Below, in pieces: positions 1-62,831 of a stretch of 62,831 nt of DNA. Below the pieces are notes generated by a model. The model ran no database searches. It was not told the origin of the DNA and saw only the letters and a list, made by a program, of their open reading frames with translations. Numbering within the stretch: the stretch's first letter is position 1; every line of letters starts with the position of its first letter. Source of the stretch: Bacteroidota bacterium (GTDB taxonomy: Bacteria; Bacteroidota; Bacteroidia; Bacteroidales; VadinHA17); assembly GCA_022561875.1 (NCBI GenBank), contig JADFQJ010000014.1, positions 1 through 62,831 of the forward strand. Direction: 5' to 3'. Position numbers and translations under genes: made by a program.

Positions 1-1344
1 GACTGTTCCCTCCAGGCGAGTTGCCAGTTTCCACAAACGCTGAACTTGCGGATCGGTGTCGACAAGCTTCTTCAACTCGGGCACTTTATTGTAGGCGGCT
101 TCAAGCGTTATCTTGAGTTCGTCGGGAATTAGTTTCGCCAGCCGATCCACTTCGGCATAGGGCATGCCCATTACGCGGCCGACGTTGCGCACCACATTTT
201 TGGCCAGCATCCGGCCGAAGGTGATGATCTGGCTTACGTTGTCTTCGCCATACTTCTCCCGGCAGTAGTCGATGATTTCCTCACGCCGGACATAGCAGAA
301 ATCGATGTCGAAGTCGGGCATCGAGACACGTTCGGGATTGAGAAAACGTTCGAAATACAGGTCCAGTTCAATGGGGTCGACATTGGTGATCTTCAGGCAA
401 TAAGCCACAATTGAGTTAGCGCCGCTGCCACGTCCGACATGATAAAACCCCCGGTTCATTGAATAGCGGATAATGTCCCATGTGATAAGGAAGTAAGAGG
501 AAAAACCGAGCTTATTAATAATCTTAAGTTCATGTTTTATACGCATTGCAGCTTCAGTATTTTCTTTTCCGTACCGGTAGTCCAGTCCATCCGTTGCCAG
601 CTTCTCTAACAACAAGCGGTCATCTTCCGCACTTCCTGTAAAGGTCTTTTTGTTTTTATTTGATCTGTAGTCAAAATCAAATGAGCATTCGGCTATGATC
701 TTTTCGGTGTTTCGAATGATATCCGGATAATCATCAAAAGGTTTTACCAATTGGTCGATTTGCAAAAGTTCATCTTCAGGATGTGCGCACTGGTGCGGCT
801 CAAGCTTGCTGAGCAGTGTATTATGGTCAATTGCCCGTAGATGACGATGCATCTCATAACCTTCTTCATCTGTAAAAGTTGCATTTTGCAGAATGACCAT
901 CTTCGGCCGGGGAAGCCTTGAAGAAAATAACTTTCGTACATCATGAGGAGGGATGCCTATAAATTCATTGTCTCTCAAATTGTCAGGTAATTTTGAACCA
1001 AGCTGATAAATAACCCATACATGCTCAAAAACCGGAGCAAACCGGGGTAGGGGAGTGCCCGATAGATTATGCCGGCTCAGAAAGCTGTTGAGTTCTCTGA
1101 AACCTTCATTATTTTTAGCCAAACCAATATATAGCTGTTGGTCTCTGTTACGGAAATCAATACCGGGAATGGGATGTATCTCTTCTTTCCAGCATGCCTT
1201 CACGAAGTCAGGTATCCCAGTGGAATTGTTGATATCAGTGAGGGCTATAGCCTGAATTCCTCTCCGGGCCGATTCTTTTACAAGATCCTCTACCGAAAGC
1301 GTTCCGTAACGCAGACTGTAATATGAATGTGCATTTAGATACAT
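1..1344 (-). CDS. dnaE: DNA polymerase III alpha subunit, second (DnaE2-like) copy, 3' end outside window
   Basis: Reading complement from an ATG at 1344 gives 448 uninterrupted codons that run off the window. The start MYLNAHSYYSLRYGT is the PHP-domain opening of a C-family replicative polymerase. The nucleotide-binding VGRGSGANSIVAY stretch (about residue 305-320) and the catalytic motif MPDFDIDF (about 340) follow. The ATG lies 39 bp after the dinB stop on the same strand, so the two are probably co-transcribed. A DnaE beside DinB and a LexA-like regulator is the layout of SOS mutagenesis cassettes, so I infer an error-prone role; the main replicative DnaE is the alternative. The first ~480 bp of the window (its distal part) are clearly GC-richer than the rest of the gene. 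Confidence 0.9.
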   Translation of the reverse strand, partial: MYLNAHSYYSLRYGTLSVEDLVKESARRGIQAIALTDINNSTGIPDFVKACWKEEIHPIPGIDFRNRDQQLYIGLAKNNEGFRELNSFLSRHNLSGTPLPRFAPVFEHVWVIYQLGSKLPDNLRDNEFIGIPPHDVRKLFSSRLPRPKMVILQNATFTDEEGYEMHRHLRAIDHNTLLSKLEPHQCAHPEDELLQIDQLVKPFDDYPDIIRNTEKIIAECSFDFDYRSNKNKKTFTGSAEDDRLLLEKLATDGLDYRYGKENTEAAMRIKHELKIINKLGFSSYFLITWDIIRYSMNRGFYHVGRGSGANSIVAYCLKITNVDPIELDLYFERFLNPERVSMPDFDIDFCYVRREEIIDYCREKYGEDNVSQIITFGRMLAKNVVRNVGRVMGMPYAEVDRLAKLIPDELKITLEAAYNKVPELKKLVDTDPQVQRLWKLATRLEGTV

Positions 1345-1383
1345 TTTTATTACTTAATTAAGTCATCATAACTGTTCAGTGCC

Positions 1384-2682
1384 TTAAGTTTGGAATCTCC
1401 TGTTTAGTATTTTATTGGTAAACCATTGTTCCATACGGATTTTTTCTTCCGCATCAGCCTGTGCTTTTGCTTTCAGAAAAGTTTCAGCTTCAGCCGGGGT
1501 TTTTATCCCTACAGCTCTTCTGATTGCATGTTTCCCGAACCTGTTGCGCAATTTGTCCATAGTCAGGTACAGGCTCACCATTTCGGGCGTATCTTCGAAC
1601 ATATTAAGTTGCTGAGCTCCGTTCACCAGGTGGCTGAAACGCACACCGATAAGGCGTATCAACATTCTGCGATGGTACAACCTCCTGAACAGTTCCCTGG
1701 CAGTTTCTATCAATACATGATCGAATGAGGTGTACGGTATCCATTTCTGAAGGGTGTGCGTATCGAAGTTGGAGTACCTGATCTTCACTGTTACGCATGA
1801 TGTGAGTTTTTGTTTTTTCCTCAGTTCATACCCAATTTTTTCTACCATAGTCACCAATGTCTGATTCAATTTGACAATATCTGTGCTGTCTTTTTCAAAA
1901 GTACGTTCTGTGCTTATAGCTTTTCGCTCGGAGTAACGGATTACCGGAGTTGTGTCAACCCCATTGGCCTTTTTCCAGATGGTGATCCCATTTTTCCCAA
2001 GCAGACGTTCCATCATATCTAAGGGTATTCTGCTCAGTATTTCTATGGTAGATACTCCCATGGAACGCAACATGTGAAACGTTTTATTTCCTATCATGGG
2101 TATCTTCCTGATGGACAATGGGAAAAGAAATGGTTTCACCCTTTCGCCGGGTATTTCAAGTTCTCCGTTGGGTTTGGCTTCGCCGGCAGCGATCTTCGAA
2201 ACTGTCTTGTTTATTGATAATCCGAATGAAACAGGAAGCCCGGTATTCCTGATAATATCATTACGCAATTCTTTTGTCCATGTCAGACATCCAAAAAAGC
2301 GATCCATCCCCGTAATATCAATATAATGCTCATCAATTGAAGCTTTTTCGTACACCGGCGCTTTCTCTGCAATAATGTCTGTAACCATATGTGAATACCG
2401 GCTGTATAGTTCCATATCGCCACGAATTACCAGTGCATCAGGGCACAGATTTCGGACCATTTTCATGGGCATAGCCGAATGTATACCGAATTCCCTTGCT
2501 TCATAGCTGCAACCGGATACTACACCACGATCGGAAGCGCCTCCGATAACCACAGGCTTTCCTTTCAGTTTGCTGTTCTTCAGCCTCTCGACTGATACAA
2601 AAAAGGTATCCAGGTCAAAATGCACAATATTCCTGCTTCCTGTTTCCATTAAAAAAACATTCTCAAAAATTTGTATTTTCAA
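1384..2682 (-). CDS. dinB: Y-family DNA polymerase IV (DinB)
   Basis: A translesion polymerase of 432 residues. It has the palm motif HFDLDTFFVSVE (first catalytic Asp) and SIDEHYIDITG (catalytic Asp-Glu), followed by thumb and little-finger regions. QLNMF near residue 357 resembles a beta-clamp-binding motif. An internal Met (METGSRNIVHFDLD, codon at 2649) is the better start, because family members begin only a few residues before the HFDLD motif. The gene leads a probable dinB-dnaE operon and is preceded by two tandem palindromes (2701-2738) that look like damage-regulated operators. Nothing in it is broken. Confidence 0.93.
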   Translation of the reverse strand: MKIQIFENVFLMETGSRNIVHFDLDTFFVSVERLKNSKLKGKPVVIGGASDRGVVSGCSYEAREFGIHSAMPMKMVRNLCPDALVIRGDMELYSRYSHMVTDIIAEKAPVYEKASIDEHYIDITGMDRFFGCLTWTKELRNDIIRNTGLPVSFGLSINKTVSKIAAGEAKPNGELEIPGERVKPFLFPLSIRKIPMIGNKTFHMLRSMGVSTIEILSRIPLDMMERLLGKNGITIWKKANGVDTTPVIRYSERKAISTERTFEKDSTDIVKLNQTLVTMVEKIGYELRKKQKLTSCVTVKIRYSNFDTHTLQKWIPYTSFDHVLIETARELFRRLYHRRMLIRLIGVRFSHLVNGAQQLNMFEDTPEMVSLYLTMDKLRNRFGKHAIRRAVGIKTPAEAETFLKAKAQADAEEKIRMEQWFTNKILNRRFQT

Positions 2683-2700
2683 GTTCTTTAATATATTTTT

Positions 2701-2715
2701 GATTAGAATATAATC
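2701..2715. promoter_or_regulatory. Operator-like palindrome 1 upstream of dinB
   Basis: GATTAGAATATAATC is an inverted repeat of 7-nt arms around one central base, with one mismatch. It lies 18 bp upstream of the annotated dinB start and is centred 23 bp from a second, perfect copy. Its location between dinB and the divergent XRE-S24 regulator makes it a likely site for that regulator; this is inference. Confidence 0.6.
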
Positions 2716-2723
2716 ATTTTTTT

Positions 2724-2738
2724 GATTATAATATAATC
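2724..2738. promoter_or_regulatory. Operator-like palindrome 2 upstream of dinB
   Basis: GATTATAATATAATC is a perfect palindrome: arms GATTATA and TATAATC around a single A. With the copy at 2701-2715 it forms a tandem pair about two helical turns apart (23 bp), as expected for cooperative binding of dimeric repressors. Confidence 0.65.
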
Positions 2739-2790
2739 ATTTCTCATTATATTGCAAAAAATATGGAAAGAAATGGCGATTAGTAAATAT

Positions 2791-2900
2791 TCCCCCTCTT
2801 AATCTCCCCCCAGGGGGAGACATAGTTGTTCCGTTTTTTGCAGGGAGGCACAGGGAAAAACATTAGTTGTCCCCCTCTTGAGGGGGATTTAGGGGGAGGA
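2791..2900. repeat. C/G-tract inverted repeat in the dinB-regulator spacer
   Basis: Two C-rich arms (2791-2811 and 2871-2886) each face G-rich partners. The second is a perfect hairpin, CCCCCTC-TT-GAGGGGG (2871-2886), followed by ATTTAGGGGGAGG. It stands out in an AT-rich spacer and could be a REP-like element or a bidirectional transcription barrier. I see no coding potential. Confidence 0.55.
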
Positions 2901-2943
2901 AAAAAGTTAGTAAATTATTAATAACAAACAAAAAACAATTATC

Positions 2944-3747
2944 ATGCATTTCAGTAATAATATTAAATTCTTAAGGAAACGGCGTGGCCGCACTCAGGAT
3001 GACGTTGCACATACTCTTACTATAAAGCGTTCAACCCTCAGCGGTTATGAGAATGGAGTTGCATACCCGAACATTGCTACCCTGCTGGTTTTTTCCAAAT
3101 ATTTCAATATCTCAATCGATACACTTATCAGGGTGGATATTGGTAACCTTTCGGAAAGTCAGCTAAGGCAGCTTGAAGGAGGATATGATGTTTATATTAA
3201 AGGAAGTAAATTGCGGGTATTGGCTACAACTGTTGACCCTGAAAACAATGAAAATATTGAACTTGTACCCGAAAAAGCCAAGGCAGGATACCGGACAGGA
3301 TATGCGGATCCTGAATTTATCTCAGAGCTGCCTACATTCAAACTACCATTTCTATCAAAGGAACGTAAGTACAGAACATTTCATCTGAAAGGTGATTCTA
3401 TGCTGCCTATACCTGACGGTTCCTGGGTTACAGGAGAGTATATACAGGACTGGAGAGATATTGTTAGCGGACATGCATACATTGTTTTTACTATTGATGA
3501 TGGAATTGTATTTAAAATCATCGAGGATTTGGTAAAAGAAAAACAAGTCCTGAGATTATATTCACTGAACCCTATTTACGAGCCATATGATGTTCATATT
3601 AACGAGGTGAAAGAAATATGGAAATTTGTGAATTATATCAGTAACGAAGTTCCTGATCCTATGATTCCGGAAAGCCATCTGATTTCAACTGTTGCAGGAT
3701 TAAAGCAAGACATGGAAAGGCTTAAATCCCGTTTAAAAGAGGACTGA
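2944..3747 (+). CDS. XRE-family HTH / S24 LexA-like self-cleaving repressor
   Basis: A regulator of 267 residues. An N-terminal HTH (about 6-60, with a TLSGYENGVAYPN recognition region) is joined to a C-terminal S24 peptidase fold. The catalytic Ser is in HLKGDSMLP (Ser152) and the Lys in GIVFKII (Lys191). An Ala-Gly bond at 114-115 (KAKAGY) fits the autocleavage site used by LexA and phage repressors. It is divergent from dinB-dnaE, and the tandem palindromes near dinB are probable targets. I infer an SOS-type switch: RecA-stimulated cleavage would derepress dinB-dnaE. No similar palindrome is visible next to its own start. Confidence 0.88.
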   Translation: MHFSNNIKFLRKRRGRTQDDVAHTLTIKRSTLSGYENGVAYPNIATLLVFSKYFNISIDTLIRVDIGNLSESQLRQLEGGYDVYIKGSKLRVLATTVDPENNENIELVPEKAKAGYRTGYADPEFISELPTFKLPFLSKERKYRTFHLKGDSMLPIPDGSWVTGEYIQDWRDIVSGHAYIVFTIDDGIVFKIIEDLVKEKQVLRLYSLNPIYEPYDVHINEVKEIWKFVNYISNEVPDPMIPESHLISTVAGLKQDMERLKSRLKED

Positions 3748-3868
3748 CAATAGTGAAAAAGTCGAAGAGTCGAAATGTCTAAAGGTCGAAGGGTGGAAGA
3801 AAAAGGATTGAGAAATTGTATTGCAGTTGTCGGTTACTTGGGTGCATTAGAGAGAAGAGGGTGTTCAA

Positions 3869-3925
3869 AACTCACTTAACCACTCAACTTACTCAACTAG
3901 AACAAGCTCCGTGCAAGCCCGGTGA
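3869..3925. repeat. Fragment of mosaic intergenic repeat (CTCAACTTACTCAAC vocabulary)
   Basis: This non-coding spacer contains ACTCACTTAACCACTCAACT and CTCCGTGCAAGC. The same words recur, often in the opposite orientation, near 36.8, 39.1, 49.1, 51.0 and 54.9 kb. Confidence 0.5.
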
Positions 3926-3969
3926 AATTCGCAATTGGAATATTCCTGGTATATATTATCGGTAGAACC

Positions 3970-5088
3970 TTATAATTTCAACAAACCTTTAACGTAGTCA
4001 GCAATGGCAATACATGCAGTAAGTCCCGGCGATTCAATACCCAACAGGTTTACCAGTCCCGGCAGGTTCCTGCTGCTTTCTTCACGAATGAGAAAATCCC
4101 TGACCGGATCACCCGGTTTTTGCAACTTAGTCCTGATCCCTGCCTGATCAGGTGTAAGGTCTTCCGGCTCAAGGAACGGGAGGAATGGTTTTACTGTTTC
4201 AAAGAAGTCTTTGGCATGAGTGGGGTCAACAAGCAAGTCACAGTTGTCATCAGCTAGGTATATTGCATTAGGCCCGAGTTTTAGTCCACCACCCAGATCA
4301 ACTGTAGTATGGATCCCCAAACCAACCGTGTTTTGTTCAGGAACAGGATAGATCAGACCATTTACATATTTATTTTTACCATTTCCTACACCAAAATATT
4401 CACCTTTCCAGTAATATACCCTGTAATCAGGATGATCAATTCCAAAACAGACGGCAATTTTACCGGCTTCAAGTCCGGCTGCGTTTACGATTTTTTTTGT
4501 CGAGAAATCAAATTTTTGTTTGTCAGCATCAATTAGTTCAACCTTGTAACCGTCTTCAATTCTCTTAATACCAACAACTTCAGTCCCGTAGACCATCTGC
4601 GAACCACCAATAACCGCATCTGCTTCAAGCTGTTTCATCAGGCGATGAGAATCAATTATTCCTGATGTTGGAAAGTATAATGCCATGTTTGTATTTACAT
4701 AAGGTTCAAGCTCACTGACTTCATCCTGCTCAATAATCCTTCCATCCATTACACCATTGTCCTGCGACCTCTTCAGAATTTCGAACAGCCGCTGCTCTTC
4801 ACCTAAGTTTGTTGCTACAATAAGTTTTCCACATTTTCGGTAAGGAATATCATGTTTGTTGCAATATGCATATATCTTTTCTTTTCCTTCCAGGCACAGC
4901 GTCCCTTTAAGTGATCCTGGCTGGTAATAAATACCTGAATGTACCACTTCACTGTTCCTGCTGCTGGTTTCCTGTCCGAATGTACTGTTCCGCTCAATAA
5001 CAAACACAGGACCGTTGCAATCACACAGAGCTGCAGATACAGCCAGACCAATTACACCGGCACCAATAATTGTAACTTCTGCATCCAT
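3970..5088 (-). CDS. lhgO: FAD-dependent L-2-hydroxyglutarate oxidase/dehydrogenase (LhgO type)
   Basis: A flavoenzyme of the DAO fold, 372 residues. The N-terminal Rossmann motif is IIGAGVIGLAVSAAL. Next comes the SSRNSEVVHSGIYY stretch characteristic of the L-2-hydroxyglutarate oxidase group, and the C-terminus has a substrate/FAD region with GIRTKLQ and the ESPGLT end. The family oxidises L-2-hydroxyglutarate to 2-oxoglutarate and passes electrons to the quinone pool. It is transcribed alone, downstream of tRNA-Lys and its terminator. Substrate is assigned by motif only; other DAO-family 2-hydroxyacid oxidases are possible. Confidence 0.8.
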   Translation of the reverse strand: MDAEVTIIGAGVIGLAVSAALCDCNGPVFVIERNSTFGQETSSRNSEVVHSGIYYQPGSLKGTLCLEGKEKIYAYCNKHDIPYRKCGKLIVATNLGEEQRLFEILKRSQDNGVMDGRIIEQDEVSELEPYVNTNMALYFPTSGIIDSHRLMKQLEADAVIGGSQMVYGTEVVGIKRIEDGYKVELIDADKQKFDFSTKKIVNAAGLEAGKIAVCFGIDHPDYRVYYWKGEYFGVGNGKNKYVNGLIYPVPEQNTVGLGIHTTVDLGGGLKLGPNAIYLADDNCDLLVDPTHAKDFFETVKPFLPFLEPEDLTPDQAGIRTKLQKPGDPVRDFLIREESSRNLPGLVNLLGIESPGLTACIAIADYVKGLLKL

Positions 5089-5116
5089 TAAATAATTGCT
5101 ATTATTATTGAGAACA

Positions 5117-5142
5117 AAAGCCCCGGTGATTATCAGGGCTTT
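5117..5142 (-). terminator. Rho-independent terminator after tRNA-Lys
   Basis: AAAGCCC (5117-5123) pairs with GGGCTTT (5136-5142). On the minus strand the stem ends in GGGGCTTTTG, directly downstream of tRNA-Lys. Confidence 0.7.
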
Positions 5143-5147
5143 AAGTG

Positions 5148-5220
5148 TGATTCAGCTGGGTCTCGAACCCAGGACCCCATCCTTAAAAGGGATGTGCTCT
5201 ACCAACTGAGCTACTGAATC
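5148..5220 (-). tRNA. tRNA-Lys (anticodon TTT)
   Basis: The complement folds as a complete cloverleaf. The acceptor GATTCAG (5220-5214) pairs with CTGAATC (5155-5149), with A as discriminator. The D-arm reads TAGCTCAGTTGGTAGAGC, the anticodon stem CATCC/GGATG encloses CTTTTAA (anticodon TTT), and the T-arm is CTGGG-TTCGAGA-CCCAG. CCA is not encoded, so it must be added after transcription. Confidence 0.97.
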
Positions 5221-5339
5221 GTTAGATTGTCCGCAAAAGTAATACCATTATTTTTATATGCAAAAGGTTTATATGGTTTTTTTCTAACATGTTTTTCCTG
5301 AATATTTTTAGCTTTGTATTGTCAGTTAATATCCAGACA

Positions 5340-6158
5340 ATGAAGTATCTTTTTAAGAATAAAGTTGCTATCGTAACAGGATCTTCTTCGGGAATAGGAC
5401 TCGCTACCGCACGCCTCCTGGCTGAGAAAGGTGCAAAGGTTGTGCTGGCTGCAAGAAATAAAGAGAAACTGGACGAGATTGTAAAAGAACTCAAAGAAAA
5501 TGGGACAAATGTTTTTGCTGTTAAAACTGATGTAAGTTCAGAGCAAGACTGTAAAAATCTGATCGAAGAAACCGTTAACCATTACAAAGCTATTGATATT
5601 CTCATCAATAACGCGGGAATTTCTATGAGGGCATTGTTCAAGGATGTTGACCTGGGAGTGATCCGTACATTAATGGAAGTAAATTTTTTCGGCACTGTAT
5701 ATTGTACCAAATACGCTCTCCCTTACCTGATGGAGGCAAAAGGATCTGTCATAGGAGTGTCGTCAGTTGCAGGGTTTCATGGTATGCCGGGACGAATAGG
5801 TTACTCAGCATCAAAACATGCAATGCATGGATTCATGAATTCCCTTCGAATTGAAAATCTAAAAACCGGCCTTCATGTTATGTTGGTAATCCCGGGGTTC
5901 ACAGCATCAAATGTTAGAAAGTCTGCTCTGGTTGCCGACGGATCAGTTCAGTGTGAGTCTCCCCGGAAGGAAGGTAAAATGATGATGCCTGAGGAAGTTG
6001 CAAAAGCTATTTTAAAAGGGATACGAAGAAAGAAAAAAAAGGTACTTCTTACTTTTTTAGGAAAGGGTTCTGCAATTATGCAAAAATGGTATCCCTCATA
6101 CCTTGACTGGCTTTTTTATTATCACCTGGCAAAAGAACCCGATTCCCCCTTTGAATAG
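5340..6158 (+). CDS. Short-chain dehydrogenase/reductase (SDR family)
   Basis: I chose the ATG at 5340 (MKYLFKNKVAIVTG, 272 aa). The reading frame extends upstream, but SDRs begin just before the first beta strand. TGSSSGIG (about 14-21) binds the cofactor, NNAG is present, and the catalytic Ser (IGVSSVAG) and YSASK motif supply the Ser-Tyr-Lys set. The C-terminus is basic (RRKKKKV) and ends in an aromatic patch, which may associate with membrane. Classical SDRs reduce carbonyls or oxidise alcohols with NAD(P)H; the substrate cannot be told. Confidence 0.85.
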   Translation: MKYLFKNKVAIVTGSSSGIGLATARLLAEKGAKVVLAARNKEKLDEIVKELKENGTNVFAVKTDVSSEQDCKNLIEETVNHYKAIDILINNAGISMRALFKDVDLGVIRTLMEVNFFGTVYCTKYALPYLMEAKGSVIGVSSVAGFHGMPGRIGYSASKHAMHGFMNSLRIENLKTGLHVMLVIPGFTASNVRKSALVADGSVQCESPRKEGKMMMPEEVAKAILKGIRRKKKKVLLTFLGKGSAIMQKWYPSYLDWLFYYHLAKEPDSPFE

Positions 6159-6407
6159 TATTTTTTAAATCCCGGAAACCAGTTATTCAAACAACAAATA
6201 ATTTGTAACTAATCAGTTCTTAAAGTGAACTAAAGTTAAGAGTGCCTGAAAATATTAAGGACGGATATATTAAGTATATTAAGGAAAACAAAGTAAGGTG
6301 AGTTGGTGAGTAAGGAGAAGGCACTTTAGGCATTTCTTTTATCAGGCATTTTAGGCATTTCAAACTTGAGGCACCGAATAGTAACAATAATTTAATATCT
6401 CCATCTT

Positions 6408-6824
6408 ATGTATTCAGCAGAAACTCAATTAAGGGTAAGGTATGGCGAAACAGACAAAATGGGTATGGTATACTATGGAAATTATCCGCTTTATTTTGAA
6501 GTAGGACGTACCAACCTGATGAGGGACCTCAATTTAACATACCGTTCGATCGAGAATAACGGAATTGTACTCCCGGTTACTGAACTGAGTATTAAATATC
6601 ACTATCCGGCCGGTTACGACGATCTTCTAACAATAAAAACTACTATTCCGGTAATGCCTTCAGTAAAAATACTTTTTAATTATGAAATCTTTAACGATGA
6701 CGGAAAGCTGGTTGTTACAGGGAATACGGTACTGGTTTTTATGAATGACAAGACAAGAAGACCTACACGACCACCGGAAGATTTTATCGAAAAAATTAAA
6801 CCCTTTTTCCAACAAAGTCTGTAA
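6408..6824 (+). CDS. Acyl-CoA thioesterase, 4HBT / YbgC-like hot-dog fold
   Basis: A protein of 138 residues with the family signature RVRYGETDKMGMVYYGNYPLYFEVGR; the usual catalytic Asp/Glu region is GETD. Such single-domain hot-dog enzymes hydrolyse short or aromatic acyl-CoA thioesters in the cytosol. It is transcribed alone after a 249-bp spacer that holds only short direct repeats (a twofold TAGGCATTT word). The specific substrate is unknown. Confidence 0.85.
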   Translation: MYSAETQLRVRYGETDKMGMVYYGNYPLYFEVGRTNLMRDLNLTYRSIENNGIVLPVTELSIKYHYPAGYDDLLTIKTTIPVMPSVKILFNYEIFNDDGKLVVTGNTVLVFMNDKTRRPTRPPEDFIEKIKPFFQQSL

Positions 6825-6896
6825 TGGATCATATCATGATTCGTCTGTATGATAGTAATGTGATTAAAACTGTTGTACATTTTAAATTAATGAATC

Positions 6897-7655
6897 ATGA
6901 AAAAGTTAAGCTTAATTGTTTTGGTTTTTGTTTTTCCGCTGCTTGTCTTTTCACAGCATCAAACGGTAAATAAATTATTTGAAAAGTATGCCGGAAAAGA
7001 AGGTTTTACAACGGTCTATATTTCCAAGAACCTTTTTAAAATGATTGGAGAAATGAACCTGGATGATCCTGATACAGATGAACTGATAGATAAGCTTGAA
7101 GAGTACAGGAGTCTGGAAGCTTTTGCAATGACTGTCACAAGGAACCATTGCCTGGATAAGATCAGGACAACACACACTGAGCAGGAGATGTTTACCTATT
7201 TCCATGCCGGTGGCAAGAATGAGATACCTGACCAGAGACTTGAAAGCAAGATTATGAATGCTGTTGAGGGAGCAGAACAGGAAGCAGTAAAACGATTTGC
7301 CGGCCGGAAAAAGATCCTGTATATAGTAAGCAGCGCTGCTGCTGTAGTGGCAATACTTATAGTCTCATATTTTGCTTTTATTTTCAGTCCTTCCATGCAG
7401 GATACTTATAATAATCCGGAAATTGCCTATCTGCAGGCAAAAGAAACTCTATTTTATGTGTCGGCAAAACTTAATGAGGGAACCGAAAATCTACAGGCAC
7501 TGTCTGAATTCGATAAAGCAACCAGTCAATTAAGCAATATTTCCAAGATAGAACATGGCACCAGAAGTATCTACACTTTCTCTCTTTTTGGATCAGGGAT
7601 TAAAGGATTGGAAAATTTATCAAGAATAAATAATCCTTTTGAATACGATGATTAA
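6897..7655 (+). CDS. Chimeric protein: DUF4252 N-terminus + ECF sigma fragment + membrane protein
   Basis: One open frame of 252 codons contains pieces of three unrelated families. Residues 1-69 are a signal peptide plus a DUF4252 start (KLFEKYAGKEGFTTV, nearly identical to the next gene). Residues 72-98 read EAFAMTVTRNHCLDKIR, which is the end of region 2 of an ECF sigma factor. From about 105 on it is a sigma-operon membrane protein with one TM segment (139-163). In related Bacteroidota, sigma factor, membrane protein and DUF4252 are adjacent genes, so an in-frame deletion or rearrangement probably fused them. A function is doubtful. Confidence 0.75.
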   Translation: MKKLSLIVLVFVFPLLVFSQHQTVNKLFEKYAGKEGFTTVYISKNLFKMIGEMNLDDPDTDELIDKLEEYRSLEAFAMTVTRNHCLDKIRTTHTEQEMFTYFHAGGKNEIPDQRLESKIMNAVEGAEQEAVKRFAGRKKILYIVSSAAAVVAILIVSYFAFIFSPSMQDTYNNPEIAYLQAKETLFYVSAKLNEGTENLQALSEFDKATSQLSNISKIEHGTRSIYTFSLFGSGIKGLENLSRINNPFEYDD

Positions 7656-7705
7656 CAGTAACTGATATTGGATAAAATATTTAACTACTTAATTAATTAA
7701 ATGAT

Positions 7706-8236
7706 ATGAAAACAAAAAAAGGAATTGTAACGCTTATCCTGATTCTAATATCATTGAATACAATAGCACAAAAGAATCCGGTTGATAAGCTTTTTGAAAA
7801 ATATGCCGGCAAGGATGGATTCACTACGATATCGATATCCAGCAAAATGTTCAGTTTGTTTTCTGATATGGAAGCCGGCGATGATGAATTTAACAAGATG
7901 ATAAACAATATCGAAAGCATTAAAATCCTGGCAACTGATAATGAATCATTACTCGATCCTGATATCAATTTTTATGACGAGATCATGGCAGAGCTTTCGA
8001 TGAAAGAATATGAGGAACTTATGGTGGTGACAGAAAAGGATCAGAACGTAAAATTTCTTGTAAAAGAGGAAGGAGATAAGATTGTTGAATTGTTGCTGGT
8101 TGTGGGCGGGAAAAGAAATAATGCACTGATTTCAATAAGAGGCATTATTGATCTTAAAAATATTTCCAGACTCTCAAAATCCATGAATGTACAAGGGCTT
8201 GATAAACTGGAAAAAATTGATGAAAAAGATCATTAG
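7706..8236 (+). CDS. DUF4252 domain-containing secreted protein
   Basis: A 176-residue protein with a Sec signal peptide (MKTKKGIVTLILILISLNTIAQ). It is a full-length DUF4252 protein: KLFEKYAGKDGFTTISIS near the N-terminus, a central acidic region, and a C-terminal LLVVGGKRNNALISIRG strand region. DUF4252 proteins usually sit behind ECF sigma factors in Bacteroidota and have no known biochemical role. This is the only intact copy of three at this locus. Confidence 0.75.
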   Translation: MKTKKGIVTLILILISLNTIAQKNPVDKLFEKYAGKDGFTTISISSKMFSLFSDMEAGDDEFNKMINNIESIKILATDNESLLDPDINFYDEIMAELSMKEYEELMVVTEKDQNVKFLVKEEGDKIVELLLVVGGKRNNALISIRGIIDLKNISRLSKSMNVQGLDKLEKIDEKDH

Positions 8237-8275
8237 GTTATTTAAATAAAACCAATCTGGAAAAATATATAAAAA

Positions 8276-8669
8276 ATGGACCGGAAATTAACCGATGTCA
8301 GGAAAGTGTCTGGTCTTTTTTTCTTCATGATAACAGCCGTTTTCCTGGTTATCACTTCCTCATGTCAGAACGGCCGGGGTAAAGCTACCAGAGACATTTT
8401 CGAGAAATATGAAGGACAGAAGGTATTTATATTTTTCGCATTCCACCGGGGATTGTAAATATTCTCCTTGACAAATCAGGTGAGACCAGCTTGATGGAAT
8501 TATTTGGAGATATGAAAATGAAGATGGCTTTATTGATGAGATCATGATGCTGATAAAAGAAAAAGATTCGTTTCTGGGAATCAGTCTTGTTGGGAAGCTG
8601 ACCTATGATCAAATATCCATGTTAGCTAAAAAGGTAAAGATTGATGATTTTAGAAATATAGCTGACTAA
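8276..8669 (+). pseudogene. Frameshifted DUF4252 lipoprotein
   Basis: The first frame encodes a lipoprotein signal (VITSSC) and DIFEKYEGQK, then stops at 8458. The DUF4252 reading continues in a second frame (IFRIPPGIVNILLDK, then SLMELFGD) and in a third (YENEDGFIDEIMMLIKEKD to KKVKIDDFRNIAD) ending at TAA 8667-8669. Two frameshifts therefore separate three homologous segments. This third DUF4252 copy is inactivated, supporting decay of the whole sigma/DUF4252 locus. Confidence 0.8.
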
Positions 8670-8685
8670 TTTAAAGTATCATAAA

Positions 8686-8707
8686 AAACCCCGGCATTAC
8701 CGGGTTT
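8686..8707. terminator. Bidirectional terminator between DUF4252 locus and rplI
   Basis: AAACCC..CGG faces CCGGGTTT around CATTA, with A-runs upstream and T-rich sequence downstream, so it can act on both converging transcripts. Confidence 0.65.
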
Positions 8708-8730
8708 CTATTTTATGGTCAGAAATTGAA

Positions 8731-9177
8731 TTATTCACCGACAATCTCAAAATCAATTTCTACTGAAACTTCCTTGTGTAAGTTGATAATTGCAGAATAT
8801 TTTCCAACTTCTTTTATAGCATCTTCCTTCAGGGAAATATCCTTTCGATCTATCTCAAATCCTTTAGCAGTAAGAGCTTCAGCTATTTGAATAGTATTTA
8901 CCGAACCGAATATTTTACCTTTTGAGCTTGTTTTAGCTCCAATAGAAAGTGCAATGCCATCCATCTTCGCAGCCATTTTTTCGGCTTCATTCCTGATCTT
9001 TTCTTCTTTATGCGCTCTTTGCCTTTGATTTTCATCATGCACCTTGCGTGCTGATTTGGTAGCCATTATGGCGTAACCTTTTGGAATTAGAAAATTCCTG
9101 GCATAACCGTCTTTTACATTAATGATTTCGTCTTTATGACCCAAATCCGGCCGGTTCTCTAATAATATAATTTCCAT
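8731..9177 (-). CDS. rplI: 50S ribosomal protein L9
   Basis: A 148-residue protein of usual L9 length. The N-terminal signature MEIILLENRPDLGHKDEIINVKDGYARNFLIPKG is followed by the long connecting helix (about 45-75) and the C-terminal domain ending VEIDFEIVGE. It binds 23S rRNA at the base of the L1 stalk. It is the last gene of rpsF-rpsR-rplI, 13 nt after rpsR. Confidence 0.97.
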   Translation of the reverse strand: MEIILLENRPDLGHKDEIINVKDGYARNFLIPKGYAIMATKSARKVHDENQRQRAHKEEKIRNEAEKMAAKMDGIALSIGAKTSSKGKIFGSVNTIQIAEALTAKGFEIDRKDISLKEDAIKEVGKYSAIINLHKEVSVEIDFEIVGE

Positions 9178-9190
9178 CGATAACCCTCTT

Positions 9191-9457
9191 CTATTTTAGC
9201 ATATCTGTAACATAAGGCAATAGTGCAAGATGGCGCGCTCTTTTAATGGATCGTGCCACTTTTCTTTGATACTTTAGTGAAGTCCCGGTTAATCTCCTTG
9301 GCAGGATCTTTCCCTGTTCATTAAGGAATCTTTTTAAGAATTCAGGATCTTTATAGTCTATATATTTGATCCTGCTCTTCTTAAAACGACAGTATTTTTC
9401 CTTTTTAACTTCTATTGTCGGAGGTGTTAAATACCTTATTTCTGATTCATTAGCCAT
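9191..9457 (-). CDS. rpsR: 30S ribosomal protein S18
   Basis: An 88-residue S18 with the core [24 protein letters not shown], the [32 protein letters not shown] block and a short extended N-terminus. S18 forms a heterodimer with S6 on the 30S platform, matching its position 3 nt after rpsF. No intact CxxC zinc site is seen; only one Cys remains. Confidence 0.97.
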
Positions 9458-9460
9458 GAC

Positions 9461-9814
9461 TTATTCCTCCTCTTTTTTCTCGATTTCTTTTTGCTTCCTT
9501 TTCTTCTCACTGTAAGCGATTGCGTACTTGTCCATTTTAAAAGTCAGGAACCGGATTATCTTCTCATCGCGACAATATTCAGTTTCCAGCTTATCGATCA
9601 GCGTACCTTCTGAGCGAAATTCAATAAGGTAGTAAAATCCGGTGGACTTTTTCTTGATAGGATAGGCAAGTTTCCTCAGCCCCCAGTTTTCCTCGTGCAC
9701 AATCTCACCATCACCACCTGTAATGATGCGCTTAACTTTTTTTACCGCTTCCTTCATCTGGGTCTCAGACAAAACGGGAGTTGCAATGAAAACGGTTTCG
9801 TACTGGTTTAACAT
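9461..9814 (-). CDS. rpsF: 30S ribosomal protein S6
   Basis: A 117-residue S6: it begins [17 protein letters not shown], has the [23 protein letters not shown] core and a charged Lys/Glu tail ([14 protein letters not shown]). First gene of the rpsF-rpsR-rplI operon. A minus-strand TATTTTTG (9862-9869) about 50 bp upstream fits the Bacteroidota -7 element. Confidence 0.97.
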
Positions 9815-9965
9815 AAATTTACTTAGTTTTGTTTAGTTAATAAAAACTGTTTTACGGGTCGCAAAAATAATAAATTTTATTTGAAAGAAAAATAAATACA
9901 CGGTTTAAATATTTGAATTAGTGACAATATTCATCACCAATTTTAAAAAAATGATAAATTCATCA

Positions 9966-9993
9966 TTGGTTTATTTAAACTCTCTTATCTTTG
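9966..9993 (+). promoter_or_regulatory. Bacteroidota-type promoter upstream of dnaX
   Basis: TTGG (9966-9969) and TATCTTTG (9986-9993) match the -33 / -7 consensus (TTTG, TAnnTTTG) with 16 nt between. Transcription would start near 10000, about 64 nt before the dnaX ATG. Confidence 0.6.
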
Positions 9994-10063
9994 TATTTGC
10001 TTGGGTACAGTTCGTAGAATCTGACCCAGGCAGCTAATTGTCAGTTTATTAGATTGTTTTTGT

Positions 10064-11791
10064 ATGGATAATTTTATTGTTTCAGCCCGGAAATACAGAC
10101 CAGTAAATTTTGATTCAGTTGTAGGGCAGGCTTCAACTACGAATACATTAAAAAATGCAATAAGAAGCAAACAAATTGCACACGCATACTTATTCTGCGG
10201 ACCAAGGGGGATTGGGAAAACAACCTGTGCCAGGATATTCGCAAAAACCATCAATTGTCAAAATCCCGTTGACAAAACAAAAGCATGTAACGAGTGTGAG
10301 TCATGTAAATCTTTCAATGAATCCCGTTCTTATAATATTCATGAACTGGATGCCGCTTCAAACAACTCGGTAGATGATATACGTAGTTTGATAGAACAGG
10401 TGAGGATCCCTCCGCAGGTAGGAAAGTATTCCACCTATATTATTGATGAAGTTCATATGTTATCTGCATCAGCATTTAATGCTTTTCTAAAAACCCTTGA
10501 AGAACCTCCTGCACATGCCATTTTTATTTTGGCAACTACTGAAAAACATAAAATCCTTCCCACGATTCTTTCACGATGCCAGATATTTGACTTCAACAGG
10601 ATAAAAACCGAAGATATAGTTAAACATTTATCATACGTTGCAAAAGAAGAAAAAGTAAATATCAAGCCTGAATCACTAAATATCATAGCCAGAAAAGCTG
10701 ATGGCGCAATGCGTGATGCCTTATCAATTTTTGACCAGATGGTTAGTTTTTCAGGTAAAGACATTGAGCATAAAACAGTACTTGAAAACCTCAATGTCCT
10801 TGACTATGACTACTATTTTAAGCTAACACAGACTTTTATCCAGCATAACATTCCCTCAAGCCTGATGATTTTTAATGAAATATTGAACAAAGGATTTGAC
10901 GGACATAATTTTATTAATGGATTAAGCAATCATTTCAGGGATCTCCTGGTTTGTAAAGATGAAGTAACCCTGCCTTTGTTTGATATGGGCGCTTCAGTGA
11001 GGGATCAATATCTTGAACAGACCAGGAATTGTCCTGTTGAATTTTTGTATAATGCCCTGGATATTTGTAGTTCGGCAGATATAAATTATAAAAGCAGTAA
11101 AAACCAGCGACTGCATGTGGAACTTACGCTTATAAAGCTTTGTATGCTGACGATGCCTGATAATGAAACTTCTGAAAAAAAAAATCCTGAAAAAGAAGAA
11201 TTAAAAAAGGAAAGTACGATTCAACATAAAGAGAGAACAGAACAGGAAAAAACAGAATTACAATCTCCATCACAAGAGGTTGTCAGGAACGGTAAACCAA
11301 AATACAAGTCATCCACACCATCCATTGGCGGATTAATTAACGGTAAAGTATCTTCTACGGCCAAACAAAAAGAGGCAGAACAAAATCAGGGTTCTGTTGA
11401 CAGTGAGAAACGGGAAAATCAAAATGAAGACTTCTCCATGAAAGAATTAATGGAGAAATGGATTCAATTCGCAGAAAAAATACGTAAAGATAAACCCCGT
11501 ATGGCCATAACATTAAAAGCCAGGGAGCCGGTACTTAAAGAAGATTTTGTGATCGACGTTGAAATGAGTAACTCAGCCCAGCATGACGATTTCAAACTTA
11601 TGATCAAAGCTGATCTCGCTAACCACCTTAAGAAAGAACTAAAAAATGACAATATAAAAATTGTTACTTTTGTTTCGGAAACAAAGCAGGAGAAAGCACT
11701 TTATACAGACGAAGATAAATACAAATACCTTTCTGAAAAAAATCCTAATATCAACAAGTTAAAACAAAAATTCAACCTGGATTTCACTTAA
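10064..11791 (+). CDS. dnaX: DNA polymerase III subunit gamma/tau (clamp loader)
   Basis: A AAA+ clamp-loader ATPase of 575 residues. Walker A is GPRGIGKTT (46-54), four zinc-binding Cys are at 65, 75, 78 and 81, and the Walker B/DExx region is IIDEVHMLS. The SRC arginine-finger motif lies in TILSRCQIFDF. Domain III follows, then a Lys/Glu-rich linker (about 365-460) and a C-terminal domain expected to bind the polymerase, i.e. a tau form. It loads the beta clamp during replication. No slippery A-run followed by a clear early stop is evident. Confidence 0.95.
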   Translation: MDNFIVSARKYRPVNFDSVVGQASTTNTLKNAIRSKQIAHAYLFCGPRGIGKTTCARIFAKTINCQNPVDKTKACNECESCKSFNESRSYNIHELDAASNNSVDDIRSLIEQVRIPPQVGKYSTYIIDEVHMLSASAFNAFLKTLEEPPAHAIFILATTEKHKILPTILSRCQIFDFNRIKTEDIVKHLSYVAKEEKVNIKPESLNIIARKADGAMRDALSIFDQMVSFSGKDIEHKTVLENLNVLDYDYYFKLTQTFIQHNIPSSLMIFNEILNKGFDGHNFINGLSNHFRDLLVCKDEVTLPLFDMGASVRDQYLEQTRNCPVEFLYNALDICSSADINYKSSKNQRLHVELTLIKLCMLTMPDNETSEKKNPEKEELKKESTIQHKERTEQEKTELQSPSQEVVRNGKPKYKSSTPSIGGLINGKVSSTAKQKEAEQNQGSVDSEKRENQNEDFSMKELMEKWIQFAEKIRKDKPRMAITLKAREPVLKEDFVIDVEMSNSAQHDDFKLMIKADLANHLKKELKNDNIKIVTFVSETKQEKALYTDEDKYKYLSEKNPNINKLKQKFNLDFT

Positions 11792-11976
11792 TATAGATAT
11801 ATCGGAATTTAAAAATTATTCGTTGATAAATAATAAGGTATATCATTCTTATTCCATAATCATTCAAATTTAGCAGTTCCATTTTAATAGTACTAACCTT
11901 TCTAATTAATTTGCGAAGCTATGTTCTTTTATTATTTTTACAGAAAACAATAAACAAAGCAATAAATTATTAACAG

Positions 11977-13242
11977 ATGAACCCCGGTAAAATAACCAAA
12001 GAACGAGACACGCTTAAAGTACCTGTTAACCCAATAATACCATTCATTGAGGGTGATGGGACCGGCCCTGATATATGGGCTGCAGCTATTCGGGTTTTTA
12101 ATGCAGCAGTTGAAAAAGCATACAACGGAAAACGAAAAATTGAATGGAAAGAGATATTTGCAGGTGAAAAATCATATAATATGAGCGGCGAATGGCTGCC
12201 AGACAAAACCATTGATACTATAAGAGAATATCTTATTGCAATAAAGGGTCCGCTTACAACACCGGTAGGAGGAGGTATCCGGTCATTAAATGTAGCCCTC
12301 AGGCAGAAGTTAGATCTTTATGTTTGTTTGCGCCCTGTAAAATATTACAAAGGAGTTCCTTCTCCCGTAAAAAGGCCTGAACTGACAAACATGGTTATTT
12401 TCAGAGAAAATTCTGAAGATATTTATGCCGGAATTGAATGGATGGCGGGTACGTCTGAAGTAAAAAAGATTATTAAATTCATGCAATCTGAATTAGGTGT
12501 GAAAAAAATTCGTTTCCCGGAAACTTCCTCGATTGGTATAAAGCCTGTTTCGCGTGAAGGAACTGAACGACTCATTAGAGATGCAATTCGATATACCATT
12601 GAGCATAAACTACCATCGGTTACTATCGTTCATAAAGGAAACATTATGAAATTCACCGAAGGGATGTTCAAACAATGGAGTTATGACCTTGCAGAACGCG
12701 AGTTTTCCGATCAGGTTTTTACCTGGCAGCAATATGACCGGATAAAGGAAAAAGACGGAGTTGATGCTGCAAACCAGGCACAGTCGAAAGCTGAGGCAGA
12801 AGGAAAGGTTTTGATCAAAGATGTTATTGCTGATGCATTCTTGCAGCAGATCCTTACAAGGCCTGCTGAATATTCGGTTATTGCCACATTGAACCTGAAT
12901 GGAGATTATATCTCAGATGCTCTTGCTGCCTGTGTAGGTGGAATAGGAATTGCCCCCGGAGCGAATATTAATTATCAAACCGGTCATGCAATTTTTGAGG
13001 CTACTCATGGAACAGCTCCAAAATATGCAGGACTGGATAAAGTTAACCCCGGTTCACTAATACTTTCAGGTGTGCTGATGTTTCAGTACATGGGATGGGA
13101 TGAAGTTGCCAGCCTGATAATTAATGGCATCGAGAAAACAATTATCAGCAAAAGAGTAACTTACGATTTTGAAAGACTAATGGAAGGCGCCACAAAACTT
13201 AAGTGCTCCGAGTATGGAAGTGAGATTATTAAGAATATGTAA
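11977..13242 (+). CDS. icd: NADP-dependent isocitrate dehydrogenase
   Basis: A 421-residue enzyme of the E. coli-type homodimeric family. It converts isocitrate to 2-oxoglutarate, CO2 and NADPH in the TCA cycle. It has the substrate loop [13 protein letters not shown] (the Ser regulated by phosphorylation in E. coli), metal-binding Asp residues in [13 protein letters not shown], and [17 protein letters not shown], whose Lys-Tyr indicates NADP rather than NAD. It is single, with an 18-nt word at 11914-11931 shared with another spacer (57.05 kb). Confidence 0.95.
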
Positions 13243-13256
13243 TTTGTTTCGGTAAC

Positions 13257-14543
13257 TTATATTGATTGGGATAAAGGCTGTTTCATTATTGGAGAAGCCT
13301 TCTTTTTAAGTTCAAGAAAGGTGATTTCAGGCGGCATTCCTACTCTGCCCGGATATCCAATATAACCAAGTCCGCAATTTACATAAAGCTGTTGTTCTCC
13401 TTCGGTGTAGAGCCCCGCCCACCGGGGATATTTAAGCTGTACAGGACTCCATTTCATCTTTCCGATTTTCACACCAAACTGCATCCCATGCGTATGCCCG
13501 GAAAGGGTAAGAGGGATATTTTTCTTGTTAAGCACCTCAGCATCCCAATGACTGGGATCATGAGACAAAAGGATATTAAAAGGCATATTTTCCACATTTC
13601 CATAAGCTGCATTAAGGTCACCATACTGGGCAAAAGGAGGTTTACCCCAATTCTCGACACCAATTATTGCTATTGAACTATTTTCTCCTGTGAGGGTGAT
13701 AGATTCATTTTGTAACAACCTGAAACCAAGACGGTGATGAGCATCTTTTATTTTTTCCAGGTTCTTTTTTTTCGCATCATCAGATTCCCAATAGTGATAA
13801 TCACCATAGTCATGATTGCCTAAAACAGAGTATTTTCCAATTCGGGCTTTCATCTTATCCAGTACTTCAAACCACCCGTTCAGTTCATTGGCAAAATCGT
13901 TAACGAGATCTCCGGTAAAGCATATGATATCAGGAGAAAGGGAATTGATCATTTCGACAGCCAGTGAAATTTTTTCCTGATGTCCGTATAAACTTCCAAT
14001 GTGCAGATCGGATATATGTACAATACTAAGTCCGGAAAAATCATCAGGGAGGTTTTTAAAATTCAAGCTGATCTTCTCAATCCGGAAATTGAATCGTCCG
14101 GCAGCCATTCCATAAATTATAGAACCAAAAGGTATTGCAGCAAGAATTAAACCTGTTTGCGACAAAAAAGTCATACGCGATATTTTCAGGCTACCAGTGT
14201 TTCCCGTAATCTTTCTTCTTCCGAAAATTCTGATGATCAACATAGAGCTATAGCGGATAATATCTTCAGAAAAATGAAACGGGATAAACAGGAATTTAGG
14301 TATGTAAAAAGCCAGGAGCATGCCAACAAAACCATAAATCCTGTGTTGTACTGCCGGATCATAGTCGTTATACATCCAGTTGGATATTAACAATGTACCC
14401 GCAATAAATCCAATACTTTGAACCCAAAAAAGAATTGCAAGGATCCCTTGCTGCCTACCGGATATCCTGTGGTTTGCTATGTGTCGTATCCCTTTATAAA
14501 AATAAAGGTCTGTGATCAGCAATATTATTATTATTATCAACAT
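13257..14543 (-). CDS. Membrane-anchored calcineurin-like metallophosphoesterase
   Basis: A protein of 428 residues. The N-terminal ~150 residues carry about four hydrophobic segments, followed by a metallophosphoesterase domain with its metal-binding motifs in order: HISDLHIGS, CFTGDLVND, LGNHDYGDY, LLSHDP and LSGHTHGMQFG. This layout resembles the YaeI/YkuE group, some of which cleave lipid pyrophosphates or UDP-sugar lipids at the membrane. It converges with icd. The substrate is not deducible. Confidence 0.88.
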   Translation of the reverse strand: MLIIIIILLITDLYFYKGIRHIANHRISGRQQGILAILFWVQSIGFIAGTLLISNWMYNDYDPAVQHRIYGFVGMLLAFYIPKFLFIPFHFSEDIIRYSSMLIIRIFGRRKITGNTGSLKISRMTFLSQTGLILAAIPFGSIIYGMAAGRFNFRIEKISLNFKNLPDDFSGLSIVHISDLHIGSLYGHQEKISLAVEMINSLSPDIICFTGDLVNDFANELNGWFEVLDKMKARIGKYSVLGNHDYGDYHYWESDDAKKKNLEKIKDAHHRLGFRLLQNESITLTGENSSIAIIGVENWGKPPFAQYGDLNAAYGNVENMPFNILLSHDPSHWDAEVLNKKNIPLTLSGHTHGMQFGVKIGKMKWSPVQLKYPRWAGLYTEGEQQLYVNCGLGYIGYPGRVGMPPEITFLELKKKASPIMKQPLSQSI

Positions 14544-14755
14544 GGTATACTGGTCTGATCTTTTGGTTTAAAACCCTGCGCTTTAGTTTCTTTTTTGGCT
14601 GTGAGCTATTGTGAAAATTATCTGTATTTATTCGTTTCAGAATAAGATAACCTTATAATAGTTTTACCCGGACCAAAATAATAAACAATAAATTTCGTTG
14701 AAATACTGAAATATTCTTTTATTTGCAGTATTAAAATCAATTAATATACAAAAGT

Positions 14756-15385
14756 ATGAAAAAAATACTTTTATTAATAACTGGAATATTGTTTTTTATT
14801 GCTGCCAATGCTCAATTTAAATTCGGAGTGAAGGGTGGCGTGAATTCATCATATATAAAAATGGATGATGTGATTACTGTGATCCAGGGGGTTGAGGAGT
14901 ATTCGTTTGAAGGATTGAAAACCGCCACTGTTGGATTCCATGCCGGTCTTATGGCGAGGGTTACTTTTTTCGGAGCCTTCATACAGCCAGAATTGCTGTT
15001 CTCATCAACAGGTGGTGAAGTTGAAGTTACAAACCTGATATCGAATGATGTTAGTATTAAGAAAATGGAATTCAAGAAACTGGATATACCGGTACTTGTA
15101 GGTTTTAAATTCGGACCGGTCCGGATAAATGCCGGTCCCGTGGCAAGTATAATAATCGACAGTAAAGCCGATCTTATTGAAGAAGCAGGTTATGAAGAAA
15201 AACTAAAGGGAGCAACTTTTGGATACCAGGCAGGATTTGGAATTGACATATTGTCCATTTCACTTGATGTACGGTACGAAGGCAATCTTAGCAAACTTGG
15301 AGAGGGTATAAACGTTAGAGGAAATGATTTTGAGTTTGATTCAAGAAACCCGCAGTTTATTTTCAGTCTCGGTATCTTTTTCTAA
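14756..15385 (+). CDS. PorT-like outer-membrane beta-barrel protein
   Basis: A 209-residue protein with a signal peptide ending at ANAQ, then alternating amphipathic strands (FKFGVKGGVNSSYI, VGFHAGLMARV, LDIPVLVGFKFG) typical of the outer-membrane beta-barrel domain found in many Bacteroidota. The C-terminus ends in Phe-Phe (FSLGIFF), as expected for barrel assembly. A strong terminator follows. The role is unknown: possibly structural or a small porin. Confidence 0.8.
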   Translation: MKKILLLITGILFFIAANAQFKFGVKGGVNSSYIKMDDVITVIQGVEEYSFEGLKTATVGFHAGLMARVTFFGAFIQPELLFSSTGGEVEVTNLISNDVSIKKMEFKKLDIPVLVGFKFGPVRINAGPVASIIIDSKADLIEEAGYEEKLKGATFGYQAGFGIDILSISLDVRYEGNLSKLGEGINVRGNDFEFDSRNPQFIFSLGIFF

Positions 15386-15405
15386 ACTATTAAAAACAAA
15401 ATTGA

Positions 15406-15435
15406 TAAAAGAGGGGCCCAGGTCCCCCTTTTTTT
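15406..15435 (+). terminator. Rho-independent terminator after the beta-barrel gene
   Basis: AGGGG (15412-15416) pairs with CCCCT (15425-15429), followed by seven or more T. The rest of the spacer to 15687 shows no gene. Confidence 0.75.
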
Positions 15436-15687
15436 ATGTGCTATGCATGTTTTCAGAGAGTCAGGGTATTTAATCCGAATTAATAACTTCGCTGAGCCCG
15501 CCAACTGACGGGGGGCACAAATAATCCTGACTATTTAAAAATATTAACGCTTGACAGGCCTTGAATCTAATGCATCTATTAGTCGCCTTTGGGATACCAC
15601 TGATAATGATTAATATGATGGCCGTAAAAAAAACAGGAAGTTATCCGGGTTTTTTATAATTTTAGTATTCGTTTAATTCAAGAAAAT

Positions 15688-17163
15688 ATGATCTCTGCCA
15701 TTCATTGGGACGTCCTATGGAGTAATGTTGCTCTGGTGATCACTATCCTTTACGGTGGGACTATCTTGTTTACTGTTTTTATGGTTATCCTTGAGAACCG
15801 TGATCCGGTAAAGACTATTTCCTGGGGTTTATTCATTATTCTTATTCCGGTGATTGGAATTATTGGTTATCTTATTTTTGGGCAAAACTACAGGAAAGTG
15901 AAAATCTTCTCCCGGAAAGAGTTGGTAGACCTGGAAAGGATAAGCAGTCTGAGCAGGGACCAGGTACATGAATTACCCTATCAAAAGTTCCTGGAAAATA
16001 AAAAGATCAATGATAAACGGAATATTATTACATTGTTATTAAACAACAGCAAAGCGCTCCTTACTCTATATAATAAGATAAATATCTTTAATAATGGAGA
16101 AGAAACATTCGATTCTATTATCAAAGCTCTCAATAAAGCTGAAGACCATATTCATATGGAATTTTATCGATGGGAATCCGATAATATTGGGAACAGAATT
16201 AAGGAAGTTCTTGTTAAGAAAGCCAGAGAAGGAGTGAAGATCCGTATTATTTATGATGATGTTGGAAGTTGGAAGATAAGTAAAAAGTATCTGAGGGAAC
16301 TTAAAAAAAAAGGTATTGAAACTTATGCCTTTATGCCGGTGAGATTTCCATACCTTACCAGTAAGGCAAATTTCAGAAATCATCGTAAGATAATTGTTGT
16401 GGATGGAAAAATTGGTTTTGTCGGTGGATTTAATATTGCAGACAAGTACATTCATGGAGATCCAAAAGGAAGCTTCTGGCGGGATGCTCATTTGAGATTG
16501 GAAGGGGAAAGTGTACATTCATTGCAGATGATCTTCCTGGTTGACTGGCACTTTGTTTCTAAAATAATTATTGGTAATCAACCCAGGTATTTTCCCGATC
16601 ACAGGGTAAAAGACCAGTGCCTGGTACAAATCACTTCAAGTGGTCCTGATTCTGACTGGTCAAGTATAATGCAGGCTTATTTTGCATCTATCAGTACTGC
16701 CAAAGAGAATGTTTTTATTTCAACGCCATATTTCTCTCCTAATGCCAGCATTCTTACTGCCTTGAAAACAGCTTCGCTTAGCGGTGTTGATGTTAGAATT
16801 ATTTTACCTTCACATTCCGATTCAACAATTGCCTATTGGAACTCAATTTCATACATAGGGGAAATGCTCGATGCAGGAATCCGGGTTTACCTTTATGAGA
16901 AAGGATTTAATCATGCAAAATTAATTATGGTTGACGGGGTTTTCTCATCGATCGGATCTGCGAATGTTGATTATCGGAGTTTTGACCTTAACTTTGAAGT
17001 TATTGCCTTAATATACAATGAAACACATACAATAAACCTGGAAAATGATTTTCGCAGGGATCTTGAAAACAGCCATCTGATAATTCCCGGGGAGTGGAAA
17101 AGGCGACCCTTAAATCAGAAAATATTTGCATCATTGGCAAGAATTCTTGGACCGCTTTATTAA
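15688..17163 (+). CDS. cls: Cardiolipin synthase (PLD superfamily)
   Basis: A 491-residue membrane enzyme. Two N-terminal TM segments (about 13-35 and 44-64) precede two phospholipase-D HKD motifs: NHRKIIVVDG (His232, Lys234, Asp239) and NHAKLIMVDG (His409, Lys411, Asp416), each followed by the usual Gly-rich GGFN/GSAN. It joins two phosphatidylglycerol molecules into cardiolipin at the inner membrane. Length and motif spacing match ClsA-type enzymes. Confidence 0.93.
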   Translation: MISAIHWDVLWSNVALVITILYGGTILFTVFMVILENRDPVKTISWGLFIILIPVIGIIGYLIFGQNYRKVKIFSRKELVDLERISSLSRDQVHELPYQKFLENKKINDKRNIITLLLNNSKALLTLYNKINIFNNGEETFDSIIKALNKAEDHIHMEFYRWESDNIGNRIKEVLVKKAREGVKIRIIYDDVGSWKISKKYLRELKKKGIETYAFMPVRFPYLTSKANFRNHRKIIVVDGKIGFVGGFNIADKYIHGDPKGSFWRDAHLRLEGESVHSLQMIFLVDWHFVSKIIIGNQPRYFPDHRVKDQCLVQITSSGPDSDWSSIMQAYFASISTAKENVFISTPYFSPNASILTALKTASLSGVDVRIILPSHSDSTIAYWNSISYIGEMLDAGIRVYLYEKGFNHAKLIMVDGVFSSIGSANVDYRSFDLNFEVIALIYNETHTINLENDFRRDLENSHLIIPGEWKRRPLNQKIFASLARILGPLY

Positions 17164-17188
17164 ATAAGCTTGTTGTGAGACAAATTCC

Positions 17189-17368
17189 TTAATCGCAGCT
17201 ATTCAGTGCCTTAAGTTTGGAATGCCTAAGAAGTTTTTTGTTTAGCTCTTCAACAGACTTGCCTTCCCTTGAAATGTTGATGGTATCCTTAGTCTGAGCA
17301 ATAACAGGGAAAGATACTATAAGGAGCGCCAGAAGAATATAACTTTTTCGAAATAAAAAACAAACCAT
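17189..17368 (-). CDS. Small secreted hypothetical protein (59 aa)
   Basis: Complement ATG 17366-17368 to TAA 17189-17191 encodes 59 residues. They are a basic start, a hydrophobic core (YILLALLIVSFPVIAQ) ending in a clean signal-peptidase site, and a short hydrophilic tail with KSVEELNKKLLRHSKLK. No family is recognised. It may be the truncated 5' end of a larger secreted protein. Its 3' part contains a 22-bp sequence identical to one spanning the dinB stop codon. Confidence 0.45.
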   Translation of the reverse strand: MVCFLFRKSYILLALLIVSFPVIAQTKDTINISREGKSVEELNKKLLRHSKLKALNSCD

Positions 17369-17607
17369 ATACTGTATGCTTTCTTACAAACAAAAATAAC
17401 GGAAAAATGATACTGTCACATTTTTAAACCTGAAAATTCGCAAAATTTTCTCATTTCCGAATCATTTTTTAACTCTGTAAATTTTATTTTATAAAATTAA
17501 TGATTCATTAAGTTAATCAAAACCATTGACTTCCGGTATTATTTTAATATATTTTACATTTAATGAAAAAAAAATAAAAAAATCTTTTTTTTAAATAATA
17601 AATTTCA

Positions 17608-17615
17608 TATATTTG
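17608..17615 (+). promoter_or_regulatory. Bacteroidota -7 element before candidate small RNA
   Basis: TATATTTG fits TAnnTTTG exactly and lies about 7 nt before the left arm of a long stem (17619-17632). No convincing -33 TTTG is seen at the expected distance. Confidence 0.45.
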
Positions 17616-17618
17616 AAA

Positions 17619-17760
17619 AGAAAATGAGGTTCTGATCCGTTACTCTTCTCTTAATTTTAGGTTTAGTTGTTGGTTTATTATCTTCATTTAATTCACTTTC
17701 ATTGCATCTTAAATAAGGGTGCTTAGTTTCCAGGATTGTGAACCTCATTTTCTCTTTTTA
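17619..17760 (+). ncRNA. Candidate rod-shaped small RNA (~140 nt, ends paired)
   Basis: AGAAAATGAGGTTC (17619-17632) pairs perfectly with GAACCTCATTTTCT (17740-17753). The stem extends inward through GATCC/GGATT, and a hairpin GCATCTT/AAGGGTGC lies near the 3' side. The 3' arm runs into a T-rich tract (TCTCTTTTT), as at an intrinsic terminator, and a -7 element precedes the 5' arm. No ORF explains it. Paired ends with a long open interior resemble 6S-type RNA, but this is only a topological likeness. Confidence 0.5.
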
Positions 17761-17945
17761 AACCAACAAAATCTATCTTTTTTTTTCAGTCATTTGTCGT
17801 TATCTTCAGCTATTGTGGAAGTAGTTGATATTTTATGATTTTTTTCGATCGCGGGGCGGGCAGCACGAATCACCAACTCTCATACTCAACGTTTCACGAT
17901 TCACTCCTGATAGCAATCCGGATCATAGCAACACGGCAGTACTGG

Positions 17946-19484
17946 TTACAACGGGATATTACCATGTTTTTTCGGAGGGTTGGATTTCACTTTATTTTCA
18001 GCCATTTCAAGCGCCTGTATTAACTTAAATCTTGTTTGTCTGGGATAAATTATCTCGTCAATATATCCAAGCTCAGCTGCTTTATAAGGATTAGCAAAAT
18101 TTGTTTTGTAATCTTCAACAAGATCGGATTTTTCCATCCCTTCTGTTTTGCCACGGTACAGGATATTAACTGCACCTTCAGGACCCATTACTGCAATCTC
18201 CGCCATTGGATATGCATAATTTACATCAGCCCCGAGGTGTTTACTTGACATTACGCAATAGGCCCCGCCATATGCTTTTCTTGTAATAACAGTAACTTTA
18301 GGGACAGTTGCCTCGGAAAAAGCATAAAGCAGCTTCGCCCCGTGACGTATAATTCCTCCAAATTCCTGCGTCGTACCCGGCAGAAAACCGGGAACATCCT
18401 CTAAAGTAACCAACGGGATATTAAATGCATCACAAAACCGGACAAAACGTGCTCCCTTTATTGAAGCATTAATGTCCAGGACACCTGCCTGCACCTCCGG
18501 CTGGTTGGCAACTATACCTACCGGCTTACCATTAAGTCTGATAAATCCGCAAATAATATTTTGTGCATAATGGAGCATTACTTCAAAAAAATGCTTGTCG
18601 TCTGCTATTGTGGTAATGATCTCCTTCATGTTATAAGGCTTATTGGGATCAACCGGCACAAGTTTCTGGAGAAATTCATCTTCTCTGCGAATATCGTCAA
18701 GACATTCCTTCCTGGGTGGATCATCTATGTTGTTTGAAGGTATAAACCCAATCAATTCTCTGATCATCATCAAAACCTCTTCATCGTCTTCGGCAACAAA
18801 ATGTGCCACTCCACTTCTTGAATTATGGGTCATTGCTCCACCCAACTCCTCCTTCGTAACTTCTTCATGAGTAACTGTTTTGATAACATCAGGACCGGTA
18901 ACGAACATATAACTTGTTTTATTCACCATAAAAATGAAGTCGGTAAGAGCAGGGGAGTATACCGCTCCACCGGCACATGGACCCATAATAGCAGATATCT
19001 GGGGAATAACACCTGAACTCATCACATTACGATAGAAAATATCAGCGTATCCTCCCAGGCTTTGTACACCTTCCTGTATTCTGGCACCGCCGGAATCATT
19101 GAGACCAATTATTGGCGCACCCATTCTTAAGGCAAGGTCCATAAGTTTAACAACTTTATCAGCATTTGTTCTTGAAAGAGTCCCGCCAAAAACAGTAAAA
19201 TCCTGTGCAAAAACATATATCAGCCGGCTATCAATTTTTCCGTATCCTGTTACTACACCATCACCTGGAATTTTTTTCTTGTCCATATCGAAATCAGTGG
19301 TTCGGTGTATCACCATCCGGTCTGTTTCAACAAAGGTTCCTGCATCAAGTAAGATATCGATCCTTTCTCTTGCAGTTTTCTTTCCTATATTATGTTGTTT
19401 CTCTATTCTTTCTTTTCCTCCGCCTAATTCTGCAGCACTTTTTCTTTTTTCAAATTCCTGGAATTTCTCCTCGTGTGTTGGCAT
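17946..19484 (-). CDS. pccB: Acyl-CoA carboxylase carboxyltransferase subunit (propionyl-CoA type)
   Basis: A 512-residue carboxyltransferase with two crotonase-like halves. N half: [30 protein letters not shown] and [14 protein letters not shown]; oxyanion glycines are in [13 protein letters not shown] half: [16 protein letters not shown], the [14 protein letters not shown] biotin/acyl-CoA loop and [12 protein letters not shown]. It is third in an operon with biotin carboxylase and a biotin carrier. The family includes propionyl-CoA carboxylase beta and methylmalonyl-CoA decarboxylase alpha; a linked biotin carboxylase and no Na+-pump subunit favour carboxylation to methylmalonyl-CoA. Confidence 0.9.
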
Positions 19485-19602
19485 GGTGGATAAACTTTAT
19501 TGTGTTTATATTTTCAAATTTTGTAATTAATGAGATAGAAGATAAGTTGCCCGGCAATGCGAATTAACCGGATAACTGGAAAATAATTTCAAATCTTGCG
19601 TG

Positions 19603-20106
19603 TTACTCAAGCAGAATTAAAGATTGATTACCTTCTATAGTGGCACCCTCTGTTGTCAGAATTTCTTTAATTATACAGTCCTTAGCAGCCTTATATTCAC
19701 TTTCCATTTTCATTGCTGAGATTATTATCAGCGTTTGGCCTGACTCAATACTATCACCAACTTTAATAGGGATCTTCACAACTTTACCCGGCATAGGAGA
19801 AAAAATAGAACTTTGATCCTCATCAAGATTCGTATTATTCCTGTTTTTTCTGTAACGGGCTTCCGCATCCAGGATTTCGACATTGTAATTGTTAAACTTA
19901 TGGATAACAGTAAAATTCCTCTTATTATCCCCTGGTATAACTTTCAGATCGTACGATTTTCCTCTGCACAGTATAGAATAGGTTCCGTTTTCAACCCTTT
20001 CAACATCAACACGATACTTTTTATTTCCAACAGCTATTAATAATTCATTAGCTTGTCGTTCAAGTATCTCAACTTCTATACTCTGTTTATTTACAATAAT
20101 TTCCAT
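19603..20106 (-). CDS. Biotin carboxyl carrier protein
   Basis: A 167-residue biotinyl protein. The C-terminal lipoyl/biotinyl domain starts at SPMPGKVVKIPIKVGDS and has the biotinylated Lys in SAMKMESEYKA. The N-terminal ~90 residues resemble the connecting domain of propionyl-CoA carboxylase alpha. It carries CO2-biotin between the carboxylase encoded upstream and the carboxyltransferase downstream, at spacings of 39 and 118 nt. Confidence 0.92.
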   Translation of the reverse strand: MEIIVNKQSIEVEILERQANELLIAVGNKKYRVDVERVENGTYSILCRGKSYDLKVIPGDNKRNFTVIHKFNNYNVEILDAEARYRKNRNNTNLDEDQSSIFSPMPGKVVKIPIKVGDSIESGQTLIIISAMKMESEYKAAKDCIIKEILTTEGATIEGNQSLILLE

Positions 20107-20145
20107 ATGAGGTTCCTTTAAATTATTGTTTGTTAATCATTGCAG

Positions 20146-21660
20146 TTATAATCTGGTAACTCCTTTTTTTCTTCCAAATTCTTTCCAGGCGTTGCGGGAA
20201 GATGAATGATTGTTCTCCGGTGTGTGGTTCAGATTTAATTGATATTCAAGCAAAGCTGCTATTGCTGCCATATCTTCAGTATTTTCCATTGTATCATCCT
20301 TCACTATATTATTGAAAAGAAAATCATGATTTTGATCAATGAAGTGAGTATTATATTTACCTTTTACAAAGTCGGGCGTTTCCATTATTCGTTTGAGGAA
20401 ATGGAGAGAAGTTTTTATGCCGCCCAGTTTATATTCTTCAAGGCACCTCTTCATTCTGTTAATGGCTTCGGTTCTGGTTTTCCCAAATGTAATAAGCTTT
20501 GAGATCAATGGATCGTAATAAACAGGCACCTCAAATCCTTCAAAAACATAGCCGTCAACCCTTACGCCGATACCTTTCGGTTCAGTCATTTTTTTTATCA
20601 AACCCGGACTTGGCATGAAATTATTATCCGAATCTTCAGCATATATACGGCATTCAATAGAATGACCATTTTGAGTGAGCTCATTTTGCCTATAAGAAAG
20701 TTTATGTCCCCAGGCAATTCTTATTTGTTCTTTCACCAGGTCAATTCCGGTAACGTTTTCAGTAACCGGATGTTCAACCTGAAGCCTTGTATTCATCTCA
20801 AGAAAGTAATAGTTCAGGTCATTATCAACAAGGAATTCAATTGTTCCGGCACCTTCGTAATTAACAGCCTTAGCCGCATCAACAGCATACCTGCCCATTT
20901 CCTTTCGGAGTTTATCTGTCATTAATGGACTCGGGGTCTCTTCAATAATTTTCTGATGTCTCCTCTGTACCGAACACTCTCTCTCAAAAAGGTGAATTAC
21001 ATTTCCATGTTTGTCGGCCAATATTTGAAATTCAATATGATGGGGAGAATCAATATACTTTTCTACATAAATGGAATCATTCCCAAATGAGTCCAGAGCT
21101 TCAGATTTTGCAGACTGTACGGCTTCCCAAACTTCTTCCTTCTTTCTCACAAGTCGCATTCCTTTTCCTCCACCTCCTGCAGCTGCTTTAATCATGACAG
21201 GAAAACCGATATTCTCAGTAGCTTTCAGAGCTTGCTTTTTATCAGTAATATTCTCTTTTGTGCCCGGCACCACCGGAACGCCTGCTTCTATCATTCTTTG
21301 CCGGGCACTGATCTTGTTTCCCATAGTACGAATGGAAAATTCCGAAGGACCGATAAATATTAAACCCGATTTCTTGATCAAGTGAGAAAATTCGGGATTC
21401 TCGGATAGAAATCCATACCCGGGATGAATTGCATCTGCTTTAGTTATTCTGGCTACTTCCAGAATTTTATCCATCCTTAAATAGCTCTCTGCTGAGGGAG
21501 GGGGACCAATACAATATGCCTCATCAGCATATCTCACATGTAATGATCTCCGATCCGCTTCTGAAAAGACCGCTACCGTTTTAACACCCATTTCTTGGCA
21601 TGATCTTATAACCCTGACCGCAATCTCACCACGGTTGGCAATAAGGATCTTTTTGAACAT
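20146..21660 (-). CDS. accC: Biotin carboxylase subunit of acyl-CoA carboxylase
   Basis: A 504-residue ATP-grasp enzyme: MFKKILIANRGEIAVRVIRSCQ start, the HPGYGFLSENPEFS motif, Gly-rich ATP loop AAAGGGGKGMRLV, and catalytic FLEMNTRLQVEHPVTE. It carboxylates biotin using bicarbonate and ATP. First gene of the three-gene carboxylase operon, with a promoter at 21684-21716. A separate methylcrotonyl-type alpha subunit in the same window has its own biotin domain, so this one likely serves the pccB-type transferase. Confidence 0.93.
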   Translation of the reverse strand: MFKKILIANRGEIAVRVIRSCQEMGVKTVAVFSEADRRSLHVRYADEAYCIGPPPSAESYLRMDKILEVARITKADAIHPGYGFLSENPEFSHLIKKSGLIFIGPSEFSIRTMGNKISARQRMIEAGVPVVPGTKENITDKKQALKATENIGFPVMIKAAAGGGGKGMRLVRKKEEVWEAVQSAKSEALDSFGNDSIYVEKYIDSPHHIEFQILADKHGNVIHLFERECSVQRRHQKIIEETPSPLMTDKLRKEMGRYAVDAAKAVNYEGAGTIEFLVDNDLNYYFLEMNTRLQVEHPVTENVTGIDLVKEQIRIAWGHKLSYRQNELTQNGHSIECRIYAEDSDNNFMPSPGLIKKMTEPKGIGVRVDGYVFEGFEVPVYYDPLISKLITFGKTRTEAINRMKRCLEEYKLGGIKTSLHFLKRIMETPDFVKGKYNTHFIDQNHDFLFNNIVKDDTMENTEDMAAIAALLEYQLNLNHTPENNHSSSRNAWKEFGRKKGVTRL

Positions 21661-21683
21661 AAAAAATTGTTTTACAAAACGCC

Positions 21684-21716
21684 CAAAGATATATATTAAA
21701 ATTTATTAATCGCAAA
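21684..21716 (-). promoter_or_regulatory. Bacteroidota-type promoter of the acyl-CoA carboxylase operon
   Basis: On the minus strand TTTG (21716-21713) and TATCTTTG (21691-21684) are separated by 21 nt, giving a start site within about 20 nt of the carboxylase ATG at 21660. Confidence 0.6.
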
Positions 21717-21904
21717 TATTTTATAGAGAACATCTATTTGCCTAATGACTAAAACATGTCGTATATAGCTCATTACATTTCTTATAGCTCATTAGACTAC
21801 ATTTTAGTATCAAAACATGTTTCCATATAAATATGTGCAATGTGTTATTAACAATTGTTGATAACTATTGTTGATTCTTTGTTTATTCTATATTTTGAAA
21901 AAAA

Positions 21905-21935
21905 TTGGACTTACTTAATTAACTTTTTATCTTTG
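21905..21935 (+). promoter_or_regulatory. Bacteroidota-type promoter of the structured RNA
   Basis: TTGG (21905-21908) and TATCTTTG (21928-21935) with 19 nt between fit the consensus well. The predicted start is around 21941, directly before the structured, non-coding block. Confidence 0.65.
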
Positions 21936-21940
21936 ATTTA

Positions 21941-22441
21941 TCAAGTTAGAGATAAAAGGTAGGCTTGAGAGGTTTGGAACTGTGAAAGAAAAGTTTAGGC
22001 TAATCGGGAGCAGAACCCACTCAAGGAAAAGCTAACCAGGCCAACCGGATCAGTTTGAAGAAAGCAAGAGTATTGAACGGGTAAAACCGCGAAATATTCG
22101 ATTCGGACAACGGGTTGGAAAGCTCTCCGGAAAGTGACCTCAAAAGGTGGACAAAGGAAAGATCGCCTCTCAGGAGGAGATCCGGTACAAGTTCAACTCT
22201 TCAGAGTCGGGTTCGTAAGAACCAGGTGCTAAAGAGGCTTTTAAAAAGCCAGGACTGGTGTATGTGAAACTCTTCGGAGGGGATCAATGATCATTTCAGA
22301 TGTAAAAAAGATTTGATCCGAAAGGAACAAGTCAGAGATACAAAAACCAGAATAACCGTAGCTTGGCGCTTTTGAAACCTACGGGAATCAAAAAGTGGAA
22401 TGGGAACGATCTTCTCACGAAGGTGTTCCCATTTGTGTTTT
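21941..22441 (+). ncRNA. Large structured non-coding RNA (~500 nt), family not recognised
   Basis: This stretch is GC-richer than its surroundings, has no coding frame, and sits between a promoter (21905-21935) and a strong terminator (22399-22444). Local helices are dense: CTTGAG/CTCAAG (21964-22025), CCAACC/GGTTGG (22041-22118), GGTTC-GTAA-GAACC (22210-22223, GNRA loop), GGCTT/AAGCC (22236-22250), CTC-TTCG-GAG (22270-22279, UUCG loop), GGATCAA/TTGATCC (22281-22319) and CCGTAG/CTACGG (22356-22384). Signatures of RNase P, tmRNA, SRP RNA and group II intron domain V are not found. It may be a known family I do not recall, or a new one. Confidence 0.7.
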
Positions 22442-22444
22442 AAA
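22399..22444 (+). terminator. Terminator of the structured RNA
   Basis: AATGGGAAC (22399-22407) pairs with GTTCCCATT (22425-22433), topped by an inner ATCTTC/GAAGGT stem with loop TCAC. It is followed by the T-rich TTTGTGTTTT. Confidence 0.8.
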
Positions 22445-22639
22445 ACGTGATACCTTTCACGTCTTTATAAAAATTAATCTAAAATAATCCTGATAATTTT
22501 GTGTTTTCTTATATTTTTCGTAAATTTAATTATTGTCAATAATAATTATTATAGTGAATCTTATGTTGCAGGTCACTGATGATGAGTAAAACTTGTATCT
22601 ACTAGTACTGATTTAGCAAGAATAAATTAAAATAATAAA

Positions 22640-23413
22640 ATGAGTTGGGAAATACATTATGATCTTTGGGAAAATGATGAGGATAATAAGACTATCGCAT
22701 TAGTTATTGAGCAAATCTTAAGGGAGTTTGAAAGGTTAGTACCAACAGGTCCTCCTCTTGGATATAAACCAATTTACCTGGTAAATGACCTGTATTACGA
22801 TCACAGGCTCTATTTGCCTCTTGAAAAAGATAAATACAAAATTGGATTGCAAACTGAGTGTGATACTTTTGAAAAAGCAACTTTTCAATTTGCTCATGAA
22901 CTCTGTCATATTTACTGTGATCCTAGAGCAATAAGCTGGTTGTCGGAAATAATTTGCCATACAATTTCCTTCTATTTTCTTGATCTGCTGGGAGAACGAT
23001 GGGAGGAAAACCCTCCGGATAAGAAATATGATGGTTACAGTGAACACTTCAATAATTTAAAAAATATTAAACTAAGGGAAATTGTTGAAAAAGTTGACCT
23101 TGTTCAAATTCAGGTTTCAAACGAATGGGTCAAAAAAGAAGTTAGAAAAATCCATGATTCCAAAGATTATGGGAACCCAATCATTTACAACATAATTGCC
23201 CTGGAGTTGGTTCCGCAATTTAAGGAAAGTACAGATTCCTGGGCAATATTACCCTTTATTGGTCAGTGTCATATTCCTCCTCCACCTGAAGACACAACTG
23301 ATCTTACTGCAAACAAAGATGTTGTGCCGGACTTTAATAAGCTGTACGATGTGATACCTTCTCATTTGAAGCCTGTTGTCAATTCATGGAAAGATAAAAT
23401 CTGGATTGATTGA
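22640..23413 (+). CDS. HExxH-motif hypothetical protein (putative zinc metalloprotease fold)
   Basis: A 257-residue cytosolic-looking protein with no signal peptide. FAHELCHIYCD (about residues 94-104) contains an HExxH zincin motif, and the Glu in WLSEIICH about 16 residues later could be the third ligand. This resembles ImmA/IrrE-like or other single-domain zincins in motif only. The rest, including the Pro-rich HIPPPPEDTT near the C-terminus, matches nothing I recognise. It follows the structured RNA by about 200 nt on the same strand; a TAATTTTG (22494-22501) could be its own promoter. Confidence 0.6.
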   Translation: MSWEIHYDLWENDEDNKTIALVIEQILREFERLVPTGPPLGYKPIYLVNDLYYDHRLYLPLEKDKYKIGLQTECDTFEKATFQFAHELCHIYCDPRAISWLSEIICHTISFYFLDLLGERWEENPPDKKYDGYSEHFNNLKNIKLREIVEKVDLVQIQVSNEWVKKEVRKIHDSKDYGNPIIYNIIALELVPQFKESTDSWAILPFIGQCHIPPPPEDTTDLTANKDVVPDFNKLYDVIPSHLKPVVNSWKDKIWID

Positions 23414-23557
23414 CATTAATGACCGGTTTTTTTATAGATATAAATTAAATGGTAAGCCGGCTGATCTGCCAAATTAACCAAAGTTCTGAAGGCAATCTGT
23501 TTTTTACTTATCTGCTTATCGTTGCAAAGAACGGGTAAATCAATATTTATAACTATC

Positions 23558-24280
23558 ATGTGCTTCACCATCAATGTGAATATAGTAAAAGAAGAAATGG
23601 AAAAACGGTTTAACGCAACACTCCTTGACCCGGAAGAGTACCGTCCAAGTTATTATTATTCAGCTTTTTCATTTCCTAAGGTACCTGTTATTCCTTCAGA
23701 GAATCAGGAAAGAATTCACCAATATCGGTGGGGGCTTATTCCTTCCTGGTCAAAAGATAACGAATTTGCCTCTTCGATCCGGACAAAAACAGGAAACGCA
23801 AAAGCTGAAACTCTTTTGCAAAAGCCTTCTTTCAGGGGGTCTGTCCAGTCAAAACGATGTCTTGTAATTGCCAGGGGGTTTTTTGAATGGCAAAAAAGAA
23901 ACAATGAGAAAATACCTCACTACATCTATCTGAAAGGTGAGCGGGTATTTGCCTTCGCAGGATTATACGATTCATGGAAGGATCCTGAATCCGGAAATAC
24001 TTTAAATACGTTCAGTATCATTACAACAAAAGCAAATCCGTTACTCGTGCAGATTCATAATACAAAAAAACGTATGCCGGTGATCTTATCAAAAGATGTA
24101 GAAGCAAAATGGCTGGATATTAAACAACCTGTTCACGAAATACTTAGTTTACTTAAGCCTTATCATCAGGATAATATGGAAGCGCATACAATCTCAAAGC
24201 TTATCTCAAAACGAAATGTTGAGAAAAATGTTCCTGAACTTATAGAACCTTATGACTATAACTCAGGAAAACTCTTTTAA
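23558..24280 (+). CDS. SRAP-domain protein (YedK/HMCES), abasic-site DNA-protein crosslinker
   Basis: I chose the ATG at 23558 because SRAP proteins need Cys immediately after Met (MCFTIN), exposed by Met removal to form a thiazolidine with abasic sites in single-stranded DNA. The resulting protein has 240 residues with YRWGLIPSW, the SKRCLVIARGFFEW block (active-site Glu) and IHNTKKRMPVIL (active-site His). It protects replication forks at abasic lesions. It lies alone between an HExxH protein and a converging TonB-like gene. Confidence 0.92.
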   Translation: MCFTINVNIVKEEMEKRFNATLLDPEEYRPSYYYSAFSFPKVPVIPSENQERIHQYRWGLIPSWSKDNEFASSIRTKTGNAKAETLLQKPSFRGSVQSKRCLVIARGFFEWQKRNNEKIPHYIYLKGERVFAFAGLYDSWKDPESGNTLNTFSIITTKANPLLVQIHNTKKRMPVILSKDVEAKWLDIKQPVHEILSLLKPYHQDNMEAHTISKLISKRNVEKNVPELIEPYDYNSGKLF

Positions 24281-24283
24281 TAG

Positions 24284-25033
24284 CTATTGTGCGGCAAAAT
24301 GGTAAGTGATTTTCCCTGACTGCTTATTGGGCGCCGAATAATCTGTATTGAACCTTGACCGTGAAGCCGCTTTTTCTGCTGCCTGATGCAAACATTCATT
24401 AATGATAGCAGTTTCGCTTTTATTTATGGTTGCAATAATTACCAAACCTTTCCTGTCAACTTCAATATCCACTACCACCTTGCCACCACCCTCGCACAGG
24501 TATATTGGAAGCGGAAGTTTCTTTTGCACCCGTCCCGGTAGTTCGTAATATATCCGTGTGGGACCACGGTACCTGGCAGCTATTTCTGCCGACGTTTTCT
24601 CAACCTCCTGCTGTAACTCTTCTGTTCTTTTATCGTTAATAAAGCTCGTAATACCAGCCTGTAGAGCTTCTTTCCTGCGTTTCATCTCATCAATATAGTT
24701 CTCCTTTTCCATAATATCTCCACTTTCAATCAGCTCCTCCTTGATTTGATCTATATATTTCTCAATATCAAACTCTTCATCCGGTTCGGCTGACATATTT
24801 GCTGCTATTGTTGACCAGTATTCCTCTTCATCATAGCCCTGCACTTTTTCTATATGTTTCTCTATTTGCAATATTTCTTTTTCACGCGGTGACTCGAATT
24901 CAATCCACACATACTTCTCTGTGTCTTTGAACGATACTGACAATTTGATCAGCATAAATATGATCGCAAGAACAAAATGAATAACTATTGTTCCCAAAAT
25001 CCCGTAAATATGTCTGTTAAAAAAGTTTTTCAT
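24284..25033 (-). CDS. TonB-like periplasmic protein with N-terminal membrane anchor
   Basis: A 249-residue protein: one TM segment (about 11-32) near the N-terminus, an acidic coiled region (about 50-160) and a C-terminal domain with GGGKVVVDIEVDRKGLVI and CLHQAAEKAASRSRFN. The latter is the TonB C-terminal-like pattern common in Bacteroidota energy transducers. The long linker is Glu/Lys-rich rather than Pro-rich. It may couple proton motive force to an outer-membrane receptor, but no receptor or ExbB/D is adjacent. Confidence 0.7.
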   Translation of the reverse strand: MKNFFNRHIYGILGTIVIHFVLAIIFMLIKLSVSFKDTEKYVWIEFESPREKEILQIEKHIEKVQGYDEEEYWSTIAANMSAEPDEEFDIEKYIDQIKEELIESGDIMEKENYIDEMKRRKEALQAGITSFINDKRTEELQQEVEKTSAEIAARYRGPTRIYYELPGRVQKKLPLPIYLCEGGGKVVVDIEVDRKGLVIIATINKSETAIINECLHQAAEKAASRSRFNTDYSAPNKQSGKITYHFAAQ

Positions 25034-25154
25034 ATCGGATACGAAATTATAAATATTTCTTCGTAGGCATAAAATATATTCCGAATTTTATCTGTACCAG
25101 TTACTTTTTAATGTTATTCTTTATATTTTAGTGACCAAATAAAATTAATTAAAA

Positions 25155-26594
25155 ATGAAAAAAATTCTTTTCAAACACCTGATCGTAGTATTTGCAATTT
25201 TATTGATCAACTCGGGATGTTCAAATAATAATATCCATGAGGAATTCAATTGTTTCTCAATATTGGTTGGAAATAAGGCCACCAGTGATGGATCGGTTAT
25301 GCTGGCACATAATGAAGATGATGGCGGCAGGCAAGTTGTTAACTGGTATAAAGTGCCATCACTTGAACATTCGCCAGATGAGGTAATACATTTTAAGAAC
25401 GGAGGTATTTCTGCCCAACCTGAAAGAACCAACAGCTACCTGTGGCTTGAAATGCCTGGAATGTCTTTTTCTGATTCATATTTAAACCAATATGGCGTCA
25501 GTATCGCCTCAGATGTCTGTGCATCACGTGAAAATAAAGGTATATTCACTGACGGGGGCATTGGTTATTCCCTCAGAAGGATTATGGCTGAAAGATCAAA
25601 AACAGCAAGAGAAGCAGTAAAAATTGGAGGAAGCCTTATTGCAAAATATGGTTATACATCATCAGGCCGGACCTATTGTATAGCCGGACCTGATGAAGCT
25701 TGGATGCTTTCGGTGGTTAACGGTAAACACTGGATGGCACAAAGAGTTCCGGATAACCATGTTGCAGTGATCCCAAATTATTACACTATCGGGGAAATTG
25801 ATCTTGCCGATACTGTAAATTTTCTTGGATCAGCCGATATTATCGAATACGCAATTGAACGAGGATGGTATGATCCGGACAACGGACCCTTCAGCTTCCG
25901 GAAAGCTTACTCCAGCCCCTGGTCGCTAAAAGCAAAATCTAATGTTGCCAGAATGTGGAGAGGAATATATCTGTTGCCGGGTGAAAATTACAAGATGGAG
26001 GATGAATTCCCATTTTCATTTGAACCGGGACATAAGCTAAGTGTAAAGGACCTTATGAAAATACTGCGAGATCATTATGAAGAAACTGATTTACAGCCGG
26101 ATAGCCCGGATCCACATAAAAACAATATAATGAGTATCTGTTCCAATACGAACCAATACGGGTTTATTGCCCAATTGCGAAGTGATATGCCTCCTGAATT
26201 CGGGGCTCTGTTATGGACTGCCCCTCGAAGGCCATGCACACAATCTTTTATACCCTGGTATTCAGGTATATTAAAAGTTCCTGATGGTTTTGGGCGAAAT
26301 ACGTATGACCAGGCCATTGACGAACATTTTAATCCCTCACCCGATATTCATACACCTGTACCGGAACTTGCTTACTGGCGCTATTACGGGGAGTCTGAAA
26401 TTATTATTGATGATTATGAGAAACATTCTGAGAAGGTGATGACTGAAATAAAAGCAACAGAGAGTTATCTTCTTAATAATCAGGATGTTTTTGAAAAGAA
26501 AGTTTTTGAAGCCTGGGAAAAAGATAAACAAAAAGCACTGCAAATGCTTACAGACTATACTGCAAAATGGGTAAAAAAAACTTTGAGTAATTAA
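25155..26594 (+). CDS. C69-family dipeptidase (lipoprotein)
   Basis: A 479-residue protein with a lipoprotein-type signal (ILLINSGC, Cys22) followed by the Ntn-hydrolase start: CFSILVGNKATSDGSVML, whose first Cys (Cys33) is the predicted nucleophile of peptidase family C69 (PepD-like). HNEDDGG and the later YTSSGRTYCIAGPDEAW block are family features. Because the nucleophile is 11 residues after the lipid Cys, a second processing step is implied to free it. It probably cleaves dipeptides in the periplasm. Confidence 0.85.
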   Translation: MKKILFKHLIVVFAILLINSGCSNNNIHEEFNCFSILVGNKATSDGSVMLAHNEDDGGRQVVNWYKVPSLEHSPDEVIHFKNGGISAQPERTNSYLWLEMPGMSFSDSYLNQYGVSIASDVCASRENKGIFTDGGIGYSLRRIMAERSKTAREAVKIGGSLIAKYGYTSSGRTYCIAGPDEAWMLSVVNGKHWMAQRVPDNHVAVIPNYYTIGEIDLADTVNFLGSADIIEYAIERGWYDPDNGPFSFRKAYSSPWSLKAKSNVARMWRGIYLLPGENYKMEDEFPFSFEPGHKLSVKDLMKILRDHYEETDLQPDSPDPHKNNIMSICSNTNQYGFIAQLRSDMPPEFGALLWTAPRRPCTQSFIPWYSGILKVPDGFGRNTYDQAIDEHFNPSPDIHTPVPELAYWRYYGESEIIIDDYEKHSEKVMTEIKATESYLLNNQDVFEKKVFEAWEKDKQKALQMLTDYTAKWVKKTLSN

Positions 26595-26670
26595 AATGAA
26601 CGTACTGATCACAGGATATTATTTATTTTTGTATATTGATCAGTCAAAACTCATATAGCCCGCTATTTAC

Positions 26671-27495
26671 ATGCTACAGGATAAAAAACTTTACCGGGAA
26701 CTGCTACGGCAAAAGGATGAAATTGCCAGGCAAAAAAAGGGAATAATTGAAAGTCTGCAATATGCCAGGCTTATCCAGACCGTTTTGCTTCCTCAACAGT
26801 CGGTAATTAATAAAACTTTAAGTGACAGCTTTATACTTTATCTACCCAGAGATATTGTTAGTGGTGATTTTTACTGGATTTCCGAACAGGAAGAAAATAT
26901 TCTGTTTGCTGCTGTTGACTGTACCGGGCATGGTGTGCCAGGTGCCTTTATGAGTATTCTGGGTATTACATCACTTAACGAAATTGTGAATAATAACGAT
27001 AAGCTGAAAGCAAACAGAATCCTGAATAAATTGAGGGAAAAGATCATGAAATCGTTACACCAAACAGGTAAAGGAGGTGAATCGAAAGATGGGATGGATA
27101 TTGCTTTCTGTATTTTTAATAGAAAAACAAGAGTGTTGCAGTACGCTGGTGCAAATAATCCACTATATTATATTCGCCAAAATACAATGAATGAAATAAA
27201 ACCAGACAAAATGCCGATAGGGATCAGTGGTGTTGAAGAGAAATCATTCAGGAATCATGTTATGAAAATGAGAAAAGGAGATATGTTGTATATCTTCACC
27301 GATGGTTATCCCGACCAGTTTGGAGGGCCAAAAGAAAAAAAATTCAAATACAAACCATTTAGAAATCTTTTACTTGAGATACATGATAAAAACATGGAGG
27401 AACAAAAAGAAATACTTTCATCAACCTTTTTTGATTGGAAAAAGGATTACGAACAAGTAGATGACATCCTTATAATAGGTGTTAGAATAAATTAA
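26671..27495 (+). CDS. PP2C-type SpoIIE-domain serine/threonine phosphatase
   Basis: A 274-residue protein with a short N-terminal coiled coil (KKLYRELLRQKDEIARQKKG) and a SpoIIE/PP2C domain: SGDFYWI, AVDCTGHGVPGAFMS, GMDIAFCIFN, YIFTDGYPDQFGG and DDILIIGV, giving the metal-binding Asp residues. Such domains usually end a sensor protein with TPR or 7TM modules; here the sensor part is missing. A minus-seven-like TATTTTTG (26624-26631) precedes it. The OLD-like ATPase gene starts 17 nt after its stop, suggesting co-transcription. Confidence 0.85.
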   Translation: MLQDKKLYRELLRQKDEIARQKKGIIESLQYARLIQTVLLPQQSVINKTLSDSFILYLPRDIVSGDFYWISEQEENILFAAVDCTGHGVPGAFMSILGITSLNEIVNNNDKLKANRILNKLREKIMKSLHQTGKGGESKDGMDIAFCIFNRKTRVLQYAGANNPLYYIRQNTMNEIKPDKMPIGISGVEEKSFRNHVMKMRKGDMLYIFTDGYPDQFGGPKEKKFKYKPFRNLLLEIHDKNMEEQKEILSSTFFDWKKDYEQVDDILIIGVRIN

Positions 27496-27512
27496 TTGTA
27501 AATTGTTAACAG

Positions 27513-29843
27513 ATGAAACTAATTGGATTTAGAATACAGAATTTCCGATCAATAGTTGATACAGGATGGACTGATCTTTCGCCGGATAATATTACAGGGT
27601 TGATTGGTCAGAATGAATCAGGAAAAACTTCTATACTGGAAGCGCTTGATAGTTTCTATACCGGTACTATATCTGAAGATATTTTGCGCAGTGATCTTAG
27701 TTTACCATGTGTATATTGTCGCTTCAAACCGGAAGAAGTTGATGTTGAAAAAAGCCTGGATGAGAAATTACTACCGGATGGGATGATTGAAAAGATGAAG
27801 GAAATTGGAACTGTTTGCCTTAAGAGATCATACGCAGAAGATATAACAAGCCATGTTGAACTGGCAGGAGACGAAATATTAAAGATCTATAAAAATTTCT
27901 ATAAAAAAAGAGAGGATGAAGATAAGGTTATAAGAGAAAAGATAGAAGAAGCTATTGATGAGCATAATTCTGCCATCAAAGCTGCAGAGAAAGCTTTTAA
28001 AGATAAAGAAGATAAGTTTAAAGATATTGAATCAGCAAAAGAGAGTGTAAACTTACTACAGAAAAAATATAAATTAGAAAAAAACGGGGAAAGCAAAGAA
28101 ATTGCCAGTAAAAATTTTAATCATGCAAAGAGATATCTGGAAGAATGCAAGAATAATCATGCAGCAGCAGGAGATATTGCTGAAAAAAAAGCTGCTGAAG
28201 CACGCATGCTTTCTGAGAATACAAATTTAGCCCGTGAGAGCATTGATGCACAAAAGAGGTTCCAATCCAATAAAAAGGAACTGGATATATCTTACAAAGA
28301 ACTACAGAAATGCCAGCGTATCTTTGATATGTCAAATAATGAAAATGATCGCAGGGCTTCACGAAGTCAGCTGGATTCCAGCAATGAAACCTACGTGAAA
28401 GTATTGCGGGAATATGAACAATCAAAAGAAGATTATATCCGGAAAAAGGTCATTGCATTCAAAGTATTGTCAGGAGGTACGATTGATGCGGTCAGGAGTC
28501 AGGTTAAGAAGGAAAAACCTCATCTCGATAAATATTACTCCCTTGAGGAGGCAGGAAGAAAACTTTTTAACTTTGTGCCTGAATTTATATTTTTTGAGGA
28601 TTTCTCAAGTCTTCTTCCGGACCGTATCGACTTGCATGATATTCTTACAGAAAACACTAATATTGAAGGTTATAAAGCAGCAAAAAACTTTCTCATTATA
28701 TCAGGACTTGATGAAGATTTTTTTCAGCAAACCAATACCCGTATCCTGAAACATAAAATCGAAAAACTGAACAAAGAGATAACAATTGATTTTCAGGATT
28801 ACTGGAGACAAAAAATAGGAAAGCACAATAAAATTAAAATCAATTTTGAGCTTGAACACTATGATTATTCTAACCCTGATAAAAGCGGGCTTCCATATAT
28901 TGAATTCTGGATAAAAGACAAGGAGCAATCTCTGTATCCAAAACAAAGGAGCAGAGGCGTACGATGGTTCTTGTCTTTCTACCTTGAATTGCAGGCAGCA
29001 GCCTTGTCCGAAAACAGGAAAAACATTGTAATCCTGATTGATGAACCCGGTGTTAGTCTTCATGCCAAGGCACAGGAAGATGTTTTAGAGGTATTCGACA
29101 ATATCAAGCAAGATGTACAGATAATTTATACTACTCATTCTCCATATCTTATCGATCTTAATAAACTATACAGGCTGCTTGCAGTTCAGAGAGCCGTTGA
29201 AGAGGATGAAGCAAGCGAAACCAGGATTTTTAATGCTAAATCTCTTTCTACAGCATCATCTGATACATTGTCTCCATTATATTCGCTGATGGGTATCAGA
29301 CTGTCCGAATATAAGTTTATCCAGAAAAAGAACAATGTCATACTTGAAGATATTGCCACTTTTTACTACCTGAAAGCCATTACTGATATGAAGAACTTTA
29401 AAAAGCAGGTATTTTACCTTCCTGCTACCGGAGCATCCAATGTCAGAAACCTCGTTAATATGCTACTTGGATGGGGAATTGATTTCATAGTACTGACAGG
29501 AGCTAATAAAGAAGGGAATGATTTAATACATGACCTCACCAAACACCTCCATGCTAATGATGAAGATATGGCAAATAAGAAACTAATACAGCTTGATCAG
29601 TTTAACAGTATTGAAGATCTCTTTTCTACTATCGATTTTAAGAAATTTATTCTTCATGAACGGATTGGAATACCCGAAACAAATTCAGAGTTTATCAGAC
29701 ATAATAATTTGTCACGCTCAATCCTGGCCTCAAATTTTATGCGCGAGTTCAAAGATTCAAAACTAAAATGGAATGACCTGGATGAAGAAACCAGAGGTAA
29801 TTTTTCTCATCTGTTTGATGAACTTGACAAGCGTCTGCAATAA
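27513..29843 (+). CDS. OLD-like ABC-ATPase with coiled coil and degenerate TOPRIM region
   Basis: A 776-residue protein. Walker A is GQNESGKTS (32-40) after FRSIVD, typical of RecF/OLD ATPases. A long coiled coil (about 125-310) is followed by the ABC signature area SRGVRWFLSFYLEL, Walker B VILIDEPGVSLH and the His switch YTTHSPYLIDL. The C-terminal TOPRIM-like part has the acidic start (VILEDIATFYYL), but the usual metal-binding DxD strand reads VLTGANKEGN, lacking the aspartates. OLD proteins are DNA nucleases, some acting in phage defence; this one may have lost nuclease activity. No UvrD-like GajB partner is next to it. Confidence 0.82.
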   Translation: MKLIGFRIQNFRSIVDTGWTDLSPDNITGLIGQNESGKTSILEALDSFYTGTISEDILRSDLSLPCVYCRFKPEEVDVEKSLDEKLLPDGMIEKMKEIGTVCLKRSYAEDITSHVELAGDEILKIYKNFYKKREDEDKVIREKIEEAIDEHNSAIKAAEKAFKDKEDKFKDIESAKESVNLLQKKYKLEKNGESKEIASKNFNHAKRYLEECKNNHAAAGDIAEKKAAEARMLSENTNLARESIDAQKRFQSNKKELDISYKELQKCQRIFDMSNNENDRRASRSQLDSSNETYVKVLREYEQSKEDYIRKKVIAFKVLSGGTIDAVRSQVKKEKPHLDKYYSLEEAGRKLFNFVPEFIFFEDFSSLLPDRIDLHDILTENTNIEGYKAAKNFLIISGLDEDFFQQTNTRILKHKIEKLNKEITIDFQDYWRQKIGKHNKIKINFELEHYDYSNPDKSGLPYIEFWIKDKEQSLYPKQRSRGVRWFLSFYLELQAAALSENRKNIVILIDEPGVSLHAKAQEDVLEVFDNIKQDVQIIYTTHSPYLIDLNKLYRLLAVQRAVEEDEASETRIFNAKSLSTASSDTLSPLYSLMGIRLSEYKFIQKKNNVILEDIATFYYLKAITDMKNFKKQVFYLPATGASNVRNLVNMLLGWGIDFIVLTGANKEGNDLIHDLTKHLHANDEDMANKKLIQLDQFNSIEDLFSTIDFKKFILHERIGIPETNSEFIRHNNLSRSILASNFMREFKDSKLKWNDLDEETRGNFSHLFDELDKRLQ

Positions 29844-29873
29844 GGTACATGTTTTTAAGTCTGTGATAAGAAA

Positions 29874-29900
29874 AATGCCGGACCCTTAGGATCCGGCATT
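29874..29900 (-). terminator. Terminator downstream of ssb
   Basis: AATGCCGGA (29874-29882) pairs with TCCGGCATT (29892-29900). On the minus strand it ends in CGGCATTTTTC, as expected for ssb. Confidence 0.7.
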
Positions 29901-29931
29901 CTCCAATCACCTGGTGCATATGCTAACAGCG

Positions 29932-30276
29932 CTATGCATTATTTGTAGAGCGCAGCATTTGTATCTCATTTACAACCACTTCGGTGATATACTGCTTATC
30001 CCCTTCACTGTTTTCATATGTCCTGTGTGTCAATTTTCCCTCAACAGCTATTTCCTGCCCTTTCTTAAGGTACTTTTCTGCAAATTGTGCTGTATTTCCC
30101 CATGCAACAAGATTGTGCCATTGGGTTTCTTTAACTTTTTCCCCATCTTTGTTTTTGTAACTGTCTGATGTGGCAAGTGAAAATTTGGCAAGAGAACTGC
30201 CGTTTTCCAGTTTCTTGATTTCAGGATCCATTCCCAGGTTTCCGATAAGATTAACTCTGTTTTTTAAGTTTCTCAT
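29932..30276 (-). CDS. ssb: Single-stranded DNA-binding protein
   Basis: A 114-residue OB-fold protein: NRVNLIGNLGMDPEIKKL start, aromatic DNA-contact residues in TQWHNLVAWGNTAQFAEKYLKKG and VEGKLTHRTYENSEG. It lacks the long acidic C-terminal tail (DDIPF) of replicative SSB. It is therefore probably a secondary SSB for recombination or transformation; many Bacteroidota carry such a short copy besides the main one. Confidence 0.9.
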   Translation of the reverse strand: MRNLKNRVNLIGNLGMDPEIKKLENGSSLAKFSLATSDSYKNKDGEKVKETQWHNLVAWGNTAQFAEKYLKKGQEIAVEGKLTHRTYENSEGDKQYITEVVVNEIQMLRSTNNA

Positions 30277-30471
30277 GATAATAGAATTTTGAGGTTAATA
30301 AATAAATTGTTTCTTTCATGATCAAAATAACAACATCAATATGACCTTATTCGGTTATTAAACGTTTATAGTCGTTTGTAAACGTTTAATGTCGTTTATG
30401 TAATTTTATCAGGTCTATAACTTTTTTACCAAACTCAGGGAAATTTTGTATTTTTAGGAAAACTAGCAACT

Positions 30472-30831
30472 ATGGAGAAGAGATGTCTTGAATGTAACGA
30501 ACCTCTGAGAGGACGGTCAGATAAGAAATTCTGTTCCGATCAGTGCCGGAATAGTTACCATAACGAGATGAACAGGGATGATATTAATTTCATTCGTAAT
30601 GTTCATAATATCCTTCGAAAAAACCGGAGAATACTTGCCGACCTGAATCCCGGCGGAGATGCAAAAGTTCATAAAGACCAGTTGATAGTGCTGGGGTATA
30701 ACTTTCAATTCCATACTAATATGTATACTACCAGAAATGGAGATGAATACTATTTTTGCTATGAACAAGGCTATAAAAAACTGGATGAGGATTATTATAC
30801 TCTGATTGTAAGAAAGGAGCATTTACTATGA
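30472..30831 (+). CDS. Small zinc-finger hypothetical protein
   Basis: A 119-residue protein with an N-terminal treble-clef-like finger, RCLECNEPLRGRSDKKFCSD, plus a further Cys shortly after. An alpha-helical segment (NFIRNVHNILRKNRRILADL) and a C-terminal strand region (YYFCYEQGYKKL) follow. I recognise the layout as a small conserved Bacteroidota protein without an assigned function. Its stop overlaps the start of the S58 peptidase (ATGA), indicating translational coupling. Confidence 0.7.
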   Translation: MEKRCLECNEPLRGRSDKKFCSDQCRNSYHNEMNRDDINFIRNVHNILRKNRRILADLNPGGDAKVHKDQLIVLGYNFQFHTNMYTTRNGDEYYFCYEQGYKKLDEDYYTLIVRKEHLL

Positions 30832-31952
30832 AAAACATTATCACCCTGTTTTTACTTATTGCATGTTCTCTTCATTTTGCAATTTCACAGCAAATGGGCT
30901 TAAGAGATTATGGGCTTTCTATTGGTGTTCTTCCAACAGGTCCGGAAAACTCAATTACCGATGTTTCAGGTGTTTTAGTGGGGCATTTCACCCTTAATAA
31001 AGGTAAAAGTATCCGGACAGGTGTAACAGCGGTTATTCCACATCCGGGTAATATTTTCATGGAAAAAGTACCGGCTGCAGTTTACGTGGCAAACGGATTT
31101 GGAAAACTTACGGGGAGTACACAAATACAGGAACTGGGTAATATAGAAACTCCGGTTATCCTGACCAACACACTGAGTGTCCCGGTTGCGGCAGAAGCCC
31201 TGATTGAATACAGCCTGGACAGAAATGAAATGATCCGGTCTGTAAATCCTGTAGTAGGAGAGACTAACGATGGCTATCTGAATGATATCAGGGGATTACA
31301 TATTAAAAAAAAACATATTCTGGCAGCAATTAAAAATGCATCAACTGATAAAGCTGTGCAAGGTTCGGTTGGTGCCGGAACAGGAACAGTTTGTTTTGGA
31401 TACAAGGGAGGAATCGGTACTTCTTCAAGAAAACTGCCCGAAAATCTGAACAGTTATACTGTTGGGGTTCTTGTTCAGACTAATTTTGGAGGGATACTGC
31501 AAATCGACGGAGTGCCTGTAGGAGAGGAGCTTAATCGGTATTACCTGGCTGATAATCTGAAAAAGGCAGATGGCTCATGCATGATAATTGTAGCCACAGA
31601 TGCACCACTTGACTCAAGAAACCTTTTAAGACTGGCAAAAAGATCAATGCTCGGACTGGCACGTACAGGAGGAATATCCTCCAACGGAAGTGGTGACTAT
31701 GTCATCGCATTCTCCACGGTAAATAAAATTCCTCACAGATCAGATTCGATGGTGCATACAATAAAAATTCTCAGGAACGATCAGATGTCACCGCTGTTCC
31801 GGGCGGTTATTGAAGCCACTGAAGAAGCCATACTTAATTCCCTGTTCACTGCTGAAACAACTACCGGCTTTAAAGACCGCAAAGTAGAAGCGTTACCGGT
31901 AGTAAAAGTCCTGAAGATCATGAAGAAATATAACCGGGCACCCTCAAAATAA
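30828..31952 (+). CDS. S58 (P1/DmpA) family aminopeptidase, secreted
   Basis: A 374-residue protein with a Sec signal (LACSLHFAISQQ). The DmpA core includes NSITDVSGVLVGH, the Gly-rich VGAGTGTVCFGYKGG, and ADGSCMIIVATDAPLD, whose Gly-Ser bond is the predicted autoproteolytic site generating the Ser nucleophile. SNGSGDYVIAFST completes the signature. DmpA-like enzymes act on L- and D-amino-acid peptides or beta-peptides. It is followed by an Asp/Glu racemase at 6 nt. Confidence 0.87.
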   Translation: MKNIITLFLLIACSLHFAISQQMGLRDYGLSIGVLPTGPENSITDVSGVLVGHFTLNKGKSIRTGVTAVIPHPGNIFMEKVPAAVYVANGFGKLTGSTQIQELGNIETPVILTNTLSVPVAAEALIEYSLDRNEMIRSVNPVVGETNDGYLNDIRGLHIKKKHILAAIKNASTDKAVQGSVGAGTGTVCFGYKGGIGTSSRKLPENLNSYTVGVLVQTNFGGILQIDGVPVGEELNRYYLADNLKKADGSCMIIVATDAPLDSRNLLRLAKRSMLGLARTGGISSNGSGDYVIAFSTVNKIPHRSDSMVHTIKILRNDQMSPLFRAVIEATEEAILNSLFTAETTTGFKDRKVEALPVVKVLKIMKKYNRAPSK

Positions 31953-31958
31953 CCAAAT

Positions 31959-32672
31959 ATGAAGAAACAAATCGGTATTCTTGGAGGAATGGGACCGGAG
32001 GCTACATCCGAATTGTTCAGCCTGATCATTAAAAACACTAAAGCACAGAATGATCAGGATCATGTGCCGGTACTTATCGTGAACAATCCAAAGATCCCCG
32101 ATCGCTCTGCCTATATTCATGGTAAAGGTCCTTCACCGGTTGATATGCTGGTTGAAGGAGCTGTGAAACTTGAGAAAATGGGCGCTGACTTTATTCTGAT
32201 ACCATGCAACACAGCCCATTTATTTATTAAGCAAATAGAGAAAAACATTCATATACCTATTATTGACATGATAAAAGAGACAGCTCTGTATGTTTTACAT
32301 AAATATCCTGAAATAAAAACGTATGGGTTGCTTTCTACATCAGGAACTTATGAAACAGGTATATACAAAAATACATTTGCCGATATTGACCTCATGATCA
32401 TTGACCCGGATATAGATTATCAACGGCAGAACATGACCGCAATTTATGGTAAACAAGGAATAAAAGCAGGTTTTAAAACCGAACCCTTTAAGATATTGTT
32501 GCAATCGGTTGAAAACCTTGAAAAGAATGGAGTAAGGGCAATTATATGCGGATGTACAGAAATCGCCCTTGTAGTAAAACAATCCCATATTAAAATCCCC
32601 CTGATTAATCCTCTGCAAATCCTGGCAGTCAGATCCATCCAACTGGCAGGTTATTCTTTATCAACTACCTGA
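31959..32672 (+). CDS. Aspartate/glutamate racemase family protein
   Basis: A 237-residue PLP-independent racemase: GILGGMGPEAT start, first catalytic Cys in LIPCNTAH (Cys83) and second in CGCTEI (Cys199), matching the two-cysteine mechanism of aspartate racemase. It interconverts L- and D-Asp (or Glu). It is the third gene of a tight operon with the zinc-finger protein and S58 aminopeptidase. Confidence 0.88.
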   Translation: MKKQIGILGGMGPEATSELFSLIIKNTKAQNDQDHVPVLIVNNPKIPDRSAYIHGKGPSPVDMLVEGAVKLEKMGADFILIPCNTAHLFIKQIEKNIHIPIIDMIKETALYVLHKYPEIKTYGLLSTSGTYETGIYKNTFADIDLMIIDPDIDYQRQNMTAIYGKQGIKAGFKTEPFKILLQSVENLEKNGVRAIICGCTEIALVVKQSHIKIPLINPLQILAVRSIQLAGYSLSTT

Positions 32673-32853
32673 CCAATTATCCGGTGGTAATTCATGTCTC
32701 TTTTAAACCCTGTCTGAATTTTCCATAAAAAAGTAGTCTGAATTCCTTATGCAAATAATTCACTTTTAACTTTTTACTTTTGTCTTTTATCTTCTGCATG
32801 AATAATGCAGGCTATATTGCAATTCGGGTAATTACCCTAAGCGGTATCCTTTT

Positions 32854-33996
32854 TTACACTGCGCCAATTTTGCGGGCAATAACCAGCCGTTGGATCTCTG
32901 AAGTTCCTTCACCAATCTGTAAAAGCCGCTGGTCACGATAGAATCTTTCAATATCATAATCTTTCATTAAACCATAACCACCATGTATTTGCAAGGCCTC
33001 ATCTGCAACTTCCTTGGCGATTTCAGAACAATATAACTTGGCTATAGCAGCTTCTTTTCCGAATTCTTTATTTTGACTCTCAAGCCAACAGGTATGATAC
33101 AAATGTTTCCTTGCCAAATCAATTTTCACAGCCATATCAGCCAGCTTAAAAGAAATTACCTGGAATTTAACAATAGCCCGGCCGAACTGTTTTCTCTCCC
33201 GGGCATATTGTAATGCCATCTCAAATGCTCCCTGTGAAAGTCCAAGCCCCATTGCTGCTATAGAAAGTCTTCCCGAATCCAGTGTTTTCAACATTATTTT
33301 CGAACCCATACCTACCTCACCAAGTAAATTTGATTCAGGCACTCTGCAATCATTAAAAAATAATTCGGAAGTATCCGATGCCCTCCACATCATTTTTTTA
33401 TGCATAGTTTTTCTGGTAAAACCGGGTGTTCCTTTTTCAACAAAAATAGTTGTAAATTCTTTCCTGCCATCTTTGGTGCCTGAAACAGCAAGAACTGTCA
33501 CTCCACTGGAAATATCAGCCGAACCGTTGGTAATGAAGCATTTTGATCCGTTAATGATCCATTTGCCATCAACCAGCTTAGCAGTTGTCTTAGTACCCAG
33601 ACAATCTGATCCTGCTTCAGGTTCAGTAAGGCCAAATGCCCATAATTCCTTACCTGAGCATAAACGGGGTAAATATTTCTTTTTTTGTTTTTCTGTTCCG
33701 AAATCCATTATAGGTTTAATCCCCAAAGAATTATGGGCTGCAAGTGTTGCAGCATGTGAACCATCGACCCTTGCTAATTCTTCTACTGCTATGATATAGG
33801 ATAAGGTATCCATGTTCTGGCCACCATACTTTTCAGGCAGGCACATTCCAAATAATCCCAATTCACCCATCCGGACAGTATTCTCCTCCGAAAATTGCTC
33901 TTTTTCATCCAACTCAGCTGCAACCGGTTTTATTTCTCTTTCGGCAAAATCCCTGACTGTTTTACGGATTAATTCGTGTTCTTCTGATAAATACAT
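32854..33996 (-). CDS. Acyl-CoA dehydrogenase
   Basis: A 380-residue FAD enzyme of ordinary family length. Motifs: FGLTEPEAGSD and KCFITNGSADISS (FAD/acyl binding), MALQYARERKQFGRAIVKFQ, and QIHGGYGLMKDYDIERFYRDQR. The catalytic Glu lies in QIGEGTSEIQR near the C-terminus, the position used by short/medium-chain enzymes. Isovaleryl-CoA dehydrogenases carry Ala/Gly there and use another Glu. It is last in the run of branched-chain/HMG-CoA genes and feeds electrons to ETF. The natural substrate could be a short straight- or branched-chain acyl-CoA. Confidence 0.9.
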   Translation of the reverse strand: MYLSEEHELIRKTVRDFAEREIKPVAAELDEKEQFSEENTVRMGELGLFGMCLPEKYGGQNMDTLSYIIAVEELARVDGSHAATLAAHNSLGIKPIMDFGTEKQKKKYLPRLCSGKELWAFGLTEPEAGSDCLGTKTTAKLVDGKWIINGSKCFITNGSADISSGVTVLAVSGTKDGRKEFTTIFVEKGTPGFTRKTMHKKMMWRASDTSELFFNDCRVPESNLLGEVGMGSKIMLKTLDSGRLSIAAMGLGLSQGAFEMALQYARERKQFGRAIVKFQVISFKLADMAVKIDLARKHLYHTCWLESQNKEFGKEAAIAKLYCSEIAKEVADEALQIHGGYGLMKDYDIERFYRDQRLLQIGEGTSEIQRLVIARKIGAV

Positions 33997-34050
33997 ACTT
34001 TAAATTTAATTTGATTTGATTTTTTTATTAAAAATCCATCTGGTTTTTGT

Positions 34051-34449
34051 TCAGACACCAATATCCGGAACGAATTTGTATGAATACATTATAAGTCCTG
34101 TTTTTCCTTCCTCGCTCATTCTTCTGAACTTAGTAACCAGTGTATCTCCGGTTTTCAATTCCTCCGGATCACAATCGGTAACTTGTCCCATTACACTGAC
34201 TCCTTCCTCCATTTCAACAATACCAACTGCGTAGGGTGCAATGTCTTCGAATCCTTCAGGAGCTGTGCGGATTATTGTATAGGTTAAGAGTTTGCCTTTG
34301 CCTGAAAGGTTTATCTTTTCAAATTCCTTATGTCCACAATCAGGACAGATAAGTCGGGCAGGAAAGGCGATTTTTCCACATTTCCTGCACTTCGCAGCTT
34401 CCAGCCTGTAACGTTCAGGTGTTTCTCTCCAGTGTCTTGGAATATTCAT
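34051..34449 (-). CDS. DUF35 OB-fold / zinc-ribbon acyl-CoA-binding protein
   Basis: A 132-residue protein. Zinc ribbon Cys21, Cys24, Cys35 and Cys38 (CRKCG, CPDCG) lead into a DUF35 OB-fold (LLTYTIIRTAPEGFEDIAPYAVGIVEMEEGVSVMGQV). In archaea the equivalent protein bridges acetoacetyl-CoA thiolase and HMG-CoA synthase and forms a shared CoA site that channels acetoacetyl-CoA. Here it directly follows genes for exactly those two enzymes (29 nt after thiolase), so the same scaffold role is the likeliest. Confidence 0.88.
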   Translation of the reverse strand: MNIPRHWRETPERYRLEAAKCRKCGKIAFPARLICPDCGHKEFEKINLSGKGKLLTYTIIRTAPEGFEDIAPYAVGIVEMEEGVSVMGQVTDCDPEELKTGDTLVTKFRRMSEEGKTGLIMYSYKFVPDIGV

Positions 34450-34478
34450 ATGTTTGTTTTTTTAATGTTGTTTATTAC

Positions 34479-35636
34479 TTATTTTGCTTCTATTATGTGA
34501 CATATACAACTACCACCTGATCCTCCCATATTCTGGGCAAGACCAATTCTTGCCCCGGGAATCTGACGTTTTCCACTATTGCCTCTTAATTGATTTACTA
34601 TTTCAAAAATCTGGGCAACTCCTGTAGCTCCAACAGGGTGTCCTTTTGATTTCAGTCCCCCTGAAGGATTCACAGGAAATTTTCCATCCAGAGCGGTATA
34701 ACCCTCAAGGGTTGCAGGACCACCTTTTCCCGGTTCCAGGATACCCATTGATTCCAATACCAATATTTCCGCGATTGTAAAACAGTCATGCACCTCTGCA
34801 AAATCGATATCGTTAATTGTTCTTCCTGACATTTGTAATGCCATACCGGCAGCTGTTTTAACAGCCTTCAACTCCAGAAGGTCCTTGCGCTGGCTCAGAG
34901 CAATTGAATCAACGGCGCTCCCAATGCCACTAATAACTACCACCGGATGCTTTTTTAGTTTTTTTGCATTTTCAACTGTTGTCAGTAACAACGCTGCTGC
35001 ACCATCAGTAACCGGTGAACAATCCAATAACCTCAACGGATCAGCAATCATGGTTGATTTTAAAACTGCATCCAGTGTAATAGTAAAAGGAAACTGAGCA
35101 TACTGATTCATTGAGCCATTACGATGGTTTTTTATTGCAACTTCTGCCAGTTGTTCTCTTGTGGTTCCCCAACGTTCCATGTGAGTCCTGGCAAGCATTG
35201 CATACAATCCGGGAAATGTAATTCCGTGAAATGCTTCATAATCCTGATCAGCCGCTGTTGCCAGTGCATAAGTTGCTTCTCCCATACTAACATCAGTCAT
35301 TTTTTCCACTCCAATGGCTAATGCATAATCAGACATTCCCGCAGCAACTTCCAGAAAGGCGCTTCGAACAGCAAGACCTCCTGAAGCACAAGCCGATTCT
35401 ACGCGGGTTGATGGAATATTCAACCTGCCTAAATAATCAGCTATTATACTGGCCAGATGTTCCTGGCCTATAAACAAACCGCTCGACATACAACCGATAT
35501 TGATAGAATCAATCCGGTCGGTTCCTGAATCTTCAAGACAATTAAGAGCACTTTCAACAGCAATATCTCTGAGAGATTTATCCCAGAGTTCGCCAAATTT
35601 TATTATTCCAATTCCTATTATAGCGACTTCTTTCAT
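34479..35636 (-). CDS. Archaeal-type acetyl-CoA acetyltransferase (thiolase)
   Basis: A 385-residue thiolase-fold enzyme. Nucleophile Cys83 is in [11 protein letters not shown], the family-specific HDCFTIAEI supplies a catalytic His, and [17 protein letters not shown] holds the C-terminal His. The short length and HDCFTIAE motif match the archaeal SCP2-like thiolases, not bacterial AtoB (which end in CxGGG). It makes or cleaves acetoacetyl-CoA. It lies 9 nt after the HMG-CoA synthase gene. Confidence 0.88.
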
Positions 35637-35645
35637 ATTTAACTC

Positions 35646-36692
35646 CTATTCCGGTTTAAGAATTTTACCCCTGAATTTTGCATATACACCATATTCAAGA
35701 TATTTTCTGTGCTCATCCAGTTGTTTTCTCACTTTGGGCGCCAGGTCACGGTTTTTTAGCAAACGTTCTGTTGTACGGAATACAAAAGCATCGCTGCCGG
35801 CACCTGAACCGTATGAAACAAGCAGGATTAGCTGGTCAGGATCAGCTTCGTCCAGAGTAGCTGCGAAACCCAAAGGAGAGGAAGCAGAGTAGGTATTGCC
35901 TAACACAGGGGTTAACAAACCATAGTGATACTGCGCTTCAGTAAAGCCAAGTTGTCTGGCAGCCTGAACAGGAAATTTACCATTTGGCTGGTGAAAAATA
36001 AGATAATCAAAGTCCTCAGGTTTCATTCCTGTTTTATCAAGAATGGCATTAACAGCGCCAAAAACATGTTTTTTATAAGCCGGTTCGCCGGTAAATCTTC
36101 CGCTATGTTCAGGATAATGTGCATTTTCCCGTCGCCAGAAATCAGGAGTATCTGTCATATAACAGTGAGTATCCAGCAATTCGGCAATAATATTTTCCCT
36201 ACCCATAATAAAAGCTGCAGCTCCTGCACTTGCTGAATATTCAAGCGCATCTCCCGGAGCTCCCTGAGAGGTGTCAGCGCCTATTGCCAGCGCACATGTC
36301 ATTACACCACTTTTAACCAGATACAGGGCAATAAACATGCCCTCTGTACCCGCTTTACAGGCAAACTCCAGGTCTGCTGTGTGAACATGCGGGCAAATAC
36401 CCAGGGCTTCAGAAACAATTGTTCCGGTAGGCTTGACTGCATATGGATGCGATTCGCTGCCTACATATACCGCACCAATCAATGCCGGATCAATTCCGGC
36501 CCTGACAAGGGCATTCCTTGCAGCACCCACTGAAAGTGTAGCACAATCCTCATCAGGTGCAGGTACGGATTTTTCATTCAGATTCAATCCCCGCTTTAAG
36601 GTTTCGGCATCCGCCCCCCAAACCTTTGCAATCTCCTCAACCTTAATACGGTAACGGGGAATTTGTGTTCCATATCCGATAATTCCAACCAT
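35646..36692 (-). CDS. Archaeal-type hydroxymethylglutaryl-CoA synthase
   Basis: A 348-residue enzyme: the nucleophile Cys112 is in [10 protein letters not shown], general acid/base Glu80 in [14 protein letters not shown], and His234 in [22 protein letters not shown] is the usual glycine block. The length and the motif FACKAGTE are those of archaeal HMG-CoA synthases; bacterial/eukaryotic MvaS enzymes are about 390-460 residues. It condenses acetyl-CoA with acetoacetyl-CoA to HMG-CoA, or can cleave it. First of the HMGCS-thiolase-DUF35 trio. Confidence 0.9.
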
Positions 36693-36780
36693 TTTTGTAT
36701 TCTTTTATAGTTAGTAAATTGAAAAACTGTTACTTGCTATCATTATTTCTTAACACAAATTTTTACTATCCATTCTTCCA

Positions 36781-36848
36781 ATGAGTTACGGGTTACGAGT
36801 TTCGTGTTACGGGTAAAAAGTTATAAGTTATACGTTTACTATGCTTGC
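36781..36848. repeat. Mosaic intergenic repeat copy
   Basis: ATGAGTTACGGGTTACGAGT, a GTTACGGGTAAAAAG word, GTTATAAGTTATA and TACTATGCTTGC appear in this order. The same order is found at 39019-39111 and 49078-49156. No coding frame. Confidence 0.6.
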
Positions 36849-36922
36849 TCTTTGCTCTTTGCCCTATGCAAACAGTAACCTACCGGCTTCTTTCTTCCGA
36901 CTTCCAACATTCCATTCTTCCT

Positions 36923-38932
36923 TTATTCAATCAATGCCAATGATGCTCCTCCTTCAACAATTTGATCAGGAATTACATTTATCTTGCTTATAACTCCGTC
37001 TTTACCTGCAATAATATTATTCTCCATCTTCATTGCTTCAACCACCATTACAACTTCCCCCCTCGATATTTCCGCCCCTTCTTTAATGTTTATTTTAATT
37101 ACTTTACCCGGCATAGGCGATGTTAAAACACCTGAATTGTCACTAAAATCTTCTTCGGAAAATCCTGTTCTCAAATCTTCCGGGAGATAATCCGTCCTGA
37201 TTATTTCAAATGTGTTCCCTTCACAGGTAACATAACTTTTCAATATACTTTTTTTGGAAATATATGCATGGAAATTCTTATCATTTATCATCAGATCAAT
37301 TTCATTATTTGATGTATTATTTAGTCGTAGTACGTATTCCCGGTTTTCCATTTCAGTAATAAGCTCACCTTTCCTAACATTATGAACAATAACTTCCCGG
37401 TTCTCACCATCAACCTGTATGGGTATCTTCATAATATTTCTCCAATAGCCAAGATAATTCCATATAAATTGTTTCTTATTATCAAAAGAGGTCTGTTTAC
37501 CTGCATTGGTATTTAGAGTATAGGCAATATAAGTCAGCGCCGGTACATACTTCGGAAGTTTTTGTCTTTTTCTTTTTATCTCATTGACTATCGTTTGAGT
37601 TTTTTCATCACAAAACTGAGTAGATATCTGATTATTCCTGAAGTCCTTATGTTGCAATATCCCAATTAAATATGGTATATTTGTTTGGATGCCTTGAATA
37701 ATATATCCGGATAATGCTGATTCAAGCTTTCTTATGGCTTCCTTCCGGTCATTCCCCAAAACGATCAGCTTGCTGATCATCGGGTCGAAGAAGTTTTTGA
37801 TTTCAATAATTTCTTTTATCCCGGTGTCGATCCTGATATTTTCTCCTTCAGGTTCTTTATAAAATGTTATTTTCCCAGGTGATGGCAGGAAATTGTTTGA
37901 GGGATCTTCAGCATAAATCCGGACTTCAATGGCATGACCTTTTTGCGTAATATCTTCCTGTTTATGACGCAGGGGGTTCCCTGCGCTAATGTAAATCTGT
38001 TCCTTAACCAGATCCAGACCTGTAGTAAACTCAGTAACAGGATGCTCAACCTGAATACGGGTATTCATTTCGAGGAAAAAAAAGTTTAAATTCTTATCAA
38101 CCAGAAACTCAATCGTACCTGCATTGTCATAGCCGATCTTTTTACATATTTCAACTGCAGTCTCACCCATTTTCTTCCGTACATCCGGCGTCAGGGTAAC
38201 AGAAGGAGATTCTTCAATAATTTTCTGATAACGTCTTTGTATTGAACATTCTCTCTCAAAAACATGTATTACATTTCCAAAATGATCACCCAAAACCTGA
38301 AATTCGATATGACGTGGCTCTTTAAGAAACTTTTCTATATAGATTGTCCCGTCACCAAAATAGGCTTTAGCTTCCCTGGATGTAGATTCCAATCCTTCAC
38401 GAAGTTGCTTTTCATTCCAAACTACTCTCATGCCTTTGCCTCCTCCTCCTGCAGTAGCTTTGAGCAAAAAGGGAAAGGGGATTTTTTTACCTGCCTTAAC
38501 CAATGCTTCCATATCCTCGCCAACTGCGCCATCAACCAGAGGAACATTTATACTTTTAATAAAATTTCTGGCTTCAATTTTGTTACCCATTAAAGCAATC
38601 ACTTTAGCTGAAGGTCCAATAAACGTCACACCGGAATTTTCACATGCTATAACAAATTCAGAGTTCTCAGCAAGAAATCCGTATCCCGGATGAATTGCAT
38701 CACATCCTGCTTTCAGGGCAACACTGATTATCTTTTTTATATTTAAGTATGTTTCAGCCAGATTTTCTTTCCCGATACAGTAAGATTCATCTGCACATTT
38801 AGCATGAAGTGAATCAGCATCGGCTTCTGAATAAACTGTTGCCACCCTGATACCCAGCTCTTTTGCAGCACGGGTAATGCGAATTGCAATCTCTCCTCTG
38901 TTTGCAACAAGTATCTTTTTAAATAGTTTCAT
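36923..38932 (-). CDS. liuD: Methylcrotonyl-CoA carboxylase alpha subunit (biotin carboxylase + BCCP)
   Basis: A 669-residue fused subunit: biotin carboxylase (about 1-450: ANRGEIAIRITRAAKE, HPGYGFLAEN, TAGGGGKGMRVVW, FLEMNTRIQVEHPVTE), a BT linker, and a C-terminal biotinyl domain (SPMPGKVIKINIKEGA, biotinyl Lys in EAMKMENN). This architecture is that of 3-methylcrotonyl-CoA and related carboxylases; the matching carboxyltransferase is at 40109-41788. It fixes bicarbonate on biotin with ATP in leucine breakdown. Substrate assignment leans on the neighbours. Confidence 0.9.
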   Translation of the reverse strand: MKLFKKILVANRGEIAIRITRAAKELGIRVATVYSEADADSLHAKCADESYCIGKENLAETYLNIKKIISVALKAGCDAIHPGYGFLAENSEFVIACENSGVTFIGPSAKVIALMGNKIEARNFIKSINVPLVDGAVGEDMEALVKAGKKIPFPFLLKATAGGGGKGMRVVWNEKQLREGLESTSREAKAYFGDGTIYIEKFLKEPRHIEFQVLGDHFGNVIHVFERECSIQRRYQKIIEESPSVTLTPDVRKKMGETAVEICKKIGYDNAGTIEFLVDKNLNFFFLEMNTRIQVEHPVTEFTTGLDLVKEQIYISAGNPLRHKQEDITQKGHAIEVRIYAEDPSNNFLPSPGKITFYKEPEGENIRIDTGIKEIIEIKNFFDPMISKLIVLGNDRKEAIRKLESALSGYIIQGIQTNIPYLIGILQHKDFRNNQISTQFCDEKTQTIVNEIKRKRQKLPKYVPALTYIAYTLNTNAGKQTSFDNKKQFIWNYLGYWRNIMKIPIQVDGENREVIVHNVRKGELITEMENREYVLRLNNTSNNEIDLMINDKNFHAYISKKSILKSYVTCEGNTFEIIRTDYLPEDLRTGFSEEDFSDNSGVLTSPMPGKVIKINIKEGAEISRGEVVMVVEAMKMENNIIAGKDGVISKINVIPDQIVEGGASLALIE

Positions 38933-39018
38933 GTTCCGGATTTCATGTTTCTGATTTTCTCTATCTGTTAACCTAAAGCCCTGGTTCTCTACTACTTACT
39001 ACTTACTTCTTACTTCAT

Positions 39019-39111
39019 CCTTCCAATGAGTTACGGGTTACGAGTTTCGTGTTACGGGTAAAGTTATAAGTTATAAGTATTAAGTTAAATGTATACTATG
39101 CTTGCACGGAG
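39019..39111. repeat. Mosaic intergenic repeat copy
   Basis: It opens with ATGAGTTACGGGTTACGAGT, continues through GTGTTACGGGTAAAG and AGTTATAAGTTATAAG, and ends TACTATGCTTGCACGGAG (39094-39111). It sits between the carboxylase alpha and hydratase genes. Confidence 0.6.
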
Positions 39112-39163
39112 TTCTTTGCACTTTTCTCTATGACTAAGCAACCAGTAACCAGCACGGCGCAAC

Positions 39164-39970
39164 TTACTTCTTACTTTTACCTTGTTCCACCCATTTCGGA
39201 GGGCTTTTCTCAAGAAATGCACGCATACCTTCCTGTCCCTCTTCTGACGACCTGATCTCAGCAATTATTCTTGCAGTCTCCTCCAGTGCCTGGTCCAACG
39301 TTAATTTGTTTGATATATTGTATATCAGGTTTTTACAATGTTCAATTGCCTTAGGTCCACTTGTTTTCAGTTTATCGATAACCGACTTAATAAACGATTC
39401 CTGTTCCTGAAGAGGAACCGACCTGTTTACCAGGCGAAAAGATTCAGCCTCCTCTCCTTTAATTCGCCTGCCGGTCAACATAAGTTCCCTGGCTGCATAT
39501 TCACCAACTCTTTTAATTACATATGGAGAAATACATGCCGGTATTATACCGATTTTCACTTCACTAAGAGAAAAAGTAGTGTCGTGATTACAGTAAGCCA
39601 TATCACAGGCAGCAAGTAAACCATTAGCCCCGCCAATAGCTACTCCATGCACTTGTGCTATTGTTGGTTTGCGACAGGTGTAAATTGTATGAAAACATTT
39701 TGATAGCTGGTAACTTTCCCGGTAATTTTCCTCATAGGAATAATCTGCTACATCTCTCATCCAATTCAGGTCAGCTCCTGCACAAAAGGATTTGCCTTTA
39801 CCTTTTAGCAAAACCACTCTGATATTATCCAGTTTGTTTATCTCTTCAAAGCATTCAATCAATTCCGAGATCATTGTTTCATTGAAGGCATTGTGTATCT
39901 CCGGTCTGTTCAGCCATACAATGATTACCTTTTCCTCTGATTCTACCAAAATGGTGGTGAATTCTCGCAT
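39164..39970 (-). CDS. liuC: Enoyl-CoA hydratase, methylglutaconyl-CoA hydratase-like
   Basis: A 268-residue crotonase-fold protein. Oxyanion-hole segments are SFCAGADLNWM and HGVAIGGANGLLAACD, and a catalytic-Glu region is TFSLSEVKIGIIPA. Flanking methylcrotonyl-CoA carboxylase subunits make 3-methylglutaconyl-CoA to HMG-CoA hydration the natural role; a general enoyl-CoA hydratase is the alternative. The 138 bp upstream contain no gene. Confidence 0.87.
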   Translation of the reverse strand: MREFTTILVESEEKVIIVWLNRPEIHNAFNETMISELIECFEEINKLDNIRVVLLKGKGKSFCAGADLNWMRDVADYSYEENYRESYQLSKCFHTIYTCRKPTIAQVHGVAIGGANGLLAACDMAYCNHDTTFSLSEVKIGIIPACISPYVIKRVGEYAARELMLTGRRIKGEEAESFRLVNRSVPLQEQESFIKSVIDKLKTSGPKAIEHCKNLIYNISNKLTLDQALEETARIIAEIRSSEEGQEGMRAFLEKSPPKWVEQGKSKK

Positions 39971-40108
39971 ATAAAGTTTTTGAAATGATTAAAATGAATT
40001 AAAATTTAAAAATTGGAACTTATTATCACCTGATTTCCGCATAAAAGCAACTCTGCATCACAAATCAATAACTACTCTACTACTCAATAATTCATAATTC
40101 TAAACTAC

Positions 40109-41788
40109 CTACATCCTGAACACTCCAAATTTCGGATCAGGGAATTTCCTGTTAAGTGACATCGAAATTCCCATAGCAAGTATCTTTCTCGTATCCACCG
40201 GATCGATGATCCCGTCATCCCAAAGACGTGATGTGCTATAATAAGCTGAACTTTCGATTTTAAACTTCTCCAATATATCATTCCTCAGTTTCTCAAATTC
40301 CTCTTCAGGGACTTCTTTGCCTCTTGCTTTATGCTGATCTCTTTTTATAGTAACAAGCACATCAGCTGCCTGGTCACCTCCCATAACAGATATTCCTGCA
40401 TTTGGCCACATAAACAGCAGTCTGGGTTCGTATGCACGACCTGCCATCGCATAATTACCTGCTCCGAACGATCCACCGAAAATTATTGAAAACTTCGGGA
40501 TTGTTGTATTCGCTACAGCATGCACCAATTTGGCTCCATCCCGGGCAATACCCTGCCTTTCATATTTTTTGCCAACAATAAAGCCTGTAATATTTTGCAG
40601 AAAAATAAGAGGTATTTTTCTAAACGTACATAATTCAATAAAATGGGTGCTTTTTAAAGAAGTTTCAGAGAATAATACTCCGTTATTTGCCAGAATTCCA
40701 ACAGGATATCCCATAATCCTCGCAAATCCTGTAACCATTGTAGGAGCATAACGCTGTTTAAACTCATGGAACCTGCTGCCGTCAACGATTCGCATGATGA
40801 TCTCCCTTGAATCAACAGGTTGTCTTAAATCGACCGGAGCTATCCCATACAATTCGTCAGGATCGTATGCAGGTTCTTCAACCTGAGCAAGATCAAAAGT
40901 TTGCCTTTCAGGAAAAGGTAATGTTTCGAAAATATTTCTACAAATCTGAATTGCATGTTTGTCATTTTCAGCAAAATGATCAGAAACGCCTGAAATAGAA
41001 GTGTGAACATCTGCCCCTCCAAGCTCCTCTGCAGTGACTTCCTCACCTGTAGCAGCTTTAACTAATGGAGGACCACCAATAAAGATTGTTCCCTGCTTTT
41101 TTACAATAATCGTTTCATCACTCATGGCAGGAACGTAGGCTCCACCTGCTGTGCAAGATCCCATAACAATTGATAACTGTGGTATTCCTTCTGCCGACAG
41201 TCTCGCCTGATTGAAGAAAATCCTGCCAAAATCAAATTTATCAGGGAAAACTTTTGCCTGTTCCGGTAAAAAAATTCCTCCGGAATCTACCATATAAACA
41301 CATGGCAAACGGTTTTCCATAGCAATTTCCTGTGCACGGATATGTTTCTTAATGGTTTCGGAAATATATGTCCCCCCTTTTACTGTCGCGTCATTAGCTA
41401 CAATCACAGCCTCTCTGCCATGAATAATTCCTATTCCCGTAATAATTCCTGCTGATGGAAACAGGTTATCATACTGGTCAAAAGCAGCCATTGCTGAAAG
41501 TTCCAAGAAAGGAGTATCCGGATCAATCAACAGATCAATCCTTTCACGGGCAAGCAGCTTGCCCCTCGACCGGTGTTTATCGATAGCTTTTTTCCCTCCG
41601 CCCTCATGTATCTTGCGAATATTTCTTTTATATTCTTCAAGTAATTTTAAATTCGCCTCTCTTTTCTCTTTGAATCCGGCCGAATTTGTAGTAATGTTGG
41701 AATGTAATGCTTGCAATTTCTGATTATTGATTATTTTTAGGAATTTACGAAAAAAAAATGAATTTAATAAATTTATGTCAAAGAACAT
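40109..41788 (-). CDS. liuB: Methylcrotonyl-CoA carboxylase beta subunit (carboxyltransferase)
   Basis: A carboxyltransferase with HEGGGKKAIDKHRSRGKLLARERID, YMVDSGGIFLPEQ, MGSCTAGGAYVPAMSDE, ILANNGVLFSE and GSFGAGNYAMAGRAYEPR, the last characteristic of the methylcrotonyl-CoA group. The frame allows 559 residues, but the first ~24 (hydrophobic, AT-rich) are unlike the family; a TTG at 41714-41716, just before QALHSNITT, would give the usual N-terminus. First gene of a long minus-strand series; the divergent IF-2B-like gene begins at 41803. Confidence 0.9.
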   Translation of the reverse strand: MFFDINLLNSFFFRKFLKIINNQKLQALHSNITTNSAGFKEKREANLKLLEEYKRNIRKIHEGGGKKAIDKHRSRGKLLARERIDLLIDPDTPFLELSAMAAFDQYDNLFPSAGIITGIGIIHGREAVIVANDATVKGGTYISETIKKHIRAQEIAMENRLPCVYMVDSGGIFLPEQAKVFPDKFDFGRIFFNQARLSAEGIPQLSIVMGSCTAGGAYVPAMSDETIIVKKQGTIFIGGPPLVKAATGEEVTAEELGGADVHTSISGVSDHFAENDKHAIQICRNIFETLPFPERQTFDLAQVEEPAYDPDELYGIAPVDLRQPVDSREIIMRIVDGSRFHEFKQRYAPTMVTGFARIMGYPVGILANNGVLFSETSLKSTHFIELCTFRKIPLIFLQNITGFIVGKKYERQGIARDGAKLVHAVANTTIPKFSIIFGGSFGAGNYAMAGRAYEPRLLFMWPNAGISVMGGDQAADVLVTIKRDQHKARGKEVPEEEFEKLRNDILEKFKIESSAYYSTSRLWDDGIIDPVDTRKILAMGISMSLNRKFPDPKFGVFRM

Positions 41789-41802
41789 TATAAACTTTTT
41801 AT

Positions 41803-42663
41803 ATGCACCTATACAAGAAAATAGATAAACTACTGGAGGATAACCGCTCCGGATCAGCAGCGCTTCTTTCCAAACTGCTGGACCTGCTGGAGGAATATCA
41901 TGATGGTAAGGAGAAATATTCCGTACAGGACATGAAGAATGTTCTGAACCGGCTAACTAACGGCTTCTCAGGTTTTTCAATATATTTTCATTTTTACAGG
42001 GCATTCAATAACAGGTTGAAAGTACTCGAAGGATATCGTTTCCGGAATATGGAGATCAGGAAAGAGATGTTGCGGTTTCTCGTGTCATACCGGGGTAAAT
42101 GGAAAAATGTTAATGACAGAATAGCTGCATCTGTTATTGAAAGTCTCGATCTGAAGAATAAAAAAATTCTCCTGCATAGTAACAGTTCAACAATCAAATC
42201 GGTTTTTAACATATTATACAAACATGATATTCGTCCTGATATCATTCAAACCGTATCATATCCGGTTAAAGAGGGCATAATACAAGCAAAATACCTGGCC
42301 AGGAAGAGCCTGAATGTTACATTAATAACCGATGCATCAATCGGATTGCATATACAGGCAATTGATTACGCTATCCTCGGTGCAGATACAATATTTGAAA
42401 AAAGCTTTATTAATAAAACAGGTAGTTTGCCCATTGCACTGGCATGCAAGTATTTCAAAAAAAATCTTTTCGTTTTTGCAGATTCAAGAAAAAAAACAGA
42501 CCAGGAGCTTACATCACGGACAGTACTGAGTGGATTACGAAATGAGAAAGAAAAACCACCGGATGAAATCCTGTCAAATTCTCCTGAAAATATTCATCCC
42601 TCAAACCGCTATTTTGAAGAGATACCCATTTCACTTGTTTCAAGATTTTTTTATGAAGAGTAA
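41803..42663 (+). CDS. IF-2B family protein (eIF2B-alpha/ribose-1,5-bisphosphate isomerase-like)
   Basis: A 286-residue protein. After a helical N-terminus it carries the isomerase core: ILLHSNSSTIKSV, LITDASIGLHIQAIDYAILGADTIF and INKTGSLPIALACKYF, corresponding to the conserved DxA, GAD and NKxGT elements of methylthioribose-1-phosphate isomerase, R15P isomerase and eIF2B-alpha. The family rearranges aldose phosphates to ketose phosphates or senses them. The substrate is unknown and no methionine-salvage gene is adjacent. Confidence 0.78.
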   Translation: MHLYKKIDKLLEDNRSGSAALLSKLLDLLEEYHDGKEKYSVQDMKNVLNRLTNGFSGFSIYFHFYRAFNNRLKVLEGYRFRNMEIRKEMLRFLVSYRGKWKNVNDRIAASVIESLDLKNKKILLHSNSSTIKSVFNILYKHDIRPDIIQTVSYPVKEGIIQAKYLARKSLNVTLITDASIGLHIQAIDYAILGADTIFEKSFINKTGSLPIALACKYFKKNLFVFADSRKKTDQELTSRTVLSGLRNEKEKPPDEILSNSPENIHPSNRYFEEIPISLVSRFFYEE

Positions 42664-42697
42664 AATAAAGGGGTACAATGACTAAAATGACAAGAAT

Positions 42698-42757
42698 GTT
42701 ACGAGTTTCGGGTTTCGAGTTCCTGGAATACATTCTTCTTAACCCGTAACACGTAAC
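42698..42757. repeat. Mosaic repeat arranged as an inverted repeat between converging genes
   Basis: GTTACGAGTTTCGGGTTTCG on the left and AACCCGTAACACGTAAC on the right face each other over about 60 bp. They use the same words as the direct copies at 36.8, 39.0 and 49.1 kb. Confidence 0.5.
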
Positions 42758-42784
42758 TTTTTTATACTGCATCCCATTCTTACA

Positions 42785-43363
42785 TCACCCAATAATGTTT
42801 GCCTGCCATATCAGAAATGAGTATAATCCAAACCTCAGAAACCTGAAACAGGCGTATAATAAAAATTTTCTGAATGGATACTTTGCACTTCCAACGATCA
42901 TACATACGGCTGAGAAAGGTAGAGGTGTAAGACTGGCAACAGCAATTAAATAAAGTCCGAACCGGTTTACTGTTCCCTGGTATTTTTTTAGAAACTTATC
43001 GTAAATAAAACGGTATAATCTTGTCCTGTTAAAGAATGCTCCGATCCAGTAACCCATTATGCCTGCCAGATAGGAGATAACAGCCAGCAAAAGAATTATC
43101 AAACCATAGGTCAGAGGGTTATTGTATTGAAACGACCAGATCATAAAAAACTCGGGAGGGATTATTCCGAAAGCAACTTCAGAGAATATATAGACCAGCA
43201 GTACTATAACAGGGCTGTTTTGTATCGAATCGATCACAGATGAAGATTCCAGATCAATTCTGTTTTTAACAACCATATAGATCAACATGATAAGGGCAAG
43301 CCAGAAAATCCCCTTAAGCAGGTTCCTAAACAAAAAGTTCCATTTATCGTTTATCTTCAACAT
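42785..43363 (-). CDS. VTT-domain (SNARE-associated/DedA-like) membrane protein
   Basis: A 192-residue integral membrane protein with about five hydrophobic segments. The VTT region includes EVAFGIIPPEFFMIW, the GYWIGAFFNR loop and a C-terminal LTPLPFSAVCMIVGSAKYPFRKF with the Pro-x-Pro pattern. DedA/VTT proteins have been linked to lipid flipping and proton-dependent membrane homeostasis. A paralogue lies at 58860-59525. Confidence 0.8.
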   Translation of the reverse strand: MLKINDKWNFLFRNLLKGIFWLALIMLIYMVVKNRIDLESSSVIDSIQNSPVIVLLVYIFSEVAFGIIPPEFFMIWSFQYNNPLTYGLIILLLAVISYLAGIMGYWIGAFFNRTRLYRFIYDKFLKKYQGTVNRFGLYLIAVASLTPLPFSAVCMIVGSAKYPFRKFLLYACFRFLRFGLYSFLIWQANIIG

Positions 43364-43465
43364 AAAAAAACCAAAGTTAACAATTACATCAGAAAATGGG
43401 ATGATTGCAAGCTTTTTTTAAACCAATAAATGTTTTATATTTATTCAGCAATAATACTGATCAAC

Positions 43466-44290
43466 ATGAACTCAAAATCTTTAACCGGGTTACTCCCTTA
43501 TGAATGTTCAGGATGGAAAGCAGGGAGCATGGACAAGTTCTATGACAATGAAACGCTTTACAATTATATAGACGGGGGTGCAGAGCTCTACATATCGTAT
43601 GGCTTCAGTGAAGTGATCAGTCGCAAATACATAAAAGCCGGACAACCGGAAATTCGCGTGGATATTTTTGATATGATCAAATCCAGGAATGCTTATGGTG
43701 TATATACACATTCGCGTGAGAGAATTGAGCATAACTACGGACAAGGGTCCCAAACACTGATAGAGGCAGTATTGTTCTGGAAAGACCGGTATTACATATC
43801 CATTTTATGCCAAACCGGGACTACGGACTGTGATGAAGCTATTCACTGCCTGGCAAAAGCTATTGACGCTGCTATTCCGAATGAAGGAAGGATCCCCGGT
43901 GTGGTAAAATTGCTGCCGGAGTTTAAACTTGTTGCTGAAAGTGTAACTTATTTTCATCACCCGGTATGGCTTAACTATTTTGCCTGGCTCTTTGAAGATA
44001 ACTATCTGAATATCACCAAAGAAACAAGTGCGGTTTGGGCAAAATACCAAACTACAAAGAAACGTGCCATGCTTCTTTTAGTGCAATACCCGGATGAGCA
44101 TACAGCTCGTTTGGGTAATGATTCTTTTACGAAATATTTTTTTTCAAATCCTGAGAATGGATTGATTACCAAAGATAAAAGTGGCAGGTGGTTGAGCAGC
44201 CGGCTTGAGGGAAAATTGTTTGCAGCAGTGTTCGATGCACCTGATAAAGACTTCACTAAAACGCTCCTGGATAAAATTCATAATAAATAA
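43466..44290 (+). CDS. DUF6599-like protein adjoining the AmmeMemoRadiSam locus
   Basis: I prefer the ATG at 43466 (MNSKSLTGLLPYECSGWKAG); an in-frame ATG at 43430 would add 12 hydrophobic residues. The body starts with YDNETLYNYIDGGAELYISYGF, typical of the DUF6599 group, and has no catalytic motif I can name. It lies 23 nt before the DUF362 gene on the same strand, so the pair is probably one operon. Function unknown. Confidence 0.65.
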   Translation: MNSKSLTGLLPYECSGWKAGSMDKFYDNETLYNYIDGGAELYISYGFSEVISRKYIKAGQPEIRVDIFDMIKSRNAYGVYTHSRERIEHNYGQGSQTLIEAVLFWKDRYYISILCQTGTTDCDEAIHCLAKAIDAAIPNEGRIPGVVKLLPEFKLVAESVTYFHHPVWLNYFAWLFEDNYLNITKETSAVWAKYQTTKKRAMLLLVQYPDEHTARLGNDSFTKYFFSNPENGLITKDKSGRWLSSRLEGKLFAAVFDAPDKDFTKTLLDKIHNK

Positions 44291-44313
44291 CATTATAATA
44301 AAATCTAATCAAA

Positions 44314-45198
44314 ATGAAATATTCAAGAAGATATTGGTTAAAATCATCACTCGTGGCATCACTGGCAGGTTTTCTGTTCCTTAAGTTTCCTTTAATACTT
44401 TTCGGCAAGGGGACAGGTAAGTCGAAGGTAATCCTGATACGTGATACAGCAGCGCTGGACCAGAATGGCAAACCGGTCAGGAAAACAATTTCTGATATGA
44501 TGGATAAGGCAATAACTGCATTAACCGGAATTGATAATCCCCGGGATGCATGGAAAAGTATTATCAAACCGGATGATATTGTCGGGATAAAAAGTAATGA
44601 GTGGAGTCATCTTCCTACCCCTGAAGCTCTGGAAGATATCCTTAAAGAACGGGTTTTAGATGCTGGTGTCCGGGAGCAAAACATCAGTGTAAGAGACCGT
44701 GGAATACGCAAAGATCCTGTTTTTCAAAAGAGCACCGCACTGATAAATGTACGTCCGTTGCGTACGCACAATTGGTCAGGTGCAGGAACTCTGATAAAGA
44801 ATTACATAATGTTTACCAGGAGACCCTGGACCTACCATCACGATACATGTGCCGATCTTGGCAAACTATGGAAATTACCGGAAGTTGAAGCCAAAACACG
44901 ACTTAACATACTTGTAATGTTAACGCCTCTTTTTCATGGCACCGGACCACATCACTTCAACAAAGAATATATATGGAACTATTATGGTCTGCTCGTCGGA
45001 TTCGATCCGGTTGCCATTGATTCGGTTGGTGTAAGGATACTCGAAAATAAAAGAGAGGAGTATTTTGGAGAAAAGCGGCCACTGAATCCGCCGGCTAAAC
45101 ATATTTTACTTGCGGATACACGCTATAATCTTGGAAATGCTGATCCTGAAAAGATTGATCTGGTTAAGATAGGATGGAAGGAGGAAATACTACTTTAA
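44314..45198 (+). CDS. DUF362 domain protein with Tat-type signal
   Basis: A 294-residue protein that opens with a twin-arginine motif, SRRYWLK (4-10), and a hydrophobic stretch, pointing to Tat export of a folded, possibly cofactor-bearing protein. DUF362 features include GIKSNEW and VRPLRTHNWSGAGTLIKNYIM (a Lys-Asn patch), plus GFDPVAIDSVG near the C-terminus. No ferredoxin-type Cys cluster is seen. It converges on the radical SAM gene amrS. Confidence 0.78.
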   Translation: MKYSRRYWLKSSLVASLAGFLFLKFPLILFGKGTGKSKVILIRDTAALDQNGKPVRKTISDMMDKAITALTGIDNPRDAWKSIIKPDDIVGIKSNEWSHLPTPEALEDILKERVLDAGVREQNISVRDRGIRKDPVFQKSTALINVRPLRTHNWSGAGTLIKNYIMFTRRPWTYHHDTCADLGKLWKLPEVEAKTRLNILVMLTPLFHGTGPHHFNKEYIWNYYGLLVGFDPVAIDSVGVRILENKREEYFGEKRPLNPPAKHILLADTRYNLGNADPEKIDLVKIGWKEEILL

Positions 45199-45209
45199 AC
45201 AGGTATTTT

Positions 45210-46370
45210 TTATTTCCATACTCCGGCAATGTGCTCACCACAATTCGAACACTTTCCACTTTTCAGATGATTCGAAACGATCCTGTACCCACGCCTTTCA
45301 ACAACAGTTCTTTTGCATGAAGGGCAGATGGTATTGTCAGCTTCTGTTCCGGGAACGTTTCCTATGTAAACAAACTTAAGTCCTGCATTCATCGCAATAT
45401 CCCTGGCTTTTACAAGAGTTGAGAGCGGAGTAGGAGGTAGCTGGGTGAGTTTATACAGTGGATGAAAACGACTGAAATGCAGCGGATTATCAGCAAATCC
45501 ATTTTCAAACATCCAGTCACACATTTCCCTGATCATATCAAAATCATCAGTCCAGCCCGGAACAATAAGATTGGTGATTTCCAGCCACACACCTTCCTCG
45601 TTCAAAATCTTCAGGGTACGCAGCACCGTTTCAAGTTTTCCTCCATTTAATTTCAGGTATATACTGTTTTTGAACGACTTAAGGTCGATATTGGCAGCAT
45701 CAATTACCGAAGCAAGTTTTCTCAGTGGTTCTTCATTTATATACCCGGCAGAAACCAATACATTTTTAATTCCGGCATTACGGGCCAATATTGCAGTATC
45801 GTAAGTGTATTCAAAAAATGTAATAGGTTCGGAATATGTATATGCTATTGATTCACAATTACTTTCAATAGCCGCTTCAATAACTTTATCCGGCATCAGG
45901 TCGAAATTCCGGGTTTCACGCGGACTTTTCTGTGAGATAGACCAGTTCTGGCAGTTGAGGCATACAAGGTTACAGCCTGCAGTTGCAATTGAGAAAGCTT
46001 TGCTTTCAGGAAGAAAATGGAGCAGTGGCTTCTTTTCTATCGGGTCGATATGCACGGCACAGGGATTTCCGTACGCTATGGTGTATAATTTACCATTCTT
46101 ATTGAGATGGTTGTGGCAATCGCCCAGCTCACCCTCCTTGATCGTACACTCATTTGGACAACGTAAACATTTCAATCCCCTTGGGGTAGTTGTATAAAAC
46201 ATCGCCTCACGGCTCCATTTCCAGAGTTTTTCAGGGGGAGCAGTTATTGGTAAAGCCGTATTCTTCCCAAACAAACTGGTCATTGGAGCACAGGCAATAC
46301 CACCTATACCTGCCAGTGTATATTTAACAAACTGTCTTTTACTGATCTTCTTTTTTGACTCTTTCATCAC
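45210..46370 (-). CDS. amrS: AmmeMemoRadiSam system radical SAM enzyme (AmrS) with Tat-like signal
   Basis: A 386-residue radical SAM protein. The 4Fe-4S site is ATAGCNLVCLNCQNW (Cys133, 137, 140), preceded by a Cys set at 68, 71, 75 and 85 and followed by a C-terminal four-Cys zinc-ribbon-like region (CPSCK, CSNCG). The layout matches AmrS (PflA-like) enzymes. Residues 9-30 read ISKRQFVKYTLAGIGGIACA, a Tat-like KR motif plus hydrophobic region, unusual for a radical SAM enzyme. Partner proteins A and B are encoded as a fusion at 49315-50868. The substrate is not established. Confidence 0.9.
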   Translation of the reverse strand: MMKESKKKISKRQFVKYTLAGIGGIACAPMTSLFGKNTALPITAPPEKLWKWSREAMFYTTTPRGLKCLRCPNECTIKEGELGDCHNHLNKNGKLYTIAYGNPCAVHIDPIEKKPLLHFLPESKAFSIATAGCNLVCLNCQNWSISQKSPRETRNFDLMPDKVIEAAIESNCESIAYTYSEPITFFEYTYDTAILARNAGIKNVLVSAGYINEEPLRKLASVIDAANIDLKSFKNSIYLKLNGGKLETVLRTLKILNEEGVWLEITNLIVPGWTDDFDMIREMCDWMFENGFADNPLHFSRFHPLYKLTQLPPTPLSTLVKARDIAMNAGLKFVYIGNVPGTEADNTICPSCKRTVVERRGYRIVSNHLKSGKCSNCGEHIAGVWK

Positions 46371-46566
46371 TAATTTCTGCTATCTTTCAGATTTTTCGGT
46401 ATGTCTATGCCTGAATAGTATTGACTCACCGAAAGTACTCATATTTTTCTTTACATCATCCATTCTAAAAAGTTATAAGTTATAAACTGTCTCCTTCAGC
46501 CTCCAAAGTTCTTCGTGCTTTGCTTTATATCCCATGCCCAAAGCACCCAGCACCCAGCACCCAGCA

Positions 46567-49074
46567 TCACAACCTCTTCCTGTTCACCCATGTAATACCT
46601 GCAAATAAGATATTAAACAATCCTACCACAATTGAAACCTTAGCCAGTCCGATAAGAGGTATAAGAAATGCCGAAACAATCAAAGCTCCGAATGCTGAAC
46701 CTGCCAGATCGGCGCTATAGATGCCGGCAGTAACTGCAGATACGTGTCCTTTTTGTATACGGCTGGCCATCGAAAACAACGATCCGACCAGGAAGGAGAT
46801 CACTAATGTAAGAATAAAAAAGAGTGAATGCACAATGTATTGGTGATCGGTAATGGGTTTTGCAATATTAATGAGCAGGGGTAATAATAGTGCAAATAAT
46901 CCAATTGCCAATTGATTGCCGCTGAAGCTGAACGGTCCGGGAGTTTTTATTATCTTCCTGCCGATCACTGCCCCTAAAGTCATGCCACCCATAAAAACAG
47001 CGATAATTATGCCGGTCATCAGATACACATATCCGTAAATTATCTGGAAAGCAATAATCAGGATCACTTCCGATGATGAAGCAGCAAAACCTCCGGCAAA
47101 AATACCAACCTGTACGGTATTTAAGCGGATCATTAATATTATCATCACCAGGAATACTACTCCGCCGAATACCCACATATTAAGCTGATAATAACTGAGC
47201 CAGGAGGATATCTGGTGAAAATATGCAGATGGTTCAAAGTCCCTGTTGATCCCGGCATTCTTGTCTAATTGAGCCATAAAAAAGTTACTACGGTTACGGA
47301 TCAGGGTATCATCAAGATAATACTTGTTAACATACTGGTTTTCAATGTTCTTTTCTTCAATTCTGCCGGTAATATCAAATCCAACAGTATTATTTGATGC
47401 CAGGTAGAAGTTCTTCTCTCCCGGAATCATTATCACATTTGCAAAAACCTTTTTTAGCGTGTTGAATATCAACGAATTGACAATATTTGCTTCTTCGCCG
47501 GCATAATTGCCTGTGGAGGGGAGATCCATTGACACAACACCATCGGGTGACATACAGGATTCCAGTTGATGGAAAAACTCTATTGTGTAGTACCTGTTCA
47601 GGTTAGTAGTAGACGGGGCAGGCAGGTTAACCAGGACAATATCGTAAGGACCGTGATTATCCTTAAGAAACAGTCTGGCATCTTTATTATATATTTGTAT
47701 TCGGCTATCTTCCAGTTTTTCATAAAATTTTTCACCGATTTTTACCAGCCATGGGTTAATTTCGAGGTAGTCAACTTTCCTGACCGGGTATTTCATAATC
47801 TCGTGTATTATCCCTGATACTCCTCCGGATATCACCAGTATGTTTTGCGGGTTTCGATGCTGCACCATTGCATAATGAACAGCTTCCTCATTTGCTATAA
47901 AATTCAAGGTATTAAACAATAGAACCTGATTTTCATAGAAATTATACTGTTCACCGATTTTAGTAACAGCAAGATTCCCGTATGGTGTCTCTTTCAGGTA
48001 CACAATCTCCTGGTTTGGATACATAAAACCCTTTACAAACCGGTCGAAACGACTAAAAAATGTAAGTCCGGAAACCAGAACCACGATAACAGAAAAAGCT
48101 ATAATCACCATGACCTTTTGGTACCTCAAATTAACCCACACAGCCACAAAAAGATTTAATACCAGCAGAATAGTAAGTATCTGGAACGGTGTCATTAAAA
48201 ACACAAGGATAAAGCTGAACAATATTCCCCCGATAAGGCTTCCGAAAGACTCCAGAGCATAGGCTATGTCAATGCGTTTACTTTTGTGAACAAAAGAAAG
48301 TTCCGCAGCAAGGAAAGTAAACAAAAACCCTGAAAGAAGGCAAAAAGGAAGCAACAAGATAAATGATCCGGAAAATATTTCCAAAACCCCGACAAGGCTG
48401 CCGGGAAGAAAAACAATGTTTTTTAAATAGTTAAGCAGAAAGACTGTAATAAAAGGGAGAACTCCCATAGCAATTTGAGCAATAAAGGATATCCGGACAG
48501 GTTCTTTAATACGATTTGAATATTTTCCTAAATAAGATCCAATTCCGGTAATAAACATCCAGTTTGCCAGGATAATTCCTATAACCAGCTCGTTACCCTG
48601 AAAAACTGACAGAAACTCTCTTATAATAATTATCTGGGTTACGAGCGAGGTAATCCCCAAAACGGTTAACGATATGGAGAGACCCCTGGTTCCTGCCACA
48701 GCAAACCCGGAGTTATCGCGATATTCCAGACCATCCTGTTCTTCCGCCTTATATTTTTTCCCTCTGAAAATGTCCGCATAGTATTTAATATGCCATGAGA
48801 AGTGAAACATTGCTATCATCACCATGCTGATACCAAAATCAACATGAAGAATGGTTATTTGATCAACCCACGGAATATCCAGTTTGTAGTTTATCCGGAT
48901 AGCCATTATAATGCCGAGCAAAGCTGTACCAAAAAACGTCAAACCCAGCAGGACATTCCATATCTTCCTGTGTGTAACAGTTCTTATCAAACCTATCCTT
49001 GATATAGTAAAACTTAACAAGTATAGTATCAGGGCGATAATTCCAATTGATATAAAAGAGTAGGGGGTGGACAT
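46567..49074 (-). CDS. Multi-spanning membrane protein with spermidine-synthase-like domain
   Basis: An 835-residue protein. About 15 or more hydrophobic segments flank a soluble aminopropyltransferase-like domain near residues 355-560: LVISGGVSGIIHEIMK (SAM-type site), DYLEINPWLVKIGEKFY and an acidic DARLFL. The loop that normally holds the catalytic Asp (DxxDP) reads NLPAPSTTNLNRYY, so true spermidine synthesis is unlikely. Such fused transporter-like/spermidine-synthase proteins recur with AmmeMemoRadiSam genes. It lies between AmrS and the Memo-AMMECR1 fusion, all on the minus strand, and may handle a lipid-soluble or exported substrate. Confidence 0.8.
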   Translation of the reverse strand: MSTPYSFISIGIIALILYLLSFTISRIGLIRTVTHRKIWNVLLGLTFFGTALLGIIMAIRINYKLDIPWVDQITILHVDFGISMVMIAMFHFSWHIKYYADIFRGKKYKAEEQDGLEYRDNSGFAVAGTRGLSISLTVLGITSLVTQIIIIREFLSVFQGNELVIGIILANWMFITGIGSYLGKYSNRIKEPVRISFIAQIAMGVLPFITVFLLNYLKNIVFLPGSLVGVLEIFSGSFILLLPFCLLSGFLFTFLAAELSFVHKSKRIDIAYALESFGSLIGGILFSFILVFLMTPFQILTILLVLNLFVAVWVNLRYQKVMVIIAFSVIVVLVSGLTFFSRFDRFVKGFMYPNQEIVYLKETPYGNLAVTKIGEQYNFYENQVLLFNTLNFIANEEAVHYAMVQHRNPQNILVISGGVSGIIHEIMKYPVRKVDYLEINPWLVKIGEKFYEKLEDSRIQIYNKDARLFLKDNHGPYDIVLVNLPAPSTTNLNRYYTIEFFHQLESCMSPDGVVSMDLPSTGNYAGEEANIVNSLIFNTLKKVFANVIMIPGEKNFYLASNNTVGFDITGRIEEKNIENQYVNKYYLDDTLIRNRSNFFMAQLDKNAGINRDFEPSAYFHQISSWLSYYQLNMWVFGGVVFLVMIILMIRLNTVQVGIFAGGFAASSSEVILIIAFQIIYGYVYLMTGIIIAVFMGGMTLGAVIGRKIIKTPGPFSFSGNQLAIGLFALLLPLLINIAKPITDHQYIVHSLFFILTLVISFLVGSLFSMASRIQKGHVSAVTAGIYSADLAGSAFGALIVSAFLIPLIGLAKVSIVVGLFNILFAGITWVNRKRL

Positions 49075-49077
49075 TCC

Positions 49078-49216
49078 AATGAGTTACGGGTTACGAGTTA
49101 CGGGTAAAGTTAAGAGTTATAAGTTCAAGTTAAATGTGTACTATGCTTGCACAGAGCTTGTTTTAGTTGAGTAAATTGAGTAAGTTGAGTAAGTTGAGTG
49201 GTTAAGTAAGTTGAGT
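49078..49216. repeat. Mosaic intergenic repeat copy with TTGAGTAAG tandem repeats
   Basis: It begins ATGAGTTACGGGTTACGAGT, passes through AGTTATAAGTT and TACTATGCTTGCACAGAG (49139-49156), then runs into a tandem array of TTGAGTAAG-like units (49166-49216). Confidence 0.6.
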
Positions 49217-49314
49217 TTTTTCTTACGACTACATACTATTTACAACTTACTTATTCTTCCTTCATCTCATCTCTCACTTCTCACCGCTTTCTTCTCCTTC
49301 CGGCTTCCGGCTAA

Positions 49315-50868
49315 TTACTTATCCTCCCATTGCTTCAGGTCATTTTCTGAAAATATAATAGCTTCAAAGATATAAATATCGGCATCTTTCCAGCCCTCCC
49401 AGCCAATCCGTGCCTTATCCCTGGAACACCGACCGAGGAATTCCTCTTTTGTCCAACCAAATTCACCAGCAACTTGTGGAAGGAATGTGCCTGATTTGCC
49501 GTCTTTTACTATATATATCCCATGTTTCCCAAGAGTTATTTCATCAATGGATTGAATCTTTTTCTTTGGAGTGAGAACAGATATCTCCAGTTCAATACCT
49601 TTCAGTTCCTCCGGTGTAACTGGTTTAAACCGGTAATCCCTGGTTGAAGCGGAAATTGTCATTTCACTTATCACTTTATATAACGGATCCTTAGCATCGA
49701 ACTGCCCTATGCATCCCCTTAGCTTACCATCGCTTGAGTGAAGGGAAACAAATGCTCCTGCAGGGGTATGCAGGTGGTTTGAAAATTTTTCATCATCGAT
49801 ACTTATGATTTTTCCGTTATTAACATAAAATTCCATAGTATTGCGTGCAATATGCAGCAAGTCCATTTTGTCATTCTTATCCAGGGAAAAACCGGTTTCT
49901 TTTTTTCCCTTTGTCTTACTGGTAACACTGATAGACCAATATCCAACAACACGGGAGTTATCTCCATATTGTGTGTCTCCCGAGTTCATATATTTTACCT
50001 TATGATAGCTTATATCTTTATCTCCCCTGGTCATATACATTAATGTCAGCACAGATGTCCATCCACACAAAGTTGTAGCCAGGTTTTCAATACCCTCTTT
50101 TTCATGCTTACTAATTGTATTGAGTAACTCCGCCGGCGAATTGGATACTACTGCATCAGCAATGCTATTATCGATTCTTACTGCGTTCTCATGTGACGGA
50201 TAATGAGAAAAATCAGTGCTTATCACGAAAAGATTTTCTGATGTGAAGTATGGTTTCAGCGCCCTTGCTATTTTTTCAATTACCCTGGGGGATTGGGTTC
50301 CTAAAACAACAGGAACTATTGAAAATTCATTTTTAAGCCAATACTGCAAAAATGGTAGTTGCACCTCCAGACTATGCTCACCGAGGTGCGCATTACCATT
50401 GAACGAGAAAATATCGTAACCATTTATCAGATTGGTGGACAATGGAATATCTACTTTTACTTCACCTAATGGTGTAATGTAATTACCAATGTTGTAGATA
50501 GATGCTCCACTGAACATTGTACGGTGGCTAGAGCCTAGTATAAATATGGTTTTATACTTTGAATCCGGATCGAGCTGCTTAAAAGAATTTGCTGCCACTT
50601 CGCCTGAGAACACGTAACCTGCATGAGGGGAGAGGATAGCAATAGTATTCTCTTCACTAATCCCTGATTTAGCTTTACTGAAAAGTTCTTCAAGGGTTTT
50701 TTCCAGATTGTTCTTGTTACCGGGGTAAAACTGTCCGGCAACTGCAGGTTGTCTGTCAATTCTTTTTTGCAGTGACTGATCTTCTTTATTCCTGTTTTGA
50801 GAATTGCAGAAATTTTGAGAAAATATTAAAAACATAATAACAATAAGTATTGAATTAATGATTTTCAT
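49315..50868 (-). CDS. AmmeMemoRadiSam systems B (Memo) and A (AMMECR1) fusion, secreted
   Basis: A 517-residue fusion. A Sec-type signal (MKIINSILIVIMFLIFSQNF) precedes the Memo-like domain (about 40-310: AVAGQFYP, ILSPHAGYVFSG, ILGSSHR, LGEHSLEVQLPFL, STDFSHYP), whose His residues resemble a dioxygenase metal site. A C-terminal AMMECR1 domain (about 330-515: GAFVSLHSSDGKLRGCIGQF, LEISVLTP, GTFLPQV) follows. Memo and AMMECR1 are usually separate. With AmrS this completes the system; the signal peptide places the module outside the cytoplasm. Biochemical function unknown. Confidence 0.88.
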   Translation of the reverse strand: MKIINSILIVIMFLIFSQNFCNSQNRNKEDQSLQKRIDRQPAVAGQFYPGNKNNLEKTLEELFSKAKSGISEENTIAILSPHAGYVFSGEVAANSFKQLDPDSKYKTIFILGSSHRTMFSGASIYNIGNYITPLGEVKVDIPLSTNLINGYDIFSFNGNAHLGEHSLEVQLPFLQYWLKNEFSIVPVVLGTQSPRVIEKIARALKPYFTSENLFVISTDFSHYPSHENAVRIDNSIADAVVSNSPAELLNTISKHEKEGIENLATTLCGWTSVLTLMYMTRGDKDISYHKVKYMNSGDTQYGDNSRVVGYWSISVTSKTKGKKETGFSLDKNDKMDLLHIARNTMEFYVNNGKIISIDDEKFSNHLHTPAGAFVSLHSSDGKLRGCIGQFDAKDPLYKVISEMTISASTRDYRFKPVTPEELKGIELEISVLTPKKKIQSIDEITLGKHGIYIVKDGKSGTFLPQVAGEFGWTKEEFLGRCSRDKARIGWEGWKDADIYIFEAIIFSENDLKQWEDK

Positions 50869-50934
50869 TTGTGATGTATTTTAAAAACGGAAATTTGTGT
50901 TATTTCACCTAAGCTCCGTCTGCTATCTCTCTAT

Positions 50935-51062
50935 TCAGTTGAGTGAGTTGAGTATGTTGAGTGGTTAAGTAAGTTTTAAATACCCTCTCACCTCTCATCT
51001 CTCACTTCTCACCGCTTTCTTCTCCTTCCGCCTTCCGCCTTCTTACTCACCTACTCAACTTA
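50935..51062. repeat. Mosaic intergenic repeat copy
   Basis: TTGAGTGAGTTGAGTATG, TGGTTAAGTAAG and TCTCACTTCTCACCGC words recur here in the same style as at 49.1-49.3 kb. No coding frame. Confidence 0.45.
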
Positions 51063-52195
51063 CTTCCTGCTTCCCCATCCCCCAGGCAGGTTCCGATACT
51101 GCGTGCGCTTATTATCCATGGGTGATCAGGAGGAACTGTTTTTCTGGCTCCAACCACCTTCTCAAGTGGCACAGGTTCAACACCATTTCCTTTAGCAGCG
51201 ATCATCACACCGAACTCTCCTTCCCGGATATAATCAACACAGGAAGTCCCCAACCGAGTGGCAAGAAGCCTGTCGGCAGGTGAGGGGGTGCCACCCCTTT
51301 GCAGATGCCCAAGAATAGTGAGCCTTGACTCAAGATTGGTTATTTTTTCCAGGGTACGTGCAATTTCAATTGTCTTGCCTGTATATTGCTTATCGAGTTT
51401 TTTCAAATGCAGTCTTAGTTTTAACCTTTTTTTCTTATCTTCTGTTCTATGTAATTCCTTTTTTATTTCCTCTATTTTTTTCATTCCTTCTTGTGAGATA
51501 GCCCCTTCAGCCACAGCTACAATACTAAAATTCTTTCCTCCACGACTTCTTTCCAGTATTGATTCAGCCACATTCTCAATATTATATGGGATCTCAGGAA
51601 TAAGGATCACATCAGCGCCACCTGCTATACCTGCACCCAATGCCAGCCAGCCGGCCCGGTGACCCATTATTTCAACAACGATAATCCTGTGATGACTGTG
51701 TGCCGTACTATGCAAACGGTCGATTGCATCAACGGCAATCCCAAGGGCTGTATCAAATCCGATAGTGGTATCAGTATATTCAATATCATTATCAATTGTC
51801 TTTGGCAGTGTAATAATGTTGAGTCCCTTTTCTGCCAGTTTAATAGCGTTCTTCTGTGTTCCCCCTCCGCCCAGACAAACCAGTGCATCAAGATGATGGT
51901 GGTGGTAATTCTCAACAATAACATCCGTCATATCCATAATTTTCCCGCCAACATTCATTTTGTGAGGCTTTTCACGGCTTGTTCCCAGTAAGGTACCACC
52001 AAGTGTGATTATGCCGGATAATTTACTGCTGTCCAGTATTGTTGTACGGTTTTCCATCATGCCCCTGAACCCATCATGGAACCCGATTACCTGCATACCA
52101 TTATTGCGGAGAGCAGTTTTCCCTATTCCACGGATGGCAGCGTTTAAACCCGGTGAATCACCGCCGGAAGTTAGAACCCCAATGTATTTAGCCAT
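51047..52195 (-). CDS. pfkA: 6-phosphofructokinase with mixed ATP/PPi-type residues
   Basis: A 382-residue enzyme: [18 protein letters not shown] start, GGGGTQKNA (109-117), [10 protein letters not shown] (131-140), MGHRAGWLA and LGHLQRGG. The Gly at the position equivalent to E. coli Gly104 favours ATP as donor. However, Lys132 in PKTIDND (Gly in classic ATP enzymes) is typical of PPi-type or group III enzymes, so donor choice is uncertain. It phosphorylates fructose 6-phosphate in glycolysis. An insertion rich in Lys/Arg (about 245-275) lengthens it relative to the 320-residue classic form. Confidence 0.92.
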
Positions 52196-52350
52196 TTTGT
52201 AACTTGTTACTTTACGACATACCTTTCCTGTTTTCTTTTGTTTATTTAAATAACAACTTTTTCTTGATATTTTGTAAAATCGTGTTTTATTATTTATATC
52301 CTAAACTTCTAAACCTCTTACCTCCCTTAGCCTTAAGCCTCAGCCTTCTT

Positions 52351-52803
52351 TCAACAAGCCATATTCCTGTTCCTGTACTTCGAATTATGAGTGATCTCTT
52401 TTCCGAACCAGGGCGGAGGGTCAAACTCAAGAGCCTGCTTTTCATTGGGAAACTCAATCTCAGCAATCATCAGTCCGGTATACTTACCGGCGAATTCATC
52501 AATAATTATCTCCTGTGATCCATAATTGATTGAATATCGTCGTTTTTCAATACGCTTGCCCACTGTATGCGGCCATAAACTTTTAAAAGGCGCTTTTGTA
52601 ATCTCTGTTTCAATCTCTTTTCGCCTTAATGATCCTTCTCCTTTGATAGTCAGATAGTACCGTTTTTCAATTGACCTGATTCTAAGTTCCGGGCCATTCC
52701 TGCACAGGATCAGGTATCCCTGGATGATACTCACAGGCTTAGTCCTTGTAATATCACCGGGTAGTCTCTCAATAAGGAATTTTCTCTCAATTTCCCAACC
52801 CAT
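52351..52803 (-). CDS. CYTH domain protein (triphosphate tunnel metalloenzyme)
   Basis: I chose the ATG at 52803 (MGWEIERKFLIERLPG, 150 aa) since the CYTH signature ExExK is always N-terminal; the frame extends 14 codons upstream. LRIRSIEKRYYLTIKGEGSL, EIETEITK, KRRYSINY and IIIDEFAGKYTGLMIAEIEFP supply the charged residues lining the tunnel. Relatives hydrolyse triphosphates such as PPPi or ATP. The gene is divergent from the cold-shock gene. Confidence 0.87.
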   Translation of the reverse strand: MGWEIERKFLIERLPGDITRTKPVSIIQGYLILCRNGPELRIRSIEKRYYLTIKGEGSLRRKEIETEITKAPFKSLWPHTVGKRIEKRRYSINYGSQEIIIDEFAGKYTGLMIAEIEFPNEKQALEFDPPPWFGKEITHNSKYRNRNMAC

Positions 52804-52812
52804 CTTTTTTTC

Positions 52813-52842
52813 TTGTAAATTAATATTATTACGATAACTTTG
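52813..52842 (+). promoter_or_regulatory. Cold-shock gene promoter P1
   Basis: TTG (52813-52815) and TAACTTTG (52835-52842), spaced 19 nt, match the Bacteroidota consensus. It lies within and upstream of the divergent CYTH start region. Confidence 0.5.
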
Positions 52843-52866
52843 CAAAAAAAAATGAAATATATGTTC

Positions 52867-52894
52867 TTTGTATAAAATATTCTTGATAACTTTG
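52867..52894 (+). promoter_or_regulatory. Cold-shock gene promoter P2
   Basis: TTTG (52867-52870) and TAACTTTG (52887-52894), 16 nt apart. It gives a start near 52900 and a leader of about 90 nt before the csp ATG, as expected for cold-responsive leaders. Confidence 0.6.
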
Positions 52895-52991
52895 TTTCAA
52901 AGAACACTAAACCAGAACTGTTAATGAAACAATATTAATTTCTGTTAACAAATTAATTTCCCATTTTCTAAATTTATTGAATAATAACAAA

Positions 52992-53183
52992 ATGAAAACA
53001 GGTAAAGTAAAATTTTTTGATGAAACCAAAGGTTTTGGATTTATTATTGATGAAGAAACAGGAACTGACTATTTTGTGCATGTTTCCGGTTTAATCGACA
53101 AAATCACTGAAGATGACAAAGTAACCTTTGAACTGACCGAGGGTAAAAAAGGATTAAATGCAGTTAACGTTAAGTTAGCCTAA
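52992..53183 (+). CDS. Cold-shock protein (CspA family)
   Basis: A 63-residue protein starting MKTGKVKFFDETKGFGFIID, with RNP1 (KGFGFI) and RNP2-like (YFVHVSG) motifs of the single-stranded nucleic-acid-binding cold-shock fold. I place the start at ATG 52992; a TTG at 52977 would add five residues without family support. Two tandem promoters and a long leader suggest temperature or growth-phase control. A strong terminator follows. Confidence 0.95.
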   Translation: MKTGKVKFFDETKGFGFIIDEETGTDYFVHVSGLIDKITEDDKVTFELTEGKKGLNAVNVKLA

Positions 53184-53208
53184 ATATTTAATTAAACTAT
53201 TTTGCATC

Positions 53209-53240
53209 AAAGCCCGGCTAATTATTGCCGGGCTTTTTTT
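53209..53240 (+). terminator. Terminator after the cold-shock gene
   Basis: AAAGCCCGGC (53209-53218) pairs perfectly with GCCGGGCTTT (from 53227), followed by a run of T. Confidence 0.9.
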
Positions 53241-53261
53241 TCTGAAGCCTGCTTTTTCCTT

Positions 53262-54788
53262 CTACTTCGGCAGACTAATAATAAACCTGCTGCCTTTACC
53301 AATTTCGCTTTCAACACGGATATCCCCGTTATTTTTTACAATGAACTCCTTGCATATTATCAGTCCCAGTCCTGTGCCTTTTTCATTGGCAGTACCCGGG
53401 GTGGAGAAATTCGCATCGATCCGGAAAAGCTTTTCAATATCTTTCTTTTTAATACCCACACCTGTATCGGCTATAGTGATTTCAATAAACTTACCGGTAT
53501 CCTGAGCACCAATTCTAATATTTCCCTTTTCAGGAGTGAATTTAATTGCATTTGAAAGCAGGTTTCTTATGACGGTAGCTATCATATTTCTATCGGCAAA
53601 AACCCGTGTCTGTTCAGGGATATCGACTGAAACAGCGATATTCTTTTTCATCGCGTTATCACTAAATAAGTTAATTGTGCTTTTAATCAAATCTTTAATC
53701 AGTAGTGTATCAGGATTAAATTTGATCCTGCCGGTTTGTGATCCCGACCACTCAAGCAGGTTATTCAACAGATTATAGGTTTCCTGGCTGGTTTTATAGA
53801 TATTTTCAGCCATTTTTTTAATTTCCGCTTTGCTAAAAGCTTCAGTTTCATTATATAATATTTCAGAGAAGCCAATTATTGAATTGAAAGGGCTGCGGAG
53901 ATCATGACTGATAATCGAGAAAAACTTATCTTTAGCGATATTAAGTTCCTGTAAATGTTTTTTGCTTTCCTTCAGCGCTTTTTCAGTTTCTTTTTGTGCG
54001 GTAATATCCCGTATTGAACCCTGGAAAGCAATCACTTTCCCTTTTTTGTTTTTTATTGACACTGATGTAATAAGTGTATTAATAACAGTACCATCTTTCT
54101 TAAGCAAGTTTACAGCAAAATTTTTTGTAAATCCCTGATTTTCAATTTTCCTGGCATATTTTTCTCTGAAAGCCGGATTTTCATAGGAATTGGGGATTTT
54201 TACCTTTTTTAACTCTTCCTTGTCTTTATAACCAAAGAATTCCGGAGAACTGTCGCTCATATCGAGCCATTCTCCCTCTTTCGAAGTAATAAAAATACAG
54301 TCTTTTGAAGTTTTAAAGAAATTGCGGTATTTTTCTTCACTCTCCTGCAGTTTGATTGTTCTTTCTTTTACTATTTTTTCAAGATGATCGCGATACTTTT
54401 GCAGCTCTTCTTCTGTTTTTTTGATCCCGGTTATATCTCTTACTGTTGCCGTTAATGATTTCCTGCCGTCCAATTCAATCATGGTTAACAGAACAGTTGC
54501 GGGAAACTCTTCACCATTAATTCTTTTATGTGTCCATTCGAAGAAGTGCGAACCGTTTCGCATTGCCTTTCCTATCATTTCTGTGGCTTTTTCAGAAGAA
54601 AGCCGTCCATCCGGTTGATATTCCGGGGATAGATCACCGGGGGTTTTAGAAGAAAAATCTTTTTCATTCTTTGCCCCGAACATCTCGAGTGTAGCTTTGT
54701 TTCCTGCGGTAAAAAACCAGTCAGGCGGGGCAAGCAACATTATTGCATCTCTTGAAAATTCAAATAGGATTCTGTATTTTTCTTCCAT
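53262..54788 (-). CDS. PAS-PAS sensor histidine kinase (cytosolic)
   Basis: A 508-residue kinase without TM segments. PAS 1 (about 1-120) ends in the TATVRDIT motif, a coiled coil follows (about 124-150), PAS 2 (about 150-265) ends GSIRDIT, then a HisKA domain with ISHDLRSPF (phospho-His295) and a HATPase domain: N-box NLLSNAIKF, G1 ADTGVGI, G2 KGTGLGLIICKEF. No response regulator is adjacent, so its partner is elsewhere. The ligand of the PAS domains is unknown. Confidence 0.92.
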   Translation of the reverse strand: MEEKYRILFEFSRDAIMLLAPPDWFFTAGNKATLEMFGAKNEKDFSSKTPGDLSPEYQPDGRLSSEKATEMIGKAMRNGSHFFEWTHKRINGEEFPATVLLTMIELDGRKSLTATVRDITGIKKTEEELQKYRDHLEKIVKERTIKLQESEEKYRNFFKTSKDCIFITSKEGEWLDMSDSSPEFFGYKDKEELKKVKIPNSYENPAFREKYARKIENQGFTKNFAVNLLKKDGTVINTLITSVSIKNKKGKVIAFQGSIRDITAQKETEKALKESKKHLQELNIAKDKFFSIISHDLRSPFNSIIGFSEILYNETEAFSKAEIKKMAENIYKTSQETYNLLNNLLEWSGSQTGRIKFNPDTLLIKDLIKSTINLFSDNAMKKNIAVSVDIPEQTRVFADRNMIATVIRNLLSNAIKFTPEKGNIRIGAQDTGKFIEITIADTGVGIKKKDIEKLFRIDANFSTPGTANEKGTGLGLIICKEFIVKNNGDIRVESEIGKGSRFIISLPK

Positions 54789-54894
54789 GCTAAAGCAGAA
54801 ATATTTTGGAAATGACCTGAGAAGTTTTTGACTGAGCTACAATGCTAATATAATAATAATATTGATTAATTGAAAGTTTGAAGGATGCCGGGTA

Positions 54895-54993
54895 CTGGTT
54901 GCTGGGCGCTGGTTCCTGGTTTGGTCATCGAGTAAAAAGCAAAAAACTCCATGCAAGCATAGTAAATGGTCAAACGTTTAACCCGTAACCAGT
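54895..54993. repeat. Mosaic intergenic repeat copy, inverted orientation
   Basis: CTCCATGCAAGCATAGTA (54947-54964) is the reverse complement of the TACTATGCTTGCACGGAG word at 39094. AACCCGTAACCAGTAAC follows. The same spacer has GCTGGGCGCTGGTTCCTGG. Confidence 0.55.
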
Positions 54994-55030
54994 AACATTT
55001 AACTTATCTTCATCCTGCTAATTTGTTTTC

Positions 55031-56182
55031 TTAATAGAATTGGACATTGATATTTATTGGATCTTTACTTTCAGGATTAAGCTCAAAACCTATTATGCTA
55101 AAATTTTTCTTCAATTTGATCTTTTCAGGATAATTAGTTAATGGTTTACCGGTTTGATCACCATACACATTCCTAAAAGATAATCTAACATCTGCACGCT
55201 GTGGTGTGGGAATGAAAGAATTTGAATCAGGATAAAAGGAAATCTCAACTTTTCTATTGTAGTGATTTAATCTTAATCTCTTTCTGTGTGATAATACATG
55301 ATCATAAACAGTGTTATCTCCGGTGACTTCAAGACCAAATGTTCGCAGAAAAGAAGAATCCATTATCCAATTTTTAAAGTGTAATATTTTTGAGGATTCC
55401 GCCGGATTAAATATGTAACGTTCTATTTCTTTGGTTTTTTCTTCCCAATCCTTGATTTCCATTTTCTCAATTTTCTTAATAATTCTTTCTTTTAGGTGAA
55501 TAGGTCCATAATAATCTTCTTTGAGCTTACCGTGTTTAAAGCGATTTATTAAATAATCATCATTTGGTTTAGTTAAGTTAACCAATTCGGTTACGTCATA
55601 AAAATCTCTCCCTTTCGCACGCTCGAGTATTGAACAGTATTTCATTGATAGTATTACATCAATAGGTGTTGTTTTTACTGATGTAAACACTCCAAAGCGG
55701 TTTATTATTCTATCTTCAGGAGTATATGAAAAATTGCCGTAGTTATGTGCCTGAGCATCGAGCTTAACGAAGATTTTTTTTCGAGGGTCATTGTGTATAC
55801 CCTGTATTTTAAGCATTTTTGAAAAGTTTATATATCTGGTATAAGCTCTATGATGATCCTTTTTAATCTTCTTTTCATGGTCTATTTCAACTTCAATACC
55901 TTCTTTTGCAAGCTGATTACACACGTACCGGCACATATTCTCATGATCAGTTTCATCATAATCTCCTTTAAGGTCGAAGTCAAGATCATCGGAAAATCGC
56001 CTGAAATCATGTACGATCCGAAGGTTCGAGCCACCAAGAAAAACAAGACTATCAGACCACTTACTATTATTGATAATATCAAGTATTTTATACTGAAAAT
56101 ACTCTTTAAGCATAGCCTGTTTAAATTTCGGTTGTCTTATATTTTCGTTGTAGGAGTTCTGTATTACGTTGAAATCAATCAT
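55031..56182 (-). CDS. AbiEii/AbiGii-family nucleotidyltransferase toxin
   Basis: A 383-residue type IV toxin-like protein. LVFLGGSNLRIVHDFRRFS (GGS 50-52) and SDDLDFDL (Asp65-70) form the nucleotidyltransferase active site, with a later KTTPIDVILSMKY and an ERAKGRDFYDV block typical of AbiEii. The C-terminal ~110 residues (after FLRTFGLEV) form an extra beta-rich segment I cannot assign. AbiE toxins block growth and can protect populations from phage. The antitoxin gene ends 19 nt upstream on the same strand. Confidence 0.85.
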   Translation of the reverse strand: MIDFNVIQNSYNENIRQPKFKQAMLKEYFQYKILDIINNSKWSDSLVFLGGSNLRIVHDFRRFSDDLDFDLKGDYDETDHENMCRYVCNQLAKEGIEVEIDHEKKIKKDHHRAYTRYINFSKMLKIQGIHNDPRKKIFVKLDAQAHNYGNFSYTPEDRIINRFGVFTSVKTTPIDVILSMKYCSILERAKGRDFYDVTELVNLTKPNDDYLINRFKHGKLKEDYYGPIHLKERIIKKIEKMEIKDWEEKTKEIERYIFNPAESSKILHFKNWIMDSSFLRTFGLEVTGDNTVYDHVLSHRKRLRLNHYNRKVEISFYPDSNSFIPTPQRADVRLSFRNVYGDQTGKPLTNYPEKIKLKKNFSIIGFELNPESKDPININVQFY

Positions 56183-56201
56183 ATTTACCTTTTTCTTTTA
56201 G

Positions 56202-56852
56202 CTATAAATAAACATTGAACATCAATTTTATACGTTTTTCAAGAATAGTGCTCTTAAATATGTCTAGATATAGATATATTTTATCTTTATCAAGATCATC
56301 ACGAAGAATAATTGGATTAAATCTCAATTCACGTATTTCGTCCTCAGTATTATAATGATTCCTTAAATATAAAAAATCAAGTATTGTTTTTTCGATATTA
56401 GCAACAGCAATCTGTCTGGTACTTACTCTTGTATCAAATGATCCACCACCGAAGCCCACATCAAATGCTAATAATGTATAACCAAAATAAAGAGATGGTT
56501 TGATCGAATGATAAAAATAATCACCCAATGGTGTTTTATAATGTCTTGGTTTGTTTGTGGTGACAGATGTAATAGAGAATGCACCTTCAGGCACAATCTG
56601 ATACCATGACAGGGCAGTCTCAAGACTTATATAAGAAGGGATATGAATAAGATTAGCTGTAAGCAAATGAGAGTTTTCATTTCTTGTATATTCAGGAAAA
56701 CAATACCATGAATTGCGGATTTTGATAATATATTCTTTATCCTGCCATTCTGAAAGTCTCCGATGGTCAAAATCCGGAAAATATTTTTTTATATCGGTAG
56801 TTGAAAAAACACCAAATTCTGACAGCTTATTTCTAAATTTAATATACAACAT
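56202..56852 (-). CDS. AbiEi-type antitoxin/transcriptional regulator
   Basis: A 216-residue protein. An N-terminal winged-helix-like region (GVFSTTDIKKYFPDFDHRRLSEW) is followed by the AbiEi core (SYISLETALSWYQIVPEGAFSITSVTTNK, then VANIEKTILDFLYLR). AbiEi neutralises AbiEii and represses the operon through two inverted repeats; two such sites occur just upstream (56863-56884 and 56920-56935). It is first gene of the pair. Confidence 0.82.
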   Translation of the reverse strand: MLYIKFRNKLSEFGVFSTTDIKKYFPDFDHRRLSEWQDKEYIIKIRNSWYCFPEYTRNENSHLLTANLIHIPSYISLETALSWYQIVPEGAFSITSVTTNKPRHYKTPLGDYFYHSIKPSLYFGYTLLAFDVGFGGGSFDTRVSTRQIAVANIEKTILDFLYLRNHYNTEDEIRELRFNPIILRDDLDKDKIYLYLDIFKSTILEKRIKLMFNVYL

Positions 56853-56862
56853 CTATTCTACA

Positions 56863-56884
56863 TTTATGTCAAAGATAACATAAA
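56863..56884. promoter_or_regulatory. Inverted repeat 1, probable AbiEi operator
   Basis: TTTATGT (56863-56869) and ACATAAA (56878-56884) are perfect arms 8 nt apart, 10 bp upstream of the antitoxin ATG. Confidence 0.6.
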
Positions 56885-56919
56885 GCAGGATTATAATCAA
56901 ATATTTCCATTACGTTTTC

Positions 56920-56935
56920 ATGTTATTAATAACAT
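56920..56935. promoter_or_regulatory. Inverted repeat 2, probable AbiEi operator
   Basis: ATGTTATTAATAACAT is a perfect palindrome sharing the word ATAACATAAA with repeat 1. A paired layout is what AbiEi autoregulation would need. Confidence 0.55.
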
Positions 56936-57180
56936 AAATCAGGAATGAATTACAGAATAGTTACAGGAAGCTTTTAACTTATAACTCTTAACTTATAACT
57001 TTTCATCCATAACACATTTTATAATTATGTGAACAATTATTACACTTTTTTCGAAGCTATGTTCTTTTAGCTGTCTTTATAACAACATAACCCTGAATTG
57101 CATTCTGATGAATAAAAATATCTCCGGTACTGTTCGTTTATTTCTTCCATAGCACATTTCCGCAACTTGCAAAGAAAAGT

Positions 57181-57881
57181 GTGAATCAGATAGTTGGTGT
57201 GATAGTACTTGTGTTTTCGGGGGCGATACTATTTTTATCTCCCCGGATTTTTACATACATAGCACTTGTTTATCAGCCTATTGTACTATTAATTATGGCG
57301 TATGTCATTGTATTCCTGGTTAAAACTCTCCGGGTGAAAGAGAAATATGCCTTGTTCCTTTTAATAGGTGCAATATTTTTTGGTTTTATCATCATCAACG
57401 ATTTTTTGTTTTACAATAAAATTATTCAAACAGGATACTTATTACCCTTTGGGCTGCTTGTAGTCATAATCTCAATTTCATACGGTTTATCGGGCAAATT
57501 CACCAAAGCATTGAATGAGACAGAGAAACTTAAAAACGAACTGGAAAAGTATAACAGGCGACTTGAAGAAATCGTGAAGGAAAGGACCAAAGTGATGGAG
57601 GATCAGAAAAAGCTCATGGAAGTCCAGACTGTGGAATTAAGGGTGGCAATCAGAAGGCAGCAGGAACTTTTCAAATAGCCAGACAGAATATTTGTCAAGC
57701 ATAAAGAACATAGATATTTGAAAAGTATGGACAGGTGGAAAATATTGCAGCCAGCAAGTCGACCGGACTGGGACTTGCATTCTGTAAAATGGCTGTCGAA
57801 GCACATGGTGGCGAAATTAGTGTTGTTTCTGAAATAAACAAGGGAAGCACTTTCTGGTTTACTATACCACAGAAAAAATAG
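57181..57881 (+). pseudogene. Remnant of a membrane histidine kinase (internal deletion)
   Basis: From GTG 57181 an open frame of 165 codons encodes about four TM segments and a coiled coil (KFTKALNETEKLKNELEKYN) and stops at 57678. After a gap, codons from 57717 read [24 protein letters not shown] and [21 protein letters not shown], ending TAG 57879-57881: the last third of a HATPase domain. The HisKA region and most of the ATPase domain are missing, so the kinase was deleted internally. Confidence 0.85.
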
Positions 57882-57886
57882 TATTA

Positions 57887-58774
57887 TTAAAGAATTGAAG
57901 GTGTCGAAGGATAAACATCTTTCGGTGTAAAATTTATTGCCATATTAATTAAATCGAGTAACTTTTTTTTATCTTTTGATAAGATTCCTTTTAATACAAG
58001 GTTGTTGGATATATGATCGCTACGATAAATGACATTATTTAGCTCAGTGTGTGTGATAAATGTTTTTAATTCTTTAAAATGTTCAGTAATTGAAAGAGGA
58101 GAGTAATTACCATTAAATCTGTTTTGAAAATGTTCCAAACCATATGGTAAACTTAAAGTGAGAGTTGAAAGGTATTTAGGATTTATACGGTTTATAATTT
58201 TAGCTGAGTTAACAGCATGTTGTACGCTATACTTTTTGCCACCAAGCCCGTTGATTATCATTATGGATGTGTCTATACCGGCTTCATGTGCCTTAAGTAT
58301 TCCATCGATAGTAGAATCATAAGTTTCTCCTTTGTTAATCAATTTAAGTAACTCGTCATCACCTGTTTCGATTCCTATGTATAATAATTTCAAACCCAGA
58401 CTTCTTAATTCTTGTAATTCACTATCTGACTTATTCAAAATATTTTTCGGCAAAGCATATGATGAAATACGTTGCATTTTACCAAACTGCCTTTTAATTT
58501 CGGTTAATATGGGAATAAGATTATTTGCAGATAAAACAAAAGCATTACCATCCGCAAGAAAAACTTTTCTGACACCTTTGTAAATCTTTGATAATAGTTC
58601 TATCTCGGGTCTTAGATCATCAATCTTTCGGACCTTGAACTTTTTGGATGTATACATTTCGCAAAATGCACATTTGTTCCAGAAACATCCAATTGTGGCT
58701 TGTAATATAACTGAACTTGCTTCGCCGGGAGGGCGAAAAACCGGTTCATTATATGTGATCTTGGAAAAGGTCAT
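57887..58774 (-). CDS. Radical SAM protein
   Basis: A 295-residue protein. GCFWNKCAFC provides the cluster cysteines (Cys30, 35, 38; spacing of four and two residues), followed by EMYTSKKF and a TIM-barrel core (VFLADGNAFVLSANNL, LLYIGIETGDDELLKLINKG, IMIINGLGG) like B12-independent HemN-type radical SAM proteins. Substrate unknown. It converges on the kinase pseudogene, only 5 nt away. Confidence 0.82.
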   Translation of the reverse strand: MTFSKITYNEPVFRPPGEASSVILQATIGCFWNKCAFCEMYTSKKFKVRKIDDLRPEIELLSKIYKGVRKVFLADGNAFVLSANNLIPILTEIKRQFGKMQRISSYALPKNILNKSDSELQELRSLGLKLLYIGIETGDDELLKLINKGETYDSTIDGILKAHEAGIDTSIMIINGLGGKKYSVQHAVNSAKIINRINPKYLSTLTLSLPYGLEHFQNRFNGNYSPLSITEHFKELKTFITHTELNNVIYRSDHISNNLVLKGILSKDKKKLLDLINMAINFTPKDVYPSTPSIL

Positions 58775-58859
58775 AATTTTCTATAATTCAAAACGGATAG
58801 ATTCATTTTACTTCCAAAAATACCACTTTATAATGAAAGATTAATTTTCGAATACAGAT

Positions 58860-59525
58860 TCAGATAAGCCACCTGTCCATATTCAAAATGTTAAAAAACA
58901 ATACTCCCTGGAGAACAAATCTGACAAGGCGTGCAAGGGCGAACAGGAGAAACCGTTTGAAGGGATATTTCAGCATGGTCACTGAAATCACAACAAGGGA
59001 GAACGGGGTGAATGGGAACAAGGCTGCAATGATGATGAAGGCGCCACCCCATTTCCTGACAAAGTTTATGTAATTGGTTAATCTTTTTTCAGTATAGGCT
59101 TTTACTTTTGGCCATCCCGATATCCATCTCCCGATCTGGTAGGAAATTACGCCACCAGTATAGGATAAAATACCAAAGAGAGCAAGGTAAACGAATGGCC
59201 TCTCAAATTTCAGGGTCCAGATAACAAACAGATCCACGGGGATCAAACCCGTGAAGGATTCAGAAACGAAAAAGAGGATGATCACGAACCTGTCAGAAAG
59301 TGTGTCGGTTACACCCTGAAACAGGCGGTTGAAATCAATCAGATATTTCCCGATCAGAAAAACCAGGAAAACAAAGATCACATAAAAGACAATGATCATC
59401 AATACATTTCTGCCAACATATCTGAACAATCCCCTCTCTTTGTAATGAATAAACAATTCTTTCACCCTGGATGCGGATCGATTAACCCGGTTATCTGATC
59501 TGTTATTTGTCATTTGTGAACCCAT
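58860..59525 (-). CDS. VTT-domain (DedA-like) membrane protein, second copy
   Basis: A 221-residue integral membrane protein with a basic N-terminus and about five TM segments. SESFTGLIPVDLFVIW, SYQIGRWISGWPKVK and LFPFTPFSLVVISVTMLKYPFKRFLLFALARLVRF parallel the copy at 42785-43363 (KYPFRKFLLYACFRFLRF). It probably has the same kind of lipid-related role. Confidence 0.8.
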   Translation of the reverse strand: MGSQMTNNRSDNRVNRSASRVKELFIHYKERGLFRYVGRNVLMIIVFYVIFVFLVFLIGKYLIDFNRLFQGVTDTLSDRFVIILFFVSESFTGLIPVDLFVIWTLKFERPFVYLALFGILSYTGGVISYQIGRWISGWPKVKAYTEKRLTNYINFVRKWGGAFIIIAALFPFTPFSLVVISVTMLKYPFKRFLLFALARLVRFVLQGVLFFNILNMDRWLI

Positions 59526-59684
59526 TTAAATTCGATGTGAACGTATGAAAAAATCATTAATAAAAATAAAGATGCAACAGGTTTCTTTCATGGTTTCTGC
59601 ACGCATTGTTACAACTTTGTCATTTATTGGGATATTTGTGATAGTTAGTCGGGTACTTATATCGTACATTTGATAAAAAATATT

Positions 59685-60953
59685 ATGAGCCCTATAGCAA
59701 AAGACAAAACAAAAAATCCGGTCATTCATAATACACATGCACACTGTTTTACCCTTGATCATATACCCGACAGGTTCGCAAAGGGATATTTTCCAATACC
59801 AGTCAGGATCAGTTGGCTCAGGAAATCCGGTATTCTAAAGTGGCTGGTCAGGAATATACCCAGACTGTTTAAGAGCGATCACGATATTGCTGAACGCATG
59901 ATCAACCTTATAAAATTCGGGCAACCTGAATTCCAAAAAACGATAATTGATAAGCTGACACAGTTTTATCCCCGCGACAGCAAATATGTTTTCCTGACAA
60001 TGGATATGGAGTATATGAATGCAGGAGAACCCAAAACAGATTTCTACGATCAACTTAAAAAGCTGGCGGAAATAAAAAAAGACGAGAAGTATGCTGAAAG
60101 AATTTTCCCTTTTATATTTGCTGATCCACGGAGACTGGAAGCTGATAAAGATTATTTCGATATTCTTAAAAATTATCTTACACAAAAAGGTTTCCAGGGA
60201 ATAAAAATCTATCCGGCATTGGGATACTGGCCATTTGATAAAAGGCTGATGAATGTGTATATGTTTGCTGCAGAAAACAATATTCCGGTAATGACCCATT
60301 GTTCAAAGGGAGTTGTACACGACAGGGGTCCTAAAAGGTTTGAAAACCACCCGGTTAAAACCGGATCCGTATTACCGGGGAAAAAAGCAAAAGATTACAC
60401 TGTACATTTTACCAATCCGGTGAATTACGAATGCCTGTTAAACCCGGATATATTATCAGGTTATTGGGAAATCACAAAAGCTGAGGCGGAGAAAATAAGC
60501 AAATTAAAAATTTGCATGGGGCATTTCGGGGGCAGCGAAGAATGGCATAAATACTTGCACAATCCCTGGCTTGCTGGTAAGGATATTAGCTATGAAGGGT
60601 ATCCTGCATTGGAAAAGAAGCACTGGTCATTCGATATTGATACAAAGGAAGGACATTTTAGCTGGTTCAGTATTATCTGCCAGCTGATATTGAAATATGA
60701 CAATGTATTTGCCGACGTGAGTTATATGCTTAGCAAACAAGAATACCATTCTATGCTTAAGGTTATACTCGAGAGCAGCGAAAAGATCAGGCGGAGAGTA
60801 TTATTCGGTACTGATTATTATGTGGTAGCCCAAACCGGCTCTGAGCGGGAGTTAAGCTTCAATTTGCGCGGTTACCTTGGTGAAGATCTGTTTAAACAAA
60901 TTGCCGAAACCAATCCCAGGGAGTACTTAAGCAGTGAAATAACTAAATGCTAA
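59685..60953 (+). CDS. Amidohydrolase-2 family metal-dependent hydrolase
   Basis: I prefer the second ATG (59685, MSPIAKDKTKNP); one at 59670 is also possible. NTHAHCF gives the HxH metal motif. GIKIYPALGYWPFD, MTHCSKGVVH, KICMGHFGG and LFGTDYYV complete a TIM-barrel amidohydrolase site (metal His residues and catalytic Asp). It is about 420 residues, longer than simple decarboxylase-type members because of inserts. Substrate not deducible. Its stop overlaps a 57-codon ORF (ATGCTAA). Confidence 0.8.
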   Translation: MSPIAKDKTKNPVIHNTHAHCFTLDHIPDRFAKGYFPIPVRISWLRKSGILKWLVRNIPRLFKSDHDIAERMINLIKFGQPEFQKTIIDKLTQFYPRDSKYVFLTMDMEYMNAGEPKTDFYDQLKKLAEIKKDEKYAERIFPFIFADPRRLEADKDYFDILKNYLTQKGFQGIKIYPALGYWPFDKRLMNVYMFAAENNIPVMTHCSKGVVHDRGPKRFENHPVKTGSVLPGKKAKDYTVHFTNPVNYECLLNPDILSGYWEITKAEAEKISKLKICMGHFGGSEEWHKYLHNPWLAGKDISYEGYPALEKKHWSFDIDTKEGHFSWFSIICQLILKYDNVFADVSYMLSKQEYHSMLKVILESSEKIRRRVLFGTDYYVVAQTGSERELSFNLRGYLGEDLFKQIAETNPREYLSSEITKC

Positions 60954-61120
60954 ATGCAATTGACAGGCGTAAAGCCTTCATCAAAAGCCTAAATAACAGT
61001 GGAGTTGGGCCCAAAGCTGATGAAATAATTCTGCAGGGAATTTTCTTTAACCTGCTGTCTTCGCTAAGATTTCTGCGGACAAATTATTATATCAGTCATG
61101 ATATCGATGGAGTTGTATAG
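60947..61120 (+). CDS. Short ORF overlapping the amidohydrolase stop (57 aa), possibly a gene fragment
   Basis: ATG at 60947 overlaps the amidohydrolase stop and encodes 57 residues, with NNSGVGPKADEIILQGIFF and a hydrophobic LLSSLRFLR segment, ending TAG 61118-61120. A related but broken peptide, TSGAGRKADE-stop, is encoded around 62335-62370, so both may be leftovers of a duplicated gene. No family recognised. Confidence 0.35.
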   Translation: MLNAIDRRKAFIKSLNNSGVGPKADEIILQGIFFNLLSSLRFLRTNYYISHDIDGVV

Positions 61121-61144
61121 GAAATAAGGGTATAAGTCATTATT

Positions 61145-61175
61145 TTTGGTTCTTCTATAAATTATTATAAATTTG
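61145..61175 (+). promoter_or_regulatory. Bacteroidota-type promoter of the HTH/nucleotidyltransferase pair
   Basis: TTTG (61145-61148), 19 nt, TAAATTTG (61168-61175): a full consensus match. The operator palindrome abuts it on the downstream side and covers the expected start site. Confidence 0.7.
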
Positions 61176-61196
61176 TAATTCGCGAATCGCGAATTA
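61176..61196. promoter_or_regulatory. Perfect 21-bp operator palindrome
   Basis: TAATTCGCGA (61176-61185) and TCGCGAATTA (61187-61196) are exact inverted repeats around one A. The site directly follows the -7 element and ends 11 bp before the HTH gene ATG, ideal for autorepression by an antitoxin. Confidence 0.8.
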
Positions 61197-61207
61197 ATAA
61201 AAGAAAA

Positions 61208-61720
61208 ATGAAAAAACACAATGGAATGCGTCCACAAGATGTGGTTATTTTATTAAAAATTGCTTCAACCAAAACAGAACCATGGCTTGGTAAAGATATT
61301 GCTACTGATCTTTATATTAGTAACAGTGAGGTGAGTGAATCACTAAATCGCTCAAAAATGGCCGGATTGCTTGATTCTTCAAAGAAAAAGTTAATGCGAC
61401 AGGCATTTTTAGAATTTGTTGAACATGGTTTAAAATACGTTTTTCCGGCAGTCCCTGGGAGGATCGTAAGAGGCATGCCAACAGCACATTCTGCCTCACC
61501 TTTAGATAATCTGATTCAAAGTAGTGAAGATTTTGTATGGCTTGATGCTCATGGGATATCGAGAGGACAATCCATCGAACCACTTCACCCGGGAGTTGTA
61601 CAAGCTGCAAAAAAAGACAATCTACTCTATGAACTTTTGGCTTTAACAGATGCCTTAAGAGTTGGTAAATCCAGAGAAACAAAATTTGCTTTTGATGAAA
61701 TAAAAAAACGGATTGGCTAA
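61208..61720 (+). CDS. HTH-domain antitoxin-like protein
   Basis: A 170-residue protein with an N-terminal winged-helix region (QDVVILLKIA, DIATDLYISNSEVSESLNRSKMAGLLD), then a segment FPAVPGRIVRGMPTAHSA and an acidic C-terminal helix. It precedes and overlaps by one base (TAATG) a nucleotidyltransferase toxin gene, the usual antitoxin-first order. Promoter and perfect palindrome lie directly upstream. The antitoxin is intact though its partner is broken. Confidence 0.7.
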   Translation: MKKHNGMRPQDVVILLKIASTKTEPWLGKDIATDLYISNSEVSESLNRSKMAGLLDSSKKKLMRQAFLEFVEHGLKYVFPAVPGRIVRGMPTAHSASPLDNLIQSSEDFVWLDAHGISRGQSIEPLHPGVVQAAKKDNLLYELLALTDALRVGKSRETKFAFDEIKKRIG

Positions 61721-62224
61721 TGGCTAAAATCGCTGAGATAAACATTGCTGCCGTTAAAAAAGTTGCACAAGCACTTGAAAATCTTAACGATAATGTTGCA
61801 TATGTTGGAGGTGCCGTGGTCAATATATATGCTGATGATCCTGCTGCTGGTGAAGTCAGGCCTACAAAAGATGTTGATATTACTTTGGAAATCGCATAAG
61901 CTTAATGAAACCCTGACAATAAAAATACTGTCAGTTGCATTTTTTCTGGCTTCAAAGTTTACAGCCTATCATGATAGAGGCAAAGATCCACGGACCAGCT
62001 ATGATTTTGAGGATATCATTTATGTACTTGATAACCGTGTAAATCTTGTGAATGATATATTAGAAGCACCAAAAGATGTTCGTAAATACTTGATAAATGA
62101 ATTTATACGACTGTTTGATAAGGAAATGGAGGAGGGTATATTGTGTCATTTAGAACCTGAAACACAATCAGAAAGGGCTAAATTACTAAAATCCAAATTG
62201 TTGGAGATTATCAACAAAGGATGA
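61720..62224 (+). pseudogene. Nucleotidyltransferase toxin with frameshift/deletion
   Basis: Frame one (61720-61899) encodes AYVGGAVVNIYADD and RPTKDVDITLEIA, the active-site GG and DxD region, then stops. The downstream frame up to TGA/TAA 62224 encodes LSVAFFLASKFTAYHDRG and YDFEDIIYVLDNRVNLV, the matching C-terminal part. About 100 residues of the middle are absent, so a deletion with frame change inactivated the toxin. Confidence 0.78.
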
Positions 62225-62334
62225 TTCTAAACTTTTACTAAGGTCAAACATCCGCTGGATGATTTTGCCAGGTTGTTCGGTGGCGGTACCGATATAGGAC
62301 TGCTGCACAGCCATTATATCTGATTTTAGGTTAA

Positions 62335-62392
62335 CCAGCGGAGCTGGGCGCAAAGCTGATGAATAAATTATGCCGGAAATTTGCTTTTTTTT
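62335..62392. repeat. Degraded copy of sequence near 61001-61046
   Basis: GGAGCTGGGCGCAAAGCTGA here and GGAGTTGGGCCCAAAGCTGA at 61001 share the exact word CAAAGCTGATGAA and neighbouring bases, in direct orientation either side of the HTH/nucleotidyltransferase pair. The spacer 62225-62767 otherwise shows only short broken reading frames (e.g. DFARLFGGGTDIGLLHSHY) and AT-rich sequence. Confidence 0.55.
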
Positions 62393-62767
62393 TGCGTTAC
62401 ATTGAACGAAAACTACGGGTGAGAACTGGAATAAAACTTTTTGCAGGTTGGTGTAAACGGAATATAAAAATTAATTGTTCTACTGCAGAGCATTGAGTAA
62501 TGCATTTTAAATATGTTTTAGGATAGCCAACCGGCTATTAAAAATAATGACGAATTATAGGACAAACGGGGAGGAGGTATCTGGTTCCAGGTTACCAGCG
62601 CCCGGTATAGGATATTGATATTCTTTCAACTTAATAAACCCTTACCGCCGTCAGTCAGACTTATCAAGCTGATTAACTTTTTTATGGTGCTATTTCATTG
62701 CACCAATAATTATAACCTATAATTCCTCTATTTTCTTAACTTGTAAGAAATTGATTAAAATCTTTAT

Positions 62768-62831
62768 ATGAACCGGATTAAAATTTTCATCCTGCTGCTA
62801 TTTTTTATACAGGGATGTACCCATAACAGAT
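62768..62831 (+). CDS. Start of a lipoprotein gene (runs off the window)
   Basis: ATG at 62768 begins MNRIKIFILLLFFIQGCTHN: a short basic end, hydrophobic core and lipobox Cys, i.e. a lipoprotein signal peptide. Only 21 codons are inside the window, so the product cannot be named. Confidence 0.6.
   Translation, partial: MNRIKIFILLLFFIQGCTHNR

Follow-up and report, generated by a model that had tools for sequence, protein, structure and literature searches.

The Memo and AMMECR1 families span bacteria, archaea and humans, and AmrS, a radical-SAM enzyme, occurs in bacteria and archaea; together they form the AmmeMemoRadiSam trio, which is normally without export tags, although a tagged version appears to occur in many uncultured bacteria. 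A radical-SAM enzyme is not expected to work outside the inner membrane. The present locus, in which AmrS and a Memo-AMMECR1 fusion carry apparent export leaders, raises the question of where the system acts. We examined it in a window (the whole stretch of DNA that was analyzed, 62,831 nucleotides of contig JADFQJ010000014.1 from a Bacteroidota bacterium), and the best reading, which we hold to be somewhat probable, is an AmmeMemoRadiSam system in an extracytoplasmic form. Export would limit the candidate substrates to those of the envelope or the exterior and, if the enzyme is active there, radical-SAM chemistry, a SAM supply and a strong reductant would all be needed across the membrane. 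No established reaction for the Memo/AMMECR1/AmrS trio was found in the literature searched; Memo-Ammecr1 systems are the subject of Burroughs 2019, as cited in a section of PMC7159879.

Gene content and conservation of the operon

Profile matches and coordinates place every gene named in the initial annotation where it had been put. On the minus strand, AmrS (45210-46370), a radical SAM enzyme resembling the pyruvate formate-lyase activase and bearing an export leader, and a Memo-AMMECR1 fusion (49315-50868), predicted to be secreted or periplasmic, flank a large spermidine-synthase-like membrane protein (46567-49074), as initially described. The AmrS, Memo and AMMECR1 families were all matched above their curated cut-offs (TIGR04337, 362.6 bits, cut-off 220; TIGR04336, 253 bits; and TIGR04335, 151.1 bits, respectively). 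Leaderless AmmeMemoRadiSam systems (TIGR04335, TIGR04336, TIGR04337) have the same families, cluster cysteines and Memo metal-ligand residues, whereas the window adds the export leaders, the Memo-AMMECR1 fusion and the MFS/spermidine-synthase-like membrane protein; Memo-AMMECR1 fusions without a leader occur as well (L006 and L007).

Memo, AMMECR1, the membrane protein and AmrS were found together in 43 of the 59 scan loci with Bacteroidota titles, in 37 of the 43 Bacteroidota loci of at least 10 kb, and, over the whole scan, in 45 of the 80 loci retained; the gene set reaches beyond Bacteroidota, to Omnitrophota and others. Among cultured organisms, Prolixibacter denitrificans and P. bellariivorans have the operon (L098 and L099). 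For 43 of 51 leader-bearing AmrS genes, the membrane protein gene is no farther than 4.5 kb away, compared to none of 14 leaderless ones.

The AmrS enzyme

The structure model of AmrS (pLDDT 91.3) shares the fold of pyruvate formate-lyase activating enzyme 3cb8 (E 6.3e-15; TM-score 0.80 of target), beyond which AmrS has an N-terminal C-x2-C-x3-C-x9-C, a C-terminal C-x2-C ... C-x2-C and the leader. The cluster motif CxxxCxxC (45951-45974, minus strand) consists of C133, C137 and C140 counting from the GTG start, exactly as first annotated, and all 111 leader-bearing and all 93 leaderless AmrS have it unchanged; the N-terminal cysteines are likewise invariant in all 204 of these rows. T178, P182 and E187, along with the three cluster and four N-terminal cysteines, are equally conserved in the 111 leader-bearing and the 93 leaderless proteins. 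Such equal conservation argues against an alternative whereby AmrS is exported, its cluster and SAM chemistry go unused outside, and its role there is to assist Memo-AMMECR1 structurally or in metal handling. We consider this alternative improbable, even though no SAM source outside is known to us, R301 is invariant in the leader-bearing rows vs. Ala in 62 of the 93 leaderless ones, and human MEMO1 binds iron or copper, according to a part of PMC11081632. Because R301 differs between the two forms, they may also differ in reaction, and this difference was counted against the extracytoplasmic reading as well.

The AmrS leader

A Tat-like SKRQFVK leader had been claimed for AmrS. A Tat-like leader is indeed present (KKISKRQFVKYTLAGIGG; residues 1-35, 46266-46370, minus strand), with SKRQFVK at 46323-46343 fitting the S-R/K-R-x-F-L-K context ahead of a moderately hydrophobic region (15-residue hydropathy of 1.47 vs. 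2.27-3.25 in 14 Sec-like leaders); the motif itself is KR rather than the two consecutive arginines that serve as a criterion of Tat substrates. Among the Tat-like rows, 61 of 70 have KR and 9 of 70 have RR (this survey left out rows truncated at contig ends, and eight rows came out as 'weak-h', mostly because the wrong start had been chosen).

When 99 distinct AmrS were picked solely for having an N-terminal extension that is 30 residues or longer and includes a hydrophobic stretch, 77 of the extensions had a KR/RR-x-[FYCW]-hydrophobic motif. In 500 shuffles, the motif count averaged 1.44 and never exceeded 6; the excess carries no probability because the sequences are related. All 77 carriers are among the 82 moderately hydrophobic extensions and none among the 17 strongly hydrophobic ones. 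AmrS begins either at a GTG or at the ATG that follows it, and its ribosome-binding site, judged by eye, is weak, which would suit a start-codon or annotation artefact with all parts cytoplasmic. The motif in these motif-blind extensions, and Memo leaders and a membrane protein that do not depend on the AmrS start, make such an artefact highly improbable. A lipoprotein reading of the leader at Cys27 was rejected, since position −3 is Gly and there is no classical lipobox (by eye).

TatC is encoded in the window genome (PF00902, 215.2 bits, contig C9). In the same genome, 19 places were listed for TIGR01409 (TAT_signal_seq), 18 of them with RR, and neither the window AmrS nor the RR leader of the neighbouring DUF362 protein is among the 19. 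TtrB is an Fe-S subunit. As described in portions of PMC1182353, its Tat signal is of the KR type, and in a B. subtilis study just 1 of 69 RR/KR candidates proved to be Tat-dependent. The KR type is shared with AmrS, although the protein families differ. The KR motif, the missing TIGR01409 match and the 1/69 ratio were counted against the extracytoplasmic reading. The first two are also in line with an alternative in which the leaders anchor AmrS at the cytoplasmic face, with access to SAM and reductant, while Memo-AMMECR1 is outside and the two communicate by way of the membrane protein.

Leader types across AmrS homologues

Comparison of leader presence in homologues, which the initial annotation had proposed as a check, covered 208 distinct AmrS, of which 82 are Tat-like, 29 Sec-like, 93 leaderless and 4 cut by contig ends (types assigned by simple rules, with L055 and L152 corrected by hand). 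A well-supported branch divides the tree such that all 111 leader-bearing proteins share one side with 44 leaderless rows, and at least three changes between the Tat-like and Sec-like labels are forced for the Sec-like label, in the 208-row tree and in the thinned 70-row tree. In most sampled Omnitrophota AmrS, the leader is of the Sec type. Sec-type leaders are ill suited to folded Fe-S proteins, an argument for the cytoplasmic-face anchor and against the extracytoplasmic reading; the same holds for L133, L147 and L148, where AmrS has no visible leader, yet Memo has a membrane leader, and a small membrane protein gene lies just upstream. Against anchoring at the cytoplasmic face, the bias in charge on either side of the leader predicts an outside location of the enzyme for 73 of the 82 Tat-like and 24 of the 29 Sec-like proteins, so that even an uncleaved, anchoring leader is predicted to place the enzyme domain outside. 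Furthermore, three contigs have tatC close to an AmrS gene with a Tat leader: in loci with at least 3 kb on both sides, 4 of the 49 Tat-like AmrS have tatC no farther than 4.5 kb away, compared to none of the 11 Sec-like and none of the 14 leaderless ones. Pfam confirms two of the three tatC neighbours. On balance, we regard the cytoplasmic-face anchor as unlikely.

Leaderless AmrS is also encoded in the window genome (contig C51), and leaderless and leader-bearing copies share a genome in several Bacteroidota and, among 10 chosen Omnitrophota, in 9; paired copies in one cell amount to a built-in control. Such shared genomes were counted in favour of the extracytoplasmic reading, as was TatC in the window genome. 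In L058/L192, the two forms are adjacent, and in the Omnitrophota genome G379 all three copies retrieved bear a leader. This locus and this genome, as well as the 45 of 49 Tat-like AmrS with no tatC nearby, were counted against the extracytoplasmic reading. Placement outside is supported because leaders recur across phyla, switch type and mostly pair with a leader-bearing Memo-AMMECR1; judging from sequence, AmrS would thus be located outside the inner membrane.

The Memo-AMMECR1 fusion

The Sec leader assigned to the fusion was recovered as a Sec-like leader, MKIINSILIVIMFLIFSQNFCNSQN (about residues 1-24; 50797-50868, minus strand). It is followed on the same strand by a Memo domain (49930-50757; PDB MEMO1 7kq8, E 4.8e-23), which retains the residues equivalent to the metal ligands of MEMO1, and an AMMECR1 domain (49339-49860; PF01871, 164 bits; PDB 1zq7, E 4.5e-21). 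Across 106 ORF rows, repeats included, the metal-ligand residues are kept as His in 105 (1 gap), His in 106 and Cys in 103 (3 gaps). The fusion is the sole Memo and the sole AMMECR1 found in its genome, which is 98% complete.

AmrS and Memo agree in leader state in 76 of 82 pairs; among the six discordant pairs, L097 and L235 have a weak Memo score, L045 reflects start choice, and L133, L147 and L148 are real. Co-variation was rejected as statistical proof: the agreement is not significant because the starred branches yield just 2 independent pairs, and all branches together 4, and this, too, was counted against the extracytoplasmic reading.

The membrane protein

The protein between AmrS and the fusion (AlphaFold pLDDT 86.0) combines an N-terminal three-helix His module, an MFS fold and a spermidine-synthase-like domain, all on the minus strand. 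MFS half 1 (TM4-TM9; 48133-48693, a predicted fold) and TM11 with half 2 (TM12-TM17; 46585-47181) are homologous (probability 97.8%, E 8.8e-13, 183 columns), and structure comparison of the predicted model aligned it with VMAT2 8x3k (Z 29.4, rmsd 3.4, 338 aligned, target 373), so that, as modelled, the protein has a 12-helix, 6+6 MFS fold. The best 50 Foldseek matches by E-value are all spermidine synthases, and the MFS match comes from a second aligner applied to the Foldseek list, together with the internal repeat.

The spermidine-synthase-like domain (residues 350-610; 47245-48027) matches 1uir (E 1.0e-11) and 3anx (Z 28.9) and has lost the aminopropyltransferase Asp residues. The acidic residue of GxG(D/E)G is absent (the window protein has V419, and the position is mostly L/I/P/V among 47 sequences), and N483 and A486 occupy the positions expected for Asp in what we take to be the catalytic motif of spermidine synthase. 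An excess of K+R opposite the soluble domain in 47/47 sequences predicts that this domain is periplasmic, a topology that also follows from the MFS fold.

The N-terminal module (residues 1-104; 48763-49074) is present in 41 of 58 homologues, with His 35, 77, 91 and 95 kept in 39, 41, 41 and 40 of these 41, respectively. Checked as a candidate cytochrome b-type electron carrier, it gave Pfam matches that are all sub-threshold, among them cytochrome b561 (E 0.061) and DUF4405 (E 3.6) in L098, and Oxidored_q2 (E 0.028) for the window module; the structure search barely covered this module. As a separate gene, the module was not found in the loci searched at E up to 1, where the three matches listed are cut or split copies of the same membrane protein.

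Among known proteins, the closest profiles score below cut-off (fused MFS/spermidine synthase NF037959, 38.8 bits vs. 40; PRK03612, 167.9 bits vs. 472), and in contrast to these the window protein has the extra His-bearing module and lies in an AmmeMemoRadiSam operon. As described in a part of PMC10349129, NHMT, a fungal seven-transmembrane N-terminal histidine methyltransferase of the ER that acts on secreted proteins, likewise combines helices with a spermidine-synthase-like domain without the decarboxylated-SAM acidic residue; this is a likeness by description, and NHMT has seven N-terminal helices only, whereas the window protein has an MFS fold with an inserted domain.

A candidate mechanism and its membrane neighbours

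AmrS would fold in the cytoplasm, probably with its iron-sulphur cluster, and its leader, of the Tat type here and of the Sec type in most sampled Omnitrophota, would move it across the inner membrane or anchor it there, while Memo-AMMECR1 would be secreted by Sec. Two extra helices in the central MFS loop may hold the SAM-type, spermidine-synthase-like domain at the periplasmic face, where the three proteins could act together: AmrS would generate a radical from SAM and act on a substrate held by Memo-AMMECR1, the MFS/spermidine-synthase-like subunit would handle SAM or its products, and lineage-specific membrane redox proteins may carry electrons across. In this full form, i.e. a folded periplasmic-face AmrS that receives SAM through the membrane subunit and electrons through redox modules and modifies a Memo-AMMECR1-held substrate, in a widespread system sometimes parallel to a leaderless twin, the proposal is tentative, possible rather than probable; actual export, SAM outside, the electron path, the substrate and the reaction are all elements that we infer. 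We found no precedent for Sec export of an Fe-S enzyme, for SAM outside or for a low-potential donor outside. The initial annotation had suggested that the system makes modifications in the periplasm and is supplied by way of the membrane protein; the place is backed by the recurring leaders, the tatC neighbours and the outside domain, whereas for the supply of SAM and electrons we infer only.

DsbD_2-like genes adjoin 13 AmrS, all of them Sec-like (six Pfam-confirmed), and FMN_bind/Fer4_5 genes adjoin AmrS in L133 and L147, with a partial relative in L148.

In the window, DUF6599 (43430-44290, plus strand) and DUF362 (44314-45198, plus strand; PF04015, 24.9 bits, cut-off 24) are neighbours, the former outside the core and the latter probably so; the DUF362 gene converges on AmrS and encodes the twin-Arg leader initially ascribed to it (MKYSRRYWLKSS). 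We reject both as core parts of the system: they lie outside the conserved operon, and relatives of the two window proteins turned up only in genus- or family-level relatives. In L133, a DUF362 gene with a Tat leader comes after AMMECR1, and a looser DUF362 link therefore remains.

Leader types of AmrS

Family profile scores bear out the gene list of the initial annotation, with each gene at its position in the window: AmrS at 45210-46370 (minus strand; TIGR04337, 362.6 bits, cut-off 220), the Memo-AMMECR1 fusion at 49315-50868 (minus strand; 253 bits for the Memo family, 151.1 bits for the AMMECR1 family) and, between them, a membrane protein of 835 residues whose spermidine-synthase-like domain scores 68.2 bits against PF01564. 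In the AmrS leader, KKISKRQFVKYTLAGIGGIACAPMTSLFG, the Tat-like motif that the annotation had noted has KR and not twin Arg; the fusion begins with MKIINSILIVIMFLIFSQNFCNSQ and the window DUF362 protein with MKYSRRYWLKSS. Leaders, gene linkage, predicted folds and predicted topology together tip the balance modestly towards an extracytoplasmic version of AmmeMemoRadiSam.

The annotation had called for a comparison of leaders among homologues, and 111 of 208 distinct AmrS proved to be leader-bearing (82 Tat-like, 29 Sec-like; 93 without a leader and 4 cut by contig ends), as called by hydropathy and motif rules, with two loci, L055 and L152, moved by hand. In an earlier set of 155 distinct AmrS, the 70 Tat-like rows comprised 61 KR and 9 RR. 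In a motif-blind test, KR/RR-x-[FYCW]-hydrophobic occurred in 77 of 99 extensions (shuffle mean 1.44, maximum 6). These 77 were found among the 82 extensions with hydropathy below 2.2, compared to 0 of 17 above; thus, the motif tracks Tat-like and not Sec-like hydropathy. The charge flanking the hydrophobic stretch predicts an outside location of the enzyme in 73/82 Tat-like and 24/29 Sec-like rows.

Leader history

On a FastTree phylogeny of the 208 AmrS, leader versus no leader required 6 changes, and 12 were needed to account for the three types. One branch (support 94 to 100) sets apart all 111 leader-bearing rows together with 44 leaderless rows, 38 of which form a single clade that includes the second AmrS of the window genome. 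In the part of the tree that carries leaders, the type alternates between Tat-like and Sec-like: L134 and L135, with RR leaders, adjoin the Sec-like L136, L139 and L141, and L202 and one AmrS gene of L256 are placed amid Sec-like rows. The Sec-like label changed 7 times on this tree, at least 3 of these being forced by starred branches, and again 7 times (3 forced) on a thinned 70-row IQ-TREE, which gave 6 changes between Tat-like and Sec-like, many inner branches of both trees being weakly supported. Such swapping of export signals would be expected if it is the outside location that selection maintains, and not the motif.

Conserved gene set

The genome scan for AmrS found 125 relatives, of which 80 loci were kept. 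All four domains occur together in 45 of the 80 loci, in 43/59 Bacteroidota-titled loci and in 37/43 of those of at least 10 kb, most commonly in the order Memo-AMMECR1, membrane protein, AmrS. Complete or partial sets were also found in Omnitrophota, a genome named Desulfosudis (L144), one Deltaproteobacterium (L133, with L202 elsewhere in the same genome) and a small candidate phylum, its record titled Nitrospirota (L134) and its group represented by 9 genomes. Relatives of the window DUF362, DUF6599 and VTT proteins accompany the set only in genus- or family-level relatives. An IF-2B-family protein (41803-42663; PF01008, 83.9 bits) lies near the cluster in close relatives too, and the gap between the membrane-protein and AmrS genes holds a short GC-rich tandem repeat with units like tgctggg (46542-46566).

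Of 51 leader-bearing AmrS, 43 have the membrane protein within 4.5 kb, compared to 0/14 leaderless ones. Among the 82 AmrS/Memo pairs in which both could be judged, leaders were present on both in 65, on neither in 11 and discordant in 6, an agreement that is descriptive only because the starred branches yield 2 independent pairs. In L133, L147 and L148 the disagreement is real: a membrane leader is present on Memo and absent from AmrS. L133 (5613-11132) displays a second layout of the system: an FMN_bind/Fer4_5 protein, a small membrane protein, leaderless AmrS, membrane-leader Memo, membrane-leader AMMECR1 and a DUF362 protein with an RR leader (9933-11132).

Structure of AmrS, Memo and the membrane protein

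The model of the window AmrS (mean pLDDT 91.3) matches 3cb8, the PFL activating enzyme (E = 6.3e-15). All 111 leader-bearing and all 93 leaderless AmrS keep the four N-terminal cysteines and the three of the cluster. R301 (window AmrS numbering) is Arg in 111/111 leader-bearing proteins and Ala in 62/93 leaderless ones, a split that possibly reflects a difference in substrate or reaction. Memo residues that we take to match human MEMO1 H49 and H81 (by alignment and a numbering offset) and C244 (by a motif) are present in 105, 106 and 103 of 106 rows, respectively, the remainder being gaps. PMC11081632 gives H49, H81 and C244 as ligands in human MEMO1.

The membrane protein model (pLDDT 86.0) has ten helices before and seven after a soluble domain (residues 350-610, approximately). 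The 50 best Foldseek matches by E-value were spermidine synthases, and a second aligner ranked VMAT2 first (Z 29.4, 338 residues, rmsd 3.4), while spermidine synthases scored Z 28.9. TM4-9 share homology with TM12-17 (probability 97.8%, E = 8.8e-13, 183 columns); therefore, these are the two halves of an MFS fold, and the soluble domain with TM10 and TM11 is inserted between them. In 47/47 homologues, K+R counts point to a soluble domain outside (summed loop means 20.9 vs 8.3; marginal in L151, 14 vs 11), consistent with the topology usual for MFS proteins. The spermidine-synthase-like domain has lost the residues for binding of decarboxylated SAM and for aminopropyl-transfer catalysis; loss of the acidic residue is likewise reported, in PMC10349129, for the fungal seven-transmembrane N-terminal histidine methyltransferase (NHMT). 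An N-terminal three-helix module is found in 41/58 homologues with four His kept, suggestive of a putative heme or metal site; family searches with this module gave sub-threshold profile lines only.

Proposed export and electron supply

AmrS would pass the inner membrane with its cluster via Tat, and the window genome encodes one TatC. According to PMC1182353, some Tat signals tolerate Lys for the first Arg, at a reduced rate in SufI, but of 69 B. subtilis candidates with RR/KR only one turned out to depend on Tat. Among loci flanked by 3 kb or more on each side, tatC was found near 4/49 Tat-like AmrS (on three contigs, L134, L135 and L256), 0/11 Sec-like and 0/14 leaderless AmrS; tatC scored 228.1 bits in L134 and 225 bits in L135, and that of L256 was identified by sequence comparison only. 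The L256 contig, from Omnitrophota, holds in 140-5402 tatC, two AmrS with Tat-like leaders (one with RK in place of RR) and a spermidine-synthase-like membrane protein.

DsbD_2-like genes adjoin 13 AmrS, all Sec-like (Pfam confirmed the six scanned, at 66-85 bits), and in these cases the DsbD-type neighbour may hold the many cysteines reduced outside. Upstream of AmrS, L133 and L147 encode an FMN_bind + Fer4_5 protein of NosR-like architecture, of which L148 has a partial relative, and in L134 a polyferredoxin gene sits between tatC and AmrS. Electrons would enter via the His, DsbD-type, NosR-like or ferredoxin modules, the MFS/spermidine-synthase-like subunit would handle SAM or SAM products, and Memo-AMMECR1 would hold the substrate. 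The main doubts are chemical, namely SAM, low-potential electrons and cluster assembly, all outside the cytoplasm. The system would be an exported variant of the known AmmeMemoRadiSam, a form of which no description was found in the accessible portions of the open-licence literature.

Genomes with both forms

The window genome (98% complete) has a single Memo and a single AMMECR1, both within the fusion. Its second AmrS is leaderless and sits on another contig (C51; L033, 6191-7198); leaderless forms of Memo and AMMECR1 were not found in this genome. Seven other Bacteroidota genomes (G305, G306, G314, G317, G323, G337 and G344) combine a leaderless AmrS-Memo pair with a separate leader-bearing AmrS and Memo-AMMECR1, with weak leader scores for some exported Memo; in the leaderless pair, AmrS is cut off at a contig end in G306 and is broken or truncated in G323. 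In Omnitrophota, AmrS scored above the cut-off in 111/145 genomes. Among ten of these picked because they had more than one copy, nine combine a single leaderless AmrS with one or more leader-bearing copies, and in the tenth (G379) all three fetched copies are leader-bearing. On one contig (G343:C110), two AmrS genes, L058 and L192, are consecutive; the product of one has a Tat-like leader and that of the other has no leader.
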